Shown here: piece after piece, positions 1 to 64,000 of the stretch | Numbering within the stretch: position 1 is the first letter of the stretch | Layout: each line of letters begins with the position of its first letter | Assembly: GCA_951828585.1 (NCBI GenBank) | Contig: OX639991.1 | Location: 1,210,576 to 1,274,575, forward strand | Direction of reading: 5' to 3' | Length of the DNA: 64,000 nucleotides | From: Longimicrobiales bacterium | GTDB lineage: Bacteria; Gemmatimonadota; Gemmatimonadetes; Longimicrobiales; Gaopeijiaceae | Notes under the pieces: generated by a model | What the model saw: only the letters and a program-made list of their open reading frames with translations | Databases searched by the model: none | What the model was told of the DNA's origin: nothing | Position numbers and translations under genes: made by a program

Positions 1-1
1 G

Positions 2-379
2 GGTGTACCGTTCTTCGAACGCGAAGAAGCGCCATCCAAAGACCGCGAAGTCTACCATGTGGACCGATCGGGCTGCAAAGCGGCGGGCTTCGAAACGAAC
101 ATGGGATTCACGGTCCGAGAAGGGTCACTCGCCCGGGAATCGACCGTGCCTTCCATGAAGGAGAAAGCGTCTGGGTACTACCTCCAGCGACAAGAACTCA
201 TCAAAGAAGGGGTGTTGGAGAAGAAGACCAACCATTATCGCTTCACAAGGGACTGGCCCTTCAGTTCGCCGTCCGCCGCCGCGGCCGTCTGTCTCGGTAG
301 CAACGCCAACGGTCTCATTGAATGGAAGGACGAGTCCGGTACCACTCTGAAGGCCAACCGAAAGAAGGCGACTGCTTAG
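2..379 (+). CDS. C-terminal part of a DUF4357 protein (5' end outside window)
   Basis: The frame is open from the first bases to a TAG at 377-379, so the start lies left of the window. The visible 125 residues end in a segment around FSSPSAAAAVCLG and NGLIEWKDESG, which matches the small C-terminal DUF4357 domain as I know it from GIY-YIG nuclease-like and restriction-associated proteins. The upstream part, with an E-G-S-x-A-R element followed by a lysine-rich helix (LIKEGVLEKK), is the usual lead-in to that domain. The catalytic N-terminus is not visible, so the overall activity cannot be stated. A broken integrase follows 530 bp downstream, which suggests a mobile-island setting. Family call fairly sure; function not. 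Confidence 0.7.
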   Translation, partial: GVPFFEREEAPSKDREVYHVDRSGCKAAGFETNMGFTVREGSLARESTVPSMKEKASGYYLQRQELIKEGVLEKKTNHYRFTRDWPFSSPSAAAAVCLGSNANGLIEWKDESGTTLKANRKKATA

Positions 380-911
380 ACACAATGGCCGGAAGCCAGC
401 CCGGCGGACGGCCTCGAAACGGCCGCCGAAAAAGCACGCTCCTCGGATGCGAGGTCCGGGGACGGCGGAGCCGGCCGCTTCCGGTTCATCGAGGAACAAG
501 GGGCCGACCTGGCAGCATCCGGGCAGTGGCCCGCGCTCCCAAGTGTCGTCGGGTTCGCCGGTCGCATACCCGCACATAGCAGGTCCCATGCGATGACGCC
601 GATCTCCCCGGCGACCCGCTCATAGCCGTCGTACTCCGGGGGATGCCCCCCCCGGCCCGAGGTTCTTGTAAAACAAAAACACATCTGACTCCTCCGAAAC
701 CCCGCAAACGCGGGGCCGCTTCGAGAAACCGCGTCAGCGGCTGTCCCGCACGCGTGATCGCGCCTCGGCGCGAAGGCGGTTCGTGCGTGTACGCACCTCC
801 CCCGGAAAGGTAACGCATCCGTCGGGGGCCACGACTGGCGGAGATGCCCCGATGCCACCACTTTTCCTTCGCGCAGATCGTGCGGTCCATCATCCAGAGA
901 GGAATGGAACG
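380..911. other. Gene-free stretch with one hairpin
   Basis: No convincing gene is seen between the DUF4357 protein and the integrase remnant. The DUF4357 frame stays open for about 80 codons after its stop, but without a start or recognisable motif. A perfect 6-bp hairpin (CCCCGC, loop AAAC, GCGGGG) lies at 700-715. It is not followed by a T tract on either strand, so I do not call it a terminator. An A-rich patch (AAAACAAAAACACA) precedes it. This could be decayed island DNA. Confidence 0.4.
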
Positions 912-1847
912 ATGGCACGCACGAAACGAAGTCGGCGCTCCTACGGCGTCGGCGAATGGGGCCGGAACCGGGTCAGGATCTTTCCCGACCCGAAGACCGG
1001 CATCTTCCAGATCGAGTGGCGAGAGAACGCGCGCAGGCTCACCCGGTCCCTCAACACCGCGACTGGGCGCGGGCGAAGAGGCAGGCGGATCAGTTCGCCG
1101 CAGGGTTCATCGACACGCCCAACGGCAAGGCGGAAGCCGAGCCCGAGCCGCTCACCCTGGAAAGGCTTTTTGACATTTACGCCGAAGAGGTGACGCCCAC
1201 CAAGGGCGAGTACACCCGGCAGCACGACCGAACTGCGATGGCGATGTTCCTCCGGTTCTTCGGACGGAACCGCGATCCGGCGACGCTTTCGCAGCGGGAC
1301 TGGGACCGGTTCATCGGGGCTCGGCGGGCGGGAAGAGTCGGCCCGAGCGGAAAACCGGTGTCCGACCGGACGGTCGAATACGACCTGAAGTTCCTGATGG
1401 CGGTCCTGAACTGGGCCGAAAGGTCGAGGGACGAGCGGGGCCACCTGCTTCTCGACAGGAACCCGCTCAAGGGTCTCAGGAAGCCTACGGAGAAGTACCC
1501 CGTCCGGGTCGTCCTCACCGAGGAGGAGTACCGGGCGCTGCTTGGGGTCTCGCGGCAGGTCGATTGGCGGTTCCACGTCGCGCTCGTGCTCGCGCACGAG
1601 ACCGGTCACCGGATCGGCGCAATCCGCCAGCTTCAGTGGTTCGATACCGACTTCGAGGGAAAGACCATCCGGTGGAGGGCCAAGCACGAGAAGCAAGTTT
1701 GCCAGCGACCTGATGGACCTGCCGCTCAAGGTGCTCTGCGAGCTTGGCGGCTGGAAGGATGCCCACACGGTGCTCAGGTGCTACCAGAGGCCGGATGCTG
1801 GACAACTCAGGACGGCACTGGAAGGCCGCCCGAGGGTTCGCGGCTGA
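912..1847 (+). pseudogene. Broken tyrosine recombinase / phage integrase
   Basis: Three frame segments read in order as one integrase. An N-terminal piece starts at the ATG at 912 (basic start, then a GIFQIEW strand typical of an arm-binding domain). The reading then moves near 1065 to a second frame carrying the SAM-like core-binding domain (LERLFDIYAEEV, LSQRDWDRFI) and the first catalytic arginine in HETGHRIGAIRQL. Near 1690 it moves again to a third frame with the C-terminal LGGWKDAHTVLRCY, whose Tyr is the likely nucleophile. The second frame change coincides with loss of the stretch that should hold the H-x-x-R box, so an internal deletion is likely. The product cannot be an active recombinase. 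Sequencing error could explain one frame change but not the missing box. Confidence 0.8.
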
Positions 1848-1981
1848 AATCCCGACCAGCGGGAATCATTCGGCGGGAATCCGGCCCTCGAAATCCCTAA
1901 GTTCATCGGATTCAACCAGTTACAAATCCCATGCAACTTGTCGCGAGGGCGCCAGGCCACTGCCCCGGTCCCGCGCCAGGC

Positions 1982-3070
1982 CTAACCCCCCGCCACCGCC
2001 GCCGAGATCAGCGCCCCATGCTCGCGCCCGTTCTCGATGAAGATCTTGTTCGCGTTGAACCCCGCCGCGATGACCCCCGCGATGTACACGCCGGGGACGT
2101 TCGTCTCCATGGTCGCGCGGTCGTGGTCGGGGATTCCCGTGCGGGGATCGGTCCGCACGCCGAGGCCGTCGAGCAGCGTGTGATCGGGACGCCATCCCGT
2201 CATGGCCAGCACCCAGTCGTTCGCGACCTCGGTGGTGGCGCCGGTGTCGTCGCGCACGATGGTGGCCGTGCGGGGTCCCAGCGCCGCGATCCGCGACTTC
2301 CAGTGCATGACGATCTCGCCGTGCTCGATGCGGTTGTCGATGTCGGGGCGAACCCATGGCTTGACGCCCCGGTCGAAGACATCGGCGAAGTGGACCATGC
2401 GGACGCGCACGCCGCTCCGGTGAAGCTCCAGCGCGGCCTCGACCGCCGAGTTGCCGCCGCCCACCACGGCCACGTCCTGGTCGAAGAACGGGAAGGGCTC
2501 CCTGTAGTAGTGGATGATCCGGTCATCGGGCTCGCCGGTGGGGAGGTCCAGCCGGTTGGGCTCGCCGAAACCGCCGGTGGCGATGACCACGGCGCGGGTG
2601 CGCAGAGGGTGCTCGCGGCCGTCGCGGGTGCGGGTGTGGAGGACGAAAGTGTCGTGATTCTTGCCTTTTTCGCCCTCTAACCACCGTTTGTCGGCCACTT
2701 CGGGCCCATAGTGGCGGACAACGCGGGTCACTTCCTCGTATTGGCGGACCGCCAGGGCATGATGCGCGACGACGTGCCGGTAGTACGCCAAGGCTTCCCG
2801 TCGCGTCGGTTTCGCCTCCGGGATCGTGAACGGCACGTCACCGATCTCGAGGCGCTCGGCCGTCGAGAAGAAGGTCATGTAGTAGGGATAGTGGGTGAGG
2901 GACTCGGTGATGGCGCCGCGGTCGAGGATGGCGAAGTGGAGGCCGCGCTCCTTGGCGGCCACGGCGACGGCGAGGCCGCAGGGGCCGGCGCCGACGACGG
3001 CGAGGTCGAGGGGTGGGTCGATTCCGGGGGTCTCGGCCGAAGAATCCCATGGAGGGGCGAGGTGCGTCAT
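1982..3070 (-). CDS. ypdA: YpdA-family FAD/NAD(P) oxidoreductase (bacillithiol disulfide reductase-like)
   Basis: A 362-residue flavoprotein. An N-terminal FAD-binding Rossmann motif (VVGAGPCGLA, near residues 26-35) is followed by the family signature THYPYYMTFFSTAERLEIGD and by PFTIPEAKPTRREALAYYR. A second dinucleotide-binding motif, VVGGGNSAVEAAL, sits mid-protein and presumably binds NADPH. YpdA proteins are known to reduce bacillithiol disulfide, and they lack the C-x-x-C pair of thioredoxin reductases; none is seen here. It stands alone on the minus strand, with no bacillithiol biosynthesis gene (bshA, bshB, bshC) in the window. Family assignment is firm; the substrate is inferred. Confidence 0.88.
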   Translation of the reverse strand: MTHLAPPWDSSAETPGIDPPLDLAVVGAGPCGLAVAVAAKERGLHFAILDRGAITESLTHYPYYMTFFSTAERLEIGDVPFTIPEAKPTRREALAYYRHVVAHHALAVRQYEEVTRVVRHYGPEVADKRWLEGEKGKNHDTFVLHTRTRDGREHPLRTRAVVIATGGFGEPNRLDLPTGEPDDRIIHYYREPFPFFDQDVAVVGGGNSAVEAALELHRSGVRVRMVHFADVFDRGVKPWVRPDIDNRIEHGEIVMHWKSRIAALGPRTATIVRDDTGATTEVANDWVLAMTGWRPDHTLLDGLGVRTDPRTGIPDHDRATMETNVPGVYIAGVIAAGFNANKIFIENGREHGALISAAVAGG

Positions 3071-3232
3071 TCGGTTTCCTGGTCGCGTCGGTGGCGGAGC
3101 AAGAGCCCGCGGCCGATCCGCACGAAGGGCGGGAAGGTTGTCCGCAGGCTGCTACTGGTACGCGGATGCGGATACCAGCGCAACCGGGACGACGCAGCGC
3201 AGGCGGGACGATTGATCCCCCGAATCAACGAC

Positions 3233-3265
3233 GGCCCCCGGCGGAGCTGACTGCCGCCGGGGGCC
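3233..3265 (-). terminator. Strong stem-loop downstream of the small lipoprotein gene
   Basis: A perfect 12-bp GC-only stem (GGCCCCCGGCGG pairing with CCGCCGGGGGCC) has a 9-nt loop. It lies about 40 bp past the stop codon of the minus-strand lipoprotein gene and before ypdA. No clear T run follows on the minus strand, so it may act as a weak or factor-assisted terminator. Confidence 0.5.
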
Positions 3266-3306
3266 GGTCCGTTACGAAGCCTCGAATCGCTGCCGGGCCA
3301 CCGTTC

Positions 3307-3819
3307 TCATTCAAGCGACTTCCGCACGAAGACCGTGAGGTCGAGCGTTGTGACCGTCTCGCATCCGTCGTCCTCCCGCAAGACGTAGTCCCCGACAAGC
3401 GTGAGGGCCGAGTGCTCGGCCGTGTACAGCCCGCTGAATTCGGTGGTCCCGCCGCAGACAGGGTTCTCGAGGAGCAGCACGACGCTGGGGTAGCCTTCCA
3501 GCTTCACCACTCCGGTATAGGTCGACTCGAACACAAGGGAGAACGTGTCCGCGCCCTCGGTGAACTGCGCGGCGACAATCATGTCTCCGGAGATGCTGTC
3601 GCCGGTCTGGTCGACGGTGAGCGCGGCCTCGCCGACCTGAATGGCCGTGCCCCCAGGTCCCTGCACCGTCCCTTCATAGGTTCCGGCCATGTCTCCGTAG
3701 TCCGGGACACCGCGTTGGCCGTCGAGCGGTGCGACCGAGCGGTCGTCGCAGGCCACCAGGGTGAGCAACGCGGAGATGAAGACGAGGGTTCTCGAGGAGC
3801 TGGTGATGAAGGTTCTCAT
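3307..3819 (-). CDS. Small secreted lipoprotein of unknown function
   Basis: A 170-residue protein with a lipoprotein signal: a basic start, a hydrophobic run and the lipobox LTLVAC with Cys near residue 24. The mature part is rich in Thr, Gly and acidic residues and looks like an all-beta barrel fold (AGTYEGTVQGPGG, GEAALTVDQTGDSISG, VVLLLENP). That pattern resembles small lipocalin-like lipoproteins, but no family is recognised. It is a single gene, followed on its strand by a strong stem-loop. Existence is well supported by signal, lipobox and length; function unknown. Confidence 0.72.
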   Translation of the reverse strand: MRTFITSSSRTLVFISALLTLVACDDRSVAPLDGQRGVPDYGDMAGTYEGTVQGPGGTAIQVGEAALTVDQTGDSISGDMIVAAQFTEGADTFSLVFESTYTGVVKLEGYPSVVLLLENPVCGGTTEFSGLYTAEHSALTLVGDYVLREDDGCETVTTLDLTVFVRKSLE

Positions 3820-4088
3820 GGTGATGTTGCCCTTTCTTGGGAAGTTGTCCTGTTCCGGCGCGCGGGATCGGGCGCCGGCGCCGGATTGGCAGCGTCCGGT
3901 GGGGCGCGTCCAATCGGCGGCTACAATATTGGCAGCGAAATCCGGCCCGCCTGACAGGGAAGACCCTGGAAGTTTGTAGGGGAAATCACCTACACGGGAT
4001 GCGGGGAAAAAGCCGCTACATAGGACTGCGAGGAGTCAGAGACGGCTCACGGCTACTCTTCGCGCCCCATCCACACCACGCCCCACAC

Positions 4089-5240
4089 CTATCGGGAATG
4101 CCCCGACAGAGCCACCGACCAGACCACGTACTTCGGCTCGCCCAATTCGGTGTGTTCCGCGTACGAGCAGAATCCATCCCGCCCCACCAGGCCGACGACG
4201 CTCTCATCGACTCTGGTGCGCGCCAGCACCTTCCCCGAACGGGTATCCAGAATCTCGATCACGGTGTCGTAAAGTTCTTCCCGCTGCACAGGCTCAATCG
4301 TTTCGTGGCTCGCCAGAGGAACCAGGGTGGGGCGTATCGGCCTCCAGTTCGCGTCAGCCAGCCTCACTACGACCATCAGGAGACCATCGCCCCAGTCCCG
4401 TACGCCCACGATCGATGGCAACGGCCTGACTTCGTAGTCCACCCCGGGCCACTCTTCCCAGGGCCGAAACCAGGGCGCGTCGCGCTCGATTCGCGCGATG
4501 TGATCCCCGTCGGGGCTCCATTTGTCGATTCGGTAGCGGTTTCCGCGCGCCGCCCAGATGTTCCCATCCGCTGCTGCCGCGACACGGCGCCGCAGTGCCG
4601 GGAGGCCGGTGTCCATGCGGAACCCGCGAGCCCCCTCGTCGCCGAAAGAGCTTGTGATTCGACGAGTCGCGGCGTCATAAACGTGGAGGGGATGACCCAT
4701 TCGATCCGACTCGGATGAGAAGGCGTTGTACACATGTCGGCCATCGCGCAACACCGCAAAACCGCCAGACCTGAACGGAAGCCTCCACGTAGCCACCTCG
4801 CCGCCGCGGATGGTCGTCAGGCGGGACGACAGAGGATCCAGAATGGTCAGGTCATCGGCACTACCCTCCATCAGTACCGGCAAGTCATACTCACCCGGTC
4901 CCTCGCCACGCCGCCCAATGGCTTCCCGAAAGACACCGTCGCTGGAGAAGCGCAACAGGCGCCCGTCCCCCAGGTGCCCGGAAACGTAGTAGTCGCCGTC
5001 GTCGGAGCGGACGACACGGGCCGGTGCATAGGGGGCATTCAGCTGCGCGACGATACCCGGCCCCTCGCGGTCCCCGAGCTCGACAAGGGCCGACACGACG
5101 AGAGAGCAGGTGGCACAGGCCGGGGCGTCGGTTACGACCACGACCGAGTCCTGGGCGTTGAGAGGTGCGGCGAGAGTGCCGAGCAGGAGGCAACAGGCGA
5201 CGCCGAGCATGCGGAGCCCTGGGGTTTCGATCGCACCCAA
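4089..5240 (-). CDS. Secreted six-bladed beta-propeller protein (tandem copy 1)
   Basis: A 383-residue protein with a Sec signal peptide ending around LAAPLNAQ. A short Cys-containing strand follows (APACATCSLVVSAL), then repeated propeller blades. The blades show the turn seen in related proteins here, GRRGEGPGEYDLP, and strands such as GDYYVSGHLGDGRLLRF and NIWAARGNRYRIDKW. This pattern fits the 6-bladed beta-propeller / NHL-like proteins common in Gemmatimonadota and Bacteroidota, whose ligands are mostly unknown. The next gene upstream (5250-6404) is a close paralogue separated by 9 bp; both end in WSVALSG[HY]SR, so this is a tandem duplication and probably one transcript. Confidence 0.8.
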   Translation of the reverse strand: MGAIETPGLRMLGVACCLLLGTLAAPLNAQDSVVVVTDAPACATCSLVVSALVELGDREGPGIVAQLNAPYAPARVVRSDDGDYYVSGHLGDGRLLRFSSDGVFREAIGRRGEGPGEYDLPVLMEGSADDLTILDPLSSRLTTIRGGEVATWRLPFRSGGFAVLRDGRHVYNAFSSESDRMGHPLHVYDAATRRITSSFGDEGARGFRMDTGLPALRRRVAAAADGNIWAARGNRYRIDKWSPDGDHIARIERDAPWFRPWEEWPGVDYEVRPLPSIVGVRDWGDGLLMVVVRLADANWRPIRPTLVPLASHETIEPVQREELYDTVIEILDTRSGKVLARTRVDESVVGLVGRDGFCSYAEHTELGEPKYVVWSVALSGHSR

Positions 5241-5249
5241 TTCCGAGAC

Positions 5250-6404
5250 CTATCGGGAATACCCGGACAGGGCCACTGACCACACGACGATCTTGGGCTC
5301 GCCCAATTCGCTGTGTTCCGCGAACGAGTGGAATCCGTCCTGTCCAACCAGCCCCCGAACCTTGGCATCGACCCGGGTGCGCGCCAGGACGGTTCCTGAA
5401 CGGATATCCAGAACCTCGATCACAGTGTCGTAGATCTCCTCCTCCTCCTCGGGGAAGAGCATCTCGTGGCCCTGCAGGATTCGCGTGGGTTGTATCGGTC
5501 GCCAGTCGGCATCGGCCAGCTTCACTACGACCATCAGCAGATCGTTGCCCCAGTCGCCTACGCCCAGGATCACCGGCAAGGGCCTGACTTCGTAATCCGA
5601 CCCGGGCCAGTCTTCCCATGGCCGAAACCAGGACGCGTCACGCTCGATTCGCTTGATGTGGTCCCCGTCCGGACTCCACTTGTCGATCCGATAACGGTTT
5701 TCGCGCGCCACCCAGATGTTCCCATCCGCAGCTGCTGCAACGCTGAGCCGCGCCCTGCCGCGTCGCGGACCTGGGTCTACGCGAACCCCTTCGCCACCAA
5801 AAGAGCGCGTGACCCGACCACTCGCCACGTCGTACAAGTGGAGGGGTTGACCGGCTCCCTCACGCTCGTATGACAGACCGCTATAGATGTGGCGGCCATC
5901 AGCCAAAACGGCCCAGGTGTGACCGCGGACCGGCAGACTGGTTGTCGCGACCTCGCCGCCACGGATGGTCGTCAGTCGGAAAGGCACGACATCCAGAATG
6001 GTCAGGTCATCGGCGCTCCCTGCCAGCAGTACCGGCAAGATGTACTCCCCCGGCCCCTCACCAGCCCGCCCAATACCATCCTGAAAGACACCGTCGGGAG
6101 AGAATCGCAACAGCCTCCCATCCCCGAACGCGGCAGCAACGTAGTAGTCGCCGTCATGGGAGCGGGCGACACGGGCTGTTTCACCGACCATGTTCGGTCC
6201 ACCGACGATACCCGGCCCCTCACGGTCGCCGAGTTCGACCACGGCCGAGATCTCAAGCGAGCACGCGGCACAGGCCGGGGCATCGGGCACCACCAGCACC
6301 GAGTCCTGGGCGCCCAGAGGCGAGGCGAGTGCAGCGAACACAACGCACTGGCCTACGCCAGGCGCGCGTAGCCGTGTGCTTTCACTTCCCAATGAACCAA
6401 ACAC
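5250..6404 (-). CDS. Secreted six-bladed beta-propeller protein (tandem copy 2)
   Basis: A 384-residue paralogue of the gene at 4089-5240, similar from end to end. Shared landmarks are an N-terminal signal peptide (to LASPLGAQ), the Cys pair strand APACAACSLEISAV, the blade turn GRAGEGPGEYILP, the strand NIWVARENRYRIDKW and the same C-terminus. The start is taken at the ATG at 6404, which leaves a usual n-region before the hydrophobic core. It is first of the pair on the minus strand, with only 9 bp to the second gene, so the two are likely co-transcribed. The amidohydrolase gene upstream lies on the same strand 129 bp away. Function unknown; a binding or scaffold role outside the cytoplasm is inferred from fold and export. 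Confidence 0.8.
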   Translation of the reverse strand: MFGSLGSESTRLRAPGVGQCVVFAALASPLGAQDSVLVVPDAPACAACSLEISAVVELGDREGPGIVGGPNMVGETARVARSHDGDYYVAAAFGDGRLLRFSPDGVFQDGIGRAGEGPGEYILPVLLAGSADDLTILDVVPFRLTTIRGGEVATTSLPVRGHTWAVLADGRHIYSGLSYEREGAGQPLHLYDVASGRVTRSFGGEGVRVDPGPRRGRARLSVAAAADGNIWVARENRYRIDKWSPDGDHIKRIERDASWFRPWEDWPGSDYEVRPLPVILGVGDWGNDLLMVVVKLADADWRPIQPTRILQGHEMLFPEEEEEIYDTVIEVLDIRSGTVLARTRVDAKVRGLVGQDGFHSFAEHSELGEPKIVVWSVALSGYSR

Positions 6405-6533
6405 GGCAAGCCTCCTTGATCGAGGAACCTGTTACGGAGGCCGAAACACCCCCTCCTCACCACCCCGCACAGTAACGGTCCGCATTCGCCTCAGACCAGC
6501 CCGGATGCCGTCTTCCCCCGTCCACCAACCCCC

Positions 6534-9500
6534 TCAACTCACCGGCCGCCCACCCCGCACCACCACCACCCCCGGCAGCTCATCCGTAAACTCTCCCCCA
6601 TCCACCGTAAACACCCCATTCACCATCACGTAATCCACCCCCTCGCTCAACAGATCCGGCTCCAGCACCGTCGCGCGATCCCGCAGCCGCCCCAAATCGA
6701 AGATCACCAAATCCGCCTTGTACCCCTCTCGCAGCAGCCCCCGGTCCTCCAGACCAATGATCCGCGCCGGCAGCCCCGTCATCGAACGCACCGCGAACGG
6801 CAGCGAGATCGCATTCAGGTCCTTCACGTAGCGCGCGATCTTGCGGGTGAAGGCGCCGAAATGACGCGGATGCGCGCCCGCGACCGCGGCGAAGGGCGTC
6901 CCCGCCACCCCGCTCACCCCCGCGTCCGACGCGGTGGCCGTGTACTCCTGCCTGTAGTAGTTGACCACGTCCACATCGTGAATCCCGTACCCCCGCGTCC
7001 TCGCTCCGCCGATCATGTTCGGGTACCCGTTCAGCGCCATGTGCACGACCACATCCTGAAAAGTGCCCCCCCTCTCCTTCGCGAGCTCCGCCAGCGTCTT
7101 GCCCACGAACGCCTCATCCGGGTAGCGCAGCACGACGACCCGCTCCGCCCCCCCGTTGTGATCCACGATCCAGGCGATGTCACGCGCGATCAGCTCCCGC
7201 GTCGCGGGATCGTTCCAGCGCCGCTCCAGGTGCAACCGCGCGTGGTCGTAGATGCCCGGCCGGTTGTACACCGGACTGTCCCGCCCACCGCTCGTATCGA
7301 CGGTGTCGTGCACCAGGCTCCACTTGGGGATCATCGGACGGGCACCGCCGCCAAAAGTCTCATACGGGTACACGTCCAGGTAGACCTCGAGCCCCTCGGC
7401 GCGGGCCGCGTTCACCACCAGCGTGTCGTGCCCGGAGCGGCCGAAGCTGGACCGCCCGCGCGCCTTGTGATGGCTGGCGACCACGCGGATTCCCGCCTCG
7501 CGCGCGATGTTGATCGTCTCCTCCAGCGCCTGCAGCCCGTCGACCGGCCAGTCGTCCACGTTGCTCGGCAGCTGCCAGAGCGGCATCGACGCCTCGCTGC
7601 GCTGGTGCGCGATGTAGAAGCCGTCGTAGGGCGCGACCGCCTTCGCCAGCGCGACCAGCTCTTCGGGATCGCTGTATCGCGCCGGCCGGTATTCCACCCC
7701 GGCACCGAGTCCCCATGCCCCCGCCTCCATCCCCGCACGCACCAGATCCTGCATGCGCGCGATCTCGCCTGGAGTCGCGACGCGCTCGTAGTCGCGTCCC
7801 ATGACCTGGAGGCGCACCGTGCTGTGGCCCACCATGGGCACGAAGTTCATGGCGTGGCCCCGGTCGCGCATCGCCGCGATCTCGCCGGTGATCGGCCAGC
7901 TTCCGTTGCGCCCGTCGGGGGCCCCGATGATCGTCGTGAGGCCCTGGCTGTTCAGGCTTTTCGCGCGGCGGGCCTCGAGGTGCTCCGAGGTCATGGCGCG
8001 GTCGGCGTGCGAGTGCAGGTCGATGAAGCCGGGGGACACGTACTGGCCGGTCGCGTCAATGGTGCGATGGGCCGTGGCGTCGGGAAGACGGCCGATGCGC
8101 TCGATGCGGTCGCCGGTGATGGCGATGTCTGCACGGAACCAGTCGTTGCCGGTGCCGTCGAGGACGCGGGCATTCTGGATGAGGATGTCGTAGGGCTGGG
8201 CGGTGGTGGCTCGAGGGGTGGGAGCGGCCGGTGGGCGGTTGGTGGCCGGGAGGGCGGGCGCCGGAATGGCCCCTCTCGTCGATTGCGCCTTTTTTCCGAC
8301 CAGTGCCCGCCCCGGCATCGCCCCGTCGACATTCTCCCCGTCCCGCACCACGAACTCCCCGTTCACCAGCACGTGGGCGACACCCACCGAAAACGACAGG
8401 TCATCCTCGAACGTGGCCGTGTCGATGATGCTGTCCGGATCGAACACCGTGACGTCGGCGTCCATCCCCACCTGCACCCGACCCTTCCGCCGCGCCTGGT
8501 CCGTCATCCGCTCCAGGCGCCGCGCCGGCATGATCGTGATCCTTTCCAGCCCCTCCATGAGCGGCATGAGCCCTTCGTCCCTCACGTACCGCCCCAGGAA
8601 GCGCGAGAAGGTGCCCGCGCTACGCGGGTGCGCTCCCGGCGCGTACGGCATCCCGTCCGACGCGACCATCACGAAGTCGCGCGACAGCGCCTCGCGGATC
8701 CACTCGTCCTTCATCATGTGGATGATGACCGTGCCGCCCTGGGCCCGGTATCGCTGGAAGGTCTCGGCGGTGAGGCGCTCGCCGGTGTCCTGCCACTGCA
8801 GGTCGCCGTGGCTGATCTGCAGACTCTCCTGCCAGCCGGGGTCGAAAAGGGCGGACTGGAGACCGGTGGATGCGGCCGTGTAGGGGTACGCCTCGGTCGT
8901 GACGTCGAAGCCGCGGCTGCGCACGCCGCCGATGAGGTCGAGGATCGGGCCGATGCGCCACAGGCTGGAGCTGTTGACGTGCACGATGTGGAGCGACGCG
9001 CCGGTCGCGACGGCGTTGGCGAGGACCTCCTGCATGGCGCCGATCCCCATGTCGCGCACATGCGTGTGGATCGTGACGCCTTCGTCGGCCGCGAACCTGA
9101 AGACCTCGAGGATCTCTTCGAGGCTGGCTCCGGGGTAGTACTGGTGCGCCATGCCGATCCCGAGGGCGCCGTCGGCGAGACCGCTTGCCAGGGCGTCGCG
9201 GAGCGCCGGGTAGTCGTCTGGCTGGACCGGGTCGTAGCGGACCCTCGATGCGACCGTTCCGAACCGGCGGAGTGCGCCGTCCGGGTCGTTGTCGATCATG
9301 GCCATCACGCTCTGCACGGTGTCGGCCAGCCCGGGCATGGCGCGCGTCCGCACCGACATGTGCGAGACCGTCGCGCCGAAGTTGAGGATCGCGCCCTCGC
9401 CGCGCCGGGCCAGCCAGGCCGCCGGCAGCGCCACCCCACTCTCCAGTTCCAGCGCGGTGGTGACCCCGTCCCGGGCCTGGAACTCGTTGGCGCGGTTGGT

Positions 9501-9815
9501 CTGCCCGTGCGCGTGCAGGTCGATGAACCCGGGCGCGACGACGAGGCCGGTCACGTCGAGGACGATCTCGCCGGATAGGGGGTCCTCGGAGATTGCGGCG
9601 ATCTCGCCGTCGCGGATCCCGACGTGGCGAATCGCGTCGAGGCCCGTTTCGGGGTCCATGACGCGCGCGCCGGCGAGGACGATGTCGTAGGGGGGCTGGG
9701 CGGTCAGGGGGGGTGGGAGAAGGGTGATGGCCGCGAGGAGGATGGCGGGGAGGGGGAGGGGGGTGCGGTGGGATCGCGGCCGGGGACTCCCGTGCCTTTT
9801 CCGATGTGCGCTCAA
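6534..9815 (-). CDS. Double-length N-acyl-D-amino-acid deacylase-like amidohydrolase (two fused domains)
   Basis: A 1093-residue exported protein with two complete amidohydrolase units in one frame. A signal sequence (LPAILLAAITLLPPPLTAQ) leads into unit 1 (about residues 42-500), with PYDIVLAGARVMDPETG, metal-binding FIDLHAHGQTN and VMVASDGMPYAPGAHPRS. A linker rich in Ala, Pro and Thr (about 510-540) joins unit 2 (about 545-1090), with PYDILIQNARVLDGTGNDW, FIDLHSHADRAM and a matching late motif with TASDAGVSG and GAHPRHFGAFTRK. Each unit resembles D-aminoacylase / dihydroorotase-like enzymes of about 500 residues, which remove acyl groups from D-amino acids or act on related cyclic or dipeptide substrates. 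The exact substrate is not readable. The two units are divergent rather than a recent copy. Confidence 0.85.
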   Translation of the reverse strand: MSAHRKRHGSPRPRSHRTPLPLPAILLAAITLLPPPLTAQPPYDIVLAGARVMDPETGLDAIRHVGIRDGEIAAISEDPLSGEIVLDVTGLVVAPGFIDLHAHGQTNRANEFQARDGVTTALELESGVALPAAWLARRGEGAILNFGATVSHMSVRTRAMPGLADTVQSVMAMIDNDPDGALRRFGTVASRVRYDPVQPDDYPALRDALASGLADGALGIGMAHQYYPGASLEEILEVFRFAADEGVTIHTHVRDMGIGAMQEVLANAVATGASLHIVHVNSSSLWRIGPILDLIGGVRSRGFDVTTEAYPYTAASTGLQSALFDPGWQESLQISHGDLQWQDTGERLTAETFQRYRAQGGTVIIHMMKDEWIREALSRDFVMVASDGMPYAPGAHPRSAGTFSRFLGRYVRDEGLMPLMEGLERITIMPARRLERMTDQARRKGRVQVGMDADVTVFDPDSIIDTATFEDDLSFSVGVAHVLVNGEFVVRDGENVDGAMPGRALVGKKAQSTRGAIPAPALPATNRPPAAPTPRATTAQPYDILIQNARVLDGTGNDWFRADIAITGDRIERIGRLPDATAHRTIDATGQYVSPGFIDLHSHADRAMTSEHLEARRAKSLNSQGLTTIIGAPDGRNGSWPITGEIAAMRDRGHAMNFVPMVGHSTVRLQVMGRDYERVATPGEIARMQDLVRAGMEAGAWGLGAGVEYRPARYSDPEELVALAKAVAPYDGFYIAHQRSEASMPLWQLPSNVDDWPVDGLQALEETINIAREAGIRVVASHHKARGRSSFGRSGHDTLVVNAARAEGLEVYLDVYPYETFGGGARPMIPKWSLVHDTVDTSGGRDSPVYNRPGIYDHARLHLERRWNDPATRELIARDIAWIVDHNGGAERVVVLRYPDEAFVGKTLAELAKERGGTFQDVVVHMALNGYPNMIGGARTRGYGIHDVDVVNYYRQEYTATASDAGVSGVAGTPFAAVAGAHPRHFGAFTRKIARYVKDLNAISLPFAVRSMTGLPARIIGLEDRGLLREGYKADLVIFDLGRLRDRATVLEPDLLSEGVDYVMVNGVFTVDGGEFTDELPGVVVVRGGRPVS

Positions 9816-9852
9816 GGGCTGTGCCTCGGTTGCTGGGGGTCTCAGTGGATCA

Positions 9853-10992
9853 TCAAGGGTTCACAATGCGGCGCAACTGCACCGTCTCGACATTCCAACC
9901 GTCATAATGCACCACGACGGCAACATCCCCGTCCACCGCGAGGATCTTCAGCCTCTCCTCCGCCGTCACGCGTCCCAACGGCTCTCCCTCCTGGGAATAC
10001 ACGCTCCATTCCATCCGGTCGTCACGCTCCCGGTCCAGGTAGTCCAGGACCCAGAAGGCGTCGCCCACGATGGCACTGCCCCGGCTGTAGAAAGGGTAGA
10101 ACTGTGGGAAATCGTCGCGATCGATGTCGTCGAAATCGGCAAAGCGGCGGCGGTCTTCTCGGGAGATCCTCACGGGATCCGGCGGCGGGTCGGGTCCGAT
10201 TTCGCGGACCAGAGTCCCGGTCATGTCGAAAACCGGAATCATCGCATCCTTGTTGTCGAGGATGTAGTATCCGTCGCCGATCATCCCGACCGAATTCTCG
10301 CGGCCAAACGGAGGAGGCCGCCCGTGCCTTAGTCCACCTGGGAGAGGCGCAAGGTACCTTTCATTTCCGAGATAGTAGCCCAGGCTGTCCACCAGGACTC
10401 CGCTCGTGTCATACCTTCCCAGCACCATCGCGTGGCGGTGAAACATGGGAGACTTGGGCGGATTGTCATAGTCCCGGAACTCCGCGGCGGTCAGGAATGT
10501 GCCATCCGGAAAGACGCCCACCAGCTCCGGGGATCGGTACGGTGCCCAGTACTCAATGTCGACTGTCCCTTCGAGCGCGCCCGAGAGGTCCCAGACCGTC
10601 ACCCGGCGGGAGAAGGAATCATACGTATACAGCCGTTCGCCCACGCGGTGCAGGGATGCGATTTCCTTGTATTCCCCCGGTCCTTCCCCCCACCGCCCTG
10701 CCCGCCGGAGAAGCTCGCCCGAGCGCCGGTCGTAGAAGCGAAGCGAGGTCGACTGGGCGATGATCAGCGTATCCCCGACCAGAACGGCGCCGCTGACCCT
10801 GTGCAGCGGGTCGCCGGCCTCGTCGCCGATGGTCAGCAGCGGAACCGTGTCGATCCAGGCATCCTGTGCGGTCCCGTTTTCCGGTCGACCCTGCGGCTCC
10901 CCGCCGCCGCTACTCCTCCACGCGGCCAGCAAAACCACCACCGCTCCAACTGCGACAATGCGCGCCCCACTCCAACGGATTGCGTTTCCCAT
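9853..10992 (-). CDS. Six-bladed beta-propeller protein with a lost lipobox cysteine
   Basis: A 379-residue protein. The N-terminus (IVAVGAVVVLLAAWRSSGGG) has the exact layout of a lipoprotein signal, except that Trp (TGG) sits where Cys (TGC/TGT) would be lipidated. It may be held as an N-terminal membrane anchor or cleaved by signal peptidase I. The body is the same propeller family as its neighbours, with blade turn GRWGEGPGEYKEI and strands ending in GDVAVVVHYDGWNVE. It is encoded just upstream of the double amidohydrolase gene on the same strand, 37 bp away, so co-transcription is likely. A one-base error in the sequence is an alternative reason for the missing Cys. Confidence 0.78.
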   Translation of the reverse strand: MGNAIRWSGARIVAVGAVVVLLAAWRSSGGGEPQGRPENGTAQDAWIDTVPLLTIGDEAGDPLHRVSGAVLVGDTLIIAQSTSLRFYDRRSGELLRRAGRWGEGPGEYKEIASLHRVGERLYTYDSFSRRVTVWDLSGALEGTVDIEYWAPYRSPELVGVFPDGTFLTAAEFRDYDNPPKSPMFHRHAMVLGRYDTSGVLVDSLGYYLGNERYLAPLPGGLRHGRPPPFGRENSVGMIGDGYYILDNKDAMIPVFDMTGTLVREIGPDPPPDPVRISREDRRRFADFDDIDRDDFPQFYPFYSRGSAIVGDAFWVLDYLDRERDDRMEWSVYSQEGEPLGRVTAEERLKILAVDGDVAVVVHYDGWNVETVQLRRIVNP

Positions 10993-11074
10993 CTCTCGTC
11001 CTTCATGACAACCGGTTCACGGATTCCATCGCCGGACAAGGTATCCGCCGAGATGGCATTGCAGTAGCCGTAGC

Positions 11075-11105
11075 GTTGTCCAATGAGAAATGATCATGAG
11101 CGGGG
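11075..11105. repeat. Left terminal inverted repeat of the DDE element
   Basis: Contains GTTGTCCAA (11075-11083) and ATGATCATGA (11090-11099). These are the reverse complement, with a one-base spacing change, of the right end at 13802-13827. Its last 11 bases (CATGAGCGGGG, 11095-11105) recur directly at 12359-12369. Confidence 0.5.
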
Positions 11106-11206
11106 AGCCGGTTTCCAACGGGAAGTGAGTATCCATGTCGCAAGCCGGCGGGGCGAGTCGCAGCTCCAGTGCGAGCGGGTCTGGAGCAAGAGATGCCGCG
11201 TAGCCA

Positions 11207-12358
<1,152 letters not shown>

Positions 12359-12390
12359 CATGAGCGGGGGTGCGAGCAGATCATGGGAGC

Positions 12391-13656
12391 ATGATCGTGA
12401 CACTCAGCACCGAACGGATTCGCACCGTCGACGACATCCGCGCCTTCCTCGGCGGGAGCGAGGGGGCGGACATCGCCCCCCACGACCGTGAGGCGGCATA
12501 CGCGTTCATTGAGCGGACGCTGGTCCGGTTCCGCTACCACTTCGGCCTGTCGAGGGCCGGGAAGGGCCTGGTCAGGAAGTACGCCGCCAAGGTCACCGGC
12601 TACTCGGACGCCCAGCTGACGCGGCTGATCAGGCAGCAGCGCCGCACGGGCCGCATCCGCGACCACCGGCTGCGCCCTCCTTCGCGTCCCTTCGCCACGG
12701 TCTACACGACCGCTGACGCGATACTGCTGGCGGAGGTGGACGAGGCCTTCGGCCAGCTCTCGGGACCGGCGACGAAGAGGATCCTGTGGCGCATGTACCA
12801 TGTCTTCGGCGACAAGCGCTTCGAGCGCCTGGCGGGGATTTCGAACGGCCACATCTACAACCTGCGTGCCCGCCGGGCGTACCGGCGTGCCCGGACCACG
12901 TACCGCGCGACGCGGGGCTCGTCGTCGCCGATCGGGCAGCGGCGCAGGCCCCGGCCGGAGGGCCGCCCGGGCTTCGTGCGGGTCGACACCGTGCACAGCG
13001 GCGACCGCGACGGCGAGAAGGGGGCCTACGTGATCAACATGGTCGACGAAGTGACGCAGTACCAACAACTTGCGTCGGTTCGGCGGATCACCGAGCAGTT
13101 CATGGTCCCCGTGCTCGAGGAGCTCGTCGGCGCGTTCCCCTTCCGCGTCCTGGCCTTCCATTCCGACAACGGGTCGGAGTACATCAACCACCGGGTCGCG
13201 GAGATGCTGAACAAGCTGCACGTCGAAGAGTTCACGAAGTCGCGGCCCCGGCGCTCGAACGACAACGCGCTGGTCGAGTCCAAGAACGGCAACGTCGTAC
13301 GCCGGTGGCTGGGGCGCAGCCACATCCCGGAGTCTCTGGCACCGGATGCCGACGCGTTCCTGCGCGACCATCTCTCGCCCTTTCTCAACCATCACCGCAC
13401 CTGCCTCTTCGCGGTCGAGGTCGAGGATGCGAACGGGCACCGCCGCAGGAAGTACCCCCAGGAGCTGGTCATGACCCCGTACGAAAAGCTCGGATCGCTG
13501 CCCGGGGCCGACGGCTTTCTGAAGCCCGGCATCACCTTCGAGCAGATTGACGCCGCGGCGCACGCCGTGGACAGCCTCAAGGCGGGCCAGGAGGTCCAGC
13601 GGGCCCGCAAGGCGCTCTTCCACCTCATCGCCAAGGCGCTGAACCCCGCAGCATGA
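12391..13656 (+). CDS. DDE (rve-type) integrase/transposase
   Basis: A protein of about 421 residues, read from the ATG at 12391. The N-terminal third is helical and helix-turn-helix-like (YSDAQLTRLIRQQRRTGRI). It is followed by a retroviral-integrase-type catalytic core with the triad in order: VRVDTVHSGDRD (Asp), LAFHSDNGSEYIN (Asp) and NALVESKNGNVVRRWLG (Glu). The C-terminal tail has PYEKLGSLPG and a basic helix. It is intact, so not an obvious pseudogene. It runs divergently from the IS110 transposase and belongs, by position and inverted repeats, to the outer element at 11075-13827. The exact IS family is not recognised with certainty. Confidence 0.85.
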   Translation: MIVTLSTERIRTVDDIRAFLGGSEGADIAPHDREAAYAFIERTLVRFRYHFGLSRAGKGLVRKYAAKVTGYSDAQLTRLIRQQRRTGRIRDHRLRPPSRPFATVYTTADAILLAEVDEAFGQLSGPATKRILWRMYHVFGDKRFERLAGISNGHIYNLRARRAYRRARTTYRATRGSSSPIGQRRRPRPEGRPGFVRVDTVHSGDRDGEKGAYVINMVDEVTQYQQLASVRRITEQFMVPVLEELVGAFPFRVLAFHSDNGSEYINHRVAEMLNKLHVEEFTKSRPRRSNDNALVESKNGNVVRRWLGRSHIPESLAPDADAFLRDHLSPFLNHHRTCLFAVEVEDANGHRRRKYPQELVMTPYEKLGSLPGADGFLKPGITFEQIDAAAHAVDSLKAGQEVQRARKALFHLIAKALNPAA

Positions 13657-13801
13657 CCGGCCCCGCCCGCCCCTCGGCTCGCTCCGCTCGCCTCGGGGCT
13701 GGCGGCCCTTGCGCCGCCCCCTCCCCCACCCCACCATCCCAACCTCCATCCACCCCTCACCATCACACCCCCCAACCTCGGCCCCTCCCCCCCGGCTCGT
13801 T

Positions 13802-13827
13802 CATGATCATGTCCGGGTTGGAAAACA
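13802..13827. repeat. Right terminal inverted repeat of the DDE element
   Basis: TCATGATCAT (13802-13811) and TTGGAAAAC (13819-13827) are the inverted counterparts of the left end at 11075-11099. The region just inside (13657-13800) is low-complexity, C-rich and gene-free, with an imperfect GC stem near 13668-13700. Confidence 0.5.
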
Positions 13828-13846
13828 CTGCCGTTCCGATATCCTA
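13819..13846 (+). promoter_or_regulatory. Possible outward promoter at the element's right end
   Basis: TTGGAA (13819-13824), a 16-bp spacer and TATCCT (13841-13846) form a sigma-70-like pair reading out of the mobile element into the propeller gene at 13925. The -35 would lie inside the terminal repeat. Both hexamers match consensus at four of six bases. Confidence 0.3.
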
Positions 13847-13858
13847 ACGTCTTAGGAA
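13843..13858. repeat. Small inverted repeat upstream of the propeller gene
   Basis: TCCTAA, loop CGTC, TTAGGA: a perfect 6-bp dyad overlapping the possible -10 at 13841-13846. It may be an operator or a short RNA hairpin; too short to be sure. Confidence 0.3.
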
Positions 13859-13924
13859 AATCGTGGCATGTCCACACGATACCCGGTCGACGCCAGGGCC
13901 GGGGATCACAAGGAGGGTGATCGA

Positions 13925-15103
13925 ATGCATGGTCGAAGGCTGCGCTGTTTGGGTCCGGTGACGAAACGGTGGGGCGTTCCCGCCAGCCTATGCCTCCTGA
14001 CCGCGACGGCCGGATGCGAGCGGGAGAGCCCGGAAGTCGAGGCTCCGCCCGAAGCCCCCGTCCAACTCGTCCTCGACACCGTCGCCATCATCCACAGCGA
14101 CCTGTTTCACTACGTGGGAGGCGTGGGACGGCTGGCCAGTGGCGATCTCGTGGTGATGAACTCGGGCTCGGTGGATGTGTTGCTGTTGGACGCAAGCGGC
14201 AATCAGGTCGGGACCGTCGGCCGTCTGGGAGAAGGTCCGGGCGAATTCCTGGGCGTGCTGGATATGGACACCAGGGGCGACTCGATTCTCGTCCTCGACG
14301 GGCTCAGGCGACGGGTCAATCTCTTCCATCGGGACTCGTTCGTCGCCATGTGGTCGCTCCGGGGAACCACCGGGACACCCCAGCAGGTCGGGTTCAGCTC
14401 CAGCGGAACCCCGGTGGCGACGGTCGCGAGGCGGACCGACACCGGTCAGGAGAATGCCGGGAAGGTCCTGAGAGACACGATTGAGTTCTATCGAGTGGAC
14501 CGGACGGAAGCGGCGCTGCCGACACCGATCGAAGTCCCGGGTGGCGAGCACTTCGTGTTTGAAGCGGACGGGGGGTTGGGGATGGGGGTACCGGCGTTCA
14601 GCGCGTGGGGCACGTACGACCTGACGCTGACAGGGGTGATCTTCGCGGATGCGAGGGACGGGCGCGTGGTGTCGTTCGGGTGGGATGGGCAGGCGGTGCG
14701 GACTCTGCGACCCGCTTCGCAACCGACCTCAGTTTCCGAGGCGGAGCTCGACCGGGTCCTGGAACGCAACGAGGCTGTGGCAAGCCAGCGGCCCAGCTAC
14801 TACATGGCGTTTGTGCGACAAGCGATCGAGGTCTGGGGCGAGTCGGTGCCGCGCCCTTTCTATTCCGCGGTGATCAGCGACGGGTCCGAGACGCTCATCG
14901 AACATTTCGCGCCCCGTTCGGCCGACAGTGTGGAGTGGTCCCTCCTGGGCGAGGACGGCACCACGCTCGGCACCTTCGACCTCGGCCCGACCACGGAACT
15001 CCACTCGATCCAGAACAGGGAAGTCCTCGGCGTCGGCCGCGACTCGCTGGACGTGGAGCATGTGATTGTGTTTCGGATTCGGGAGGCGGCTGGGTCCGGC
15101 TGA
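13925..15103 (+). CDS. Six-bladed beta-propeller lipoprotein
   Basis: A 392-residue lipoprotein. The start is set at ATG 13925 because AAGGAGGGTGATCGA supplies an ideal ribosome site just before it; an earlier ATG at 13868 lacks one. The signal (SLCLLTATAGC) ends in a lipobox Cys near residue 32. Propeller blades follow, with the family turn GRLGEGPGEFLGV and strands such as DLVVMNSGSVDVLLLD and VSFGWDGQAVRTL. It is the fourth protein of this family in the first 15 kb and the only one in a plus-strand position right next to the mobile element. Likely exposed in the periplasm or on the outer membrane; ligand unknown. Confidence 0.82.
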   Translation: MHGRRLRCLGPVTKRWGVPASLCLLTATAGCERESPEVEAPPEAPVQLVLDTVAIIHSDLFHYVGGVGRLASGDLVVMNSGSVDVLLLDASGNQVGTVGRLGEGPGEFLGVLDMDTRGDSILVLDGLRRRVNLFHRDSFVAMWSLRGTTGTPQQVGFSSSGTPVATVARRTDTGQENAGKVLRDTIEFYRVDRTEAALPTPIEVPGGEHFVFEADGGLGMGVPAFSAWGTYDLTLTGVIFADARDGRVVSFGWDGQAVRTLRPASQPTSVSEAELDRVLERNEAVASQRPSYYMAFVRQAIEVWGESVPRPFYSAVISDGSETLIEHFAPRSADSVEWSLLGEDGTTLGTFDLGPTTELHSIQNREVLGVGRDSLDVEHVIVFRIREAAGSG

Positions 15104-15238
15104 GTCGTCACGCGCAACACCCGCCACTTCGAGCCGACGTCTTCACACCGCCAGACGAACCCGCCTCCGCATCGCCCCCCCCAAATCTGTCCCATTTTGC
15201 CGTTGCTCCGCCCGTAGCCCGGCACCATCCTTCATGTC

Positions 15239-15541
15239 ATGAAAACCCCCGAAGCCGAAACCCGCCGCGCACTCGCCAGACTCCGCCGCGCGATCGAGAA
15301 GGCGCGCCGCGAAATCCGCGGGCTGCGCGAACTCCTCGACCGGACCGAAGCCGAGAGCTTCCCCGCGGACGACTACGCCGAGATGGACGAGCACCTGTCC
15401 GCGGTCACCGAACTCGTGGGTCGCGAGCAGGCCCGCCAGCAGGCCAAGATTCTGCGCGCCGGGGGTATCGGCGCGAACCGGCTGCGACGCTCCGCGGGGT
15501 CCTTTGGAGGGGGTTCGGGGGATGAAGGACGGCGACCTTGA
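15239..15541 (+). CDS. Small coiled-coil protein, unknown function
   Basis: A 100-residue protein dominated by charged helix (RRALARLRRAIEKARREIRG, then ELLDRTEAESF), likely a short coiled coil, with a Gly/Arg-rich tail. No Shine-Dalgarno is obvious before the ATG. Its TGA overlaps the TTG start of the next gene (TTGA), so translational coupling to the amidohydrolase is plausible. That overlap is the main support for it being real; no family recognised. Confidence 0.5.
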   Translation: MKTPEAETRRALARLRRAIEKARREIRGLRELLDRTEAESFPADDYAEMDEHLSAVTELVGREQARQQAKILRAGGIGANRLRRSAGSFGGGSGDEGRRP

Positions 15542-17292
15542 AGCGGCGCGATTTCGTCACCGACGGCAGCAAAGCCGCACTCGTCGGCCTTGCAGGGCTC
15601 ACGGGCCTCGGGCCGAGACCCGCGACGCCCCCGGTCACGGGAACCGGCACCGCAGCCCGCCTTGCCCGCGCGCCCGGAGGCCCCGCCCCCGCCTCCCGCA
15701 CCGACCTCGTCATCCGCCACGGCACCCTCATCGACGGCACGGGAGCCCCTCCGCGCACCGGCGACATCGCCATCACCGGCGACCGCATCGGCGCCATCGG
15801 CCGGGTCCCCGCCAGCGGCACCGTCGAGATCGACGCCCGGGGCATGGCCGTCGCCCCCGGCTTCATCGACATCCACTCCCACGCCGACCTGTCCCTCCTG
15901 GTCAATCCACGCGCCGAGAGCCGCGTGCGGCAGGGCGTCACCCTGGAGGTCGTCGGACAGGACGGCAGCTCGATCGGCCCCTGGAGCGACGGCGCCTTCG
16001 AGTCCACGCGCGACCGCTACCGCCGCGGCTACAACGTCGAGATCGATTTCCGCGACATCGGCGGCTTCCTCGACCGCATCGACCGGGAGCGCCCCGCCGT
16101 GTCGGTGGCCTCGATGATCGGCCACGGGACCGTGCGCGGCTACGTGATCGGCGGCGCCGACCGCCCCGCCACCGACGCCGAGCTGGCCCGGATGCGTGCC
16201 TTGGTGCGGGCCGGCCTCGCCGCCGGCGCGGTCGGCCTCTCCACCGGCCTCGAGTACACCCCCGGCAGCTTCGCCACCCGGGACGAACTGGTCGCCCTGG
16301 CCACCGAGCTGCGCGGGACGCCGTACCCCTACGCGTCACACATGCGCAACGAGGACGACCGCCTCCTCGCCGCCGTCGAAGAGGCGCTGCACGTGGGCCT
16401 AATGGCCGGCGTCCCTGTCCAGATCTCGCACCTCAAGGCGCAGGGACAGCGCAACTACTGGAAGGCCGAAGCCGCCCTCGCGGCGATCGAGGCCGCACGG
16501 GCCAGCGGGGTGGATGCGCACTTTGACCGCTATCCCTACGTGGCGTACGCGACGGGCCTCTCGAACCTCTTTCCGGCCTCGGTGAGGGCCGGCGGCACGG
16601 CCCGCTTCCTCGAACGCCTCGCCAATCCGGACACGGCCCCGGCCCTGGAGCGCGCCTGCCGCGACAAGATCGCGCTGCTGGGCTCCTGGGACGCGGTCCA
16701 GGTCACGCGGATCGGCGGCGCGAACGCCTATGCACGGGGGCGGCGGCTCGGCGAGCTGGCCGCCGAACGCGGCGAGGACCCGTACGAACTGACCGTGCGG
16801 CTCCTGCGCGAAGCGGGCGGCAGCGTCGGGATGATAGGATTCGGCATGTCCGAGGAGAACACGGAGCGCATCCTGGCGCATCCGCTGGGAATGGTGTGCT
16901 CGGACGGGGGGGCCTACGCACCGTACGGGCCGCTGTCGGGATCGTCGCCGCATCCGCGCGGTTATGGGAGCTTTCCGCGGCTGCTGGGTCATTACGTTCG
17001 CGACCGGAAGTCAATGGCGCTGGAGGCCGCCGTACACAAGATCTCGGGGCTGCCCGCGCGGAAGCTCGGGCTGGAGGACCGGGGCGTGCTCCGGGTGGGG
17101 GCCGCCGCGGATGTGGTGGTGTTCGATCCCGGCAGCGTGGCCGACCGGGCTACGTTCGAGGATCCTCACCAGTACCCGGTGGGGATCGGGCATGTGGTCG
17201 TGGGGGGTGTGCACACGATCCGTGACGGAGAGCAGACGGGGCGGATGGGGGGGCGGGGGGTGCGGGGGGTGGGCGTGGGGGTGGGGCGGTAG
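15538..17292 (+). CDS. Tat-exported N-acyl-D-amino-acid deacylase-like amidohydrolase
   Basis: A 584-residue enzyme starting at TTG 15538. The N-terminus KRRDFVTDGSKAALVGLAGL is a twin-arginine signal. The body has DLVIRHGTLIDGTGAPP, the metal-binding FIDIHSHADLSLL, YASHMRNEDD and HLKAQGQ (metal and substrate residues), then MVCSDGGAYAPYG near the C-terminal metal Asp. It ends in the usual amidohydrolase beta sandwich (GLEDRGVLRVGAAADVVVFD) and a Gly/Val/Arg-rich tail. D-aminoacylase family members deacylate N-acyl-D-amino acids; the true substrate here is inferred. It resembles unit 2 of the double enzyme at 6534-9815. Tat export suits a metal enzyme folded before export. Confidence 0.86.
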   Translation: MKRRDFVTDGSKAALVGLAGLTGLGPRPATPPVTGTGTAARLARAPGGPAPASRTDLVIRHGTLIDGTGAPPRTGDIAITGDRIGAIGRVPASGTVEIDARGMAVAPGFIDIHSHADLSLLVNPRAESRVRQGVTLEVVGQDGSSIGPWSDGAFESTRDRYRRGYNVEIDFRDIGGFLDRIDRERPAVSVASMIGHGTVRGYVIGGADRPATDAELARMRALVRAGLAAGAVGLSTGLEYTPGSFATRDELVALATELRGTPYPYASHMRNEDDRLLAAVEEALHVGLMAGVPVQISHLKAQGQRNYWKAEAALAAIEAARASGVDAHFDRYPYVAYATGLSNLFPASVRAGGTARFLERLANPDTAPALERACRDKIALLGSWDAVQVTRIGGANAYARGRRLGELAAERGEDPYELTVRLLREAGGSVGMIGFGMSEENTERILAHPLGMVCSDGGAYAPYGPLSGSSPHPRGYGSFPRLLGHYVRDRKSMALEAAVHKISGLPARKLGLEDRGVLRVGAAADVVVFDPGSVADRATFEDPHQYPVGIGHVVVGGVHTIRDGEQTGRMGGRGVRGVGVGVGR

Positions 17293-17385
17293 GGTGGCGT
17301 GAACGGCGAAATGGTGTCGCGAATCGCGGGTGCGCGCCCGCCGTCTCCCGACGCTTCGGGCCAGGCGAGCGAGGGGACTCCTGTC

Positions 17386-18645
17386 ATGCCGACGATTCTG
17401 GAGGAACTGGCCGAGACGTTCCGGGAATGGGGCGGCGATGTGCCCGGCGAGAGCGCTGATCCCGCCAATTCCACCGTACCCAACGACGCGGTCGAAGGAC
17501 GCGACGACGCCGTTTTCAGGAAAGCCCGCGCCGTACTTCAACCTGGCACTCTCGGGTTCTCGGCTCCCGTGGCCGACCACGCCGCACTCTGCGAGTCCAT
17601 GGCGGGCCGCGCAGCAGCGGCCCTGGCCGACGACTCCGCTTTCGACGCCCTCGCCATGCGCATCCACGCCGCCCAACGCGCGGCCAACCCCATTCTGCGC
17701 CGCTTCTGGGACGCCTCGCGCGGGGACCCGCCCGCCGACTGGCGTGACATCCCCCCCGTCCCCGCGACCGCCTTCAGGGACATCCCGATCGTATCCGGCA
17801 CGCCCGAGGTGGTCTTCCGCACCAGCGGGACGACGGGTGGCGGCGGTCGTCGCGGTGAGCACCACGTCGTTAGCCTCGACCTGTACCGTGCGGCCGCGCG
17901 CGCCAACTACTACCGTCACCTCATGAGCGGTGCCGCGCAGCTACGAATGCTGTCCCTCATCCCCAGCCCCCACAACGCCCCCGATTCCTCGCTCTCCACC
18001 ATGGCCGGCTGCATCGCGGCAGAGCCCGAAGTTACCAGCGCGGTGTGGGCTTTCCGCCCCGAAGACGGTGCGGACATCGACGCTGTTCGAAACGCCGCTG
18101 CGACGGAGCACCCCGTCCTCGTCCTGACCACCGCCTTCGCCCTCGTCCACCTCCTCGACGCGCTGGGTGACGAGCGCATCCAACTACCCGCGGGCTCCCG
18201 CATGATGGAAACCGGAGGCTTCAAGGGCCGCGCGGCCGAGGTGGACCGGGCCACGCTCTACGGCCGCGCCGAACACGCCCTGAACATACCCCGGTCCTGC
18301 ATCATCAACGAGTACGGCATGACCGAACTCCTGTCACAGGCATACGACGGCGTCGCGGGCACCGCCCCGCCCCTCCCCTCCCGCGTCCATCGCTTCCCGC
18401 CCTGGGTGCGCACACGCGCCCTCGACCCCGCCACCCTCGCCCCCCTCCCCCCCGGCGAACCCGGCCTCCTCGCCCACTTCGACCTGGCCAACGCGGGTTC
18501 CGTCTGCCACATCCTCACCGAAGACTTCGGCCACACCACCCGAGACGGCGGAGTGCGTGTGTTGGGGCGGGCCAAAGGCGCCACCCCACGAGGCTGCTCC
18601 CTGGCGGCGGAGTCTTTCCTGCGAGCAACCGGACCAGCCCGGTGA
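17386..18645 (+). CDS. luxE: LuxE-like acyl-protein synthetase
   Basis: A 419-residue protein of the LuxE acyl-protein synthetase family. The start is placed at ATG 17386 because upstream codons add a Pro/Ser-rich extension not expected in the family. The ATP/acyl-adenylate loop is VVFRTSGTTGGGGRRG (near residue 145). Later motifs are MMETGGFKGR and IINEYGMTELLSQAYDG, which match the adenylate-forming fold. LuxE activates a fatty acid with ATP and passes the acyl group to a Cys for the reductase LuxC. A luxC-like gene follows 85 bp downstream, so the two likely form a fatty acid reductase producing aldehyde. Neither luciferase (luxAB) nor luxD is nearby. Confidence 0.82.
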   Translation: MPTILEELAETFREWGGDVPGESADPANSTVPNDAVEGRDDAVFRKARAVLQPGTLGFSAPVADHAALCESMAGRAAAALADDSAFDALAMRIHAAQRAANPILRRFWDASRGDPPADWRDIPPVPATAFRDIPIVSGTPEVVFRTSGTTGGGGRRGEHHVVSLDLYRAAARANYYRHLMSGAAQLRMLSLIPSPHNAPDSSLSTMAGCIAAEPEVTSAVWAFRPEDGADIDAVRNAAATEHPVLVLTTAFALVHLLDALGDERIQLPAGSRMMETGGFKGRAAEVDRATLYGRAEHALNIPRSCIINEYGMTELLSQAYDGVAGTAPPLPSRVHRFPPWVRTRALDPATLAPLPPGEPGLLAHFDLANAGSVCHILTEDFGHTTRDGGVRVLGRAKGATPRGCSLAAESFLRATGPAR

Positions 18646-18730
18646 GGGCCTGTGATGACCTGCGCCGACTCCCGTCCCCCGCTGTTGCGGTCGGCCCGAT
18701 GATCCCGCCCCAATCCTCCGGCCGACCCCG

Positions 18731-20224
18731 ATGACCGCGCCGCGCCTGTTCCGAATCGACGCCTGGCACTTCCCACCGGAGATACCCGCACCGACCGCAT
18801 TCGAGCACATCGATGCGGGTGCTCTCGGAGTGCGTTACCCAGAGTCCGACCACGATTTAGCGCAACACCTGACATCCTCGCTGCGCAACGCGCGAGCCAC
18901 ACTGGCCGCCATGAGCACCGACGAGATGATCACCCTGCTGGGCTCCGTCGGCGAACACTTCCCCCACACCCTCGACGACGACGCCATCGCCGAAGTCGCC
19001 GCCAACAGCGGCCTCTCCCGCGCCATGACCCGGGAAACCCTGGCCGGAATGGCCGTATCATGGAACACCCGCGCCCTCGACCGCCTCGTCCGGGCCGAAT
19101 TCCCCGACCCGCGCGTCCTCGACGGATTCGTCAACGAAACCGATCGCGCCGTGCGCGCGGCCGCGCCGGGAATCACCCTCCACTTCGGCGCGGGTTCCGT
19201 ACCCGGCGTCACCGTCACCTCCATGATCCGGGCGCTGCTTGTCCGATCACCCGTGCTCGTCAAGCCCGGCGCCGGCGACGCGGCCCTCACCACGCGCTTT
19301 GCACGGGAGCTTCACCGCGCGGACCCCCGTCTCGCGGCCGCCGTCGCCGTCCACTACTGGCCCGGCGGCGCACCCGCATGGCAAGCCTGGGAACGGGAAC
19401 TCCTCACCCGGGCCGACCAGGTCGTCATCTACGGCGGCAACGACACCATTGAGTCCATCCGCGCACGCGCCCCCGCCTCAACGCGGCTCATCGAGCACCC
19501 CCACCGCCTCGGAGTCGCCATCGTGGATCCGCACGCGGCCCCCGGCGCGGCCGCCGAAGCCGCAAGAGCCATCTCCCTCTTCGACCAGAAGGGTTGCGTC
19601 AGCACCCACCTCATCCTGCTGCTGGGGGACCGCACCGAGGCGCATCGCTGGTGCGGCCGCCTGGCCGAGCACCTTACGCGAACCGCCGCGACCCTGCCCG
19701 CCGGATCCCTCACACCCGGCGAACTGTCCTCGCTACGCCAACTCAGGGGCCGCTTTGCCATGCGCGGAGCCGCATCCGGAGATGTCGAGATCCGGTCCCC
19801 CGAAAGTACGGACTGGACCGTGGTCCTCGCTCCTCCCGAACAGTTCGAGCCGGTGGGCGGACGCACGGCCTGGGTCGTGCCGATTTCCGACCGGGAAGGC
19901 TGCCTCGAGATCCTCGCCCCCCTGTCTCCGGTCCTCCAGACGGTGGGCCTGGTGGGCGTGGGCGATGAGACGGTGGTGCCGAGGTGCGTTTGCGAGAAGC
20001 AGCCGGCTGGGAAGGCGGGGATCGGCGAAGGTCGCGCGGTGGAGCGGGTGGCTGATCGAACCGGCATCGGGAGCTTTGCCGAGGGACTGGCCGCACTCGG
20101 CGTCACCCGCATCGTACCACTGGATGAAGTCCCTTTCCCGCAACCCGAATGGCTCCACGACGGAAGCCGCCCGCTCGGGGAACTCGTTCGCTGGTGCGAA
20201 CTTCGCTCACCCGAACGGGCTTAG
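18731..20224 (+). CDS. luxC: LuxC-like acyl reductase
   Basis: A 497-residue member of the LuxC / aldehyde-dehydrogenase-like family. It shows the NADPH-side fold elements HFGAGSVPGVTVTSM and LVKPGAGDAALTTRFAREL, then QVVIYGGNDTIESI. The likely catalytic thiol is Cys289 in FDQKGCVSTHL, which lines up in position with the acylated Cys of known LuxC. The C-terminus has VGVGDETVVPRCVCEKQ. It would reduce the acyl group delivered by LuxE to a fatty aldehyde. The same strand order luxE-luxC and close spacing support one operon. The role without luciferase is open: aldehyde for wax esters, lipid repair or secondary metabolism. Confidence 0.82.
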   Translation: MTAPRLFRIDAWHFPPEIPAPTAFEHIDAGALGVRYPESDHDLAQHLTSSLRNARATLAAMSTDEMITLLGSVGEHFPHTLDDDAIAEVAANSGLSRAMTRETLAGMAVSWNTRALDRLVRAEFPDPRVLDGFVNETDRAVRAAAPGITLHFGAGSVPGVTVTSMIRALLVRSPVLVKPGAGDAALTTRFARELHRADPRLAAAVAVHYWPGGAPAWQAWERELLTRADQVVIYGGNDTIESIRARAPASTRLIEHPHRLGVAIVDPHAAPGAAAEAARAISLFDQKGCVSTHLILLLGDRTEAHRWCGRLAEHLTRTAATLPAGSLTPGELSSLRQLRGRFAMRGAASGDVEIRSPESTDWTVVLAPPEQFEPVGGRTAWVVPISDREGCLEILAPLSPVLQTVGLVGVGDETVVPRCVCEKQPAGKAGIGEGRAVERVADRTGIGSFAEGLAALGVTRIVPLDEVPFPQPEWLHDGSRPLGELVRWCELRSPERA

Positions 20225-20231
20225 TGTCAGC

Positions 20232-20423
20232 TCAGTCGTTCGGTTCGGCCTTGGCCCGCCACATGACCAACTGACGTATCCCGTCAGGATTCTCCTCCAC
20301 ACGTACTGTCATAGTGTCGCCGGCACGGATCCCGCAACTCTCCCGCATTGAGAGCGGAATCGTCATTCGTCCGCCGGTGCCAACAGTCACATCACCGTAG
20401 AAGAGCGTTCGGTAGATTGCCAC
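20232..20423 (-). CDS. SpoVT/AbrB-like DNA-binding protein
   Basis: A 63-residue protein read from GTG 20423, chosen because GAGGAG sits 5 bp ahead; a longer frame to 20486 adds a basic tail with no ribosome site. The core GRMTIPLSMRESCGIRAGD with TMTVRVEENPDG is the swapped-hairpin SpoVT/AbrB fold seen in AbrB regulators and MazE-type antitoxins. It converges on luxC, ending 8 bp away. No toxin gene (PIN or MazF type) is adjacent, so it may be a stand-alone regulator or an orphan antitoxin. Confidence 0.7.
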   Translation of the reverse strand: MAIYRTLFYGDVTVGTGGRMTIPLSMRESCGIRAGDTMTVRVEENPDGIRQLVMWRAKAEPND

Positions 20424-20822
20424 TTCGACTCCTCTGTGCTTGGGCCCCTCCTGAGGTGACCCGCGACGCGATCCATCTGCGTCCACGGATCCCTTTCCGA
20501 CCCCTTCGGCATCGTCCGATAGGGCCCGTCACGATTCGTAAGCTGCAATATAGGCAAAGCACCCCCTCAAGGTTCCACGCAGTTCCCTCAGGGACGCCGG
20601 ATAGGGCGCCGCCGAGGGACTCGTTCCTGTCATCAGGCCTTGATTTGATCGCATGGAGCGGCATCCCGGGGGCCGCGCCGACGGACAGGCACCGGTGGCG
20701 ATCCGCATCCAGTGGGTGAACATATGACCGCCGCATAGCGTACATTTGCCGGTGGCGAGCGGCGGCATTCGCTTCGAGAATCCCGCTCCGCCGAAGACCC
20801 ACATCGACCACAGGAACAATCC
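20424..20822. other. Gene-free intergenic region upstream of the ABC exporter
   Basis: About 400 bp between the divergent AbrB-like gene and the ABC transporter. No open frame with coding character is seen. A weak sigma-70-like pair facing right, TGAACA (about 20716) and TACATT (about 20740), is the only promoter candidate. The tract CCTCAGGGAC...CGAGGGAC near 20585-20620 is an imperfect repeat. Confidence 0.35.
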
Positions 20823-21764
20823 ATGACGGAAGCAGCGGTACGCCTCGCCGGTGTGACGAAGAGCTTCGGCTCCCACACGGCGGTCTCCGACTTCGACCTC
20901 GAGATACCCCGCGGGGCCATCCTCGGGCTGCTCGGGCCGAACGGCTCGGGGAAGACCACGTCCATCCGCATGATGATGGCCATCCTGGTCCCGGACCGCG
21001 GCACCGTCGAGCTCTTCGGCGGCTTCCCCGACTTCGCGCGCCGCAGCCGGGTGGGGTATCTGCCCGAGGAACGGGGCGTCTACGAGAAGATGAAGGTGCT
21101 GGAGCAGCTCGTCTTCCTGGGAGAGATCAGGGGGATGGACCGGAAGATCGTGCGCAAGCGGGCGATGGAATGGCTGGAGCGGCTCGATCTCGGCGAGTGG
21201 GCGGCCAAGAAGGTCCAGACGCTCTCGAAGGGCATGCAGCAGAAGGTACAGTTCATCGGCACCGTGCTCCACAAGCCCGATCTGCTCATCCTCGACGAAC
21301 CGTTCAGCGGTCTGGACCCGATCAACCAGGAAGTGCTGGAGTCGATCGTTCTTGAACAGCGGGAACAGGGCGCCACCATCCTCTTCTCCACCCACCTCAT
21401 GGAGCAGGCGGAACGGCTCTGCGAGCGGGTCTGCCTGATCTCGAAGTCCCGCAAGGTCCTGGACGGGAACCTGAAGGCGATCAAGCGCCGTGAACGCTCC
21501 AACGTGGTCGCGGTCGAATTCGAGGGTGACGACCGCTGGCTCACCCGGCTGGGCGTCACGGAAATCGAGAGGGTGGGCTACGCGCACCACCTCACCCTGA
21601 ACCCCCGCGTCGACAGCGACCGCATCCTCGCGGCCGCCGTGGCGGAAGGAGTCAGCCTCCGGCGCTTCGAGCTCCTGGAACCCACGCTGCGCGAAATCTT
21701 CGTCAGGCACGCGGGCGACCCGGCCCCCGAACCGGCCCTGAAGGCCGCGGGAGGTGCGCGATGA
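20823..21764 (+). CDS. ABC exporter ATP-binding protein (NatA-like)
   Basis: A 313-residue ATPase with all nucleotide-binding motifs: Walker A LLGPNGSGKTTS (near residue 40), Q-loop-type region VGYLPEERGVYEKM, signature LSKGMQQKVQ, Walker B LLILDEPFSGLDP and switch His in LFSTHLMEQAE. The C-terminal tail beyond residue 220 is the DUF4162-type extension of the NatA group. It overlaps the permease gene by 4 bp (ATGA), so the two are one exporter. NatA/NatB are known as sodium exporters, but related systems move other substrates; the cargo is not readable here. Confidence 0.85.
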   Translation: MTEAAVRLAGVTKSFGSHTAVSDFDLEIPRGAILGLLGPNGSGKTTSIRMMMAILVPDRGTVELFGGFPDFARRSRVGYLPEERGVYEKMKVLEQLVFLGEIRGMDRKIVRKRAMEWLERLDLGEWAAKKVQTLSKGMQQKVQFIGTVLHKPDLLILDEPFSGLDPINQEVLESIVLEQREQGATILFSTHLMEQAERLCERVCLISKSRKVLDGNLKAIKRRERSNVVAVEFEGDDRWLTRLGVTEIERVGYAHHLTLNPRVDSDRILAAAVAEGVSLRRFELLEPTLREIFVRHAGDPAPEPALKAAGGAR

Positions 21765-23020
21765 ATACGGCATGGAAGCAGGTATGGGCCGTGCTGAGGC
21801 GCGAGTACGTCGAGCGCGTGAAGACCAAGGGGTTCGTGATTTCGACGATCGCGATACCCGTGCTGATGCTCGGCATGATCGGGCTGAGCGCTTTCATGGC
21901 CGTGCGGGCCGAGCAATCGCAGCGTCAGCTGGCGCTCGTCGACTTCACGGGGGAGGTCGGGGAAGAGGTCGCTCGCCGCATGGGAGCGGCCGGATACGAC
22001 CTGGAGATCGTGGACTCGGGGATCGGGCTGGAAGAGCTGGACCGCCGCGTTCTCGAAGAAGAGATCGAAGCCTACATCGTCCTCGACGAGCTGACCCTGC
22101 AGGAGGGGGCGTTCGCGTACCGGAGCAGGGAATCCCCGGGCCGGATTCGCGGTGCGCTGATGGAGAGCATCGTCGTGGAGACGGTTCTGGAGTTGCGGCT
22201 GTCCCTTACCGAAAACACGGAAGGAGTGCGCGAGCTGCTGGGTGGCAGCCACCTGAGCTTCGAGCGACTCGGCGAAGAGGTGTCCGAAGTGGAAGAGGTG
22301 TCCGGGATCGTGACGGGGGTGGCCGGCGCCCTCATCCTGTACATGTCGATGTTGCTGTACGGGCAGTTCGTCCTGCGTTCCGTCCTGGACGAGAAGCGCA
22401 ACCGGGTGGTCGAGGTGGTCATCTCGGCGCTGACGCCCGGACGCCTCATGCTGGGCAAGATTCTCGGCGTTGGCTCGATGGGCATGACCCAGCTCGGGAT
22501 CTGGGCGGCGTGCGCGGCGCTGATCGGTCTTGTTGGCGTTCCCATGCTGGCGGCCAACCTTCCCGAGGCGGACCTGAGCCAGATCGTCGAGGTCCTTCCA
22601 GGGGTGGGGGCGCTGGTCCTCCTCCTCGTCTACTTCATCCTGGGGTTTTTCCTCTACTCGTCGCTTTTCGCCGCGGTAGGTGCGATGTGCAACACGGAGG
22701 AGGAAGCGCAACAGGCGAATTTCCCGGTCATGATGCTCATCATCATCCCCTTCATGCTGCAGATCTTCTCGCTTGAAGGGAGTGCCTTCGCCTGGATGGA
22801 CTGGGCCGCCGTCTTCCCCTTCTTCTCCCCGATCATGATGTTCCCGCGGGCCGTCTCCGGGTCGGTCGAATGGTGGATGGTCGGGCTGTCGCTGTTCTTC
22901 ATGGTGATCGCGGTGGGGGCGACGGCGTGGGTGGCGGGACGGATCTACCGCGTGGGGATCCTGATGCAGGGGAAGCGGCCGACGCTGAGAGAGCTGGTGC
23001 GCTGGGTCAGGGAGGCGTAG
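21761..23020 (+). CDS. ABC-2 type exporter permease (NatB-like)
   Basis: A 419-residue membrane protein. An N-terminal hydrophobic segment after EYVERVKTKGFVISTI is followed by a large extracytoplasmic domain (about residues 50-180). Then come about five membrane helices, with RNRVVEVVISALTPGRLMLG as the cytoplasmic coupling loop and later helices around LILYMSMLLYGQFV and LVYFILGFFLYSSLF. This is the ABC-2 / NatB layout. It starts inside the stop region of the ATPase gene (4-bp overlap). No further subunit is seen. Confidence 0.83.
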   Translation: MNTAWKQVWAVLRREYVERVKTKGFVISTIAIPVLMLGMIGLSAFMAVRAEQSQRQLALVDFTGEVGEEVARRMGAAGYDLEIVDSGIGLEELDRRVLEEEIEAYIVLDELTLQEGAFAYRSRESPGRIRGALMESIVVETVLELRLSLTENTEGVRELLGGSHLSFERLGEEVSEVEEVSGIVTGVAGALILYMSMLLYGQFVLRSVLDEKRNRVVEVVISALTPGRLMLGKILGVGSMGMTQLGIWAACAALIGLVGVPMLAANLPEADLSQIVEVLPGVGALVLLLVYFILGFFLYSSLFAAVGAMCNTEEEAQQANFPVMMLIIIPFMLQIFSLEGSAFAWMDWAAVFPFFSPIMMFPRAVSGSVEWWMVGLSLFFMVIAVGATAWVAGRIYRVGILMQGKRPTLRELVRWVREA

Positions 23021-23044
23021 GGACTGGCCTGGCGGTCCAGCCGG

Positions 23045-23782
23045 TCAATCCCCCACGAACACCTCCACGAACCTCGTGAGCAGGCGGGTCGTCTCGGGGG
23101 TCTCTTCCAGCTTGGCCACGATCTCCTCGTAGGTCTCGCCGGACACTTCGGTCAGGTACCGGGGATAGGCCGACAGGCGCATGAGGATACCCGACACGTC
23201 CAGCTCGGGATGAAACTGCGTGCAGTACACGGGCGCGTCCTCGAAGCGGTAGGCCTGGTTGGCCACCCTGGACGACGACGCGAGCAGAGTGGCGCGCGGC
23301 GGCAGCGTCTTCACGAGGTCTTCGTGGCCCATCTGCGCCTTGAAGCTCGCGCTCAGGTGCCCGAAGACCGGGTCGTCGCGTCCGGCGGCCGTAAGTTCGA
23401 GGGGGTGCGTTCCGATCTCGGCGCGGCTCCGATCGTTCACGACTTCGCCGCCCATGGCCGCGGCCATCGCCTGAAACCCCCAGCACGACGCAAAGGCGGG
23501 GACGCCGGACGCGTACACGCTGCGCAGCGAATCGAGGGCCATCGGAAGCCAGGCCCCTCCGGTGGCGGCCGAGTAGGCGCCGCTGCCCCCCATGAGGACC
23601 AGGTCCACGCCTTCCAGGTCCTTGTGCGTGAGCAGTCTGTCGAGAAGGTCGAAGATCTCGATGCGGACGGTGCGGGGAGAGAAGGCGCGCTCGAAGGAGG
23701 CGATCTCGTGGCCGCTCATGGGGTCGTCGGGGTCGCGAACCTGAAGGAGGAGGGAGCGGAGGGGTCGGGTGGTGGCGGTCAT
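23045..23782 (-). CDS. Class I glutamine amidotransferase-like protein
   Basis: A 245-residue stand-alone GATase. The nucleophile elbow is VPAFASCWGFQAMA (Cys near residue 100). The His-Glu of the triad are in VYCTQFHPELDVSG. The early strand VDLVLMGGSGAYSA is in the usual position for this fold. Similar single-domain enzymes act as glutamine amidotransferases or gamma-glutamyl hydrolases in various pathways; the partner or substrate is not clear. It lies 55 bp downstream of a small unknown gene on the same strand, probably one transcript. Confidence 0.8.
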   Translation of the reverse strand: MTATTRPLRSLLLQVRDPDDPMSGHEIASFERAFSPRTVRIEIFDLLDRLLTHKDLEGVDLVLMGGSGAYSAATGGAWLPMALDSLRSVYASGVPAFASCWGFQAMAAAMGGEVVNDRSRAEIGTHPLELTAAGRDDPVFGHLSASFKAQMGHEDLVKTLPPRATLLASSSRVANQAYRFEDAPVYCTQFHPELDVSGILMRLSAYPRYLTEVSGETYEEIVAKLEETPETTRLLTRFVEVFVGD

Positions 23783-23837
23783 GGCTCGGCGCGGGTCACT
23801 GCAACGGAACGGGGCGAAAGGGCTGGCGCGGCCAGCT

Positions 23838-24146
23838 TCAGGTTACCGACCGCAGCATGGCCACGAGATTGTAGCGGTTCAGCGCCTTGGCCGCGCGCAA
23901 CGCGTCCTGGCGAGTGGGCTCGATGAAGATCACGGCCGTGCGCGCGGGTTCCTCGTGGTCGGCCCGGTCGGTCGGCACGAAGCAGACCCGCGCCCGGCAC
24001 GAGTCGGGATCGCGCGGATCCTCGACGAATTCGAGGTGGGCATCCCAGAACCTGCCCTCGTGCGTGAACGTGCTCAGGTGGATGTGCAGGGACGCATCGG
24101 TGCGTTCGTCTTCCGGCGGCGCGGAACCGCCCGGGGGAGTGGACAT
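23838..24146 (-). CDS. Small conserved-looking protein of unknown function
   Basis: A 102-residue protein read from ATG 24146; the frame extends upstream with an Arg-rich stretch unlikely to be coding. A beta strand run (ASLHIHLSTFTHEGRFWDAH) leads to RARVCFVPTDRADHEEPART and AVIFIEPTRQDALRAAKALN, which suggests a small alpha/beta fold. No signal peptide. It is likely co-transcribed with the amidotransferase. No family recognised. Confidence 0.6.
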   Translation of the reverse strand: MSTPPGGSAPPEDERTDASLHIHLSTFTHEGRFWDAHLEFVEDPRDPDSCRARVCFVPTDRADHEEPARTAVIFIEPTRQDALRAAKALNRYNLVAMLRSVT

Positions 24147-24303
24147 TGGCACCATGAGCAGTAGTGTAGCGCAGCCGGGGCGCCGCCGCATCCTGCGACG
24201 CGGCCCCGGTGGCGGCTCCACCGATCGTCCGGGTGCCCGCGGACGCTTTGCCCGTCGAAGGTGTCCCTTAATCCGGGCACCCTGTCAGGCGCCGCCCTTC
24301 TCG

Positions 24304-24332
24304 TTGACATCGCCGGAAGCGATTCCTACCTT
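24304..24332 (+). promoter_or_regulatory. Sigma-70-type promoter for the act operon
   Basis: A consensus -35 TTGACA (24304-24309), an ideal 17-bp spacer and a weaker -10 TACCTT (24327-24332) lie 85 bp before actA in the divergent intergenic region. Confidence 0.5.
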
Positions 24333-24416
24333 CGTTCGGCTTTGCCACGCAACTCCTCACTCCCATCAACCCTCAACTCGACCCGCTGTCCGGGTCCGCG
24401 ATTGCCTACCGCTCGA

Positions 24417-24980
24417 ATGAAAAGGTTGTGGCTGGCGACCCTGGTGGGAGCTCTCACGGTCCTCCTTGCCGTCGTCCTCATCGGCTTTCGGCAGGCCCCC
24501 GAAGGGGATGCACCCCCCGAGGTGGCCGACGCGGAGGCGCAGTCCCAGCCGATCCTGTTTCCGCACGACACGCACGCCGGCCAGTTCACGATTCCCTGCC
24601 AGTACTGCCACTTCTCGGCGGAACGGTCGGTGGACGCGGGGATTCCCCCGATGGCGACGTGCATGGGATGTCACCAGGAGGGGATCGTTGGAGGGCGGAC
24701 CGATCAGGCGCAGGCGGAGATCGCGAAGGTGCGCGAGTACTACGAGTCGGGGACGCCGATTCCGTGGAAGCGGATCTACAAGGTGCGCGATCACGTCAAG
24801 TTTCCCCACATGCGCCACATCGCGGCCGGCGTGACCTGCCAGACCTGCCACGGCGAGGTGCAGGAGATGGGGGTGCTCGGAGAGATGGCGCCCGAGGCGG
24901 GGGACCTGAGAATGGGCTGGTGCGTCTCCTGTCATATCGAGCGCGGGGCCTCCCGCGACTGCACGGTATGTCACTACTGA
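24417..24980 (+). CDS. actA: Alternative complex III pentaheme cytochrome c subunit ActA
   Basis: A 187-residue protein starting at ATG 24417, where one N-terminal membrane anchor (LATLVGALTVLLAVVLIGF) begins at once. The periplasmic part has five C-x-x-C-H heme sites in order: CQYCH, CMGCH, CQTCH, CVSCH, CTVCH. This is the pentaheme ActA of alternative complex III, which passes electrons from the quinol-oxidising core. It is first gene of actABCDEF. Extra His residues (FPHDTHAGQF, FPHMRHIAAG) are likely distal heme ligands. Confidence 0.93.
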   Translation: MKRLWLATLVGALTVLLAVVLIGFRQAPEGDAPPEVADAEAQSQPILFPHDTHAGQFTIPCQYCHFSAERSVDAGIPPMATCMGCHQEGIVGGRTDQAQAEIAKVREYYESGTPIPWKRIYKVRDHVKFPHMRHIAAGVTCQTCHGEVQEMGVLGEMAPEAGDLRMGWCVSCHIERGASRDCTVCHY

Positions 24981-25041
24981 CGGCGTGCGGGTGCAGCCCG
25001 CGAACCGTGACCGGGGTCGCGAGCCCCGTGGAGGAGCGCAC

Positions 25042-28000
25042 ATGAGCGACGGCCTCAAGCGGCGCGACTTCCTCAAGGTGGTCGGTGTGGGCGGCGCGGG
25101 CGCCACGGTGGCCGGATGCTCGACCGACAAGGTGGAGCGGCTGATCCCCTACGTGGTGCCGCCAGAGGAGATCACCCCGGGTGTGGCGACCTGGTACGCG
25201 TCGACCTGCGGCGAGTGCACGGCCGGTTGCGGGATCCGGGTGCGGACCCGCGAGGGCCGGGCGGTGATGATCGAGGGCAACCCGGATCACCCCGTGTCGC
25301 GGGGCGGTGTGTGTTCGCGGGGCGTGTCGGCGTTGCAGGGACTCTATAATCCCGACCGCGTGGCCACGCCGCTGCGCGCGGGCGCCGACGGCTTCGAGGC
25401 CATCAGCTGGGACGAGGCGCTGGCCATGCTGGCGGAGAGGTTGGGGGCAGGGGGGCGTTCGCTCTTCCTGACCGGGCGCAAGGGCACCACCGAGGCGACG
25501 CTGCTGAACGGCTTCGTGGAGGCGGTGGGGGGGGACCGCGTCATCCATGATCCGCTGGACGATCCCGCGCTTCGCCGGGCCGTCGAGATCGCCTTCGGGG
25601 TGGCCACCCTGCCCCGCTACGACATCGCCGCGGCCGACTTCCTGGTGTCGTTCGGTGCCGACTTCCTCGAAACGTGGGTTTCGCCGGTGCGCTTCGCGGC
25701 CGACTTCGCCGAGATGCACGCGGTGGACCACGGCGAAAAGGGCACGTTCGTCTTCGTCGGGCCGCGCCTGTCGCTGACGGGGCAGAACGCCGACGAGTGG
25801 ATCCCCGCGCGGGCCGGCTCCGAGGCGCACATCGCCCTGGCGCTCGCCGGAGAGCTGGTGCGGCGCGGCGGAGACGCCGGCCCGTACTCCGACATGGTTT
25901 CCCGGTACACACTCGAGGACGCCGCGCAGGAGGCCGGAATCGAGGCCGAGGCGCTGGCGGCACTGGCCGACCGATTCGCGGAGGGCTCGGCGCTGGCGCT
26001 CGGGCCCGGTTTTGCGGGACACCACGGTGGCGCCACCGCGGCCAATCTGGCCGTTCTGATTCTGAACGTGGCGGCGGAGAGCCTGGGACGGACTCTGCAC
26101 ATCGACGCGGTTCCCGAGACCGAGGCTTCCTCGTACGGGGCGATGGCAAACGCGATCACGGCCATGAACTCGGGCACCTATGGCGTGGCGGTCGTTTCCG
26201 GCACGAATCCCGCGTATTCACTTCCGACCGGGTCCGGCTTCGGCGAAGCCTTCAGGGCGGTCCCCTTCAAGGTGGCCTTCGCAACTGCTCTCGACGAAAC
26301 CTCGGCGATGGCCGACCTGGTGCTGCCCGACGCCCACCCCCTGGAGTCCTGGGGCGACAACGACGCCACGCCCGGCGCGTACGCGGTCCGGCAGCCGGTC
26401 ACGCGGCCCCTCCCCATGTACGACTCGCGCCCCATGAGCGACGTGCTCCTCGCCACGGGCCGGACCCTGGGCCACGACGGCTTCGGCGCGGCCACCTTCC
26501 ACGAATACCTCCGCACCGCCAACGCCGCGTGGCTGACGGAGTTCGGCGCCGATATCGGAATCACCGGCGACCCGGACACGCTCTGGCGCGAGCTGCTGCG
26601 CAACGGCTCGTCCTCGTATTCGGTCGAGCTGCCGCAGGTCACCGCCCTGCTGGCCCCCACCACGGCCGTGGACTTCAACCCCCCCACCCTGCGGGGCGAC
26701 GGCGACTTCACCCTGGTCGTCCACCCCTCCCCCCGTTTCGGCGACGGCACCCACTCGAACCGGCCCTGGCTGCAGGAACTGCCCGACCCGGTCTCGAAGG
26801 TGATGTGGCAGTCCTGGGTGGAGATGAACCCGGCCACCGCCGAGCGTCTGGATCTCCGTACCGGACACATCGTCAACGTCGCCACGGAACAGGGCACGGT
26901 GGAGCTTCGCGTCTGGGCATACCCCGGAATACGCGAGGACACCCTGGCGATCGCGATGGGCGGCGGCCACACCGACTACGGACGGTTCGCCAACGGCAAC
27001 GGCGTGAACCCCATGGAGCTGCTCCCGGTGGCGGTCGACGGCACCTCGGGCACACTGGCGCTGGTCTCCACGCACGCAACCATCGACGCGACGGGCGCCT
27101 GGCGCCGGCTCGCCTCGACCGAGGGTTCGAGCGACCAGGACGACCGGAACGTGACGCCGGCGGTGGCGCTCTCCGCGCTCGGCCACGCCGCGGTGGCGGA
27201 ATCGCAAGATGGCCACGGCCAGGTCCGCGAGCTGAACGAGGCCGGCGGCTTCCAGAGTGTCGAGACCGAGGGCCGCGCCGAGGATTTCCCGCTGCCGGGT
27301 TCGGACTTCGGGGAGTACGGCGAGGACCATCCGCGCTGGGCGATGGCGATCGACCTGGACAAGTGCAATGGCTGCGGTGCGTGCGTCACCGCCTGCCAGG
27401 CCGAGAACAACATTCCGTGGGTGGGCGAGAACCAGACCCTCATGGGGCGCGAGATGCACTGGCTGCGCCTGGAGCGCTACTACGAGACGGTCGACGCGTC
27501 GCACTCGGGCACGCTGGACATCCGTTTCCTGCCGATGCTCTGCCAGCACTGCAACAACGCCCCGTGCGAGCCGGTCTGCCCCGTCTTCGCGGCGTACCAC
27601 ACGCCCGACGGGCTCAATGCGCAGGCGTACAATCGCTGTGTGGGGACCCGCTACTGCGCCAACAACTGCCCGTACAAGGTCCGAGTCTTCAACTGGTACC
27701 GGTACACCTCGGAGAACATCCCCGAGCCGATGAACTGGCAGTTCAACCCCGACGTGACCGTGCGCGACAACGGCGTCATGGAGAAGTGCAGCTTCTGCGT
27801 GCAGCGGATCCGCGAGGCCGGGAACCGGGCGGCTCTGGAGGGGCGGGAGGTTCACGACGGCGAGGTCCGGCCCGCCTGCCAGACCGTCTGCCCCGCGGAC
27901 GTCATCACCTTCGGGAACATCAAGGACGCGACCTCGCGCGTGAAGGCGCTGGCCGAGGACGAGCGCACCTACCGGGTGCTGGACGCCTTCATCAACACGC

Positions 28001-28062
28001 AGCCCGCGGTCCACTACCTCAAGAAGGTTACGCACCACGACGTGGACGAGGGCGGGCACTAG
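25042..28062 (+). CDS. actB: Alternative complex III iron-sulfur / molybdopterin-oxidoreductase-like subunit ActB
   Basis: A 1006-residue protein; ATG 25042 is chosen because GTGGAGGAGC precedes it. Tat signal LKRRDFLKVVGVGGAG. The N-terminal part (to about residue 700) is molybdopterin-oxidoreductase-like and begins with the Fe-S motif STCGECTAGCGIRV. The C-terminal part (about 760-1006) is a ferredoxin-like subunit with CNGCGACVTACQAENN, CQHCNNAPCEPVCP, RYCANNCPYK, CSFCVQRI and ACQTVCPADV. This two-in-one build is typical of ActB, which in known complexes carries Fe-S clusters but no molybdenum cofactor. Tat export matches the tatA gene at 35174-35353. Confidence 0.94.
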   Translation: MSDGLKRRDFLKVVGVGGAGATVAGCSTDKVERLIPYVVPPEEITPGVATWYASTCGECTAGCGIRVRTREGRAVMIEGNPDHPVSRGGVCSRGVSALQGLYNPDRVATPLRAGADGFEAISWDEALAMLAERLGAGGRSLFLTGRKGTTEATLLNGFVEAVGGDRVIHDPLDDPALRRAVEIAFGVATLPRYDIAAADFLVSFGADFLETWVSPVRFAADFAEMHAVDHGEKGTFVFVGPRLSLTGQNADEWIPARAGSEAHIALALAGELVRRGGDAGPYSDMVSRYTLEDAAQEAGIEAEALAALADRFAEGSALALGPGFAGHHGGATAANLAVLILNVAAESLGRTLHIDAVPETEASSYGAMANAITAMNSGTYGVAVVSGTNPAYSLPTGSGFGEAFRAVPFKVAFATALDETSAMADLVLPDAHPLESWGDNDATPGAYAVRQPVTRPLPMYDSRPMSDVLLATGRTLGHDGFGAATFHEYLRTANAAWLTEFGADIGITGDPDTLWRELLRNGSSSYSVELPQVTALLAPTTAVDFNPPTLRGDGDFTLVVHPSPRFGDGTHSNRPWLQELPDPVSKVMWQSWVEMNPATAERLDLRTGHIVNVATEQGTVELRVWAYPGIREDTLAIAMGGGHTDYGRFANGNGVNPMELLPVAVDGTSGTLALVSTHATIDATGAWRRLASTEGSSDQDDRNVTPAVALSALGHAAVAESQDGHGQVRELNEAGGFQSVETEGRAEDFPLPGSDFGEYGEDHPRWAMAIDLDKCNGCGACVTACQAENNIPWVGENQTLMGREMHWLRLERYYETVDASHSGTLDIRFLPMLCQHCNNAPCEPVCPVFAAYHTPDGLNAQAYNRCVGTRYCANNCPYKVRVFNWYRYTSENIPEPMNWQFNPDVTVRDNGVMEKCSFCVQRIREAGNRAALEGREVHDGEVRPACQTVCPADVITFGNIKDATSRVKALAEDERTYRVLDAFINTQPAVHYLKKVTHHDVDEGGH

Positions 28063-28065
28063 GCG

Positions 28066-29430
28066 ATGGCGACCGCCGACCTGACCAAACGGGGCGCGCT
28101 CCCCAACCCGGACGTGAGGAAGTACGAGGACGTCAACAAGGCCGTCCTCAAGGTTCTGGGCAGGCCCGGCAAGGGCTGGTGGGCCCTATTCTCGATCGCG
28201 GTCGCGGGGGTGGGCGTTTTCCTCACCTCGTGGTTCTACCAGATCTACAAGGGGATCGGCGTTTCGGGGCTGAACGCGCCGGTGGGGTGGGGGGTCTACA
28301 TCACCACCTTCGTGTTCTGGGTGGGCATCGCGCACTCGGGCACGCTGATCTCGGCGATTCTTTTCCTCTTCCGCGCGCCGTGGCGGCAGGCCATCTACCG
28401 CGCCTCGGAGGCGATGACGGTCTTCGCGGTCATGACGGCGGGGCTCTTCCCGCTCATCCACGTGGGCCGGGTGTGGCACGCCTACTGGCTGGTCCCGTAT
28501 CCGAACTCGCGCTTCCTGTGGCCGAACTTCCGGTCGCCGCTGGTGTGGGACGTCTTCGCGATCACGACGTATTTCACCGTGTCGGCCGTCTTCTTCTACC
28601 TGGGGACGATCCCCGATCTGGCTGCGGCGCGCGACCACGCACGCGGCATCCGCAGAAAGTTCTACCAGATCATCTCGTTGGGCTGGCGCGGCACGGACCG
28701 CGAGTGGCACCACTTCTCGAAGGCGTACATCTACCTGGCCGCGCTGGCGACGCCGCTGGTGCTGTCGGTGCACTCGGTGGTGTCGTGGGACTTCGCCATG
28801 GCGATCGTGCCCGGGTGGCACACCACGATCTTCGCACCCTACTTCGTGGCCGGCGCGATCTTCTCGGGTGTCGCCCTGGTGATCACCCTGGCCGTGCCGA
28901 TGCGGAAGTTCTTCGGGCTCGAGGAATACCTCACGGTCAAGCACTTCGAGGCGATGGCGAAGCTGTGCATGCTCACCAGCCTGATCGTGCTGTACGCCTA
29001 CATGGTCGAGTACTTCCTGGCCTGGTACTCGGGCGAGCCGCCTGAGCGGGGGTCGTTCTGGAACCGGGTCTTCGGACACTACTGGTGGGCGAACTGGATC
29101 ATGCTCACCTGCAACGGGCTGATTCCGCTCATGCTGTGGTTCCGGCGGGTGCGAAGATCGATTGCCGCGCTCTTCGTGATCTCGATCTTCATCAACATCG
29201 GGATGTGGTTCGAGCGCTTCGTGATCATCGTGACGTCGCTGTCGCACGAGTACGAGCCGTGGGCGTGGGGTCTCTACCGGCCCTCGGTGGTGGAGATGGG
29301 GATCCTGCTGGGCAGCTTTGCCTGGTTCGGCTTCTGGTTCCTGCTCTTTACCCGATTGCTGCCGCCGGTGGCAATCGCCGAGATGAAGGAAGTGGTGCCG
29401 CCGCCCAGGCGGAGGAAGGCCGCGTCATGA
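28066..29430 (+). CDS. actC: Alternative complex III NrfD-like membrane subunit ActC
   Basis: A 454-residue integral membrane protein of the NrfD / polysulfide reductase family, with about ten hydrophobic segments. Landmarks are WGVYITTFVFWVGIAHSGTL, PLIHVGRVWHAYWLVPYPN and WHHFSKAYIYLAALATPLVL. ActC binds quinol next to ActB. It follows actB by 3 bp, so the genes are tightly coupled. Conserved charged or polar residues within helices (His, Asp, Glu) are present, but individual roles cannot be assigned by eye. Confidence 0.93.
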   Translation: MATADLTKRGALPNPDVRKYEDVNKAVLKVLGRPGKGWWALFSIAVAGVGVFLTSWFYQIYKGIGVSGLNAPVGWGVYITTFVFWVGIAHSGTLISAILFLFRAPWRQAIYRASEAMTVFAVMTAGLFPLIHVGRVWHAYWLVPYPNSRFLWPNFRSPLVWDVFAITTYFTVSAVFFYLGTIPDLAAARDHARGIRRKFYQIISLGWRGTDREWHHFSKAYIYLAALATPLVLSVHSVVSWDFAMAIVPGWHTTIFAPYFVAGAIFSGVALVITLAVPMRKFFGLEEYLTVKHFEAMAKLCMLTSLIVLYAYMVEYFLAWYSGEPPERGSFWNRVFGHYWWANWIMLTCNGLIPLMLWFRRVRRSIAALFVISIFINIGMWFERFVIIVTSLSHEYEPWAWGLYRPSVVEMGILLGSFAWFGFWFLLFTRLLPPVAIAEMKEVVPPPRRRKAAS

Positions 29431-29975
29431 TCTTCGGAGCGAAACGCCGGCGCGGACACCAGGGCTTCTTCGCCCTCTTCGAGCACCTCGACTCGACGGT
29501 GGATGCTTGCAAGGCCCTGCGAGCCGCGGGCCACAAGGGCTTCCGGGCCTACGCCCCCCTGCCGGAGCACGAGCTGTTGGAGGAAGGGCTGGCGCTGACC
29601 CACAGCCCGGTGCGGGTCTTCACGCTGGCCGGCGGCCTCACGGGCGCCGCGACCGGTTTCGCCTTCACCTCGTGGACCTCCATGGACTGGCCTCTGGTGA
29701 CCGGCGGCAAGCCGATTCTCTCGATCCCGGCGTACGTGATCATCGCCTTCGAGTGTGCGATCCTCTTCGGGGCGCTCTCCACGGTGATCGGTCTCTTCAT
29801 CAACGCGGGGCTGCCGAACTTCCGGCCCATGGTGGCCTACCACCCGGAGTGCTCGAACGGCAGCTTCGGGGTCTACGTGACGGCGCCGCCCGCGAAGGCG
29901 GCCGAGGTGAAGAAGCTTCTCTCGAGCCATGAGCCCGCCGAGCTGCGCGAGGAACCGGAGGGGTTCGATGTGTAG
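29427..29975 (+). CDS. actD: Alternative complex III subunit ActD (DUF3341)
   Basis: A 182-residue protein starting at ATG 29427, overlapping the actC stop by 4 bp (ATGA). A soluble N-terminal part (FFALFEHLDSTVDACKALRA) is followed by two membrane segments (FTLAGGLTGAATGFAFTSW and YVIIAFECAILFGALSTVIG), then PNFRPMVAYHPE and a short soluble tail. This is the DUF3341 ActD layout. It anchors the peripheral part in known complexes. Confidence 0.9.
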   Translation: MIFGAKRRRGHQGFFALFEHLDSTVDACKALRAAGHKGFRAYAPLPEHELLEEGLALTHSPVRVFTLAGGLTGAATGFAFTSWTSMDWPLVTGGKPILSIPAYVIIAFECAILFGALSTVIGLFINAGLPNFRPMVAYHPECSNGSFGVYVTAPPAKAAEVKKLLSSHEPAELREEPEGFDV

Positions 29976-30570
29976 GAGATTCCGTACCCGGTTCCTCCTG
30001 ACCGCGATGCTGGCGGCCACAGCCTCCGCCGCGTGCGTCCCCCTCGACGACTTCATGGGCGACGTCTTCGGCCGCAGCATGCGCGACCAGCCGTCCTTCG
30101 ACCCGTACGAGAACACGCTGCTGCCGCCGGAAGGCTCGATTCCCTTCGCCGCCGGCAACTACCCCGCGGGCCCGTACGACGTGAATGTCGGACAGCCGCA
30201 GGGAAGCCCGGATCTGCCCCCGCCCTTCACGGCGGAGGACATGACCGAGCGTCCCAATCTCCTGGACGACCTCGTCAACCCGGTCGCGCCGACCGCCGAG
30301 TCGCTCGCGCGGGGCAAGGAGTTGTACGAGCGCGTGTGCGTCGTCTGCCACGGCCCGGACGGCGCCGGAACGACCGGCTACATCTTCGAGGTGCACCCCA
30401 CGATGGCCGCTCACCCGTTGAATGGCGGGTTGGCCATGACGCGCAGCGACGGCTACATCTACGGAATGATCCGGGTGGGCCGCGTCCTGATGCCGGGCTA
30501 CGGACACCAGATCGCCCACTACGATCGCTGGCACGTCGTCAACTACGTCCGCCAGCTCCAGGCGAACTGA
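29968..30570 (+). CDS. actE: Alternative complex III monoheme cytochrome c lipoprotein ActE
   Basis: A 200-residue protein starting at ATG 29968, within the end of actD (8-bp overlap) and behind GGAGGGG. The signal peptide ends in a lipobox (ATASAAC), so it is a lipoprotein. One heme site, CVVCHGPDG, lies near residue 124, with a Met ligand probably in GRVLMPGYGHQI. This is the mobile-type cytochrome c subunit that passes electrons out of the complex. Start chosen for the overlap and ribosome site. Confidence 0.92.
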   Translation: MCRRFRTRFLLTAMLAATASAACVPLDDFMGDVFGRSMRDQPSFDPYENTLLPPEGSIPFAAGNYPAGPYDVNVGQPQGSPDLPPPFTAEDMTERPNLLDDLVNPVAPTAESLARGKELYERVCVVCHGPDGAGTTGYIFEVHPTMAAHPLNGGLAMTRSDGYIYGMIRVGRVLMPGYGHQIAHYDRWHVVNYVRQLQAN

Positions 30571-30573
30571 CCG

Positions 30574-31872
30574 ATGGCCCACCATTCGATCCCCAGCGAG
30601 ATCCCGGTCCGGTATGTGAACCGGAGCGCCACCGGGACCGCGATTCTGCGGCTCATGGTCCTGGTCGGCGTGGTGTCGTTTTTCGCGACACTGTGGCAGA
30701 ACCCGGCGCTGGCGTGGAAGTCGTACGTGGTCAACTGGAGCTACTTTGCGTCGATCGCCATGGGCGGCGTGATGGTCGCTGTGGTGACCTGGATCGTGAA
30801 GGCGAAGTGGAACTGGCCGGTGCGCCGCATCCACCAGTCCTTCGCGGCCTACCTGCCGATCGCCTTCGTCCTTTTCATCCCCATGCTGCTCTCGCTCAGG
30901 GAGGATTACTTCCCCTGGATCGAGATGATGGCCGACGACCCGATCGTGCAGAAGAAGGCGGCCTGGCTGAACATCCCCTTCCTGGTCAGCCGCAACCTGG
31001 TGGGCGTGCTCGCCCTCTTCAGCATGGCCTGCGGCTTCGTCTACCTGGCGCTCAGGCCGGATCTGGGCAAGATCGGGCAGGCGCGCACCGCCGGGGAACG
31101 CGACGACAAGGGACGCAGCTGGTGGCGCGAGCGCTTCACCCGGGGATGGGTGGGGCAGGCGTGGGAAGAGGACCAGAGCTATCACCGCATGACCCGCATG
31201 GCGCCGCTCCTGGTGATCGTCTTCGCGGGTGTAATGACGATGGTGATCTTCGACTGGGCCATGTCGCTCGAACCGCACTGGTTCGCGACGCTCTTCGGCG
31301 GCTGGTACTTCATGGGGGCGTTCTGGGGCGGATTCGCGGCCACCGCGGTGCTCGCCGTCTGGCTCAAGCGGCGCGAGCCGATCTTCGCCGAGCATGTCGG
31401 CAAGTCCACGCTCTGGGATCTGGGCAAGATGACCTTTGCCTTCGCGGTATTCTGGACCTACCTCTTCTTCTCGCAGTACATCGTGATCTGGTACGGGAAG
31501 CTCCAGTGGGAGCAGGCGTGGATCAACACGCGCGTGGCGGAGCCGTGGGGCGCCTTCTCGGCGGCGGTGATCGTGCTGTGCTTCGTGGTGCCCTTCGCGG
31601 GGCTGCTCGGGGCGCGGCCGAAGAAGACGGGCTTCATCCTGCAGACCTTCGCCATGGTGGTCCTGACCGGGCAGTGGCTCTGGCACTACATGCTGATCTT
31701 CCCGTCGCTCCACCACGAGGGCGATCCGGCGTTCTCGGTGGCCACTCCGCTGATCGGGCTCATGTTTCTGGGGTTGTTCCTGATCGCGGTGCGCTGGTTC
31801 CTGGGGACCTTCCCGGCGGTGCAGGTGTGGCAACCGCAGGTGGATCCGGAACCGCTGGAGGCGGAGGGGTAG
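30574..31872 (+). CDS. actF: Alternative complex III NrfD-like membrane subunit ActF
   Basis: A 432-residue, about ten-helix membrane protein and the second NrfD-like subunit, separated from actE by 3 bp. Landmarks are WSYFASIAMGGVMVAVVTWI, MTMVIFDWAMSLEPHWFATL, GGWYFMGAFWGGFAATAVLA and LFFSQYIVIWYGK. ActF pairs with ActC in the membrane core. The operon ends here: the next gene is a convergent serine hydrolase, and no heme-copper oxidase genes follow, although such genes often come next to act operons. Confidence 0.92.
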   Translation: MAHHSIPSEIPVRYVNRSATGTAILRLMVLVGVVSFFATLWQNPALAWKSYVVNWSYFASIAMGGVMVAVVTWIVKAKWNWPVRRIHQSFAAYLPIAFVLFIPMLLSLREDYFPWIEMMADDPIVQKKAAWLNIPFLVSRNLVGVLALFSMACGFVYLALRPDLGKIGQARTAGERDDKGRSWWRERFTRGWVGQAWEEDQSYHRMTRMAPLLVIVFAGVMTMVIFDWAMSLEPHWFATLFGGWYFMGAFWGGFAATAVLAVWLKRREPIFAEHVGKSTLWDLGKMTFAFAVFWTYLFFSQYIVIWYGKLQWEQAWINTRVAEPWGAFSAAVIVLCFVVPFAGLLGARPKKTGFILQTFAMVVLTGQWLWHYMLIFPSLHHEGDPAFSVATPLIGLMFLGLFLIAVRWFLGTFPAVQVWQPQVDPEPLEAEG

Positions 31873-33105
31873 TCAGCGCTCCCTGACCGCCGGAATGATC
31901 CGGTCCCGCATCGCCGTCCAGCTCGCCATCTCCGTGCGCTGGTGAAGCGTCCACCCGTTGAACACCGAGACCAGGTCGTGCTCGGGGACGACGTGCACGA
32001 ACTGTCCCCCGTAGCCGTTGCCCGCGAAGATCCGCGTCTCGCCGTCTTCATGCACGGGAATCCACCACTGGTACCCGTAGCCGCTGTCCTGGCGGTCGTT
32101 GCCGGGATACACGTCGGGGATGACGGGCGAAGTCGACGCCCGCACCCATTCCCGCGACACGATCTGCCGCCCGTCCCACTCGCCTTCGCGCAGCATGAGG
32201 TAGCCGACGCGCGCGAGATCGTGGGCCGCGAGGTATAGCCCGCCCTCGGTGTCGACCTCGCCGAGGGGCGTGATCTTCCAGTAGTACTCGTCGATCCCGA
32301 TGGGGCCGAAGAGGCGCTCCTCCGCCCAGGCGTCGATCCGCTGGCCGGTGGTTTCGCGCACGATCTTGCCGAGCAGGACGCTCACGCCGTCGTTGTAGTC
32401 GAAGCGGGTGCCGGGCTCCGTGCTTACGGGCCGGCCGATCGCGTAGTCGATCCAGTCGTCGCTGAGCTCGAGCTCGATGGTGGGGTGCGTGCCGTCGTCG
32501 TAGGTCTGGCCGGGGCGGGCCCAGTCCATGCCGCTCCGCATGGTGAGGAAGTCCTCCAGGGTGGCGGCGGCGCGCCGGGGCTCGGAGGGGTCGGCGCCGT
32601 AAGCCTCGAAGTACGGCCACACCGGCGCCTCCGGGCCTGGAATGTGACCGTCGTCGACCGCGATGCCGAAGAGGACCGAGAGCACGCTCTTGGTGACGGA
32701 TTGGAGGCTGTGGAGGTTCGTGTCGCGGTAGTAGGGGTGCCACGCGGTATGGTCGTAGTTGAACTGATGGTTGACGGTGTCGTCCTGTTCGAGCAGGAGT
32801 TCGGCGTAGCGGTCGCCGTGGTCCCAGTTGCGGTCCGCGATGACGCGGCCGTTGCGAATGAGGAGGAAGTGGTCGATGAGGCCGTAGCGCCCAGCGTCGA
32901 TGTCGGCGACGAGCGCGGCGATGGCAGCGGGATCGACGCCTTCGGCCTCGGGGGTGGAGACGGGCCACTCGGTGCCGGGCCAGGTGGGGGGGTCCTGGGC
33001 GGTGAGGGAGGGTGGGGTGAGGGCGAGGGAGGTGGCGCCGGAGAGGGTGAGGAGGGTGAGGGTGATGAGGAGGTGGCGGGGGGTGGGGAGGATGGGGATG
33101 GTCAT
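31873..33105 (-). CDS. Secreted class C beta-lactamase-like serine hydrolase
   Basis: A 410-residue protein read from ATG 33105, which puts the signal peptide (LLITLTLLTLSGATSLALTP) at the start. The S-x-x-K nucleophile is in SLQSVTKSVLSVLFG, and the Tyr-x-Asn-type motif is FDYNDGVSVLLG. The late motif around FAGNGYGGQFVHVVPEHDL fits the third box. This is the penicillin-binding / esterase-like serine hydrolase family (PF00144), which includes beta-lactamases, D-aminopeptidases and esterases; the substrate is not readable. It abuts the convergent actF stop codon. Confidence 0.85.
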   Translation of the reverse strand: MTIPILPTPRHLLITLTLLTLSGATSLALTPPSLTAQDPPTWPGTEWPVSTPEAEGVDPAAIAALVADIDAGRYGLIDHFLLIRNGRVIADRNWDHGDRYAELLLEQDDTVNHQFNYDHTAWHPYYRDTNLHSLQSVTKSVLSVLFGIAVDDGHIPGPEAPVWPYFEAYGADPSEPRRAAATLEDFLTMRSGMDWARPGQTYDDGTHPTIELELSDDWIDYAIGRPVSTEPGTRFDYNDGVSVLLGKIVRETTGQRIDAWAEERLFGPIGIDEYYWKITPLGEVDTEGGLYLAAHDLARVGYLMLREGEWDGRQIVSREWVRASTSPVIPDVYPGNDRQDSGYGYQWWIPVHEDGETRIFAGNGYGGQFVHVVPEHDLVSVFNGWTLHQRTEMASWTAMRDRIIPAVRER

Positions 33106-33205
33106 GTTTGGACGGGTCCGGGTCTTGTGGTGGTTCGTGGTGTCGGCGGTGCGGTCGGGTTGGTTGGCCCGGGTCGGGTTGTGGACGTGGACTAAGTCCA
33201 GTGGA

Positions 33206-33973
33206 CTAAGTCCGATCATCGGGTCGGGTGGCGGCGGCGGGCGGCACCTTGCCCTCCAGTCGCTCCAATCTATTGCGCACCTGGTACCCGATGGAGGCGA
33301 TCAGGCGGGCCTCATGGGCGTCCAGGCCGGTCCGCCCGAACACGGTGCGCACGATCCGCATGACGCTCTCCGCCTTGCGCGTCTTGAAGAACTCCGCGCG
33401 GTCGAGCCCCGCTTCCAGCGCCGCATACATCTCCTCCAGTTCGGCCGTGGTGGCCGGCCCCAGGGAGCGCCGCCCGGTCGGCAGCGTGTCGGGGGTGTCC
33501 GCGCGGGCCAGGAAGAGTTCGTAGCTGATCAGGAGCACCGCCTGGGCCAGGTTGAGAGACGGGTACTCGGGCGACGTGGGAATGACCATCACCTCGTGGC
33601 ACAGGTCGAGCGCCTCGTTGGAGAGTCCCCGGTCCTCGCGGCCGAATACGATCGCGACGCTGCCGGTCTGGGCGCGTCGAAGGATGCGGGGAGCCAGATC
33701 GCGGGGACGGCGGTAGTTGCGCTGGGCGGTGCGGGGCCGGGCGGAGGTGCCCACCACGTAGGTCGCGTCTGCCAGGGCCTCTTCCAGCGTGGCGGCCAGC
33801 CGCGCGGTTTCGACGACGGGTTCCGTGCGGTGAGCGATTCCGGTGATCCGCCGGGTGTCGAACTCGGCCGGGTCGACCAGGGTCAGGCGCTCGAGACCCA
33901 TGTTGGCCATAGCCCGGACGGCCGCCGCGATGTTCACCAGGTCCTGGGGCTGGTGGAGGACGATCGTCGGCAT
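33206..33973 (-). CDS. trmJ: tRNA 2'-O-methyltransferase of the TrmJ/TrmH SPOUT family
   Basis: A 255-residue SPOUT methyltransferase. It starts at ATG 33973, sharing one base with the stop of the upstream transporter gene (TGATG). N-terminal motif LHQPQDLVNIAAAVRAMANM, then the knot motifs IVFGREDRGLSNEALDLC and SLNLAQAVLLISYEL. The last 90 residues form a helical tail (LDRAEFFKTRKAESVMRIVR) seen in TrmJ. TrmJ methylates position 32 of several tRNAs. TrmH-family relatives have similar cores, so the exact target is inferred from the tail. Confidence 0.83.
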   Translation of the reverse strand: MPTIVLHQPQDLVNIAAAVRAMANMGLERLTLVDPAEFDTRRITGIAHRTEPVVETARLAATLEEALADATYVVGTSARPRTAQRNYRRPRDLAPRILRRAQTGSVAIVFGREDRGLSNEALDLCHEVMVIPTSPEYPSLNLAQAVLLISYELFLARADTPDTLPTGRRSLGPATTAELEEMYAALEAGLDRAEFFKTRKAESVMRIVRTVFGRTGLDAHEARLIASIGYQVRNRLERLEGKVPPAAATRPDDRT

Positions 33974-35163
33974 CACGGGGGCGCCTCGCGCGGTTGCAGG
34001 ATCCTTGTCGCGACCGCCCCAGCCACGAGGATCAGGACCGAGCCCGCGAAGTAGGGTAGCGCCAGGCGCACGTCGTAGAGGTTCCCCGCCAGGATGGGCC
34101 ATACGACCCTGGCCGTCGAACCCACGCTCTGGCCGATGCCGAGGACCGCCCCCTGTCGCCCGGGATCGGTCGCGCGCGAGAGGAGGGCGAGCACGTTCGG
34201 TACCGATCCCCCGTATCCGATTCCGATCAGGACCAAACCCACAACCAGAACCGGTGTGGTGTTGGCCACCCCCACAGCCACGAGTCCCAGGCAGAACGGA
34301 ATTGCGCTGGCCCTGAGCAGCCCGCGTTCCCCGAAGCGGGGCACGAGCTTGCGCACAAGGCCACCCTGCACGATGACCGACACGATCCCCAGCAGCGCGA
34401 AGAGATACCCCGCCTGGCGCGTCCCCATGGCGAAGCGTTCGGAAGCCAGCAGCGACAAGGTGGGCTGCAGGGTGGAGAAGGCCATGGTGACGAACAGGTA
34501 GACCGCCAGGACGAGCTGGATCTGTCTGGACCCCGCGACCTCGGTGAGGGCGGCGCGGAAGTTGAAACGGGAAATCCTGGTCGCCTCGCCGGGCTGGCGC
34601 GACTCGGGGAGCCAGATGAGCGCGGCCAGCGCGTTGACCAGGCAGAGCGCGGCGGCGGTGTAGCCGGGGGCGGCGGGGGATGCGGGAGTCACGTCGGCCA
34701 GGAAACCGCCCAGGGCCGGGCCGATCACGAACCCGAACCCGAAGGCGGCGCCGATGAGCCCCAGGTTGCCTGCCCTGCGAGTGGGCGGAGTCACATCGGC
34801 GATGTATGCCTGGGCCACGGGGATGGTCGAGCCGCCGATTCCCCCCACGATCCGGGACAGGAAGAGCATGGCCAGCGAGTCGGCCCGCGCGAAGATGACG
34901 TAGGCCGCCGCGCTGCCCAGCAGCCCCAGGATGAGGACCGGTCGGCGCCCCACACGGTCGGAGAGACGTCCCCACAGCGGTGCCATGACCAGCTGCACCA
35001 GTGAGTAGACGGCGACCAGGAGCCCCACCTGAAGGCCATCTGCGCCGAAGAGGTCCCTGGCGTAGAGGGGAAGCAGGGGCAGGACGATCCCGAAACCGAC
35101 GAGATCGACGAGTACCGCGAAGAAAAGGAGGCCGAGGCGGCCCTTGGGGGGTGTGGACTGCAA
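33973..35163 (-). CDS. MFS multidrug/tetracycline-type transporter
   Basis: About 396 residues with twelve hydrophobic segments. The start is placed at TTG 35163 because the open frame further upstream would overlap tatA and add a non-membrane tail; the ribosome site is weak, so this is a guess. The MFS signature between helices 2 and 3 is LWGRLSDRVGRRPVLILG. Near helix 5 is IGAAFGFGFVIGPALGGFLA, of the drug/proton antiporter type, related to TetA. It is the middle gene of tatA-MFS-trmJ on the minus strand. Substrate unknown. Confidence 0.82.
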   Translation of the reverse strand: MQSTPPKGRLGLLFFAVLVDLVGFGIVLPLLPLYARDLFGADGLQVGLLVAVYSLVQLVMAPLWGRLSDRVGRRPVLILGLLGSAAAYVIFARADSLAMLFLSRIVGGIGGSTIPVAQAYIADVTPPTRRAGNLGLIGAAFGFGFVIGPALGGFLADVTPASPAAPGYTAAALCLVNALAALIWLPESRQPGEATRISRFNFRAALTEVAGSRQIQLVLAVYLFVTMAFSTLQPTLSLLASERFAMGTRQAGYLFALLGIVSVIVQGGLVRKLVPRFGERGLLRASAIPFCLGLVAVGVANTTPVLVVGLVLIGIGYGGSVPNVLALLSRATDPGRQGAVLGIGQSVGSTARVVWPILAGNLYDVRLALPYFAGSVLILVAGAVATRILQPREAPP

Positions 35164-35173
35164 GGGTGGCCCG

Positions 35174-35353
35174 CTACCCGCGCGGGTCGTCAGCGTCCCC
35201 GGAGTCGTCGCCCGTGGGGGCCCGTATCGATCCCTTGAAGTTGCGAATGCCGGACCCGAGTCCCCGCGCAATATCGGGGAGGCGCTTCGCACCGAAGATG
35301 AGCGCGAAGATCAGCAGGACGAACAGGATTTCGCGGATACCTATGGAAGGCAC
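35174..35353 (-). CDS. tatA: Sec-independent translocase TatA
   Basis: A 59-residue protein starting at GTG 35353, preceded by AAGGAGGCATC at ideal spacing. One N-terminal membrane helix (IREILFVLLIFALIFGAKRL) is followed by the TatA hinge and amphipathic helix (PDIARGLGSGIRNFKG) and a short acidic tail. TatA forms the translocation pore for folded Tat substrates, which fits the twin-arginine signals of ActB and the amidohydrolase at 15538. tatC is not in the window. Its TAG is 10 bp before the transporter gene, so it likely leads that operon. Confidence 0.85.
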   Translation of the reverse strand: MPSIGIREILFVLLIFALIFGAKRLPDIARGLGSGIRNFKGSIRAPTGDDSGDADDPRG

Positions 35354-35464
35354 GATGCCTCCTTCCGAAACCGCCCGGGGGCGTCAGGAGCCAGAACTGT
35401 GAAAACCGGCCGCGTTGTCGCGAGCGGAAGATTTGCTCCTCCCATCCTAGTGCTCCACGGATGA

Positions 35465-35492
35465 ATCCGCACGGGCGCAAGGGGTGGCGAGG
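35465..35492. repeat. 28-bp direct repeat, copy 1
   Basis: ATCCGCACGGGCGCAAGG followed by GGTGGCGAGG, repeated exactly at 35528-35555. The flank ahead (CACGGATGA) is also similar to the flank of copy 2 (CCGTGGATC), so the repeat unit may be nearer 35 bp. Confidence 0.85.
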
Positions 35493-35527
35493 TGCCGGGC
35501 CGCGGGCCGGCAAGCGGTCCGTGGATC

Positions 35528-35555
35528 ATCCGCACGGGCGCAAGGGGTGGCGAGG
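35528..35555. repeat. 28-bp direct repeat, copy 2
   Basis: Exact second copy of 35465-35492, starting 63 bp after it and ending 2 bp before the stop codon of the acyl-CoA dehydrogenase gene. The stretch between carries GC-rich near-palindromes (CGGGCCGCGGGCCGG). Confidence 0.85.
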
Positions 35556-35557
35556 CG

Positions 35558-36721
<1,164 letters not shown>

Positions 36722-36866
36722 ACCTTCAATAATGTAATCCACGCCGAGAGGTTCCACAGGACGGCGAGCGGACGGGTCTTTTCGGACACCGGGCGGCCTC
36801 AATGCGGCGCACCCGCTTGACGCCTTCGCCTCCGACAGCTTTTTTTCTGTCGCTCCAAACCCCGCT

Positions 36867-36882
36867 CCGGACCGAAGTCCGG
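36867..36882 (+). promoter_or_regulatory. Hairpin in the gcvH leader
   Basis: CCGGAC, loop CGAA, GTCCGG: a perfect 6-bp stem with a tetraloop, about 30 nt before the gcvH start. A second small stem with a T-rich loop (CGACAG...CTGTCG) lies near 36834-36852. The sequence does not show the conserved core of a glycine riboswitch, so no aptamer is called. Confidence 0.35.
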
Positions 36883-36912
36883 CGGAACCGAACGAAACCA
36901 GCGGAGACGGCG

Positions 36913-37302
36913 ATGTCCCATATCCCGGAAGGACTCAAGTACACCATCGAGCACGAATACCTGAGACAATCCGACGAACCCGGTGTCTTCCAGGTGGGGA
37001 TTACCGACTATGCCCAGGGTGAACTGGGCGACGTGGTCTACGTCGAACTGCCCGAACCGGGAGACGAATTCGCTCCCATGGATACCTTCGGGACCATCGA
37101 GGCGGTCAAGGCGGTGAGCGACCTCTACTGCCCCCTGGCGGGCGAAGTGGTGGGCGTCAACGAGGCGCTCGACGACGATCCGGCTCTGGTGAACACCGAT
37201 CCCTACGGGGAAGGGTGGATGATCCTGTTGCGGGTCGACTATCCGCTCGAGTTCGAGGAACTGCTGGACGCGGACGGCTACGGGGCGCACATCGGCGAAT
37301 AA
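36913..37302 (+). CDS. gcvH: Glycine cleavage system H protein
   Basis: A 129-residue lipoyl carrier. It starts at ATG 36913 ([15 protein letters not shown]), with [20 protein letters not shown]. The lipoylated Lys is at residue 66 in [16 protein letters not shown]. Length and motif match GcvH. It carries the aminomethyl group between P and T proteins. gcvP follows at 26 bp, so the two are one operon; gcvT is not in the window. The lipoate ligase-like gene at 41017 may attach its cofactor. Confidence 0.95.
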
Positions 37303-37328
37303 CGAACAGCCCAGTCCGGGGAACCCCA

Positions 37329-40214
37329 ATGTCCACCCCCATCGATCATCATCCCGACTTTTCTGCCCGGCACCTGGGTCCGAATGCGGACCAGATCCGG
37401 GAAATGCTCGCAGTAGTCGGCTGCGACAGCCTCGACCAGCTCATGCAGGAGACGGTGCCGGACGCCATCCGGCTCGGAAGGGAGCTGCGGATACCTGAGG
37501 GCGTTCCGGAGGCGGAGCTGCTCGCGCGCCTGAAGGAGATCGCCGCCGCGAACGAGACGTGGCGCAGCTACCTGGGCCTGGGCTATTCGGGCACCATCAC
37601 CCCCGGGGTCATCCAGAGGAACATCCTGGAGAACCCGGGATGGTACACACAATACACACCGTACCAGGCGGAGATCGCACAGGGCCGGCTGGAAGCGCTG
37701 CTGAACTTCCAGACCGCGGTGATCGACCTGACGGGGATGGAGATCGCGAACGCCTCGCTACTCGATGAGGGCACGGCGGCCGCCGAGGCCATGTTCATGC
37801 TGCTGGGCAAGGGGCGGAAGCGCCGCGGGCACGTCTTCCTGGTGGCCGAGGACTGCCATCCCCAGACGATTGCCGTAGTGAGCACCCGGGCCGAGCCGCT
37901 CGGGGTGGAGGTGCGGGTGGGGCCGAGCGGGGACTTCGCCTTCGACGAGACGGTATTCGGTGCGCTGGTGCAGTACCCCGCCACCGACGGCGGCGTGCAC
38001 GACTACCGTGCGCTCTGCGAGGCGGCACGAGCGGCGGGCAGTCATGTGGTGGTCGCTGCCGACATCCTGGCGCTCGCGCTGCTCACGCCGCCGGGCGAAT
38101 TCGGGGCGGATGTGGCGGTGGGGAACTCGCAGCGTCTGGGGGTTCCCATGGGATACGGTGGTCCCCACGCGGCCTACATCGCCTGCCGGGAGAAGTTCAA
38201 GCGGCAGCTGCCGGGCCGGATCATCGGAATGTCGAAGGATCGGCACGGCAACCCGGCGCTCAGGATGGCACTGCAGACGCGCGAGCAGCACATCCGGCGG
38301 GAGCGCGCCACCTCCAACATCTGCACGGCGCAGGTGTTGCTGGCGGTCATGGCGGGTATGTACGCGGTATATCACGGGCCCGAGGGGCTGCGGCGCATCG
38401 CGGAGCGGATCCGCAAGCAGACGGCGACGCTTGCACGGGGGCTCGACGCGGCCGGGAACGGTCTGGTCCATCGGACATTCTTCGACACCGTGCGCGTGAA
38501 CCCCGCGAACGGGGCGGACCAGGTGCTGGCCGCCGCGCGTGCGGCCCGGATCAACGTGCGCGACTTCGGCGACGGAACGGTGGGCGTTTCCCTCGACGAG
38601 ACCGTCACCCCCGCCGACCTCGACGACCTCCTCGCCGTTTTCGGCGCGGGCGGCTCGTCCAGTGAACTGGCCGCCTCGTTCGAGCCGGAGAGCTACCCGC
38701 CCCACCTCGCGCGCTGCAGTCCCTACCTGACCCATCCCGTCTTCAACAGCTACCACTCCGAGACGGAGATGCTGCGCTACATCCACCGTCTCGGATCGCG
38801 CGACCTCTCGCTGACCACCAGCATGATCCCGCTGGGTTCGTGCACGATGAAGCTGAACGCCACGACCCAGATGACCCCGGTCACGTGGCCGGAGTTCGGG
38901 GGACTCCATCCCTTCGCCCCGCGCGAACAGGCGAAGGGATACGCCCGGATCATTGCCGATCTGGAGGAGTGGCTGGCTGAAATCACAGGGTTGCCCGCAG
39001 TGTCGCTGCAGCCGAATTCGGGGGCGCAGGGAGAGTACACGGGGCTGCTGGTCATTCGGGCGCGGCTCCGCGCGCTGGGGCAGGAACACCGGGACGTCTG
39101 CCTGATTCCCTCGTCGGCGCACGGCACCAACCCCGCGAGCGCCGTGATGGCCGGGATGAAGGTGGTGGTGGTGCGCTGCGACGACCGCGGCAACGTGGAT
39201 GTGGCGGACCTGGGGGCGAAGGCGGAGCAGCACGGCGACCGGCTGGCCGCGGTGATGGTCACCTACCCGTCCACACACGGTGTCTTCGAAGAGGAGATCC
39301 GCACGGTCTGCGACACCGTGCACCGGCACGGCGGGTACGTCTACCTGGACGGCGCCAACCTGAACGCCCAGGTCGGCCTTTGCCGTCCCGGCGACTACGG
39401 GGCGGACGTGATCCACATCAACCTCCACAAGACCTTCGCGATTCCGCACGGCGGCGGCGGCCCCGGCATGGGCCCCATCTGCGCCACGGAGGAGCTGGCC
39501 CCCCACCTTCCCGGCCACCCCGTCGTACCGGTCGGCGGGGTCGAGGCGATCGGCGCGGTCGCGGCGGCCCCCTGGGGGAGCGCGAGCATCCTGCTCATCT
39601 CGTGGGCGTACATCGCGCTTCTGGGCCGCGACGGAGTCACCGAAGCGACGCGCACGGCGATCCTCAACGCCAACTACATGGCGATCACCCTCGAGGACCA
39701 CTTCGACATCCTGTACTGGTGGGGCAGCGGGAGCGGCCGCGTCGCCCACGAGTTCATCGTCGACCTGCGCCCCCTCAAGAAGGCCACCGGGATCACCGAG
39801 GAGGATGTCGCCAAGCGCCTCATGGACTACGGTTTCCACGCGCCCACGATGGCCTTTCCCGTTCCCGGCACCATCATGATCGAACCCACCGAGAGCGAGT
39901 CCAGGGCCGAGCTGGACCGGTTCTGCCAAGCCCTCATCTCGATCCGGGCCGAGATACAGCAGATCGAGCTCGGGCTCCAGGACCGGCTGGACAATGCCCT
40001 GAAGAACGCGCCGCATACCGCGCGGGCGGTCACGACGGAGGCTTGGGAGCACGGGTACACCCGCGAGCAGGCCGCCTTCCCGGCGCCCTGGTTGCGCGAA
40101 CACAAGTTCTGGCCGTACGTGGGGCGCATCGACAACGCCCTGGGCGACCGCAATCTTGTCTGCGCCTGCCACCCGGTGGAAGCCTACGAAGCTCCAGAGG
40201 CGGCCCACCGCTGA
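37329..40214 (+). CDS. gcvP: Glycine dehydrogenase (decarboxylating), GcvP
   Basis: A 961-residue single-chain P protein, longer than the split two-subunit type. ATG 37329 gives an N-terminus ([17 protein letters not shown]) of standard length. Early signature [17 protein letters not shown]; the PLP lysine is Lys701 in [18 protein letters not shown]. It removes CO2 from glycine and loads the aminomethyl group on GcvH. N- and C-terminal PLP-fold halves are both present; only the second carries the Lys. Co-transcribed with gcvH. Confidence 0.95.
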
Positions 40215-40271
40215 CCCCCATCGCAAACGCGAAAATCCGAAGTCAACCACACCCGGAATGGAGGAGTTCCC

Positions 40272-40958
40272 TTGGCCAGACTGACATTTCACGGCCAGTC
40301 CACATTCACCGTCGAGACCGACGACGGCACCCGGCTCGTCATCGACCCGTTCTTCGACGACAACCCGGTCTCGGATATCAAGCGGTCCGAGGTGGGCGCG
40401 GTGGACTACATCCTGTGCACGCACGGCCACTTCGACCACTTCGCCGACGCGATCCCGCTGGCCCGCGAGACGGGCGCGACGCTCATCTCCACCTTCGAGA
40501 TCGTCTCCTTCGCCGAGACGCAGGGGGTGACCAACGGCCATCCGCTTCACATCGGGGGCGGCTACGATTTCCCCTTCGGGCGCGCGAAGATGACCCCGGC
40601 GATCCACGGCGGTCAGGTGCACGGCGACACGACGGGGCAGTTCACCACCATTCCCGGCGGTTTCCTGCTAGACATTGACGGCAAGCGCATCCATCACGCG
40701 GGGGACACGGCCCTCACCCTCGACATGCAGCTCCTGCGCGGCAAGGTGGACGTGGCGATCCTGCCCATCGGCGACAATTTCACGATGGGGCCGGAGGACG
40801 CGGCCACCGCCGTGGGCTTCATCGAGCCCGAGGTGGTGATCCCGGTCCACTACAACACCTGGCCCCTCATCGAACAGGACCCGGAGCGCTTTCGCGCCCT
40901 CGTGGGCGACCGCGCCCACGTCCAGGTCATGGCCCCGGGGGATTCCTACGGCCCCTGA
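40272..40958 (+). CDS. Metal-dependent hydrolase, UPF0173 type
   Basis: A 228-residue metallo-beta-lactamase-fold enzyme starting at TTG 40272, behind GGAGG. The zinc motif is CTHGHFDHFADA, with further ligands in PAIHGGQV and IHHAGDTALTLDMQ, and VIPVHYNTWP near the end. This is the UPF0173 / YtkL-like group, whose substrate is unsettled. It follows gcvP by 57 bp on the same strand and may be co-transcribed. No signal peptide, so cytoplasmic. Confidence 0.85.
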   Translation: MARLTFHGQSTFTVETDDGTRLVIDPFFDDNPVSDIKRSEVGAVDYILCTHGHFDHFADAIPLARETGATLISTFEIVSFAETQGVTNGHPLHIGGGYDFPFGRAKMTPAIHGGQVHGDTTGQFTTIPGGFLLDIDGKRIHHAGDTALTLDMQLLRGKVDVAILPIGDNFTMGPEDAATAVGFIEPEVVIPVHYNTWPLIEQDPERFRALVGDRAHVQVMAPGDSYGP

Positions 40959-41016
40959 CCCGGGCCTGCCTGTCCGCTTCCTGACCATCCGCTCCGAGCC
41001 GCGCGCACACCCGTCC

Positions 41017-41826
41017 GTGAACCACAACGCCCCCCTCTCCTGGCGCGTCCTCGTCGACGAGCCGCTGCCGGGATCCGCCAACATGGCGCGCGACCACGCG
41101 CTGGCCGAGCTGGCCCGCCCCGGGACCGGCACGCTGCGCTTCTACCGCTGGAGCCCGGCGACGCTCTCGTTCGGGCGCAACGAACCCGTCACCGTCGGGT
41201 ACAGGGATCTGCTGCGGCGCCATCCGGCGATGGGGGTGGTGCGGCGTCCCACGGGGGGCCGCGCCGTGATCCACGACCGGGAGCTGACCTACTCGGTCGT
41301 GTTGCCGGTGCGCGCATGCGGGGGACTTCGCGCGGCGTACCGCAGGATCAACGAGGCGCTGGTGGCGGGGCTGCGCGGCCTCGGCGTGGGAGCCGGCCAT
41401 GCACAGGGGCGTGCGCTGCGCCCCGAGTCGGGGCCTTGTTTCATGGAGGCGGCCGAGGGCGAGGTGGTGGTGGGGGGGCAGAAGCTGGTGGGGAGCGCCC
41501 AGGCGCGGATCGGGCGGACGATTCTGCAGCACGGGTCGCTGCTCCTGGTCGCGGACCAGACGGCGCTCTTTGCGAATGGGCCCGGGGGGAGGGACCCGGG
41601 AGCGGGTGGCGGGGGTATGAAAGCCGGGCGCCCCCGGCCCGCCACCCTTGCCGAAGTTCTGGGTGAGATTCCCGCCTGGAAACGGCTCGTGGCGGCGTTC
41701 AGCACGGGGTTCGAAGATGTCTTCGGAGGAAGCTGGAGCAGCGGTGCAATGTCGGGAGGCGAAAAGGCCCTAGCGGCGAAGCTGGAAATGCGGTACGGTT
41801 CGCGCGAGTGGACGTGGCGGCGATAA
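41017..41826 (+). CDS. Lipoate-protein ligase / octanoyltransferase-like protein
   Basis: A 269-residue member of the LplA/LipM fold, read from GTG 41017. The adenylate/octanoyl pocket motif is VVRRPTGGRAVIHDRELTYS. The active-site Lys is in VVGGQKLVGSAQARIG. The length is between LipM and LplA. It could ligate free lipoate or transfer octanoate to GcvH-type domains; eye inspection does not decide. The glycine cleavage genes upstream are its natural client. A Gly-rich insert (residues 190-205) is unusual. Confidence 0.75.
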   Translation: MNHNAPLSWRVLVDEPLPGSANMARDHALAELARPGTGTLRFYRWSPATLSFGRNEPVTVGYRDLLRRHPAMGVVRRPTGGRAVIHDRELTYSVVLPVRACGGLRAAYRRINEALVAGLRGLGVGAGHAQGRALRPESGPCFMEAAEGEVVVGGQKLVGSAQARIGRTILQHGSLLLVADQTALFANGPGGRDPGAGGGGMKAGRPRPATLAEVLGEIPAWKRLVAAFSTGFEDVFGGSWSSGAMSGGEKALAAKLEMRYGSREWTWRR

Positions 41827-41894
41827 GGCGCCTTCGGCCGGGGATCGGTTCCCGCCCGGAGAAACGCAGGCTTTCGTTGTTTCGTCCCAACGAT

Positions 41895-41921
41895 TTGACA
41901 GCCCCGCTCGCCGGGTACATT
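41895..41921 (+). promoter_or_regulatory. Promoter upstream of the TolQ/ExbB-like gene
   Basis: Consensus -35 TTGACA (41895-41900), a 15-bp spacer and TACATT (41916-41921). The spacer is a little short. It lies about 100 bp before the TTG start at 42022. Confidence 0.45.
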
Positions 41922-42021
41922 TTGGCGAGCCTTGCGAAACGGACCCGAGGGTCCCAGACTCCATGGTCGCGCCAGGGGGCGTGACGAAACACTCACACAG
42001 GCTTGAAAGCGGGAGGAACCG

Positions 42022-42732
42022 TTGGCCAGCATGATGAACATCTACAGCATACTGCCTCAGCTTCCGGGAGTGGACGCTCCGCCGGAACAGACCTTCGCCG
42101 AACAGATGAGTGACGCCTGGGAGTTCTCCGGGATCATGCGGTGGCCGCTTGGTCTCTGCGTTCTGATCGGTGTCCTGGTGATCGTCTGGAAGTTCTTCGA
42201 CATCATGATGAAGGCCGGTGCGACCAGGAAGATCCTCCGGGAGGTGGATGAGCTGCTGGCCCAGCAGCAAATCAAGGAGGCCCTCGAGCTGACCCGGGAA
42301 TCCAATTCGCCCGCCGCCAACATCCTGCACGCGGGGCTGGAACGCCGCGACGAGGGAACCGAGCGGGTCATGAAGGCGATCGAGAACCAGGGGCTGATCG
42401 AGCTTTCCAAGCTGGAGAGAGGCCTCGTGGTGCTCGCGACGCTCACCAACATCGCGCCGCTCATGGGGTTCCTGGGCACGGTCATGGGCATGATCGAGGC
42501 CTTCAAGGCGATTGAATTCGCTGGCGAGGTAGACGCGACCACGGTGGCGGGCGGCATCAAGATTGCGCTCTACACGACGGCGGCGGGACTGGCCATCGCG
42601 ATTCCGATCAGCGTCTGCCACAACTACTTCGTGTCCAGGATCGACCACTTGGTGATCGACATGGAGGAGTCCGCGCAGAAGATGATCGATGCCCTGTTCT
42701 CCATGCAGATGGGGCAGGAAGCCGGGGACTGA
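42022..42732 (+). CDS. TolQ/ExbB/MotA-family proton channel protein
   Basis: A 236-residue protein starting at TTG 42022 (GGGAGGAACCG ahead). The first membrane helix (WPLGLCVLIGVLVIVWKFF) is followed by a cytoplasmic helical domain (LREVDELLAQQQIKEALELT). Then come the two conserved helices, NIAPLMGFLGTVMGMIEAF and GGIKIALYTTAAGLAIAIPI, with the family Thr and Gly residues. Such channels convert the proton gradient into work across the envelope with a TolR/ExbD partner. No such partner gene is adjacent; the next gene, 25 bp on, is a lytic transglycosylase, an unusual pairing. Confidence 0.85.
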   Translation: MASMMNIYSILPQLPGVDAPPEQTFAEQMSDAWEFSGIMRWPLGLCVLIGVLVIVWKFFDIMMKAGATRKILREVDELLAQQQIKEALELTRESNSPAANILHAGLERRDEGTERVMKAIENQGLIELSKLERGLVVLATLTNIAPLMGFLGTVMGMIEAFKAIEFAGEVDATTVAGGIKIALYTTAAGLAIAIPISVCHNYFVSRIDHLVIDMEESAQKMIDALFSMQMGQEAGD

Positions 42733-42757
42733 GCGCCGGTACAGCCGAATCGTGGTG

Positions 42758-45247
42758 ATGCCCCGCCCGCTCGTATCGGGCAGAGGGCCTCGCCGCCGAC
42801 CACCGGCAGCCCGCGCCGACACTCCCGAGCGGAGTGATCCGGCACGGGCTGCCGGTGCGTTCAGGGTGCTTGCCGGGGTGGCGGTGCTGGTGGTTGCGGG
42901 GGTTTGTCCGGTGGCGGTGGAGGGGGTGGCGGCCCAGTCCAGAAGGGCCTCCGAAGGCGCGTCGACAATCCCGGATTCAATACGGCGGGACATGGCCGAC
43001 GGGAGGTATTGGAAGGCCAGCCGCGCCCTGCGCGTCCACCTGGCGCCGCTGGGCTCGGCCTCGGTCGAGGACCGGATGGTGCTGGCGGAGGCGGAAGCGG
43101 GGTGGAGGAACTGGGAGGGGGCGGTCGCCGCGCTGACCGCGAATGGGGGCGATACCGACGGTGCGCCGCCCCGTTTCTGGTACCTGCTGGGGACTTCCCG
43201 CGCGCGAACGGGAGACCGCGGGGGGGCCGTCCGGGCGCTGACCCGCTTCGTCGAAGCGGTGCCGGCCGATGCTCCGGATGGGCTGGCGGCCCGGTCGCGC
43301 ATTGCACGGGAGTTGGCGGAGAGCGGGGCCATCGCCGAGTCGGTGGAGGGAGTGGGGGTGTTGCATGGGTTGTCGGCCGCGTTGGGGGACTGGACGGCTC
43401 TGGCCGTTGCGAGAACGCTGGGGCGGTGGGGAGAGGGGGCGGCGGTGCGGGAGGTGCTCGCGTCGGTCGTCGATCCCGAGGTGAGAAGGCGGGGGTGGCG
43501 GCTCGAGACGGACGCGTGGGCCCTGGCGGGGGACACGGTGCGGGCCCTGGAGGCCCTGATGGAGGTCTTGGCGCGTGGAAGGGAAAGCGGTGCGTCCCGC
43601 ACGGAGACGCTGGCGCTGGAGTGGCGCTACCGGTTGGCGGGGGGGGACGCGGCAGGGGCGGTTGCCGCGATGGAGGGGCTGCTGCGCCGCACGACACGGG
43701 GCGCAGAGGCGCTGGACGCGGCGATGGCGCACTGGAGGGTGGCCGCGAATTCCGGGCCGGAGGTGTTGCGCATGGTGGCGAGCGCGCTGGGCAACGGCGG
43801 CGAGTTCGGCACGGCGGCGCGCGCGTGGAGGCTGGCCGAGCAGAGGGGAGCGGTCCTGACCGAGGGGGAACGTGCCGCGCTGGCCCGGGCCTACAACGGC
43901 AGCGGGGACCGCGACGGCGCGGTTCGCGTGTACCGCGAGCTGGCTGCGTCCGGGGACCCCGCGGTAGCCGCGCCCGCGCTCCAGGCGTGGGCCGCCATCC
44001 GGACACGCCAGGGTAGGCACGGTGACGCGCGCACCCTGCAGAACCGGCTCGTGGAGCGCTTCCCGTCGAGTGCGGGGGCGCTGGACGTGATCTTCTTCCG
44101 GGGCGACGACCACCACGACGCCGGCCGCGTCGACCAGGCGATCGACCACTACAAGCAGGTCATCTCCATGTCCGCGGCGGCGAACCGCGCGGGGCTGGCG
44201 CGCATGAGGTGGGGGCAGCTTTACCTGGGGCGGGGGGAGCTGGGCGCCGCGCTGGGGGTTTTCCAGGGCTACCTGGAGGAGTTCCCCGACGGTAGACGCT
44301 GGGAGGAGGCCAGCTACTGGGCGGCGCACGCGGCCGCGGCGCTGGGGGACACCGTCGAGGCACGCAGGCTGCGAGCCCGGATCCAGCAGGTAAGTCCTCT
44401 GTCTTACTACGCCTTTCTGTCGGTCCGGGTTGAAGGCACAATCTTCGCGCCCGGCCTGCCCGAAGGCCCGGCCCTGCCGGACCCGGAGTGGCTTTCCCGG
44501 GACCTGGAGACGCTCGCACTGCTGGAGACGGCCGGCCTCGAGGAGGCGGCGGACGCGCACGTCGCCACGATGAAGGCCGCGGCCGCGGAGTCCCCGGAGC
44601 TTCTCCTGCGCCTGGCCGTCGCCCTCCACGAAGCCGGGCGCACCCTGGACGGGATACGTCTCGGGCTGGAGCTGCGCGGGGATGGCCGTCCATGGGACCT
44701 CACCCTGGTGCGCGTGGTGTACCCCTTCCCCTTCCGCGAACTCGTGACTTCACGCGCCCGGGAGCTGGGGCTCGACCCGTACCTGCTGGCCGGTCTCATC
44801 CGGCAGGAGAGCGCCTTCGTGCCGGCCATCGTGTCTCCGGCGGGGGCGGTCGGCCTCACGCAGGTCATGCCGGCCACGGGGAGGCAGGTTGCGGGCACGA
44901 TCGGGCCCAGGGGCTTCCGCACGGAGATGCTGGAGACCCCGGAACTCAACGTCCATCTGGGCACGCACTTTCTCTCCGAGCTCTTCAGCCGCTACGACGG
45001 GGACATCCCCCTGGTCCTGTCGGCGTACAACGCGGGGCCGACCAGGGCGAACCGCTGGCGCCGCCTTCCCGAAGCCGAGGACCCTTATCGCTTCACCGAG
45101 CGTATCCCCTTCGCGGAGACCCGCGGGTATGTGAAGAACGTGACCCGGAATTGGGCGCTGTACCGGTGGCTCTACGGAGGGGAGGAAGCCGGACCGGGGG
45201 AATCGCCGCGCAGCACGTCGTCCCGGGGCGCGGCAGGGCTCGAATGA
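42758..45247 (+). CDS. Soluble lytic murein transglycosylase with helical repeat superhelix
   Basis: An 829-residue exported enzyme. The N-terminal hydrophobic segment (FRVLAGVAVLVVAGVCPVA) is a signal sequence after a long basic start. A very large Ala/Arg-rich TPR-like superhelix (about residues 80-600) precedes the SLT domain, whose catalytic Glu is in AGLIRQESAFVPAI, followed by GAVGLTQVMPATG and VLSAYNAGPTRANRW. It cleaves peptidoglycan glycan strands to anhydro products. It ends in the ATGA overlap with the next ABC gene. Its place behind a TolQ-like gene hints at a cell-envelope or division operon. Confidence 0.87.
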   Translation: MPRPLVSGRGPRRRPPAARADTPERSDPARAAGAFRVLAGVAVLVVAGVCPVAVEGVAAQSRRASEGASTIPDSIRRDMADGRYWKASRALRVHLAPLGSASVEDRMVLAEAEAGWRNWEGAVAALTANGGDTDGAPPRFWYLLGTSRARTGDRGGAVRALTRFVEAVPADAPDGLAARSRIARELAESGAIAESVEGVGVLHGLSAALGDWTALAVARTLGRWGEGAAVREVLASVVDPEVRRRGWRLETDAWALAGDTVRALEALMEVLARGRESGASRTETLALEWRYRLAGGDAAGAVAAMEGLLRRTTRGAEALDAAMAHWRVAANSGPEVLRMVASALGNGGEFGTAARAWRLAEQRGAVLTEGERAALARAYNGSGDRDGAVRVYRELAASGDPAVAAPALQAWAAIRTRQGRHGDARTLQNRLVERFPSSAGALDVIFFRGDDHHDAGRVDQAIDHYKQVISMSAAANRAGLARMRWGQLYLGRGELGAALGVFQGYLEEFPDGRRWEEASYWAAHAAAALGDTVEARRLRARIQQVSPLSYYAFLSVRVEGTIFAPGLPEGPALPDPEWLSRDLETLALLETAGLEEAADAHVATMKAAAAESPELLLRLAVALHEAGRTLDGIRLGLELRGDGRPWDLTLVRVVYPFPFRELVTSRARELGLDPYLLAGLIRQESAFVPAIVSPAGAVGLTQVMPATGRQVAGTIGPRGFRTEMLETPELNVHLGTHFLSELFSRYDGDIPLVLSAYNAGPTRANRWRRLPEAEDPYRFTERIPFAETRGYVKNVTRNWALYRWLYGGEEAGPGESPRSTSSRGAAGLE

Positions 45248-46032
45248 TCGAAACCCAATCACTCACCCGCTACTTCGGGAACAAGGCTGCGGTGGAGGAC
45301 CTTGACCTTAGGGTGGAACCAGGCGAGATCCTGGGCTTTCTGGGACCGAACGGGGCCGGCAAGAGCACCACGGTCAAGATCCTGACCTGCATGATCAAGC
45401 CGACGCGCGGTTCGGCATGGGTCGCCGGCTTCGACGTTGAGCACAAGCCCATGGAGGTGAAGCGGCGTCTCGGCTACGTGCCGGAGGCGGGCGCGCTCTA
45501 CGAAGCCCTGACCGCGCGCGAGTACCTCACGATGGTGGCGAATCTGCGCGGCATCGAGGGAGGGTATGCCGACAGGAAGGTCAGCGAGCTGCTCGATCTC
45601 TTCGGCATGCTCGAGGCACTCGACAAGCCCCTGTCGGAGCACTCGAAGGGGATGAAGCAGAAGGTGCTGATCAGCGCGGCCCTGATGGGCAACCCCGAAG
45701 TGCTCTTCCTCGACGAGCCGCTTAACGGGATCGACGCCAACGCCGCGCTCGTGGTCAAGCAGCTGCTGCGGGAGCTGGCCTCGCAGGGCCGCACGATCCT
45801 CTTCTGCTCGCACATCCTCGAGGTCGTGGAGCGCATCTGTACGCGGATCGTAATCATCGACGAGGGACGCAAGGTTGCGGAAGGAACGGCCGGGAGCATT
45901 GCCGCGGAGACCGGCACGGACTCGCTGGAACAGGCGTTCGCGCACCTGACCGGCATTCGCGACGCCGCCGAGGTCACGCGGGGGCTGCTTTCCGCGCTCG
46001 ATGCCCCCGAGCGCGCCGGCGACGGGTCATGA
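45244..46032 (+). CDS. ABC transporter ATP-binding protein
   Basis: A 262-residue ATPase that starts inside the transglycosylase stop (ATGA). Walker A FLGPNGAGKSTTV, Q-loop region VPEAGALYEALT, signature HSKGMKQKV, Walker B VLFLDEPLNGIDA, switch His in LFCSHILEVVE. The C-terminus is short, so this is an ordinary exporter ATPase rather than a DUF4162 type. It overlaps the permease gene by 4 bp. Substrate unknown. Confidence 0.85.
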   Translation: MIETQSLTRYFGNKAAVEDLDLRVEPGEILGFLGPNGAGKSTTVKILTCMIKPTRGSAWVAGFDVEHKPMEVKRRLGYVPEAGALYEALTAREYLTMVANLRGIEGGYADRKVSELLDLFGMLEALDKPLSEHSKGMKQKVLISAALMGNPEVLFLDEPLNGIDANAALVVKQLLRELASQGRTILFCSHILEVVERICTRIVIIDEGRKVAEGTAGSIAAETGTDSLEQAFAHLTGIRDAAEVTRGLLSALDAPERAGDGS

Positions 46033-47648
46033 AGCCCGTGCGGTGGGCGGTCGAGGCTCTCGGCGCCGACTACGCCCAGTGGCGCGTGCTCAGCCGGGTG
46101 TTGCTCAAGAGCGACCTGCGCTCCTCGTCGGCCATGCAGATGTCGGGGGCCACCGACAAGCCCGGCGCCAAGGTGCCGTGGCCGATACTCCTCGTGTATT
46201 CGTTCTATGGGATGTTCCTGGCGGTGGTGGCGGTGGTTGTCCCCGTGGGATACCTGGCTGCTTCGATCGTCCTGTTGATGGTCTCGCTGATGGTCGCCCT
46301 GGCGATCCTCATCGACTTCCAGTCCGTCGTGATCTCGCCGAACGACTACCAGATTCTGGCGCACCAGCCGGTGTCTTCGCGCACGTACTTCCTCGTCAAG
46401 CTCACCAGCATCCTGCTGTATACCGGCATCATCGGGGCGCTGATGGGCGGCTTCGCGACGATTCCCTTTCTGTGGCAGTTCGGCTTCCTGGTTGCGCTGG
46501 GCTGGCTGGTGGCGCTGGTGGGAACGGTGGTCTGGACCACGCTGGCCATGGTCTTCCTCTACACCCTGATCCTGCGCCTGGTCAGCCCGCGGCGCCTCCG
46601 TCGTGTGCTCGGGTATCTGCAGCTTGTCATGACGATGGTCATCTTCGTGCCGATCATGCTCGACGACACCATGGAAGGTCTGGTGATGAACATGGCCGAG
46701 CCTCCGGCGGCGTTGCTGGCGCTGCCCTCCACCTGGTTCGCGAATATCCTTCCCCTTGCCGCGGGGAGGTGGAGCGTGATCGGAACCCTGATCACTTTCG
46801 CGGCCTTCGCCAGCATTGCCGTACAGTTCCACTTCGTGGCGCGCAGGCTCTCCCTGTCGTATGCCGAGCGGCTCGGGGTGTTGCTGGCCGCAAGCCAGCC
46901 AGGGCGCAGGCGAACCGGAAGGGGCGGTCTCGGGGCACGCTGGTTCTCGTCCGAGCTGCGAGTCGTCTTCACACTGGTGCGCGGGCAGTTCCGCAATGAC
47001 ATGAACTTCCGGCTGGGAGTGCTCGGCATGCTCCCGGTGACGCTTCTGTACGTCTTCATGTCGCTTGACGACGGAGGTCTCCCGGATCCCTTCGTCCACC
47101 TGGGGTACGAAGCCCGTGGCCTGGGGTTGATACACTTCGCGGCGCTGGGAATGCCGATGATCCTGATGGAGCACCTCTTCAGGAGCGAATCCTACAGGGC
47201 TGCGTGGATCTTCTTCTCGACGCCGGTGGACCGTGCCAGACTGGTCGGCAACGTGGGGAACAGTGTGGCGATCTTCTTTCTGCTTCCCTACCTGGCCATG
47301 CTGGCCGCGGTTTTCGCTTGGGCCTTCGGCAACCTGTGGCACGCCTTGATACACGCCGCCGTGTTGGGGCTGGTGGCCCACTTGGCCATACAGATGCTGT
47401 CGCTGGTCGCACCCCGTCTGCCTTTCGCGCAACCCGTTCGCAAGGGAGCCCGGATCGGCAGTTTCATGGGGGCGGTGCTCCTGGCCGTTCTCGCCCTGGC
47501 CCTGCTCCCCCTCATGCTGTGGGTGTACGCGCGGCCATCGTGGACCGCGGCAGCAATGGTGGTCCTGGTGGCCGTGGCCGTGCTGGCGCCGCGGATTGTC
47601 ACGCGCCAGATCCGTGGGCGCGTGGGACGGTTGGAATTCACCGGGTGA
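46029..47648 (+). CDS. ABC exporter membrane protein
   Basis: A 539-residue protein with many hydrophobic segments (around 10-12), such as LVYSFYGMFLAVVAVVVPVG and ALGWLVALVGTVVWTTLAMV. It overlaps the ATPase gene by 4 bp, so the two form one transporter. It is longer than common ABC-2 permeases and shows no clear solute-family signature. The last stretch (VLLAVLALALLPLMLWVYAR) ends just before the cold-shock promoter. Transport role inferred from coupling. Confidence 0.78.
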   Translation: MKPVRWAVEALGADYAQWRVLSRVLLKSDLRSSSAMQMSGATDKPGAKVPWPILLVYSFYGMFLAVVAVVVPVGYLAASIVLLMVSLMVALAILIDFQSVVISPNDYQILAHQPVSSRTYFLVKLTSILLYTGIIGALMGGFATIPFLWQFGFLVALGWLVALVGTVVWTTLAMVFLYTLILRLVSPRRLRRVLGYLQLVMTMVIFVPIMLDDTMEGLVMNMAEPPAALLALPSTWFANILPLAAGRWSVIGTLITFAAFASIAVQFHFVARRLSLSYAERLGVLLAASQPGRRRTGRGGLGARWFSSELRVVFTLVRGQFRNDMNFRLGVLGMLPVTLLYVFMSLDDGGLPDPFVHLGYEARGLGLIHFAALGMPMILMEHLFRSESYRAAWIFFSTPVDRARLVGNVGNSVAIFFLLPYLAMLAAVFAWAFGNLWHALIHAAVLGLVAHLAIQMLSLVAPRLPFAQPVRKGARIGSFMGAVLLAVLALALLPLMLWVYARPSWTAAAMVVLVAVAVLAPRIVTRQIRGRVGRLEFTG

Positions 47649-47666
47649 CCAAGAACGGGTTCCCGC

Positions 47667-47695
47667 TTGACGACTCGTGCACATGCCGCCATCAT
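47667..47695 (+). promoter_or_regulatory. Promoter of the cold-shock gene
   Basis: TTGACG (47667-47672), a 17-bp spacer and CATCAT (47690-47695), about 75 bp before the start codon. The leader is long enough to fold, as is common for cold-shock mRNAs. The -10 match is weak. Confidence 0.35.
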
Positions 47696-47770
47696 GGAGC
47701 CGTCAGTCTGGCGCCGCCCGTTCGGGTCGCCCGCCGCAGTATCATTTTCAGGTTTCTGGAGGATGGCTGA

Positions 47771-47971
47771 ATGGCCAAGGGAACGGTCAAGTGGTTCAAC
47801 GACGCCAAGGGGTACGGATTCATCTCCCAGTCGACCGGGGACGATGTATTCGTTCACTTCAGCTCGATTCAGGGTGACGGGTTCCGCACCCTAGCGGAAG
47901 GGGAAGAGGTGGAGTTTGAACTCCAGGAGACGGAGCGAGGTCTGCAGGCGGCGAACGTGACTCGCGGCTGA
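47771..47971 (+). CDS. Cold-shock protein, CspA family
   Basis: A 66-residue single cold-shock domain. RNP motifs [15 protein letters not shown] and [10 protein letters not shown] are intact, with [14 protein letters not shown] after. These small proteins bind single-stranded nucleic acid and act as RNA chaperones. ATG 47771 is preceded by GGAGGATGGCTGA. The region upstream is 120 bp long and non-coding. Family certain; which paralogue it is cannot be told. Confidence 0.95.
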
Positions 47972-47994
47972 CCGGTCCCGTCCCTGGCGGCCGG

Positions 47995-50900
47995 CTAGTG
48001 CAGGATATTGCGGGATCGCAGGTGCGCGATCACCGCGCCGGTCATCAGGGGCCGTAGCCGGTAACGAACCTCGGCGGTGGGGCCGGTGGGATCTTGCGGC
48101 TCTTCGTCCGGGGGCCGGGATGCCTCGATGAAGTGATCTTCTTCGAGGGACCGAAGCGTGTGCGCGCACTCCCGGGCCGAAGTCCGCAGGACCTCGCAGT
48201 ACTCGCTTGCGCTCAGCGTTCCGTGATCCAGGATGGCCTTGAGGGCGAAGCTCCGTGTCAGGTCGAGCATGTCGGTCGGGGGGCTCAACGGCTCCAGCGG
48301 GCGCACGAGGAGGCTGCCTTCGACCGTCGTGAAGTCGGCGGAGCACAGCCAGTGGAAGAGCGCCAGCCGAATCGACCCGAGCGATGCGCGGTGGAGGCGT
48401 TCAAAGTAATTCTTCTCGATCAGCTGCTGCTGCCGGTCGGTCGTGTGGAGGCGGCGTGCCCGGGTGCGCAGCGCGTCCGCTCCGGCCCGTGGCTCGACGT
48501 ACTGCAGGGGCAGGCCGCTGCGCAGGTGACGGGAGGTGATGGCCTGCCGCAGTTCGTCGGGTGAGAGGGGCTGAAGGACCAGCTGTCTTGTTTCGCCCGC
48601 CATTTCAGGCGCACGCGTGCGGACCAGCTGCCACGCGGACGCGGTCATGGAGAGGATCCAGAAGATGCTGGATTCGGTGCGCGAGACGAAGGTCATGAAG
48701 CGCCGGAAGAGCCTTCCGCCCTCTGGCGCGCGCATGTGAAGGTGCTCGATGCCCTCCAGAGTCACCAGGCGGGGAACCGATCCGTCCGTGATCGCCGTCA
48801 CACTCTTCGCCAGGTCATCCAGGGTTGCCGCGCTGTCGAGCCCGAGCCAGGGGGCGATCCGGGCCGCGAGGTCCGCTTCGTCGCGGCAGCGGTCATGCAG
48901 AATCCGTCTCACGCCGCGCGGCTCTTTGTCCGCCAAGCGCCTCGAGACGACGTTCAGGAAGCTGGTGACACCCGCGCCGGGCGGGTCGACGACGACCAGG
49001 CAACCCGGTTCACCCGCGTTCCAGCGCGCCCATGTCGCCTCGGCCTCCGCCAACTCGTCGTCGCGCCCGGCAAGGAACTGCGGCTCGGTCAGCGGCTCGA
49101 AGGCGAAGAGGCGCTGGTAGACGACGGGGAGGGTCCGAACGAACTCCGCCGCCGAGGCAAGCGTGTCTCCGGTCCGCTTCAGGGTTCGGGCCGGCTGCGG
49201 GCGAATGCCCAGCGCGCTCAGCAAGCCACCGGCACGTCCGCCGAGGGCCCGAATGCCGTCCCAGGCCCGGCGCCCGCTCTCCGCAACGCGCCCGCGCCAC
49301 TGCTTCCAGTCCTGCGCGACCTCGGTGGCCAGGTAGGTGCGGGCGTCGAGGTAGCCGGCGCGCAGGCGGTCCGCGGTCACCCGCCGGACCAGGTGCACGG
49401 CCCCTTCCCCTATTTCGTGGTGGACCCGGCTTGACGCCACCTCAAGTCCCGTCCGGAGCTCGGCCCTGGCGGACGCGAGCTTGTCGCCGGCGCGGGTGAG
49501 ACCGTTCGTGACGAGCACGCGGGCGCTGCCCGGGCCGCCGTCCGCGCCGTCCGCCAGCTCGCCGAGCGCGGCTTCGTAGGCATAGTCCGAGACGACCCCC
49601 AGCTCCCGAACCGCGGCGCCGACGGCGTCCCACCCGGCCGCGATCGAGGACGGGGCGGTGCGAATCCTCTCCATGCGCAGGGTGTCGAATGCCTGCACGG
49701 CGAGTTCCCGGGTCTGGACCACGCGGGAATCGCCGTCCGGGCGCCGAATGACCTCGCCGACATCCGGCAGGTCGTGAAGAGTGACCTCCGGCAGCTGGCG
49801 GTACATCGCAACCAGGTCTTCGATCGCCTCCTCGGCGTGTCTGGCAACGTCGCGAAGCAAGGGTGCAGGGTCATTCAGCGTGGCGGTGGGTCCGCTTAGG
49901 CCGACAGCGGTTCGCGCGCGTTCCGAGGTCAGGACGCGACGCAGTCCGTCGTCACCTTCCGGCAACGCTTCCGCGCGGACCATTCCGTCGTCCAGGGCTG
50001 CCCTGACCTGGTCCAGGACGGCATGAACGCGCCGGTTCGTCTCCTGCCACTGGCCGGCCAGCCGGGCGCTGATGGCCTGGGCGGCGGCGCGCATGGCCAG
50101 GAGACCCAGGTGCAGCTGCAGTCGGCCCGCCGCGTGCTTCGCCCAGTCGTCCCAGCGACCGGCCAGCCTCTCGTCGTCTTGAAAGGGGATTATCGGTGCC
50201 GGTCCTGGCGCGACGAAGGTTCCCGCCACCGCCACCGTTGCCGCGAGCACCTCGGAGGACCGCCGGAAGTCCCCCCCCGCCCCCCACCCCACCCCGTCCC
50301 GCAGCGCCACCAGCTCCCACTGCAACGCCTCGGCGGCGGCCACCCCCGCTCGCGCGGCTTCCACCACCCCCGGCTCCTCCGCCCCGGTTCGCCCCTTCGG
50401 AGGCAGCAACACCGCCCTCGTCCACAGGGCCCAGACCCGCTCCACCCGCCCCAGCCACCCCGCGCGGCGACGCTGGCCGGCGCGAAAGGCGCGACTCTGG
50501 CGCGGGAGCACGTCGCATTCGAGATATCGGCGCGCAACCGACCGCACCGCCACCTCGTGGACCTCTAGTTTCCACACGATGGGACGCAGCAGGCGCGCCC
50601 AGAGCCGCTTCACTTCCGTCCCCGGGCCCAGTCCGGCGGCGGTGGTGAGCGCGTCCGGCGACACCGGCGCCTCGACCGCTTCGGGCAGCCCCTGCACGGC
50701 CTCGCGGGCCTCACGGCCGGCCGCGACCAGGGACCGGTGCAGCGTCACGGCGGCGCTGCCGTGGCGAAGCACGAGATGGAGGGGCTTCAGGACGTTTCGC
50801 GACACATCGCGCCGGTACTCCGCGAGTGCACGCTCGGCGGCCGCGTCGTCCAGCGAGCCGTTTCCGGCGTCCATACCCTCGGCGAATGCCGCGAGAGCGC

Positions 50901-51084
50901 GCTCGTGGGCGCTCACAGCCTGCTCCAGGGTGCGGCCGATCCGTCCCCGGTCGTGCTCCTCGTGACGACGCCAGGCGGCTGCCAACGGCTCCTGAACGGC
51001 CTCGGCGATTCGCGCGACGATCTCCGCGTCGGTCATGAAGGCGAGAGTCACTGAATCCGCCATCTCCCGATCGGCCCCGCTCAC
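47995..51084 (-). CDS. Large helical protein with degenerate P-loop NTPase core and C-terminal winged-helix-like tail
   Basis: A 1029-residue protein beginning at GTG 51084, which overlaps the MscS gene stop (GTGA). Residues 1-650 are Ala/Arg/Glu-rich and mostly helical, with no recognised domain. Near residue 695 a P-loop-like turn VVVDPPGAGVTSFLNVV has Val where the Walker A Lys should be. Near 775 comes RLVTLEGIEHLHM, shaped like the Walker B of AAA/STAND ATPases (IDGLEHL) but with Asp replaced by Glu. The last 100 residues (FALKAILDHGTLSASEYCEV...) look like a winged helix. ATP hydrolysis is therefore doubtful. Coupling to a membrane channel suggests a sensor or gating partner. No named family recognised. 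Confidence 0.8.
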   Translation of the reverse strand: MSGADREMADSVTLAFMTDAEIVARIAEAVQEPLAAAWRRHEEHDRGRIGRTLEQAVSAHERALAAFAEGMDAGNGSLDDAAAERALAEYRRDVSRNVLKPLHLVLRHGSAAVTLHRSLVAAGREAREAVQGLPEAVEAPVSPDALTTAAGLGPGTEVKRLWARLLRPIVWKLEVHEVAVRSVARRYLECDVLPRQSRAFRAGQRRRAGWLGRVERVWALWTRAVLLPPKGRTGAEEPGVVEAARAGVAAAEALQWELVALRDGVGWGAGGDFRRSSEVLAATVAVAGTFVAPGPAPIIPFQDDERLAGRWDDWAKHAAGRLQLHLGLLAMRAAAQAISARLAGQWQETNRRVHAVLDQVRAALDDGMVRAEALPEGDDGLRRVLTSERARTAVGLSGPTATLNDPAPLLRDVARHAEEAIEDLVAMYRQLPEVTLHDLPDVGEVIRRPDGDSRVVQTRELAVQAFDTLRMERIRTAPSSIAAGWDAVGAAVRELGVVSDYAYEAALGELADGADGGPGSARVLVTNGLTRAGDKLASARAELRTGLEVASSRVHHEIGEGAVHLVRRVTADRLRAGYLDARTYLATEVAQDWKQWRGRVAESGRRAWDGIRALGGRAGGLLSALGIRPQPARTLKRTGDTLASAAEFVRTLPVVYQRLFAFEPLTEPQFLAGRDDELAEAEATWARWNAGEPGCLVVVDPPGAGVTSFLNVVSRRLADKEPRGVRRILHDRCRDEADLAARIAPWLGLDSAATLDDLAKSVTAITDGSVPRLVTLEGIEHLHMRAPEGGRLFRRFMTFVSRTESSIFWILSMTASAWQLVRTRAPEMAGETRQLVLQPLSPDELRQAITSRHLRSGLPLQYVEPRAGADALRTRARRLHTTDRQQQLIEKNYFERLHRASLGSIRLALFHWLCSADFTTVEGSLLVRPLEPLSPPTDMLDLTRSFALKAILDHGTLSASEYCEVLRTSARECAHTLRSLEEDHFIEASRPPDEEPQDPTGPTAEVRYRLRPLMTGAVIAHLRSRNILH

Positions 51085-52403
51085 GACGCCACCGGGTCAC
51101 CCGCCTCGGGCGTACCGGATACCGCCAGCGGATACCAGCCGTGCTCGGTAGCGAGCCCGGCCGCGCGGAAGCCGTCCCGCGCGCGTTCGGTGATGTCGCT
51201 TCTCAGCAGGAACTCGAAACGGGGGTCCAGGACGTAGGCCCGCACCTTCACACGCGTGACGAAGGTGGTGTGGAACTCGTCCTCGATGAACACCTGTATG
51301 GGCTTTTCCAGAAAAACGTACATGGAATTAACCGCGGCCTCGAAGGCGATTTCCTTCGCTGCACGCTCGTCGACGCGTCCCGGCAGGTAGAGGTTCGTCA
51401 ACACCTGGCAGTTGAGTTCTCCCGCGTTGGCGTTGGCCACCTGCTCCTCGACCACCTGCGAATTCGGCACGGACACGAAGTCGTCGTCCGCGGTCACGAT
51501 GCGGGTCGAGCGGAGGCCGATCGAGACCACCTCGCCGTAGGTGCCGCCCACCGAGATCTTGTCGCCCACCTGGAACGGCTGGTCGAAGACGACGATGAGG
51601 CCGCCGAAGACGTTCTTGAGCAGGTCCTGGGCCGCGAACCCCAGCGCCACGCCCAGCGCCGCGCTCGCCGCGAGAATCCCCTGGGCGTCGACCCGGAAGA
51701 TCTGGCGGACAATCAGATAGGCCGCGACGCCCCAGAGCAGCATGCGCGTGATCGGGATCAGCCACTTGAAGGTGAGGCGCCTTCTCACGCTCCGTTCGGC
51801 CAGTGTCTCGAGGATCCAGATCAGGCCCCGTATCACGAAGCGGAAGGCGACCAGCACCAGGATCGACCAGAAGATGGCGAGGCCGAGGTTCGTGACTTCG
51901 TCGCGGGCGTCCTCCAGATCGAGGCCTACTGTCTCGTCGGTGGGCGCGGCGCCCTCGACTTCGGTCTGGCTTGCGGACTCCATCGAGTCGAGACGCGCGA
52001 GGATGCGCTCCTGCGCCGCCATGATGCCCGACAGCGTCAGGGCCAGCGAGTCCTGGGCGGTGGCCGGAGGGGTGCCGGGTTGTTGTTCGGCCGATGCAGG
52101 GGGTGCGGGTTCAGGGGAAGCGGTGTCGAAGGTCCCCACGCCGGTATCCGGCTCCTGGGGCATTGCCGCTTCGGCCGTGGCGGAGTCGTCCGGGTTCGCG
52201 GCCTCCGGGCCGGTCGGGGGGGCCGGTACGGACGACACCTGGGAAGCCGAATCCCCGGCCTCCGGCTGTGCCTCGCCGGACTCGGAGTCCGGTTGGCAGC
52301 CGGCCAGGAACAGCACGGCGACGACACAGACCAGCCGCAACGGCCGCGCGGAGCAACCTGCCGGCGCTGCGCCACGCCGCGCCGATCGCTCACGGGAATC
52401 CAT
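51081..52403 (-). CDS. MscS-type mechanosensitive channel with lipoprotein signal
   Basis: About 440 residues. The start ATG 52403 is one of several in frame; an upstream ATG at 52445 is possible. Unusually, the N-terminus is a lipoprotein signal ending in FLAGC, followed by about 90 Pro/Ala/Glu/Thr-rich residues. The MscS core comes later: membrane helix FWSILVLVAFRFVIRG, pore helix ASAALGVALGFAAQDLLKN, the beta domain (PFQVGDKISVGGTYGEVVSI and VSVPNSQVVEEQ), and an alpha/beta cage. The MscS part is normal. A lipid-anchored MscS tail is rare. It is coupled to the large protein downstream by a 4-bp overlap. Confidence 0.85.
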   Translation of the reverse strand: MDSRERSARRGAAPAGCSARPLRLVCVVAVLFLAGCQPDSESGEAQPEAGDSASQVSSVPAPPTGPEAANPDDSATAEAAMPQEPDTGVGTFDTASPEPAPPASAEQQPGTPPATAQDSLALTLSGIMAAQERILARLDSMESASQTEVEGAAPTDETVGLDLEDARDEVTNLGLAIFWSILVLVAFRFVIRGLIWILETLAERSVRRRLTFKWLIPITRMLLWGVAAYLIVRQIFRVDAQGILAASAALGVALGFAAQDLLKNVFGGLIVVFDQPFQVGDKISVGGTYGEVVSIGLRSTRIVTADDDFVSVPNSQVVEEQVANANAGELNCQVLTNLYLPGRVDERAAKEIAFEAAVNSMYVFLEKPIQVFIEDEFHTTFVTRVKVRAYVLDPRFEFLLRSDITERARDGFRAAGLATEHGWYPLAVSGTPEAGDPVAS

Positions 52404-52573
52404 CCGCGCGCTGCCGCGTCTCATCCTGGGCGGGCGTGTGTGCATGGTTCAATCGCTTCGGGTTGCGTCGTTACGGTGGGGGACTCGTTATATTGCCCCG
52501 CCGGCTCGGTACGCAAGTCCCCGGGAACGCTGTCGCCCCGGGATCCTGCGGGCACCCGCAGCCCCTCCAACCC

Positions 52574-55342
52574 ATGGACATCCCTCCCAAGACCGCCCCG
52601 CGACTCTTCCTGATCGACGCCTACGCGTTGATCTACAGGTCGTTCTTCGCCTTCCTGAACCGCCCGCTCACGAACGCGCGCGGCGAGAATACGTCCGCCC
52701 CCTTCGGGTTCGCCAACTTCCTGTATGGCATCCGCGACGAGCACCAACCCGACTATATCGCGGTAGTGTTCGATTCAGGCCGCAGCCATCGAACCGAACT
52801 CTTTCCGGAGTACAAGGCCACTCGCGAGAAGATGCCGCAGGAGCTGCGCGAGAGCCTCCCGCGCGTCCGGGAGCTGGTGGAAGCCTTCGGCGACCGCGTG
52901 GTCGCGGTCGAGGGGTGGGAGGCCGACGACGTGATCGGGACGCTGGCCGCGCGTGCGGTGGAGGCGGGGCTGGAGGCGGTTATCGTCTCGGGGGACAAGG
53001 ACTTCTTTCAGCTGGTGCGCCCCGGGGTGCACCTCCTGAACCCGGGGCGGGGCGGTCCTCACGGAGTGGCGGCCAACTGGGTGGACGAACGGAACGCGGG
53101 GGAGAAATTCGGGGTGCCGCCGGACCGGGTGGTGGACTATCTGGCGCTGGTGGGCGACAGCTCGGACAACGTGCCGGGCGCCCCGGGCATCGGCCCCAAG
53201 ACGGCGCTCAAGCTGCTCGAAGCGTACGGCAGCGTCGAGGAGATCCTGGAACACGCCGAAGAGGTGAAGGCGAAGCGGCCGCGGGAATCGCTGCTGGCCA
53301 ACCGGGACCAGGTGGTGCTGTCGAAGGATCTCGTCACGATCCGGACCGACGTCGAAGTCGAAGCCGACCTGGAGGAACTGCGCGTCTCGGAGCCCGACAA
53401 CGAGCGGCTGCGGGCGCTGTACGTGGACCTGGAGTTTCGCACGCTGCTGGAGCGGCTCGACCGGGAGAGCGGCCGGCCGGCGGGGGAGGGGGCGCCCCCG
53501 CGGGCCGAATACGTGCTGGTCACGGACGCGGACGAGGTGGCGGGGATCGCGCGGGCTTGCGGGGAGGCCGGCTCGATGGCCGTGGCGGTGCTGAACGGTA
53601 CGCTGCAGCCGGTGCGGGGACGGGTGGCGGGGATCGCGGTCGCCGCGGAGGCGGACACGGCGTACTACCTGCCGCTGGCGCACGGCGGAGCGGTCGCGCT
53701 GGAGCTGGGCGGCCTCGACGCGGGGCGCGACCCCAACCTTCCCGGGCTCGACACGGACGCCCTCGAGCCGCTCCGCGCCGTCCTGGCGGATTCGTCGATC
53801 ACCAAGGTGGGCCACGACCTCAAGCGCTCCCTGATCGCGTGCCGGCGTGCGGGCGTGGAGCTGGCGGGGCCGCTGCGCGACGTGATGGTCGCGTCGTACG
53901 TGCTCGATCCCGGGCGCCGCCGTCAGGATCTGGCCGCGCTCGCCACCGATTTCGTCGGCCGCGACGTGGTGGTCCCGGCGAGTGTCCTGGGCACGGGCAA
54001 GAAGCGCCGCGCCTTCGCCGATGTCCCGGCCGCGGAAGCCCTGGCCTTCGCCTGTGAACAGGTGGAGTTGCCGCTGCGCCTGTGGGAGCGATTTGCCGCC
54101 AACCTGGCGGCGCAGGGCATGGAGGAGTTCTTCGACGAGCTGGAGACGCCGCTGATCCCCGTCCTTGCCGGCATGGAGATGAACGGCGTGGGGATCGACG
54201 CCGCATTCTTCGCGGAGATGAGCCGGCGCCTGGCCGGAGAACTGCGCCTGATCCGCGAGGACATCCACCGGGTCGCGGGCACCGAGTTCAACATCAACTC
54301 GACGCCGCAGCTGCGCGAAGTCCTCTTCGAGCGCCTCGAGCTGCCGGTCCTCAAGCGGACCAAGACGGGTCCCTCCACCGATTCGTCGGTGCTCGAGCGC
54401 CTGGCCGTGGACGGTCACGAACTGCCACGCCTCATGATGGACTACCGGCAGCTGGAGAAGCTCAGGAACACCTATGTGGACGCGCTGCCGGCGCTGGTCA
54501 ATCCGGAAACGAGGAGGATTCACACTACCTTCAACCAGACGGTCGCGGCGACCGGCCGTCTTTCGTCCTCGGACCCCAACCTGCAGAACATCCCCATCCG
54601 TACCGACATGGGCCGCGAGATCCGGCGCGGTTTCGTGGCCGCCCCCGGCACGCTGCTGGTGACCGCCGACTACTCCCAGATCGAGCTCCGCATCCTGGCC
54701 CACTTCTCGGGCGACGATGTCTTCGTGCGTGCCTTCAGGGAGGGCAAGGATGTCCACCGCGAGACGGCGGCCGTGATCTTCGACGTGCCCGTGGACGAGG
54801 TTGTGGGGGGCATGCGCGACCGGGCCAAGACCGTGAATTTCGCCACTCTGTACGGCCAGGGCCCCTTCTCGCTCGCACGCCAGCTCGGCATATCGATGGA
54901 CGAGGCGAAGCGGTTCATCGCGCAGTACTTCGAGCGCTTTGCCGGGGTGCGGCGCTTCCTCGACGAACAGGTGGCGCAGGCGAAGCGGCTGGGCTACGTG
55001 GAGACTCTCATGGGGCGGCGGCGATTCGTGCCCGAACTTCGGGCGCGGGCCTGGAACGTGCGCCAGTTCGGGGAGCGGGTGGCGCGGAACACGCCGATCC
55101 AGGGGACGGCGGCCGATCTCATCAAGGTGGCGATGATCCGGCTCGGGCGAGTTCTGGACGGCGCGGCCGGCGTGCGCATGCTGTTGCAGGTGCACGACGA
55201 ACTGGTCTTCGAGGTCGAGGAGGGGCGCTTGGAGGAGGTGACGGGGACCGTGGTCGAGGTGATGGAGTCGGCCGTGGAGCTGAATGTGCCGCTGCGGGTG
55301 GACACCGGAACCGGGAGGACGTGGTACGACTGCAAGGGCTGA
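52574..55342 (+). CDS. polA: DNA polymerase I
   Basis: A 922-residue Pol I, ATG 52574. The 5' nuclease domain (to about residue 300) has GWEADDVIGTLA, VSGDKDFFQLV and GDSSDNVPGAPGIGPKTA. The middle domain keeps the fold (VGHDLKRSL) but lacks the exonuclease acids: the first D-x-E is read as NGT, the Asp after LKYD is absent (LKRSL) and the late Asp is replaced (EALAFACEQVEL). The polymerase domain is complete: motif A VTADYSQIELRILAHF, motif B RDRAKTVNFATLYGQG, motif C VHDELVFEV. So it has 5' nuclease and polymerase but likely no proofreading, as in Taq. Confidence 0.94.
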   Translation: MDIPPKTAPRLFLIDAYALIYRSFFAFLNRPLTNARGENTSAPFGFANFLYGIRDEHQPDYIAVVFDSGRSHRTELFPEYKATREKMPQELRESLPRVRELVEAFGDRVVAVEGWEADDVIGTLAARAVEAGLEAVIVSGDKDFFQLVRPGVHLLNPGRGGPHGVAANWVDERNAGEKFGVPPDRVVDYLALVGDSSDNVPGAPGIGPKTALKLLEAYGSVEEILEHAEEVKAKRPRESLLANRDQVVLSKDLVTIRTDVEVEADLEELRVSEPDNERLRALYVDLEFRTLLERLDRESGRPAGEGAPPRAEYVLVTDADEVAGIARACGEAGSMAVAVLNGTLQPVRGRVAGIAVAAEADTAYYLPLAHGGAVALELGGLDAGRDPNLPGLDTDALEPLRAVLADSSITKVGHDLKRSLIACRRAGVELAGPLRDVMVASYVLDPGRRRQDLAALATDFVGRDVVVPASVLGTGKKRRAFADVPAAEALAFACEQVELPLRLWERFAANLAAQGMEEFFDELETPLIPVLAGMEMNGVGIDAAFFAEMSRRLAGELRLIREDIHRVAGTEFNINSTPQLREVLFERLELPVLKRTKTGPSTDSSVLERLAVDGHELPRLMMDYRQLEKLRNTYVDALPALVNPETRRIHTTFNQTVAATGRLSSSDPNLQNIPIRTDMGREIRRGFVAAPGTLLVTADYSQIELRILAHFSGDDVFVRAFREGKDVHRETAAVIFDVPVDEVVGGMRDRAKTVNFATLYGQGPFSLARQLGISMDEAKRFIAQYFERFAGVRRFLDEQVAQAKRLGYVETLMGRRRFVPELRARAWNVRQFGERVARNTPIQGTAADLIKVAMIRLGRVLDGAAGVRMLLQVHDELVFEVEEGRLEEVTGTVVEVMESAVELNVPLRVDTGTGRTWYDCKG

Positions 55343-55372
55343 CGGTATCCCGTCTCCCACGCGCCCGGGGCG

Positions 55373-55391
55373 TTTCCGCTCCCCGCGGAAA
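55373..55391 (+). terminator. Hairpin after polA
   Basis: TTTCCGC, loop TCCCC, GCGGAAA: a perfect 7-bp stem 30 bp past the polA stop. No T run follows, so a factor-independent stop is unlikely; it may pause transcription or belong to the ssb leader. Confidence 0.35.
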
Positions 55392-55529
55392 TCAGTCCCG
55401 AATTACTATGTAGGCGCCCCGTTTGAGGGTCGATCTTGTCCGTCAACAACAGTCACCGGGGATCAGCCGGCGGGAACCGCACCGGGGTGCCGCCAGGTTG
55501 GACCCGCAATCGCAGACGGAGGATCGACC

Positions 55530-55865
55530 GTGAGCCGTTCGGTAAACAAGATCATTCTGGTGGGCAACGTGGGGAGCGACCCCGATGTCCGTGTCACGAG
55601 CGCCGGGGTGAAGGTGGCCCGGGTCTCACTCGCCACGAACTGGCGCACGGGCGGGGAGGATCCTGAGGAGCGCACCGACTGGCACAGGGTGAACCTGTGG
55701 GGAAGGCTGGCCCAGGTGACCGAGGACTACGTGTCGAAAGGGGACAGGCTGTACGTCGAAGGCTACCTGCAGTACGACTCCTACGAGCGCGACGGTGTCA
55801 CGATCCCGACGGCGGAGATTCGCGCACGAGAGATGATCATGCTGGGTTCGCCCAACGAGCAGTAG
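55530..55865 (+). CDS. ssb: Short single-stranded DNA-binding protein
   Basis: A 111-residue SSB starting at GTG 55530, behind GGAGGATCGACC. One OB fold: SVNKIILVGNVGSDPDVRVT, SLATNWRTGGEDPEERTDWH, KGDRLYVEGYLQYDSYE. It ends in EMIMLGSPNEQ with no Gly/Pro linker and no acidic tip (the usual D-D-x-I-P-F), which in known SSBs recruits partner proteins. A second, full-length SSB may exist elsewhere in the genome. Its location after polA suggests a DNA repair or replication role. Its stop is 3 bp from the convergent sigma gene. Confidence 0.9.
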   Translation: MSRSVNKIILVGNVGSDPDVRVTSAGVKVARVSLATNWRTGGEDPEERTDWHRVNLWGRLAQVTEDYVSKGDRLYVEGYLQYDSYERDGVTIPTAEIRAREMIMLGSPNEQ

Positions 55866-55868
55866 CCG

Positions 55869-56729
55869 TCAGTTCGTGATCCAGAACCCGGAAAGGGAGT
55901 CGCCCTGGGGGCTGTCCCGGAGCTTCTCGAAGGCGCGGTTGCGGATCTGACGGATGCGTTCGCGGGTGACGCCCAGGAGCGAGCCGATCTCTTCGAGGGT
56001 GCGTTCCTCGCCGTCGTCCAGACCGTAGTACAGGTAGAGGATCTTGCGTTCCCGCTCGGTGAGATAGCTGTCGAACATGGTCTCGAGGTAGTGACGGCGA
56101 GCCATCGCCTCCACGTCCTCTTCGGTCTCGGTGCCGTCCGCACCCGCGAAGCGTTCGCCGAAGCTGGCGCTGTCACGGTCGCCCCGGTCTAGGGGGGCGT
56201 CCAGGCTGAGCTCGGCAGCGGCCACGCGGCGCAGGGCGCGCACGGTGTCCAGGGGCTCGCCCATCTCGCGGGCAAGCTCCTGGTCCGTCGGGGTGCGGCC
56301 GAGTTGCTGGGTCAGCGCGGTATTGGTGCGCGCCAGACGAGCCAGATTGGAGTTCTGGTTCAGCGGAATGCGTACAGAACGGGTCTGTTCGGCCAGCGCC
56401 TGCAGGACCGTCTGGCGGATCCACCAGACGGCGTACGAGATGAACTTCACACCCTTGTCGGGGTCGAACTTCTTGACCGCCTTGAGGAGGCCCTCGTTGC
56501 CGATGCACACCAGCTCCGCAAGGCCCAAACCGCGGCCCTGGTACTTCTTCACATAGGAGATGACGAATCTGAGGTTGGCGGTAACCAGTCGCTCCGCCGC
56601 TTCCTTGTCACCTGTTCGAGCTCGCCTGGCCAGAGCCCGTTCTTCTTCCGGGTCCGAAATGAGTGGGTATCGCTCCACGTCTTGGAGATACTGATCGAAT
56701 GAATCGAGGCCTCGCGAAGCTCCGAACAA
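55869..56729 (-). CDS. Group 2 sigma-70 family factor
   Basis: A 286-residue sigma factor starting at TTG 56729, with AGGAGGACGGC ahead. Region 1.2 SFDQYLQDVERYPLISDPEE, region 2 AKRL-equivalent ERLVTANLRFVISYVKKYQG, and promoter-binding KGVKFISYAVWWIRQTV. Region 4 is LGVTRERIRQIRNRAFEKLR with the helix-turn-helix. It lacks the long region 1.1 of the main RpoD, so it is a group 2 (SigA/RpoS-like) paralogue. It ends SGFWITN. It probably directs stress or stationary-phase genes, an inference from class only. Confidence 0.9.
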   Translation of the reverse strand: MFGASRGLDSFDQYLQDVERYPLISDPEEERALARRARTGDKEAAERLVTANLRFVISYVKKYQGRGLGLAELVCIGNEGLLKAVKKFDPDKGVKFISYAVWWIRQTVLQALAEQTRSVRIPLNQNSNLARLARTNTALTQQLGRTPTDQELAREMGEPLDTVRALRRVAAAELSLDAPLDRGDRDSASFGERFAGADGTETEEDVEAMARRHYLETMFDSYLTERERKILYLYYGLDDGEERTLEEIGSLLGVTRERIRQIRNRAFEKLRDSPQGDSLSGFWITN

Positions 56730-56991
56730 TGCCGTCCTCCTGGAAAGATGGTTTGCCCTAGCCTATTCCCCGGTAGCTGGATGCCGAATCGCCGTGCGGT
56801 GGCGAGAATCCGCTTGTGTACGGTTCTGGATACCGGGGAAAGTGGAACCATTCTACCGCGATCGGTGTTTGAAGTCAAATGTTTTCGGGCCGAATGGCGG
56901 GGATTCGGGGCCGAATGGAGGAAAGATGTTCCATGGATCCGTCCCCACGATAACCGGGGAAGCGCTCCGCGAACTGCCGACTGCTCCCCAT

Positions 56992-58917
56992 CTACCGATT
57001 GCCGAAGATCGCCCGGGCGGCGCTCGCGCTCCGGCTTCTGCGTGCCTGCTGGTCCCCGAATCCGGTCAGGAGGCTGACCGGGTCGTAGCCGATTCGGAAC
57101 CGAAGATTGCGAAGCCCGCCGGCCTGTAGTGGCGCGGCCAGATCGACCCTCACGACTTGCCTGGCCCCTGGCGGAAGAGCGATGCGCAGCCCAGCACCCA
57201 CCGCCCCCTTGAGGCCGGTATCCGCGCCCAACGGTACGCCTCCATGCCAACCGGTCCCGACGTCGGCAAAGAGGGTAAGGCCGAGATCGAACAGGCCCGG
57301 GAAGCTCCCCAACACGACCCTGTCTTCCATGTGGGCCACGAACCTCCGGCCCACCGGCAAGTCCTCCCTGCTGTAGCCCCGCACCCCGTTCGGTCCGCCG
57401 AGCGTGAGCTGAAACGGGAGCGAGTTGTCCCACCCCCCCACCCCTTTCATCCCCAGTACCAGAGTGTGCCGGGGCGTGGCGGCGCTGACGCCTGCTTCCT
57501 CCTCCCGCCCCGGCTGCCAGTAGAAGTAGGCGCCGGCTTCGGCGAGCACGTCGCGCATGCCGCCCACCTCTCCTCCCAGGGGCCGGGCCGCCTCTATCGC
57601 CATCTCGGAGTTGAAGACCCAGCTGTCGCCGGTCGCTCCGCCGAACAGGGAGACCCAGCCGCGCAGTTCGTGGTAATCGTCGTCCGCGGCCCAGGTGGGC
57701 CTACCCAGGGTGGTGGCGACGGTGACGAGTGCCTGGGTACCCACGCGTACATCCTGGTCGCTGCGGAGCGCATCCAGCCCGCGGCGGGTGACGAAGTCTA
57801 TGTTCCGTTTGCCGGCCATGAGTGTGAGTCGGGCGGCGCGCCTCCGGTTCACATGTGTCCCAAGCACTCCTGCGGTGGCGGCGTCCGCGGTGTCGGGGTT
57901 GGAAAAGTCGGACCAGGAAACCACAGTGACCCCGTCGGGATAGTCGTCGAAGGAAATGTCTTCCCAGGAGACTCCGGCCCCCACCACCGTCAGGTCCCCG
58001 GGCGTACCGAATCGACGCGCCAACATCGTCGCCGCCCGGCTGGTTCGCATGGGGAGATTCACATGTGAAAAGTCCGATTCGGCTGGGACCGCGTAGCGGA
58101 ACAGGTCCTCTCGCCGCGAATAGAACTCGACGAACGCCCAATGGCCCACCTCGCCTACGAACGGGTAGGTGAGCGACTCGTGAAAGAACCGGCCGGTGCG
58201 GGTTCTGCCCGCACCGATTCGGCCGTCCATGCGCGTCCCGGCCAGCCGCGGCGTGCGCAGCTCGAGCCCTACGTCCCGCCGCTCGTCCTCTTCGATGAGG
58301 TACATGCCCAGAAGGATGCCGGTACCCATCAGGTTCTCTTCGGTGAACGAGACATGCGTGATCCTGAGACGCTCATCGAACTCGGGGCGGATATCGAGCT
58401 TGAGCGTCCACTTGTCGCGAGTGTCGACGACGATATCGACCTCGGTCTCCGAGACAGTGACGGGATAGACATCGGCGTCCGCAATGAAGGGCAGGGCTCT
58501 CAGGATGCGTGCGGACTCTTCGATGAGGAACGGGTCGAAGCAGTCCCCTTCCGCGAACAGTATTTCGTCGCGGATCAGGCTCGGGCGGGTACGGCGGTGG
58601 ACCCGGTTGGCGACCCAGTTTGCGAGGCGTTCGGCCCGGTTGACGGACTGGCCGGAGTCCGCAACCGGCGGGTAGATCGTGTGGTTGTCGACGAAGATCT
58701 CGCGAATGACGAGCCCGTCGCAGACGGTGTCGACCGCCGCGTCGCCGACTTCCTGCGCCGACGTGCCGGTCGTGCGAAAGACGCACGCGGAAACGACGAC
58801 CGCGCATGCCATCCAGCGGAGGATGGCAGCCCGCGGAACAACCCTCCCGGCATTCGAGCGGCGATGGATCCGCGCTGGACCGCTTCGCTCAGGCCACGGA
58901 CTGCTGGCTCCGTTCAT
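56992..58917 (-). CDS. Omp85/BamA-family outer-membrane protein with POTRA domain
   Basis: A 641-residue protein read from ATG 58917. The basic N-terminus contains the signal (WMACAVVVSACVFRTTGTSAQ). A POTRA-like domain follows (about residues 60-190) with FAEGDCFDPFLIEESARILR and IADADVYPVTVSETEVDIVV. After it comes a 16-strand-type barrel, ending GAVGAGLRIALPPGARQVVR and LRFRIGYDPVSLLT. It carries only one or two POTRAs, unlike BamA with five. TamA-, ShlB- or patatin-type relatives are possible. It is divergent from the malic enzyme gene. Confidence 0.8.
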   Translation of the reverse strand: MNGASSPWPERSGPARIHRRSNAGRVVPRAAILRWMACAVVVSACVFRTTGTSAQEVGDAAVDTVCDGLVIREIFVDNHTIYPPVADSGQSVNRAERLANWVANRVHRRTRPSLIRDEILFAEGDCFDPFLIEESARILRALPFIADADVYPVTVSETEVDIVVDTRDKWTLKLDIRPEFDERLRITHVSFTEENLMGTGILLGMYLIEEDERRDVGLELRTPRLAGTRMDGRIGAGRTRTGRFFHESLTYPFVGEVGHWAFVEFYSRREDLFRYAVPAESDFSHVNLPMRTSRAATMLARRFGTPGDLTVVGAGVSWEDISFDDYPDGVTVVSWSDFSNPDTADAATAGVLGTHVNRRRAARLTLMAGKRNIDFVTRRGLDALRSDQDVRVGTQALVTVATTLGRPTWAADDDYHELRGWVSLFGGATGDSWVFNSEMAIEAARPLGGEVGGMRDVLAEAGAYFYWQPGREEEAGVSAATPRHTLVLGMKGVGGWDNSLPFQLTLGGPNGVRGYSREDLPVGRRFVAHMEDRVVLGSFPGLFDLGLTLFADVGTGWHGGVPLGADTGLKGAVGAGLRIALPPGARQVVRVDLAAPLQAGGLRNLRFRIGYDPVSLLTGFGDQQARRSRSASAARAIFGNR

Positions 58918-59023
58918 GATTTCATGGAGGTGCGTGAGCCCCGTCCCGGGGGATGCAGGATTTGCCACATGTCAAGATCGTTAGACTGTGACGGGCGTCA
59001 AAGGGTTCGCCAGGTCACAGCCG

Positions 59024-59053
59024 TTGACGGGGCTCCGCCGCTGCGGGTAGGAT
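59024..59053 (+). promoter_or_regulatory. Promoter of the malic enzyme gene
   Basis: TTGACG (59024-59029), an 18-bp spacer and TAGGAT (59048-59053), in the divergent region between the barrel protein and maeB, 65 bp before the start. Confidence 0.4.
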
Positions 59054-59117
59054 CACAGCCGGAAAGGATCGGCTGTGGCGCCGCCCGGCCGGCCCGCACA
59101 AGAGGGGAGACGATTCG

Positions 59118-61370
<2,253 letters not shown>

Positions 61371-61392
61371 CCCGGTGACGCGGCGGGAAGTC

Positions 61393-61422
61393 GGTGGTGC
61401 AGCGCCGCGGTGGTGCAGCGCC
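61393..61422. repeat. Short tandem repeat between maeB and pckA
   Basis: GGTGGTGCAGCGCC occurs twice (61393-61406 and 61409-61422) with a 2-bp spacer, a 16-bp period, about 20 bp after the maeB stop. Probably slippage; no function seen. Confidence 0.8.
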
Positions 61423-61493
61423 ATCGGTAGACGCCCGGACATGAGGCGGACACATTACCGGGTTGCCCGGTTTCGCCCCGCGATACGGGCTCG

Positions 61494-63107
<1,614 letters not shown>

Positions 63108-63150
63108 ACGGGCAGCGAGGATTTCTGCCGCGGGCTTCACAAGGAGAACC

Positions 63151-64000
63151 ATGGGTCGACCACGATGCTGGCGGTTCGGGCCGATCGCGCTGCTCGTGTT
63201 GTTTACCGCCTGCGAGCAGACGGAGAAGCTGCAGGACCGATTCCGTGATCTGACGCCCCACGAGACCTATCAGGCGCAGCTTGCCGACGCGGGGCTTGCC
63301 GAGACGGCGCTGGGGAGGGACTGGACGCAGGCCGGCGAAAGCGCCCTCGAGGACGCGACCACCATCACCCTCCCCTTCCAGGAGACGGGCCACATCACGC
63401 CGGACCGTCCCTCGGCGGTGGGCTACCGGATCACCATACCGCGTGGCCGCAAGCTGACCTTCGAGGTGTCCCTCGATTCCGAAGAAGGCACCCGCCTCTT
63501 CATCGACCTGTTCCGGGTGCCCGCGAACGAGGAGGATTCGTTCCGGCCCGTGTTCTCGTCCGACTCGGTGTCGCGCACCTTCGAGCACGAACCGTGGCGC
63601 GGCGGCGACTTTATCCTGCGCGTCCAGCCCGAGCTGCTGCGGGGCGGGAACTACCGTGTCACGCTGCGCGAGGAAGCCCAGTTGGGGTTCCCGGTCGAGG
63701 GGCGTGGCATGGGGTCGATCCAGAGCGTTTTCGGGGCGGAGCGGGACGGCGGGCGGCGACAGCATCACGGCGTGGACATCTTCGCGCCGCGAGGGACGCC
63801 GGTGCTGGCAGCCGCCGACGGCAGGGTGCGCCGTGTCAGGGAGACGCGGATAGGTGGAAAGGTTGTGTGGGTCCGTGAGTCTGTCCACGAGGCCAGCCTG
63901 TACTACGCACACCTGGATAGCCAGCACGTGAGCAATGGCCAGATGGTGGAGCGCGGGGACACCGTAGGGTTCGTCGGGAACACGGGGAATGCGCGCACCA
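63151..64000 (+). CDS. M23 metallopeptidase lipoprotein (3' end outside window)
   Basis: Read from ATG 63151 (ACAAGGAGAACC ahead), open to the window edge, so partial (at least 283 residues). A lipoprotein signal ends in LLVLFTAC. A beta-rich region follows (ITIPRGRKLTFEVSLDSEEG). Then comes the M23 peptidase domain: GRRQHHGVDIFAPRGTPVLA with the H-x-x-x-D zinc site, and SLYYAHLDSQHVSNGQMV with the H-x-H-type ligand region. Such enzymes cut peptidoglycan peptides or regulate amidases; the C-terminal end is missing, so activity cannot be judged fully. Confidence 0.88.
   Translation, partial: MGRPRCWRFGPIALLVLFTACEQTEKLQDRFRDLTPHETYQAQLADAGLAETALGRDWTQAGESALEDATTITLPFQETGHITPDRPSAVGYRITIPRGRKLTFEVSLDSEEGTRLFIDLFRVPANEEDSFRPVFSSDSVSRTFEHEPWRGGDFILRVQPELLRGGNYRVTLREEAQLGFPVEGRGMGSIQSVFGAERDGGRRQHHGVDIFAPRGTPVLAAADGRVRRVRETRIGGKVVWVRESVHEASLYYAHLDSQHVSNGQMVERGDTVGFVGNTGNART

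Follow-up and report, generated by a model that had tools for sequence, protein, structure and literature searches.

The adjacent luxE-like and luxC-like genes considered here, located in a window of 64,000 nucleotides (the whole stretch of DNA analysed) from a Longimicrobiales genome, probably encode a reductase that acts on heteroaromatic carboxylates at the expense of ATP and NAD(P)H, a reading to which we assign a probability of about 0.7. LuxE would use ATP to activate a carboxylic acid, small and heteroaromatic rather than fatty, as an acyl-AMP and load it onto its Cys404, from which LuxC would take the acyl group over on its Cys289 and reduce it to the aldehyde with NAD(P)H. In this genome, the likeliest acid would be 7-carboxy-7-deazaguanine (CDG), the product of QueE, its reduction being a step of an alternative route to preQ1; this assignment is tentative and falls somewhat short of even odds. 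LuxE-LuxC would convert CDG to 7-formyl-7-deazaguanine, and a separate aminotransferase would then aminate this aldehyde to preQ1 for Tgt and QueA, thereby bypassing QueC and QueF. We infer this chemistry by homology with the luminous LuxE and LuxC; the identity of the substrate, the aldehyde as product, and the participation of an aminating enzyme are inferences as well, to which gene neighbours and missing genes lead.

ORF analysis of the window gives two intact and adjacent genes, both on the plus strand (Table 1). The open frame of luxE runs from 17299 or 17386 to 18645 on that strand, the ATG at 17386 being a plausible start, and residues 1-61 of the protein are of low confidence in the AlphaFold model. 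LuxE scores 50 bits against PF04443 (cut-off 24.9) and LuxC 185.5 bits against PF05893 (cut-off 21), which places both in these superfamilies, and a search of the genome, a single contig of 4,472,315 bases that is 99.5% complete, returned one copy of each. The genuine LuxE/LuxC pair announced in a preliminary description of this DNA is thereby borne out. By sequence, the Photobacterium LuxC-LuxE complex (7xc6) is the sole PDB match to LuxC and the sole strong one to LuxE (130 bits in a profile search). The AlphaFold model of LuxC has an ALDH-type fold (pLDDT 90.4) with 7xc6_A as its best match (TMq 0.81), and that of LuxE an ANL/PaaK-type fold (pLDDT 79.8) which matches PaaK2 with a Z of 24.8 and an rmsd of 3.0 over 306 residues. 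Among the matches listed, the closest folds of the LuxE model are mostly aryl-acid ligases, and the best 50 listed are filled by other ANL ligases, 7xc6_E being absent from them.

The residues expected to carry the reaction are conserved. LuxC Cys289 is invariant in 26/26 and 32/32 lineage alignment rows and in 6/6 outgroup rows, and LuxE Cys404 in 26/26 and 30/30 lineage rows as well as in all 45 rows of a broad LuxE set, while the TSGT loop of LuxE is invariant in 26/26 and 30/30 rows. The preservation of Cys289, already pointed out in the preliminary description, thus withstood careful alignment, and the same holds for Cys404. A loss of catalytic residues was considered and rejected: a motif scan apparently found no cysteine in some LuxC proteins, but the alignment has it in all of them. 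The gene pair is at present annotated as a fatty acid-CoA ligase and an acyl-CoA reductase (bioluminescence).

Table 1. Positions in the window of the luxE-luxC pair, its key residues, and the neighbouring genes.
Feature	Position	Strand	Basis or remark
luxE-like gene, acid-activating (ANL fold) protein, 419 aa	17386..18645	+	PF04443, 7xc6 LuxE, PaaK-type fold
luxC-like gene, acyl-thioester reductase (ALDH fold), 497 aa	18731..20224	+	PF05893, 7xc6 LuxC sequence and fold
LuxE TSGT loop, residues 146-149, expected ATP-binding loop	17821..17832	+	invariant
LuxE E309 and YGMTE (310-314), putative substrate-pocket position and adenylation motif	18310..18327	+	residue comparison
LuxE Cys404, putative acyl acceptor	18595..18597	+	aligned with 7xc6 LuxE; invariant
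LuxC Cys289, predicted catalytic residue	19595..19597	+	aligned with 7xc6 LuxC; invariant
Small ORF	15239-15541	+	often, not always, upstream of luxE in f1
Amidohydrolase	15538-17292	+	PF07969, 98.4 bits; often, not always, upstream of luxE in f1
AbrB/MazE-like small protein	20232..20486	-	PF04014, 21.4 bits (below the cut-off of 24.7); often downstream of luxC in f1
ABC ATPase	20823-21764	+	often, not always, downstream of luxC in f1
ABC-2 permease	21761-23020	+	often, not always, downstream of luxC in f1

The pair is widespread in the lineage. LuxE is present in 85 of 98 related genomes and LuxC-family proteins in 89 of the 98, a count that takes in weak ALDH-like matches; adjacency was therefore counted with strong LuxC matches only, those below about 90 bits being left out. 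In the two closest families, f1 and f2, both genes occur in 65 of 70 genomes (53/58 and 12/12, respectively), and in all 65 they are adjacent, on one strand, and in the order E-C, in agreement with the gene order given for the window in the preliminary description. Both genes are likewise adjacent in the two f5 genomes; f3 has both in 17 of 21 genomes, adjacent in none and on different contigs in 11, and the five genomes of f4, f6, and f7 have neither. The pairing of luxE and luxC in the lineage is more than chance. Loci with the same gene order are entered in public records as Gemmatimonadota, partly as Longimicrobiales, and a search for viral or phage carriers of the window-type LuxE found none. 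In part of f1, the small ORF, the amidohydrolase, luxE, luxC, the ABC ATPase, and the ABC-2 permease follow one another in that order, whereas the amidohydrolase and ABC neighbours are absent from f2, f3, and part of f1, where luxE-luxC is retained. Since they vary between genera while the pair stays, the idea that the amidohydrolase and ABC genes form its pathway was dropped. As to the AbrB/MazE-like protein, the relative L116 scores 31.8 bits with TIGR01439. In some GC-rich loci (e.g., L106, L113, L119), genes were placed, where needed, from the coordinates of the annotation or from profile hits.

The link to queuosine arises from four loci, the only ones at which queE was seen to adjoin luxE. 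In two class-mates of the window's genome (L079 and L080), queE lies directly upstream of luxE-luxC, with 4-bp overlaps in L080, and two Bacillota MAG loci (L180 and L182), whose neighbouring proteins are 93-96% identical to each other, read queD, queE, luxE, luxC, and a class III aminotransferase. This arrangement favours CDG as the substrate. In the window's genome, queE stands about 160 kb from luxE-luxC, and no queuosine gene was recognised beside the pair among the ORFs of the window with Pfam; this lack of linkage, together with the fact that a candidate aminating enzyme is known only from the MAG operons, weakens the proposal. A search for preQ1 riboswitches near queE or luxE in eight loci found none.

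The distribution of the queuosine genes is consistent with the same route. The window's genome has QueE (256 bits), QueA, and Tgt, but no QueC, the best match reaching 21.4 bits over 58 positions, and no match to QueF. With QueE counted at 200 bits or more with model A4 and QueC and QueF at E below 1e-20, QueE is found in 17 of 18 f1, 5/5 f2, and 2/2 f5 genomes and in both Bacillota genomes, f3 carrying another QueE type; the sole f1 exception, G036, has LuxE and a weak QueE match (52.7 bits). Tgt is present in 43 of 44 genomes. QueC occurs in 7/44, namely four of the five LuxE-less genomes, G073, with a full QueC next to queE and a queD-like frame, and both f5 genomes, where it is divergent (104-110 bits); QueF occurs in 4/50, namely three of the five LuxE-less genomes and one NC10 genome. 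Among Gemmatimonadota put to both tests, QueF is found in 0/34 LuxE-bearing against 3/5 LuxE-less genomes (Fisher p 0.001) and QueC in 3/34 against 4/5 (p 0.002), these genomes being related and the pattern amounting to few independent events. In the test for QueF only, three genomes with LuxE (G033, G043, G048) and three without (G024, G030, G032) gave 0 matches below 1e-20. Neither QueC nor QueF is present in the two Bacillota genomes, which have Tgt, and one relative (G055) also has queG. Weak matches were not counted, neither those to QueC (18-27 bits, mostly over the first ~65 positions, in frames of ~310-890 aa) nor those to QueF (21-31 bits); we take them to be other PP-loop enzymes and GTP cyclohydrolase.

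That the window's genome and its LuxE-bearing relatives mostly keep queE without queC and queF thus favours the CDG route, whereas the small number of independent events, the QueC kept in f5 and G073, and the weak QueE of G036 weaken it. According to the available text of PMC5372724, the known queuosine route comprises QueD, QueE, QueC, QueF, and TGT, and in bacteria that rely on salvage queD, queE, and queC are missing together; a queE kept without queC therefore calls for a replacement. The proposed LuxE-LuxC route would share with QueC and QueF, which lead from CDG through preQ0 to preQ1 (PMC5372724, same text), both its start and its end, and would differ from them, as a hypothesis, in proceeding by acyl-thioester, aldehyde, and amination with unrelated enzymes. 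If true, it would explain how bacteria bearing queE but neither queC nor queF could arrive at queuosine, and a widespread gene pair that now carries a bioluminescence annotation would gain a function.

The LuxE phylogeny points in the same direction. In a tree of 45 rows, the luminous and other LuxE proteins fall outside at 100/99, and nine rows from thiamin operons (96/77) are sister to a 32-row clade (87/74) which unites the window and its order with both queE-linked lineages; the window LuxE hence lies outside the thiamin-operon clade. The presence of both queE-linked lineages in the window's clade supports the CDG route. The split itself is moderately supported by these values, and a LuxC tree, obtained by quick search, gives the same general picture but does not settle the position of the NC10 and Bacillota pairs, so that the split stays partly open there; both points weigh against the assignment. 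Residue 309 of LuxE, just before YGMTE, is Glu in 30/30 Gemmatimonadota, Gln in 2/2 Bacillota, Met in 9/9 thiamin-operon proteins, and Ile in the luminous row. This is presumably a pocket position of adenylating enzymes (PheA A322), where Glu or Gln would accommodate a polar ring more readily than a fatty chain. Such a suitability for a polar ring, along with the aryl-acid ligases among the nearest folds of LuxE, is a further argument in favour of CDG.

The closest relatives from outside the order act in thiamin operons, which is one of the points weakening the CDG route. Plasmid searches with lineage queries returned 29 records for LuxC and 42 for LuxE, and the sister branch was defined by ten loci, i.e., eight plasmid records and the NC10 contigs L144 and L161 (L109 being without annotation), from Azospirillum, Pantoea, Priestia, Niallia, lactobacilli, and NC10. 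As L103/L104, L106/L110, and L107/L108 are close pairs, the ten represent about six lineages. In all ten, luxE is followed by luxC. A TPP riboswitch lies upstream of nine of these operons, eight above the Rfam gathering score and that of Priestia (L105) at 49.0 bits against 54.3, while the L144 contig starts within the upstream gene and the upstream region is missing. Eight loci have an importer, which is either an NCS2 permease of the xanthine-permease type or belongs to the ABC importers; among the binding proteins of the latter, that of L105 was tested, and it matches both the FAMP-binding protein and THI5. Neither type stands directly beside the pair at the two Pantoea loci. An SDR is present at eight loci, with NF006393 as best match in all three tested, and a zinc alcohol dehydrogenase at both NC10 loci, cut by the contig end in L144. 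No TPP element was found in seven control loci, six with other LuxC/LuxE types and L174.

These operons suggest that a LuxE-LuxC pair may serve thiamin salvage, by reducing 4-amino-2-methylpyrimidine-5-carboxylate or another thiamin-derived acid to an aldehyde which the SDR or the zinc alcohol dehydrogenase would convert to the alcohol HMP. As the role of the window pair, this is the chief competitor of the CDG route, though rather unlikely. Traces of such a system do exist within the order and count against the CDG route: in G048, an SDR of the thiamin-operon family is preceded by a TPP riboswitch, and G057 has a TPP-ADH-TenA-TenA arrangement with an ADH that shares 56% identity with the one in the NC10 operon. 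However, no TPP element was found at ten lineage LuxE loci, and the window has no riboswitch match at Rfam gathering, nor any at E<=1 in 12000-26000, so that it lacks the signature of the sister branch. The only TPP element of its genome lies upstream of thiC, thiG being present as well, and its LuxE belongs to the other clade, differing from the thiamin branch at residues 145, 206, 249, and 309. Thiamin as the sole job of the pair here is weakened by the TPP-less window and by the presence of thiC and thiG; in this lineage, thiamin salvage may be an additional task of these enzymes, and one enzyme pair serving both the queuosine and the thiamin pathways is possible. A broader proposal, to be held with more reserve than CDG as the substrate in this genome, would be that LuxE-LuxC replaces QueC and QueF across the whole order through the CDG aldehyde and an aminotransferase, and that the plasmid-borne, thiamin-riboswitch-controlled sister branch performs the same chemistry on an oxidised thiamin pyrimidine. 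If so, carboxylic acid reduction would open a new way into thiamin salvage, one that lactobacilli and plant-associated bacteria carry on their plasmids.

Apart from CDG and thiamin-derived acids, the substrate might be another acid, for instance that of a metabolite, secreted or destined for the envelope, in whose synthesis the adjacent amidohydrolase would take part and which the adjacent ABC transporter would export. In many f1 genomes, the pair does have amidohydrolase and ABC genes on its two sides, and LuxE/LuxC pairs occur in glycan islands elsewhere (PMC4875605 and PMC7874193, in the text available), but the variability of these neighbours described above, and the fact that, among the window ORFs next to the pair, Pfam identified no glycan, ACP, or peptide-synthesis gene, make this quite unlikely. 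The preliminary description had proposed that the pair supplies aldehyde to another pathway, such as wax ester, lipid, or natural product formation. It had reported no luciferase nearby, and the search of the whole genome extends this: no match to the luciferase family PF00296 (luxAB) was found at E<=0.001, the same control search being positive in 10 of 14 genomes, which rules out a luciferase elsewhere. The part concerning a non-luminous pathway is thus retained as probable. Reduction of long-chain acyl groups for wax esters, ether lipids, or other lipids, on the other hand, is very improbable, in spite of the families, the LuxC fold, and the two cysteines that the pair has in common with the luminous fatty acid reductase of 7xc6 and the lux operon. 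Besides the missing luciferase and the E-C order, the window pair differs from the latter by its separate clade, by scores far under the cut-offs of the long-chain NCBIfam equivalogs NF052244 and NF052251 (LuxE 39.4 of 550 bits, LuxC 87.3 of 750), and by the charged residue at LuxE 309, which disfavours a fatty acyl substrate. Moreover, the pair lacks a lipid gene context, and the operons of its relatives are of vitamin or base type. If the heteroaromatic reading is true, the default lipid annotation would be corrected, and the pair would offer a possible two-protein reductase for ring acids.

Other systems offer points of comparison with this putative ring-acid reductase. Among the papers listed by searches of open-licence PMC, none has a title or displayed abstract joining LuxE, LuxC, or acyl-CoA reductase with thiamin, the TPP riboswitch, or 7-deazaguanine. 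The LuxE model matches a phenazine biosynthesis structure, 3hgv (Z 21.2), which we take to be EhpF; EhpF was not found in the profile search with the LuxE sequence. EhpF and EhpG reduce a ring carboxylate. In D-alanylgriseoluteic acid (phenazine) biosynthesis, as set out in the available part of PMC11278526, an AMP-binding gene and an aldehyde dehydrogenase-family gene are adjacent, as the window genes are, although in secondary metabolism and in another gene context. LuxE and LuxC without luciferase are also known from the flagellin glycosylation islands of Aeromonas and Enterobacteriaceae (PMC7874193, PMC4875605), which in the portions available hold ACP, FabG, and glycosyltransferases, none of which stands beside the window pair, and whose authors suggest a lipid-like glycan part. 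Finally, a LuxE homologue is mentioned in Riemerella in the accessible text of PMC4772473.

Traces of thiamin-related gene arrangements were found in relatives. In genome G048, an NF006393-type SDR gene lies immediately 3' of a TPP riboswitch, and this SDR resembles that of the thiamin LuxE-LuxC operons. In genome G057, the riboswitch is followed by a zinc ADH gene and then by two TenA genes in succession, the TPP-TenA-TenA arrangement being also present at five further loci (L215, L216, L219, L220 and L221). On a Pseudomonas silvicola plasmid, the thiamin-type luxE and luxC appear to be in fragments.

Regarding the queuosine-route genes, G073 is the sole genome with a full QueC among those tested from f3, the family in which LuxE and LuxC are not adjacent, and its queC/queE/queD-like group is perhaps a transferred 7-deazaguanine cluster. 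In f5, an SDR gene and a QueD-like gene adjoin the divergent QueC-like gene. The protein of about 120 aa encoded next to queE is conserved in many genomes of the closest families, f1 and f2, and a Pfam search with it returned no match.

Three loci (L139, L146 and L158) have a gene order identical to that of the Gemmatimonadota loci, yet their contig titles read Gammaproteobacteria (sponge-type bins); they are probably wrongly labelled MAGs. In the window, two transposase-like ORFs precede the luxE-luxC region upstream.

Features in the window and at loci from relatives or public records
Feature	Locus	Position	Strand	Remark
Transposase-like ORF	window	11207-12334	-	named by eye
Transposase-like ORF	window	12370-13656	+	named by eye
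c-di-GMP-I-GGC riboswitch	L064	11951-12044	-	near luxE, f3 genome
Thiamin-type luxE, luxC	L213 (P. silvicola plasmid)	4988-7266	+	
TPP riboswitch, SDR gene	L218 (G048)	4408-5223	-	away from luxE
TPP riboswitch, zinc ADH, two TenA genes	L222 (G057)	3397-5947	-	
Conserved protein, ~120 aa	L242	8014-8376	-	adjoins queE
queC, queE, queD-like gene	L258 (G073)	6151-7911	+	grouped together
Divergent QueC-like gene with SDR and QueD-like genes	L266 (f5)	6051-8087		adjoining genes

Follow-up and report, generated by a model that had tools for sequence, protein, structure and literature searches.

Channels of the MscS type are usually viewed as autonomous tension-gated valves, which raises the question of why one of them should be encoded together with a large soluble protein that carries a degenerate nucleotide-binding loop. 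Such a gene pair lies in the window studied here (the whole 64,000-nt stretch of DNA analysed), within a 4.47-Mb single-contig genome. As a preliminary description of the locus had already recognised, the channel gene and the gene of the 1029-residue partner, here called BIG, are two open reading frames on the same strand that share the four nucleotides GTGA (Table 1). Coupling of BIG to the channel gene through a GTG start recurs in most copies. The genome contains three PF00924 matches, and BIG adjoins only the channel at 51081-52445. An exclusive partner of this kind suggests a regulated version of the MscS channel.

Table 1. Coordinates (within the window) of the channel–BIG gene pair and of the features of its two products.
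Feature	Position	Strand	Basis or remark
MscS-family channel gene, 454-aa frame	51081..52445	-	Probable start 52403; PF00924 5.5e-20; own subfamily profile A7 5e-142
BIG, 1029-aa soluble partner	47995..51084	-	Relatives found; no transmembrane segment predicted in nearest relatives
GTGA stop-start overlap of the channel and BIG genes	51081..51084	-	Sequence; coupling conserved
Lipobox-bearing signal peptide (LAGC; Cys codon 52296-52298)	52296..52403	-	Sequence
Low-complexity Pro/Ala/Ser/Glu-rich linker	51894..52295	-	Sequence; periplasmic location expected from MscS topology
Three transmembrane helices including the pore helix	51606..51893	-	Hydropathy of homologues; alignment to MscS
MscS beta domain (MS_channel_2nd)	51424..51626	-	Profile match
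Subfamily motif AYVLDPRFEF, alpha-beta domain of the cage	51210..51239	-	AYVxD pattern in 50/50 linked channels, 0/19 unlinked MscS
Unconserved tail where the C-terminal beta-barrel strand would be	51084..51152	-	Motif counts; profile alignment to TtMscS
N-terminal helical region of BIG, ~620 residues	49165..51036	-	Homologous across all MscS-to-BIG groups compared
LPxxYxxLF motif (LPVVYQRLF), ahead of the P-loop domain	49105..49131	-	Nearly invariant; also in cotransporter fusions
Degenerate Walker A DPPGAGVTSF (BIG residue 700)	48958..48987	-	Val codon 48967-48969 in place of Lys
Walker B position LEGIEHLHM (BIG residue 776)	48733..48759	-	Glu at the Asp position
RHxxSG motif (RHLRSG), past the P-loop core	48514..48531	-	No change of Arg, His or Gly among 20 divergent copies
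Winged-helix-like C-terminal region	48085..48279	-	Weak profile match to MarR-type YusO 1s3j, E 0.025; conserved

The pairing was followed through 298 genomes of one phylum, the Gemmatimonadota; those relatives that bear a name are metagenome genomes of this phylum. BIG was present in all 36 genomes with the linked channel subfamily, and this channel in 36 of the 38 genomes with BIG (Fisher p = 2e-44, uncorrected for kinship); BIG occurred without the channel only in G008 and G016, where it is cut at contig ends in both cases. Starting from the channel instead, a profile built on its linked copies recovered 36 of the 298 genomes at E < 1e-100, the next MscS following at 1e-44. Seen from either gene, the linkage is all but exclusive. 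At the 50 loci with both genes these are always adjacent and on the same strand, 48 times with MscS followed by BIG and twice in the reversed order, and the other BIG loci extend past contig ends. A conserved pair sharing the same P-loop lesion was what the preliminary description had expected of a real system, and these counts, together with the clade-wide lysine loss described below, are in agreement with it. No conserved third gene was found beside the pair: the outer neighbours vary, polA adjoins it only in the nearest relatives, and other widely shared open reading frames nearby appear to be the pair itself read in alternative frames, or to reflect local synteny. BIG was found in 23 of 23 sampled genomes of its own genus and is scattered elsewhere in the phylum. 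Near the pair, several genomes have a second MscS-type gene that falls outside the linked subfamily (L107:4091-5008, minus strand; L111:5982-6902, plus strand; L115:9191-10312, minus strand).

The channel matches MS_channel_2nd with 71.7 bits against a curated cut-off of 20.2, among PDB profiles it matches MscM (5e-22) and TtMscS (5e-21) best, and together the linked channels form a distinct MscS subfamily. The lipobox reported earlier is present (FLAGC, residues 46-50 of the 454-residue frame; the Cys is residue 36 counting from the start at 52403). Its strict pattern recurs in 38 of the 50 linked channels, with variants in several others and none in the two reversed-order pairs. The preliminary description had also called the MscS core normal. 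This has to be corrected at the C-terminal end of the cytoplasmic cage. A beta-barrel motif such as GIxIPYP occurs in 16 of 19 unlinked MscS paralogs from related genomes and in none of the 50 linked channels (p = 5e-13), and the profile alignment to the solved TtMscS stops at residue 266 of 282-285, short of the barrel; the absence of the barrel, a usual feature and no formal requirement of the MscS family, is judged from this motif and this alignment. Because the Lys-intact pairs in reversed order also lack the barrel motif, its loss is probably older than that of the lysine.

Database searches with BIG returned a single family match, AAA_16 (PF13191), at 19 bits and thus under the cut-off of 32.6; NCBIfam and PADLOC gave no match, and PDB profile searches with each half of the protein gave no credible one. 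Nor did the Pfam, NCBIfam, PADLOC and PDB searches turn up a known family name with an unrelated role, which the preliminary description had regarded as a finding that would count against it. It was likewise right in describing a long helical part without a known domain: these ~620 residues match no Pfam, NCBIfam or PDB family. They are conserved, and helical in a low-confidence model (AlphaFold, run on both halves of BIG with only two or three sequences as input, gave pLDDT values of 34 and 45). Descent of BIG from the AAA_16/STAND fold is supported by a full-length profile alignment to the copies with an intact Walker A lysine (E 5e-40); one of these, L057, is a distant relative that scores above the AAA_16 cut-off (36.7 vs 32.6 bits), and weak nSTAND matches were seen among the Lys-intact relatives. 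At L056:3832-9138 (plus strand, genome G012), the ATPase half of BIG is matched in two pieces, as if the P-loop domain bore an insertion, in an open frame that starts far upstream.

Related modules occur on transporters of a different fold. The single open frames L128:1794-6854 (minus strand, 1687 residues) and L152:4125-9392 (plus strand, 1756 residues) each encode an SLC12-like permease (PF00324, 7e-49 and 2e-49, respectively), followed by a helical stretch and then by a BIG-type ATPase and winged-helix module that carries LPxxYRxLF and RHxx[ST]G, has an intact GKS P-loop and includes a winged-helix-like tail. In L127 the permease is not visible because this locus ends at a contig end. Profile comparison of the BIG groups with the fusion modules aligned 294-339 residues (E 2e-20 to 4e-28), whereas AAA_16 control proteins aligned over just 46-79 residues; BIG and the fusions thus have this module in common. 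Between the helical part of BIG and that of the cotransporter fusions no homology was detected.

The fusions also bear on the idea that the channel serves BIG chiefly as an anchor in the membrane. The pair would then be a scaffold whose lipid-anchored linker in the periplasm ties the envelope to cytoplasmic machinery, for example that of division or cell-wall synthesis, with conduction being secondary. The long conserved helix of BIG, the lipobox kept in most linked channels and the binding of FtsZ by the cage of E. coli MscS (PMC4440785) would fit such a scaffold. However, both the pore helix and the beta domain show good conservation, and the occurrence of related modules on transporters of another fold points to transport control, so that we regard a mainly anchoring role as unlikely.

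The P-loop of BIG departs from the Walker A pattern GxxxxGK[ST] by the Val-for-Lys exchange already pointed out in the preliminary description, and among the 60 C-terminal domains placed in a tree the lysine is missing from 55 (replaced by V in 25, I in 16, L in 5, T in 3, R in 3, H in 2 and A in 1) and present in five. This rules out sequencing error or chance. The five Lys-intact copies are L057 and L112, which are MscS-linked in reversed gene order, and the cotransporter-type modules L127, L128 and L152. An intact Walker A in close homologues, which would have spoken for a sequence error, was not found; only distant relatives keep the lysine. A single change on the tree accounts for the distribution (SH-aLRT 99). 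Taking the direction of change from this outgroup and from the rule that holds for P-loops in general, we infer one old, clade-wide loss. Glu at the Walker B Asp position, taken earlier as a further sign of a dead site, is indeed present but does not in itself tell of an inactive site, since L057, L112 and L152, three of the five copies that retain the lysine, have it as well. The deep-branching L109, L110 and L111 have Arg at the Walker A lysine position together with an unchanged Walker B Asp, possibly an intermediate state.

For each of the close pairs compared, the degenerate ATPase half has a lower dN/dS (~0.21-0.35) than the helical half, which indicates that this domain is constrained by purifying selection; together with the intact frames, these values rule out pseudogene decay of BIG. 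BIG has preserved the rest of the P-loop (G-x-G, Thr/Ser) as well as the RHxxSG motif, which is unusual for a wholly dead site and could mean that a nucleotide or second messenger is still bound in spite of the missing lysine, with BIG reporting the energy or signal state of the cell to the channel. Exchange of the Walker A Lys for Val, Ile or Leu normally abolishes triphosphate binding, however, and since these are the most common replacements here, retained binding appears improbable.

We give an equally slim chance to BIG being a DNA-binding regulator of the channel gene or of osmotic genes that is released or held by the channel. The winged-helix-like tail, with its weak MarR-type match, and a free-standing copy of this tail in one genome would be in line with it, but the winged helix belongs to the ATPase core in Orc/Cdc6 and STAND proteins, and the constant linkage, like the absence of the cage barrel, speaks for BIG touching the channel. 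The free-standing copy (L122:13529-13894, plus strand) is a 122-aa open reading frame that matches the C-terminal winged-helix part of BIG with E 9.5e-37 and lies ~5 kb from a full pair. A defence or abortive infection system, in which a STAND-type sensor would open an MscS effector to kill infected cells, is very improbable and was rejected as the main reading, since, for all the frequent role of STAND NTPases in immunity and the weak nSTAND matches of Lys-intact relatives, BIG occurs genus-wide and not in a patchy, mobile distribution, polA adjoins it in the closest relatives, PADLOC found no match, BIG had no phage match and L112 and L152 no plasmid match, and the lysine was lost throughout the clade.

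The reading that we favour, with moderate confidence, is that BIG is an obligate cytoplasmic regulatory subunit that docks on the open base of the channel's cage and stems from an ATP-driven regulator with a lost nucleotide switch. The two genes would give rise to one channel complex, in which the MscS subunit forms the inner-membrane pore, with its lipid-anchored N-terminus on the periplasmic side, and the dedicated partner BIG would dock where the usual beta-barrel is gone and AYVLDPRFEF is conserved. From there it may control how the channel opens, inactivates or recovers, similar to the sulfonylurea receptor on the K-ATP pore. That BIG occupies the cage base and takes over control would be the simplest explanation for a channel family which lacks the barrel and always travels with BIG. 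In E. coli MscS, removal of the barrel residues 266-286 impairs recovery from inactivation, and FtsZ attaches close to the cage base, so this surface can take a partner (PMC4440785); in TtMscS, ion selectivity is set by the barrel (PMC5661003).

The ancestor would have been an ATP-driven regulator of osmotic transport, an AAA_16/STAND-type P-loop NTPase with a winged-helix tail, whose P-loop is still intact in the two reversed-order MscS pairs and in the SLC12-like fusion modules. As the nucleotide switch appears to have been lost once in the lineage of the window, BIG is probably a nucleotide-independent gate, sensor or scaffold. The sequences themselves establish the exclusive pairing, the lysine loss under purifying selection, the missing barrel motif and the kinship with modules of other ion transporters; that BIG docks on the channel, affects its gating and no longer binds nucleotide is inferred from them. 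An osmotic channel with a gate, sensor or scaffold as its partner was also the proposal of the preliminary description, and it is still the best reading of the putative function; its Walker B argument and its claim of a normal core have to be corrected.

No dedicated MscS partner gene is described in the open-licence literature searched. Tentatively, the pair may be the first case of an MscS-type channel with a dedicated soluble subunit replacing part of the cage, and may belong to a broader class, not yet described, where a single ATPase module, whether active or dead, governs osmotic ion transporters that differ in fold: MscS channels through an operon, SLC12-like cotransporters through fusion. 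The exclusively co-inherited partner and the barrel loss would make the role of the cytoplasmic cage, a long-standing question, directly testable, and the Lys-intact and Lys-lost pairs constitute a natural before/after comparison of a nucleotide-driven with a nucleotide-free regulator.

With the MscS family (E. coli MscS, MscM/YjeP and MscK; TtMscS, 3udc/3t9n) the channel has the pore helix and the beta and alpha-beta domains in common, and it differs in its lipobox, the AYVLDPRFEF motif, the missing C-terminal barrel motif and the obligate partner gene. BIG shares the Walker A and B positions and a winged-helix-like tail with the AAA_16/STAND P-loop NTPases (PF13191, nSTAND), but it scores below the family cut-off, has lost the Walker A lysine and adds a helical region of no known family. 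The SLC12-like cotransporter fusions of the same phylum (L128, L152) have the ATPase and winged-helix module and LPxxYRxLF in common with BIG, whereas their permease is covalently fused, their P-loop lysine is intact and their helical spacer is without detectable homology. The K-ATP channel (Kir6 with SUR) likewise combines a pore with an NTPase-derived regulatory subunit, and one SUR site is degenerate. Its folds are unrelated, and the comparison concerns solely how the channel–BIG pair may work.
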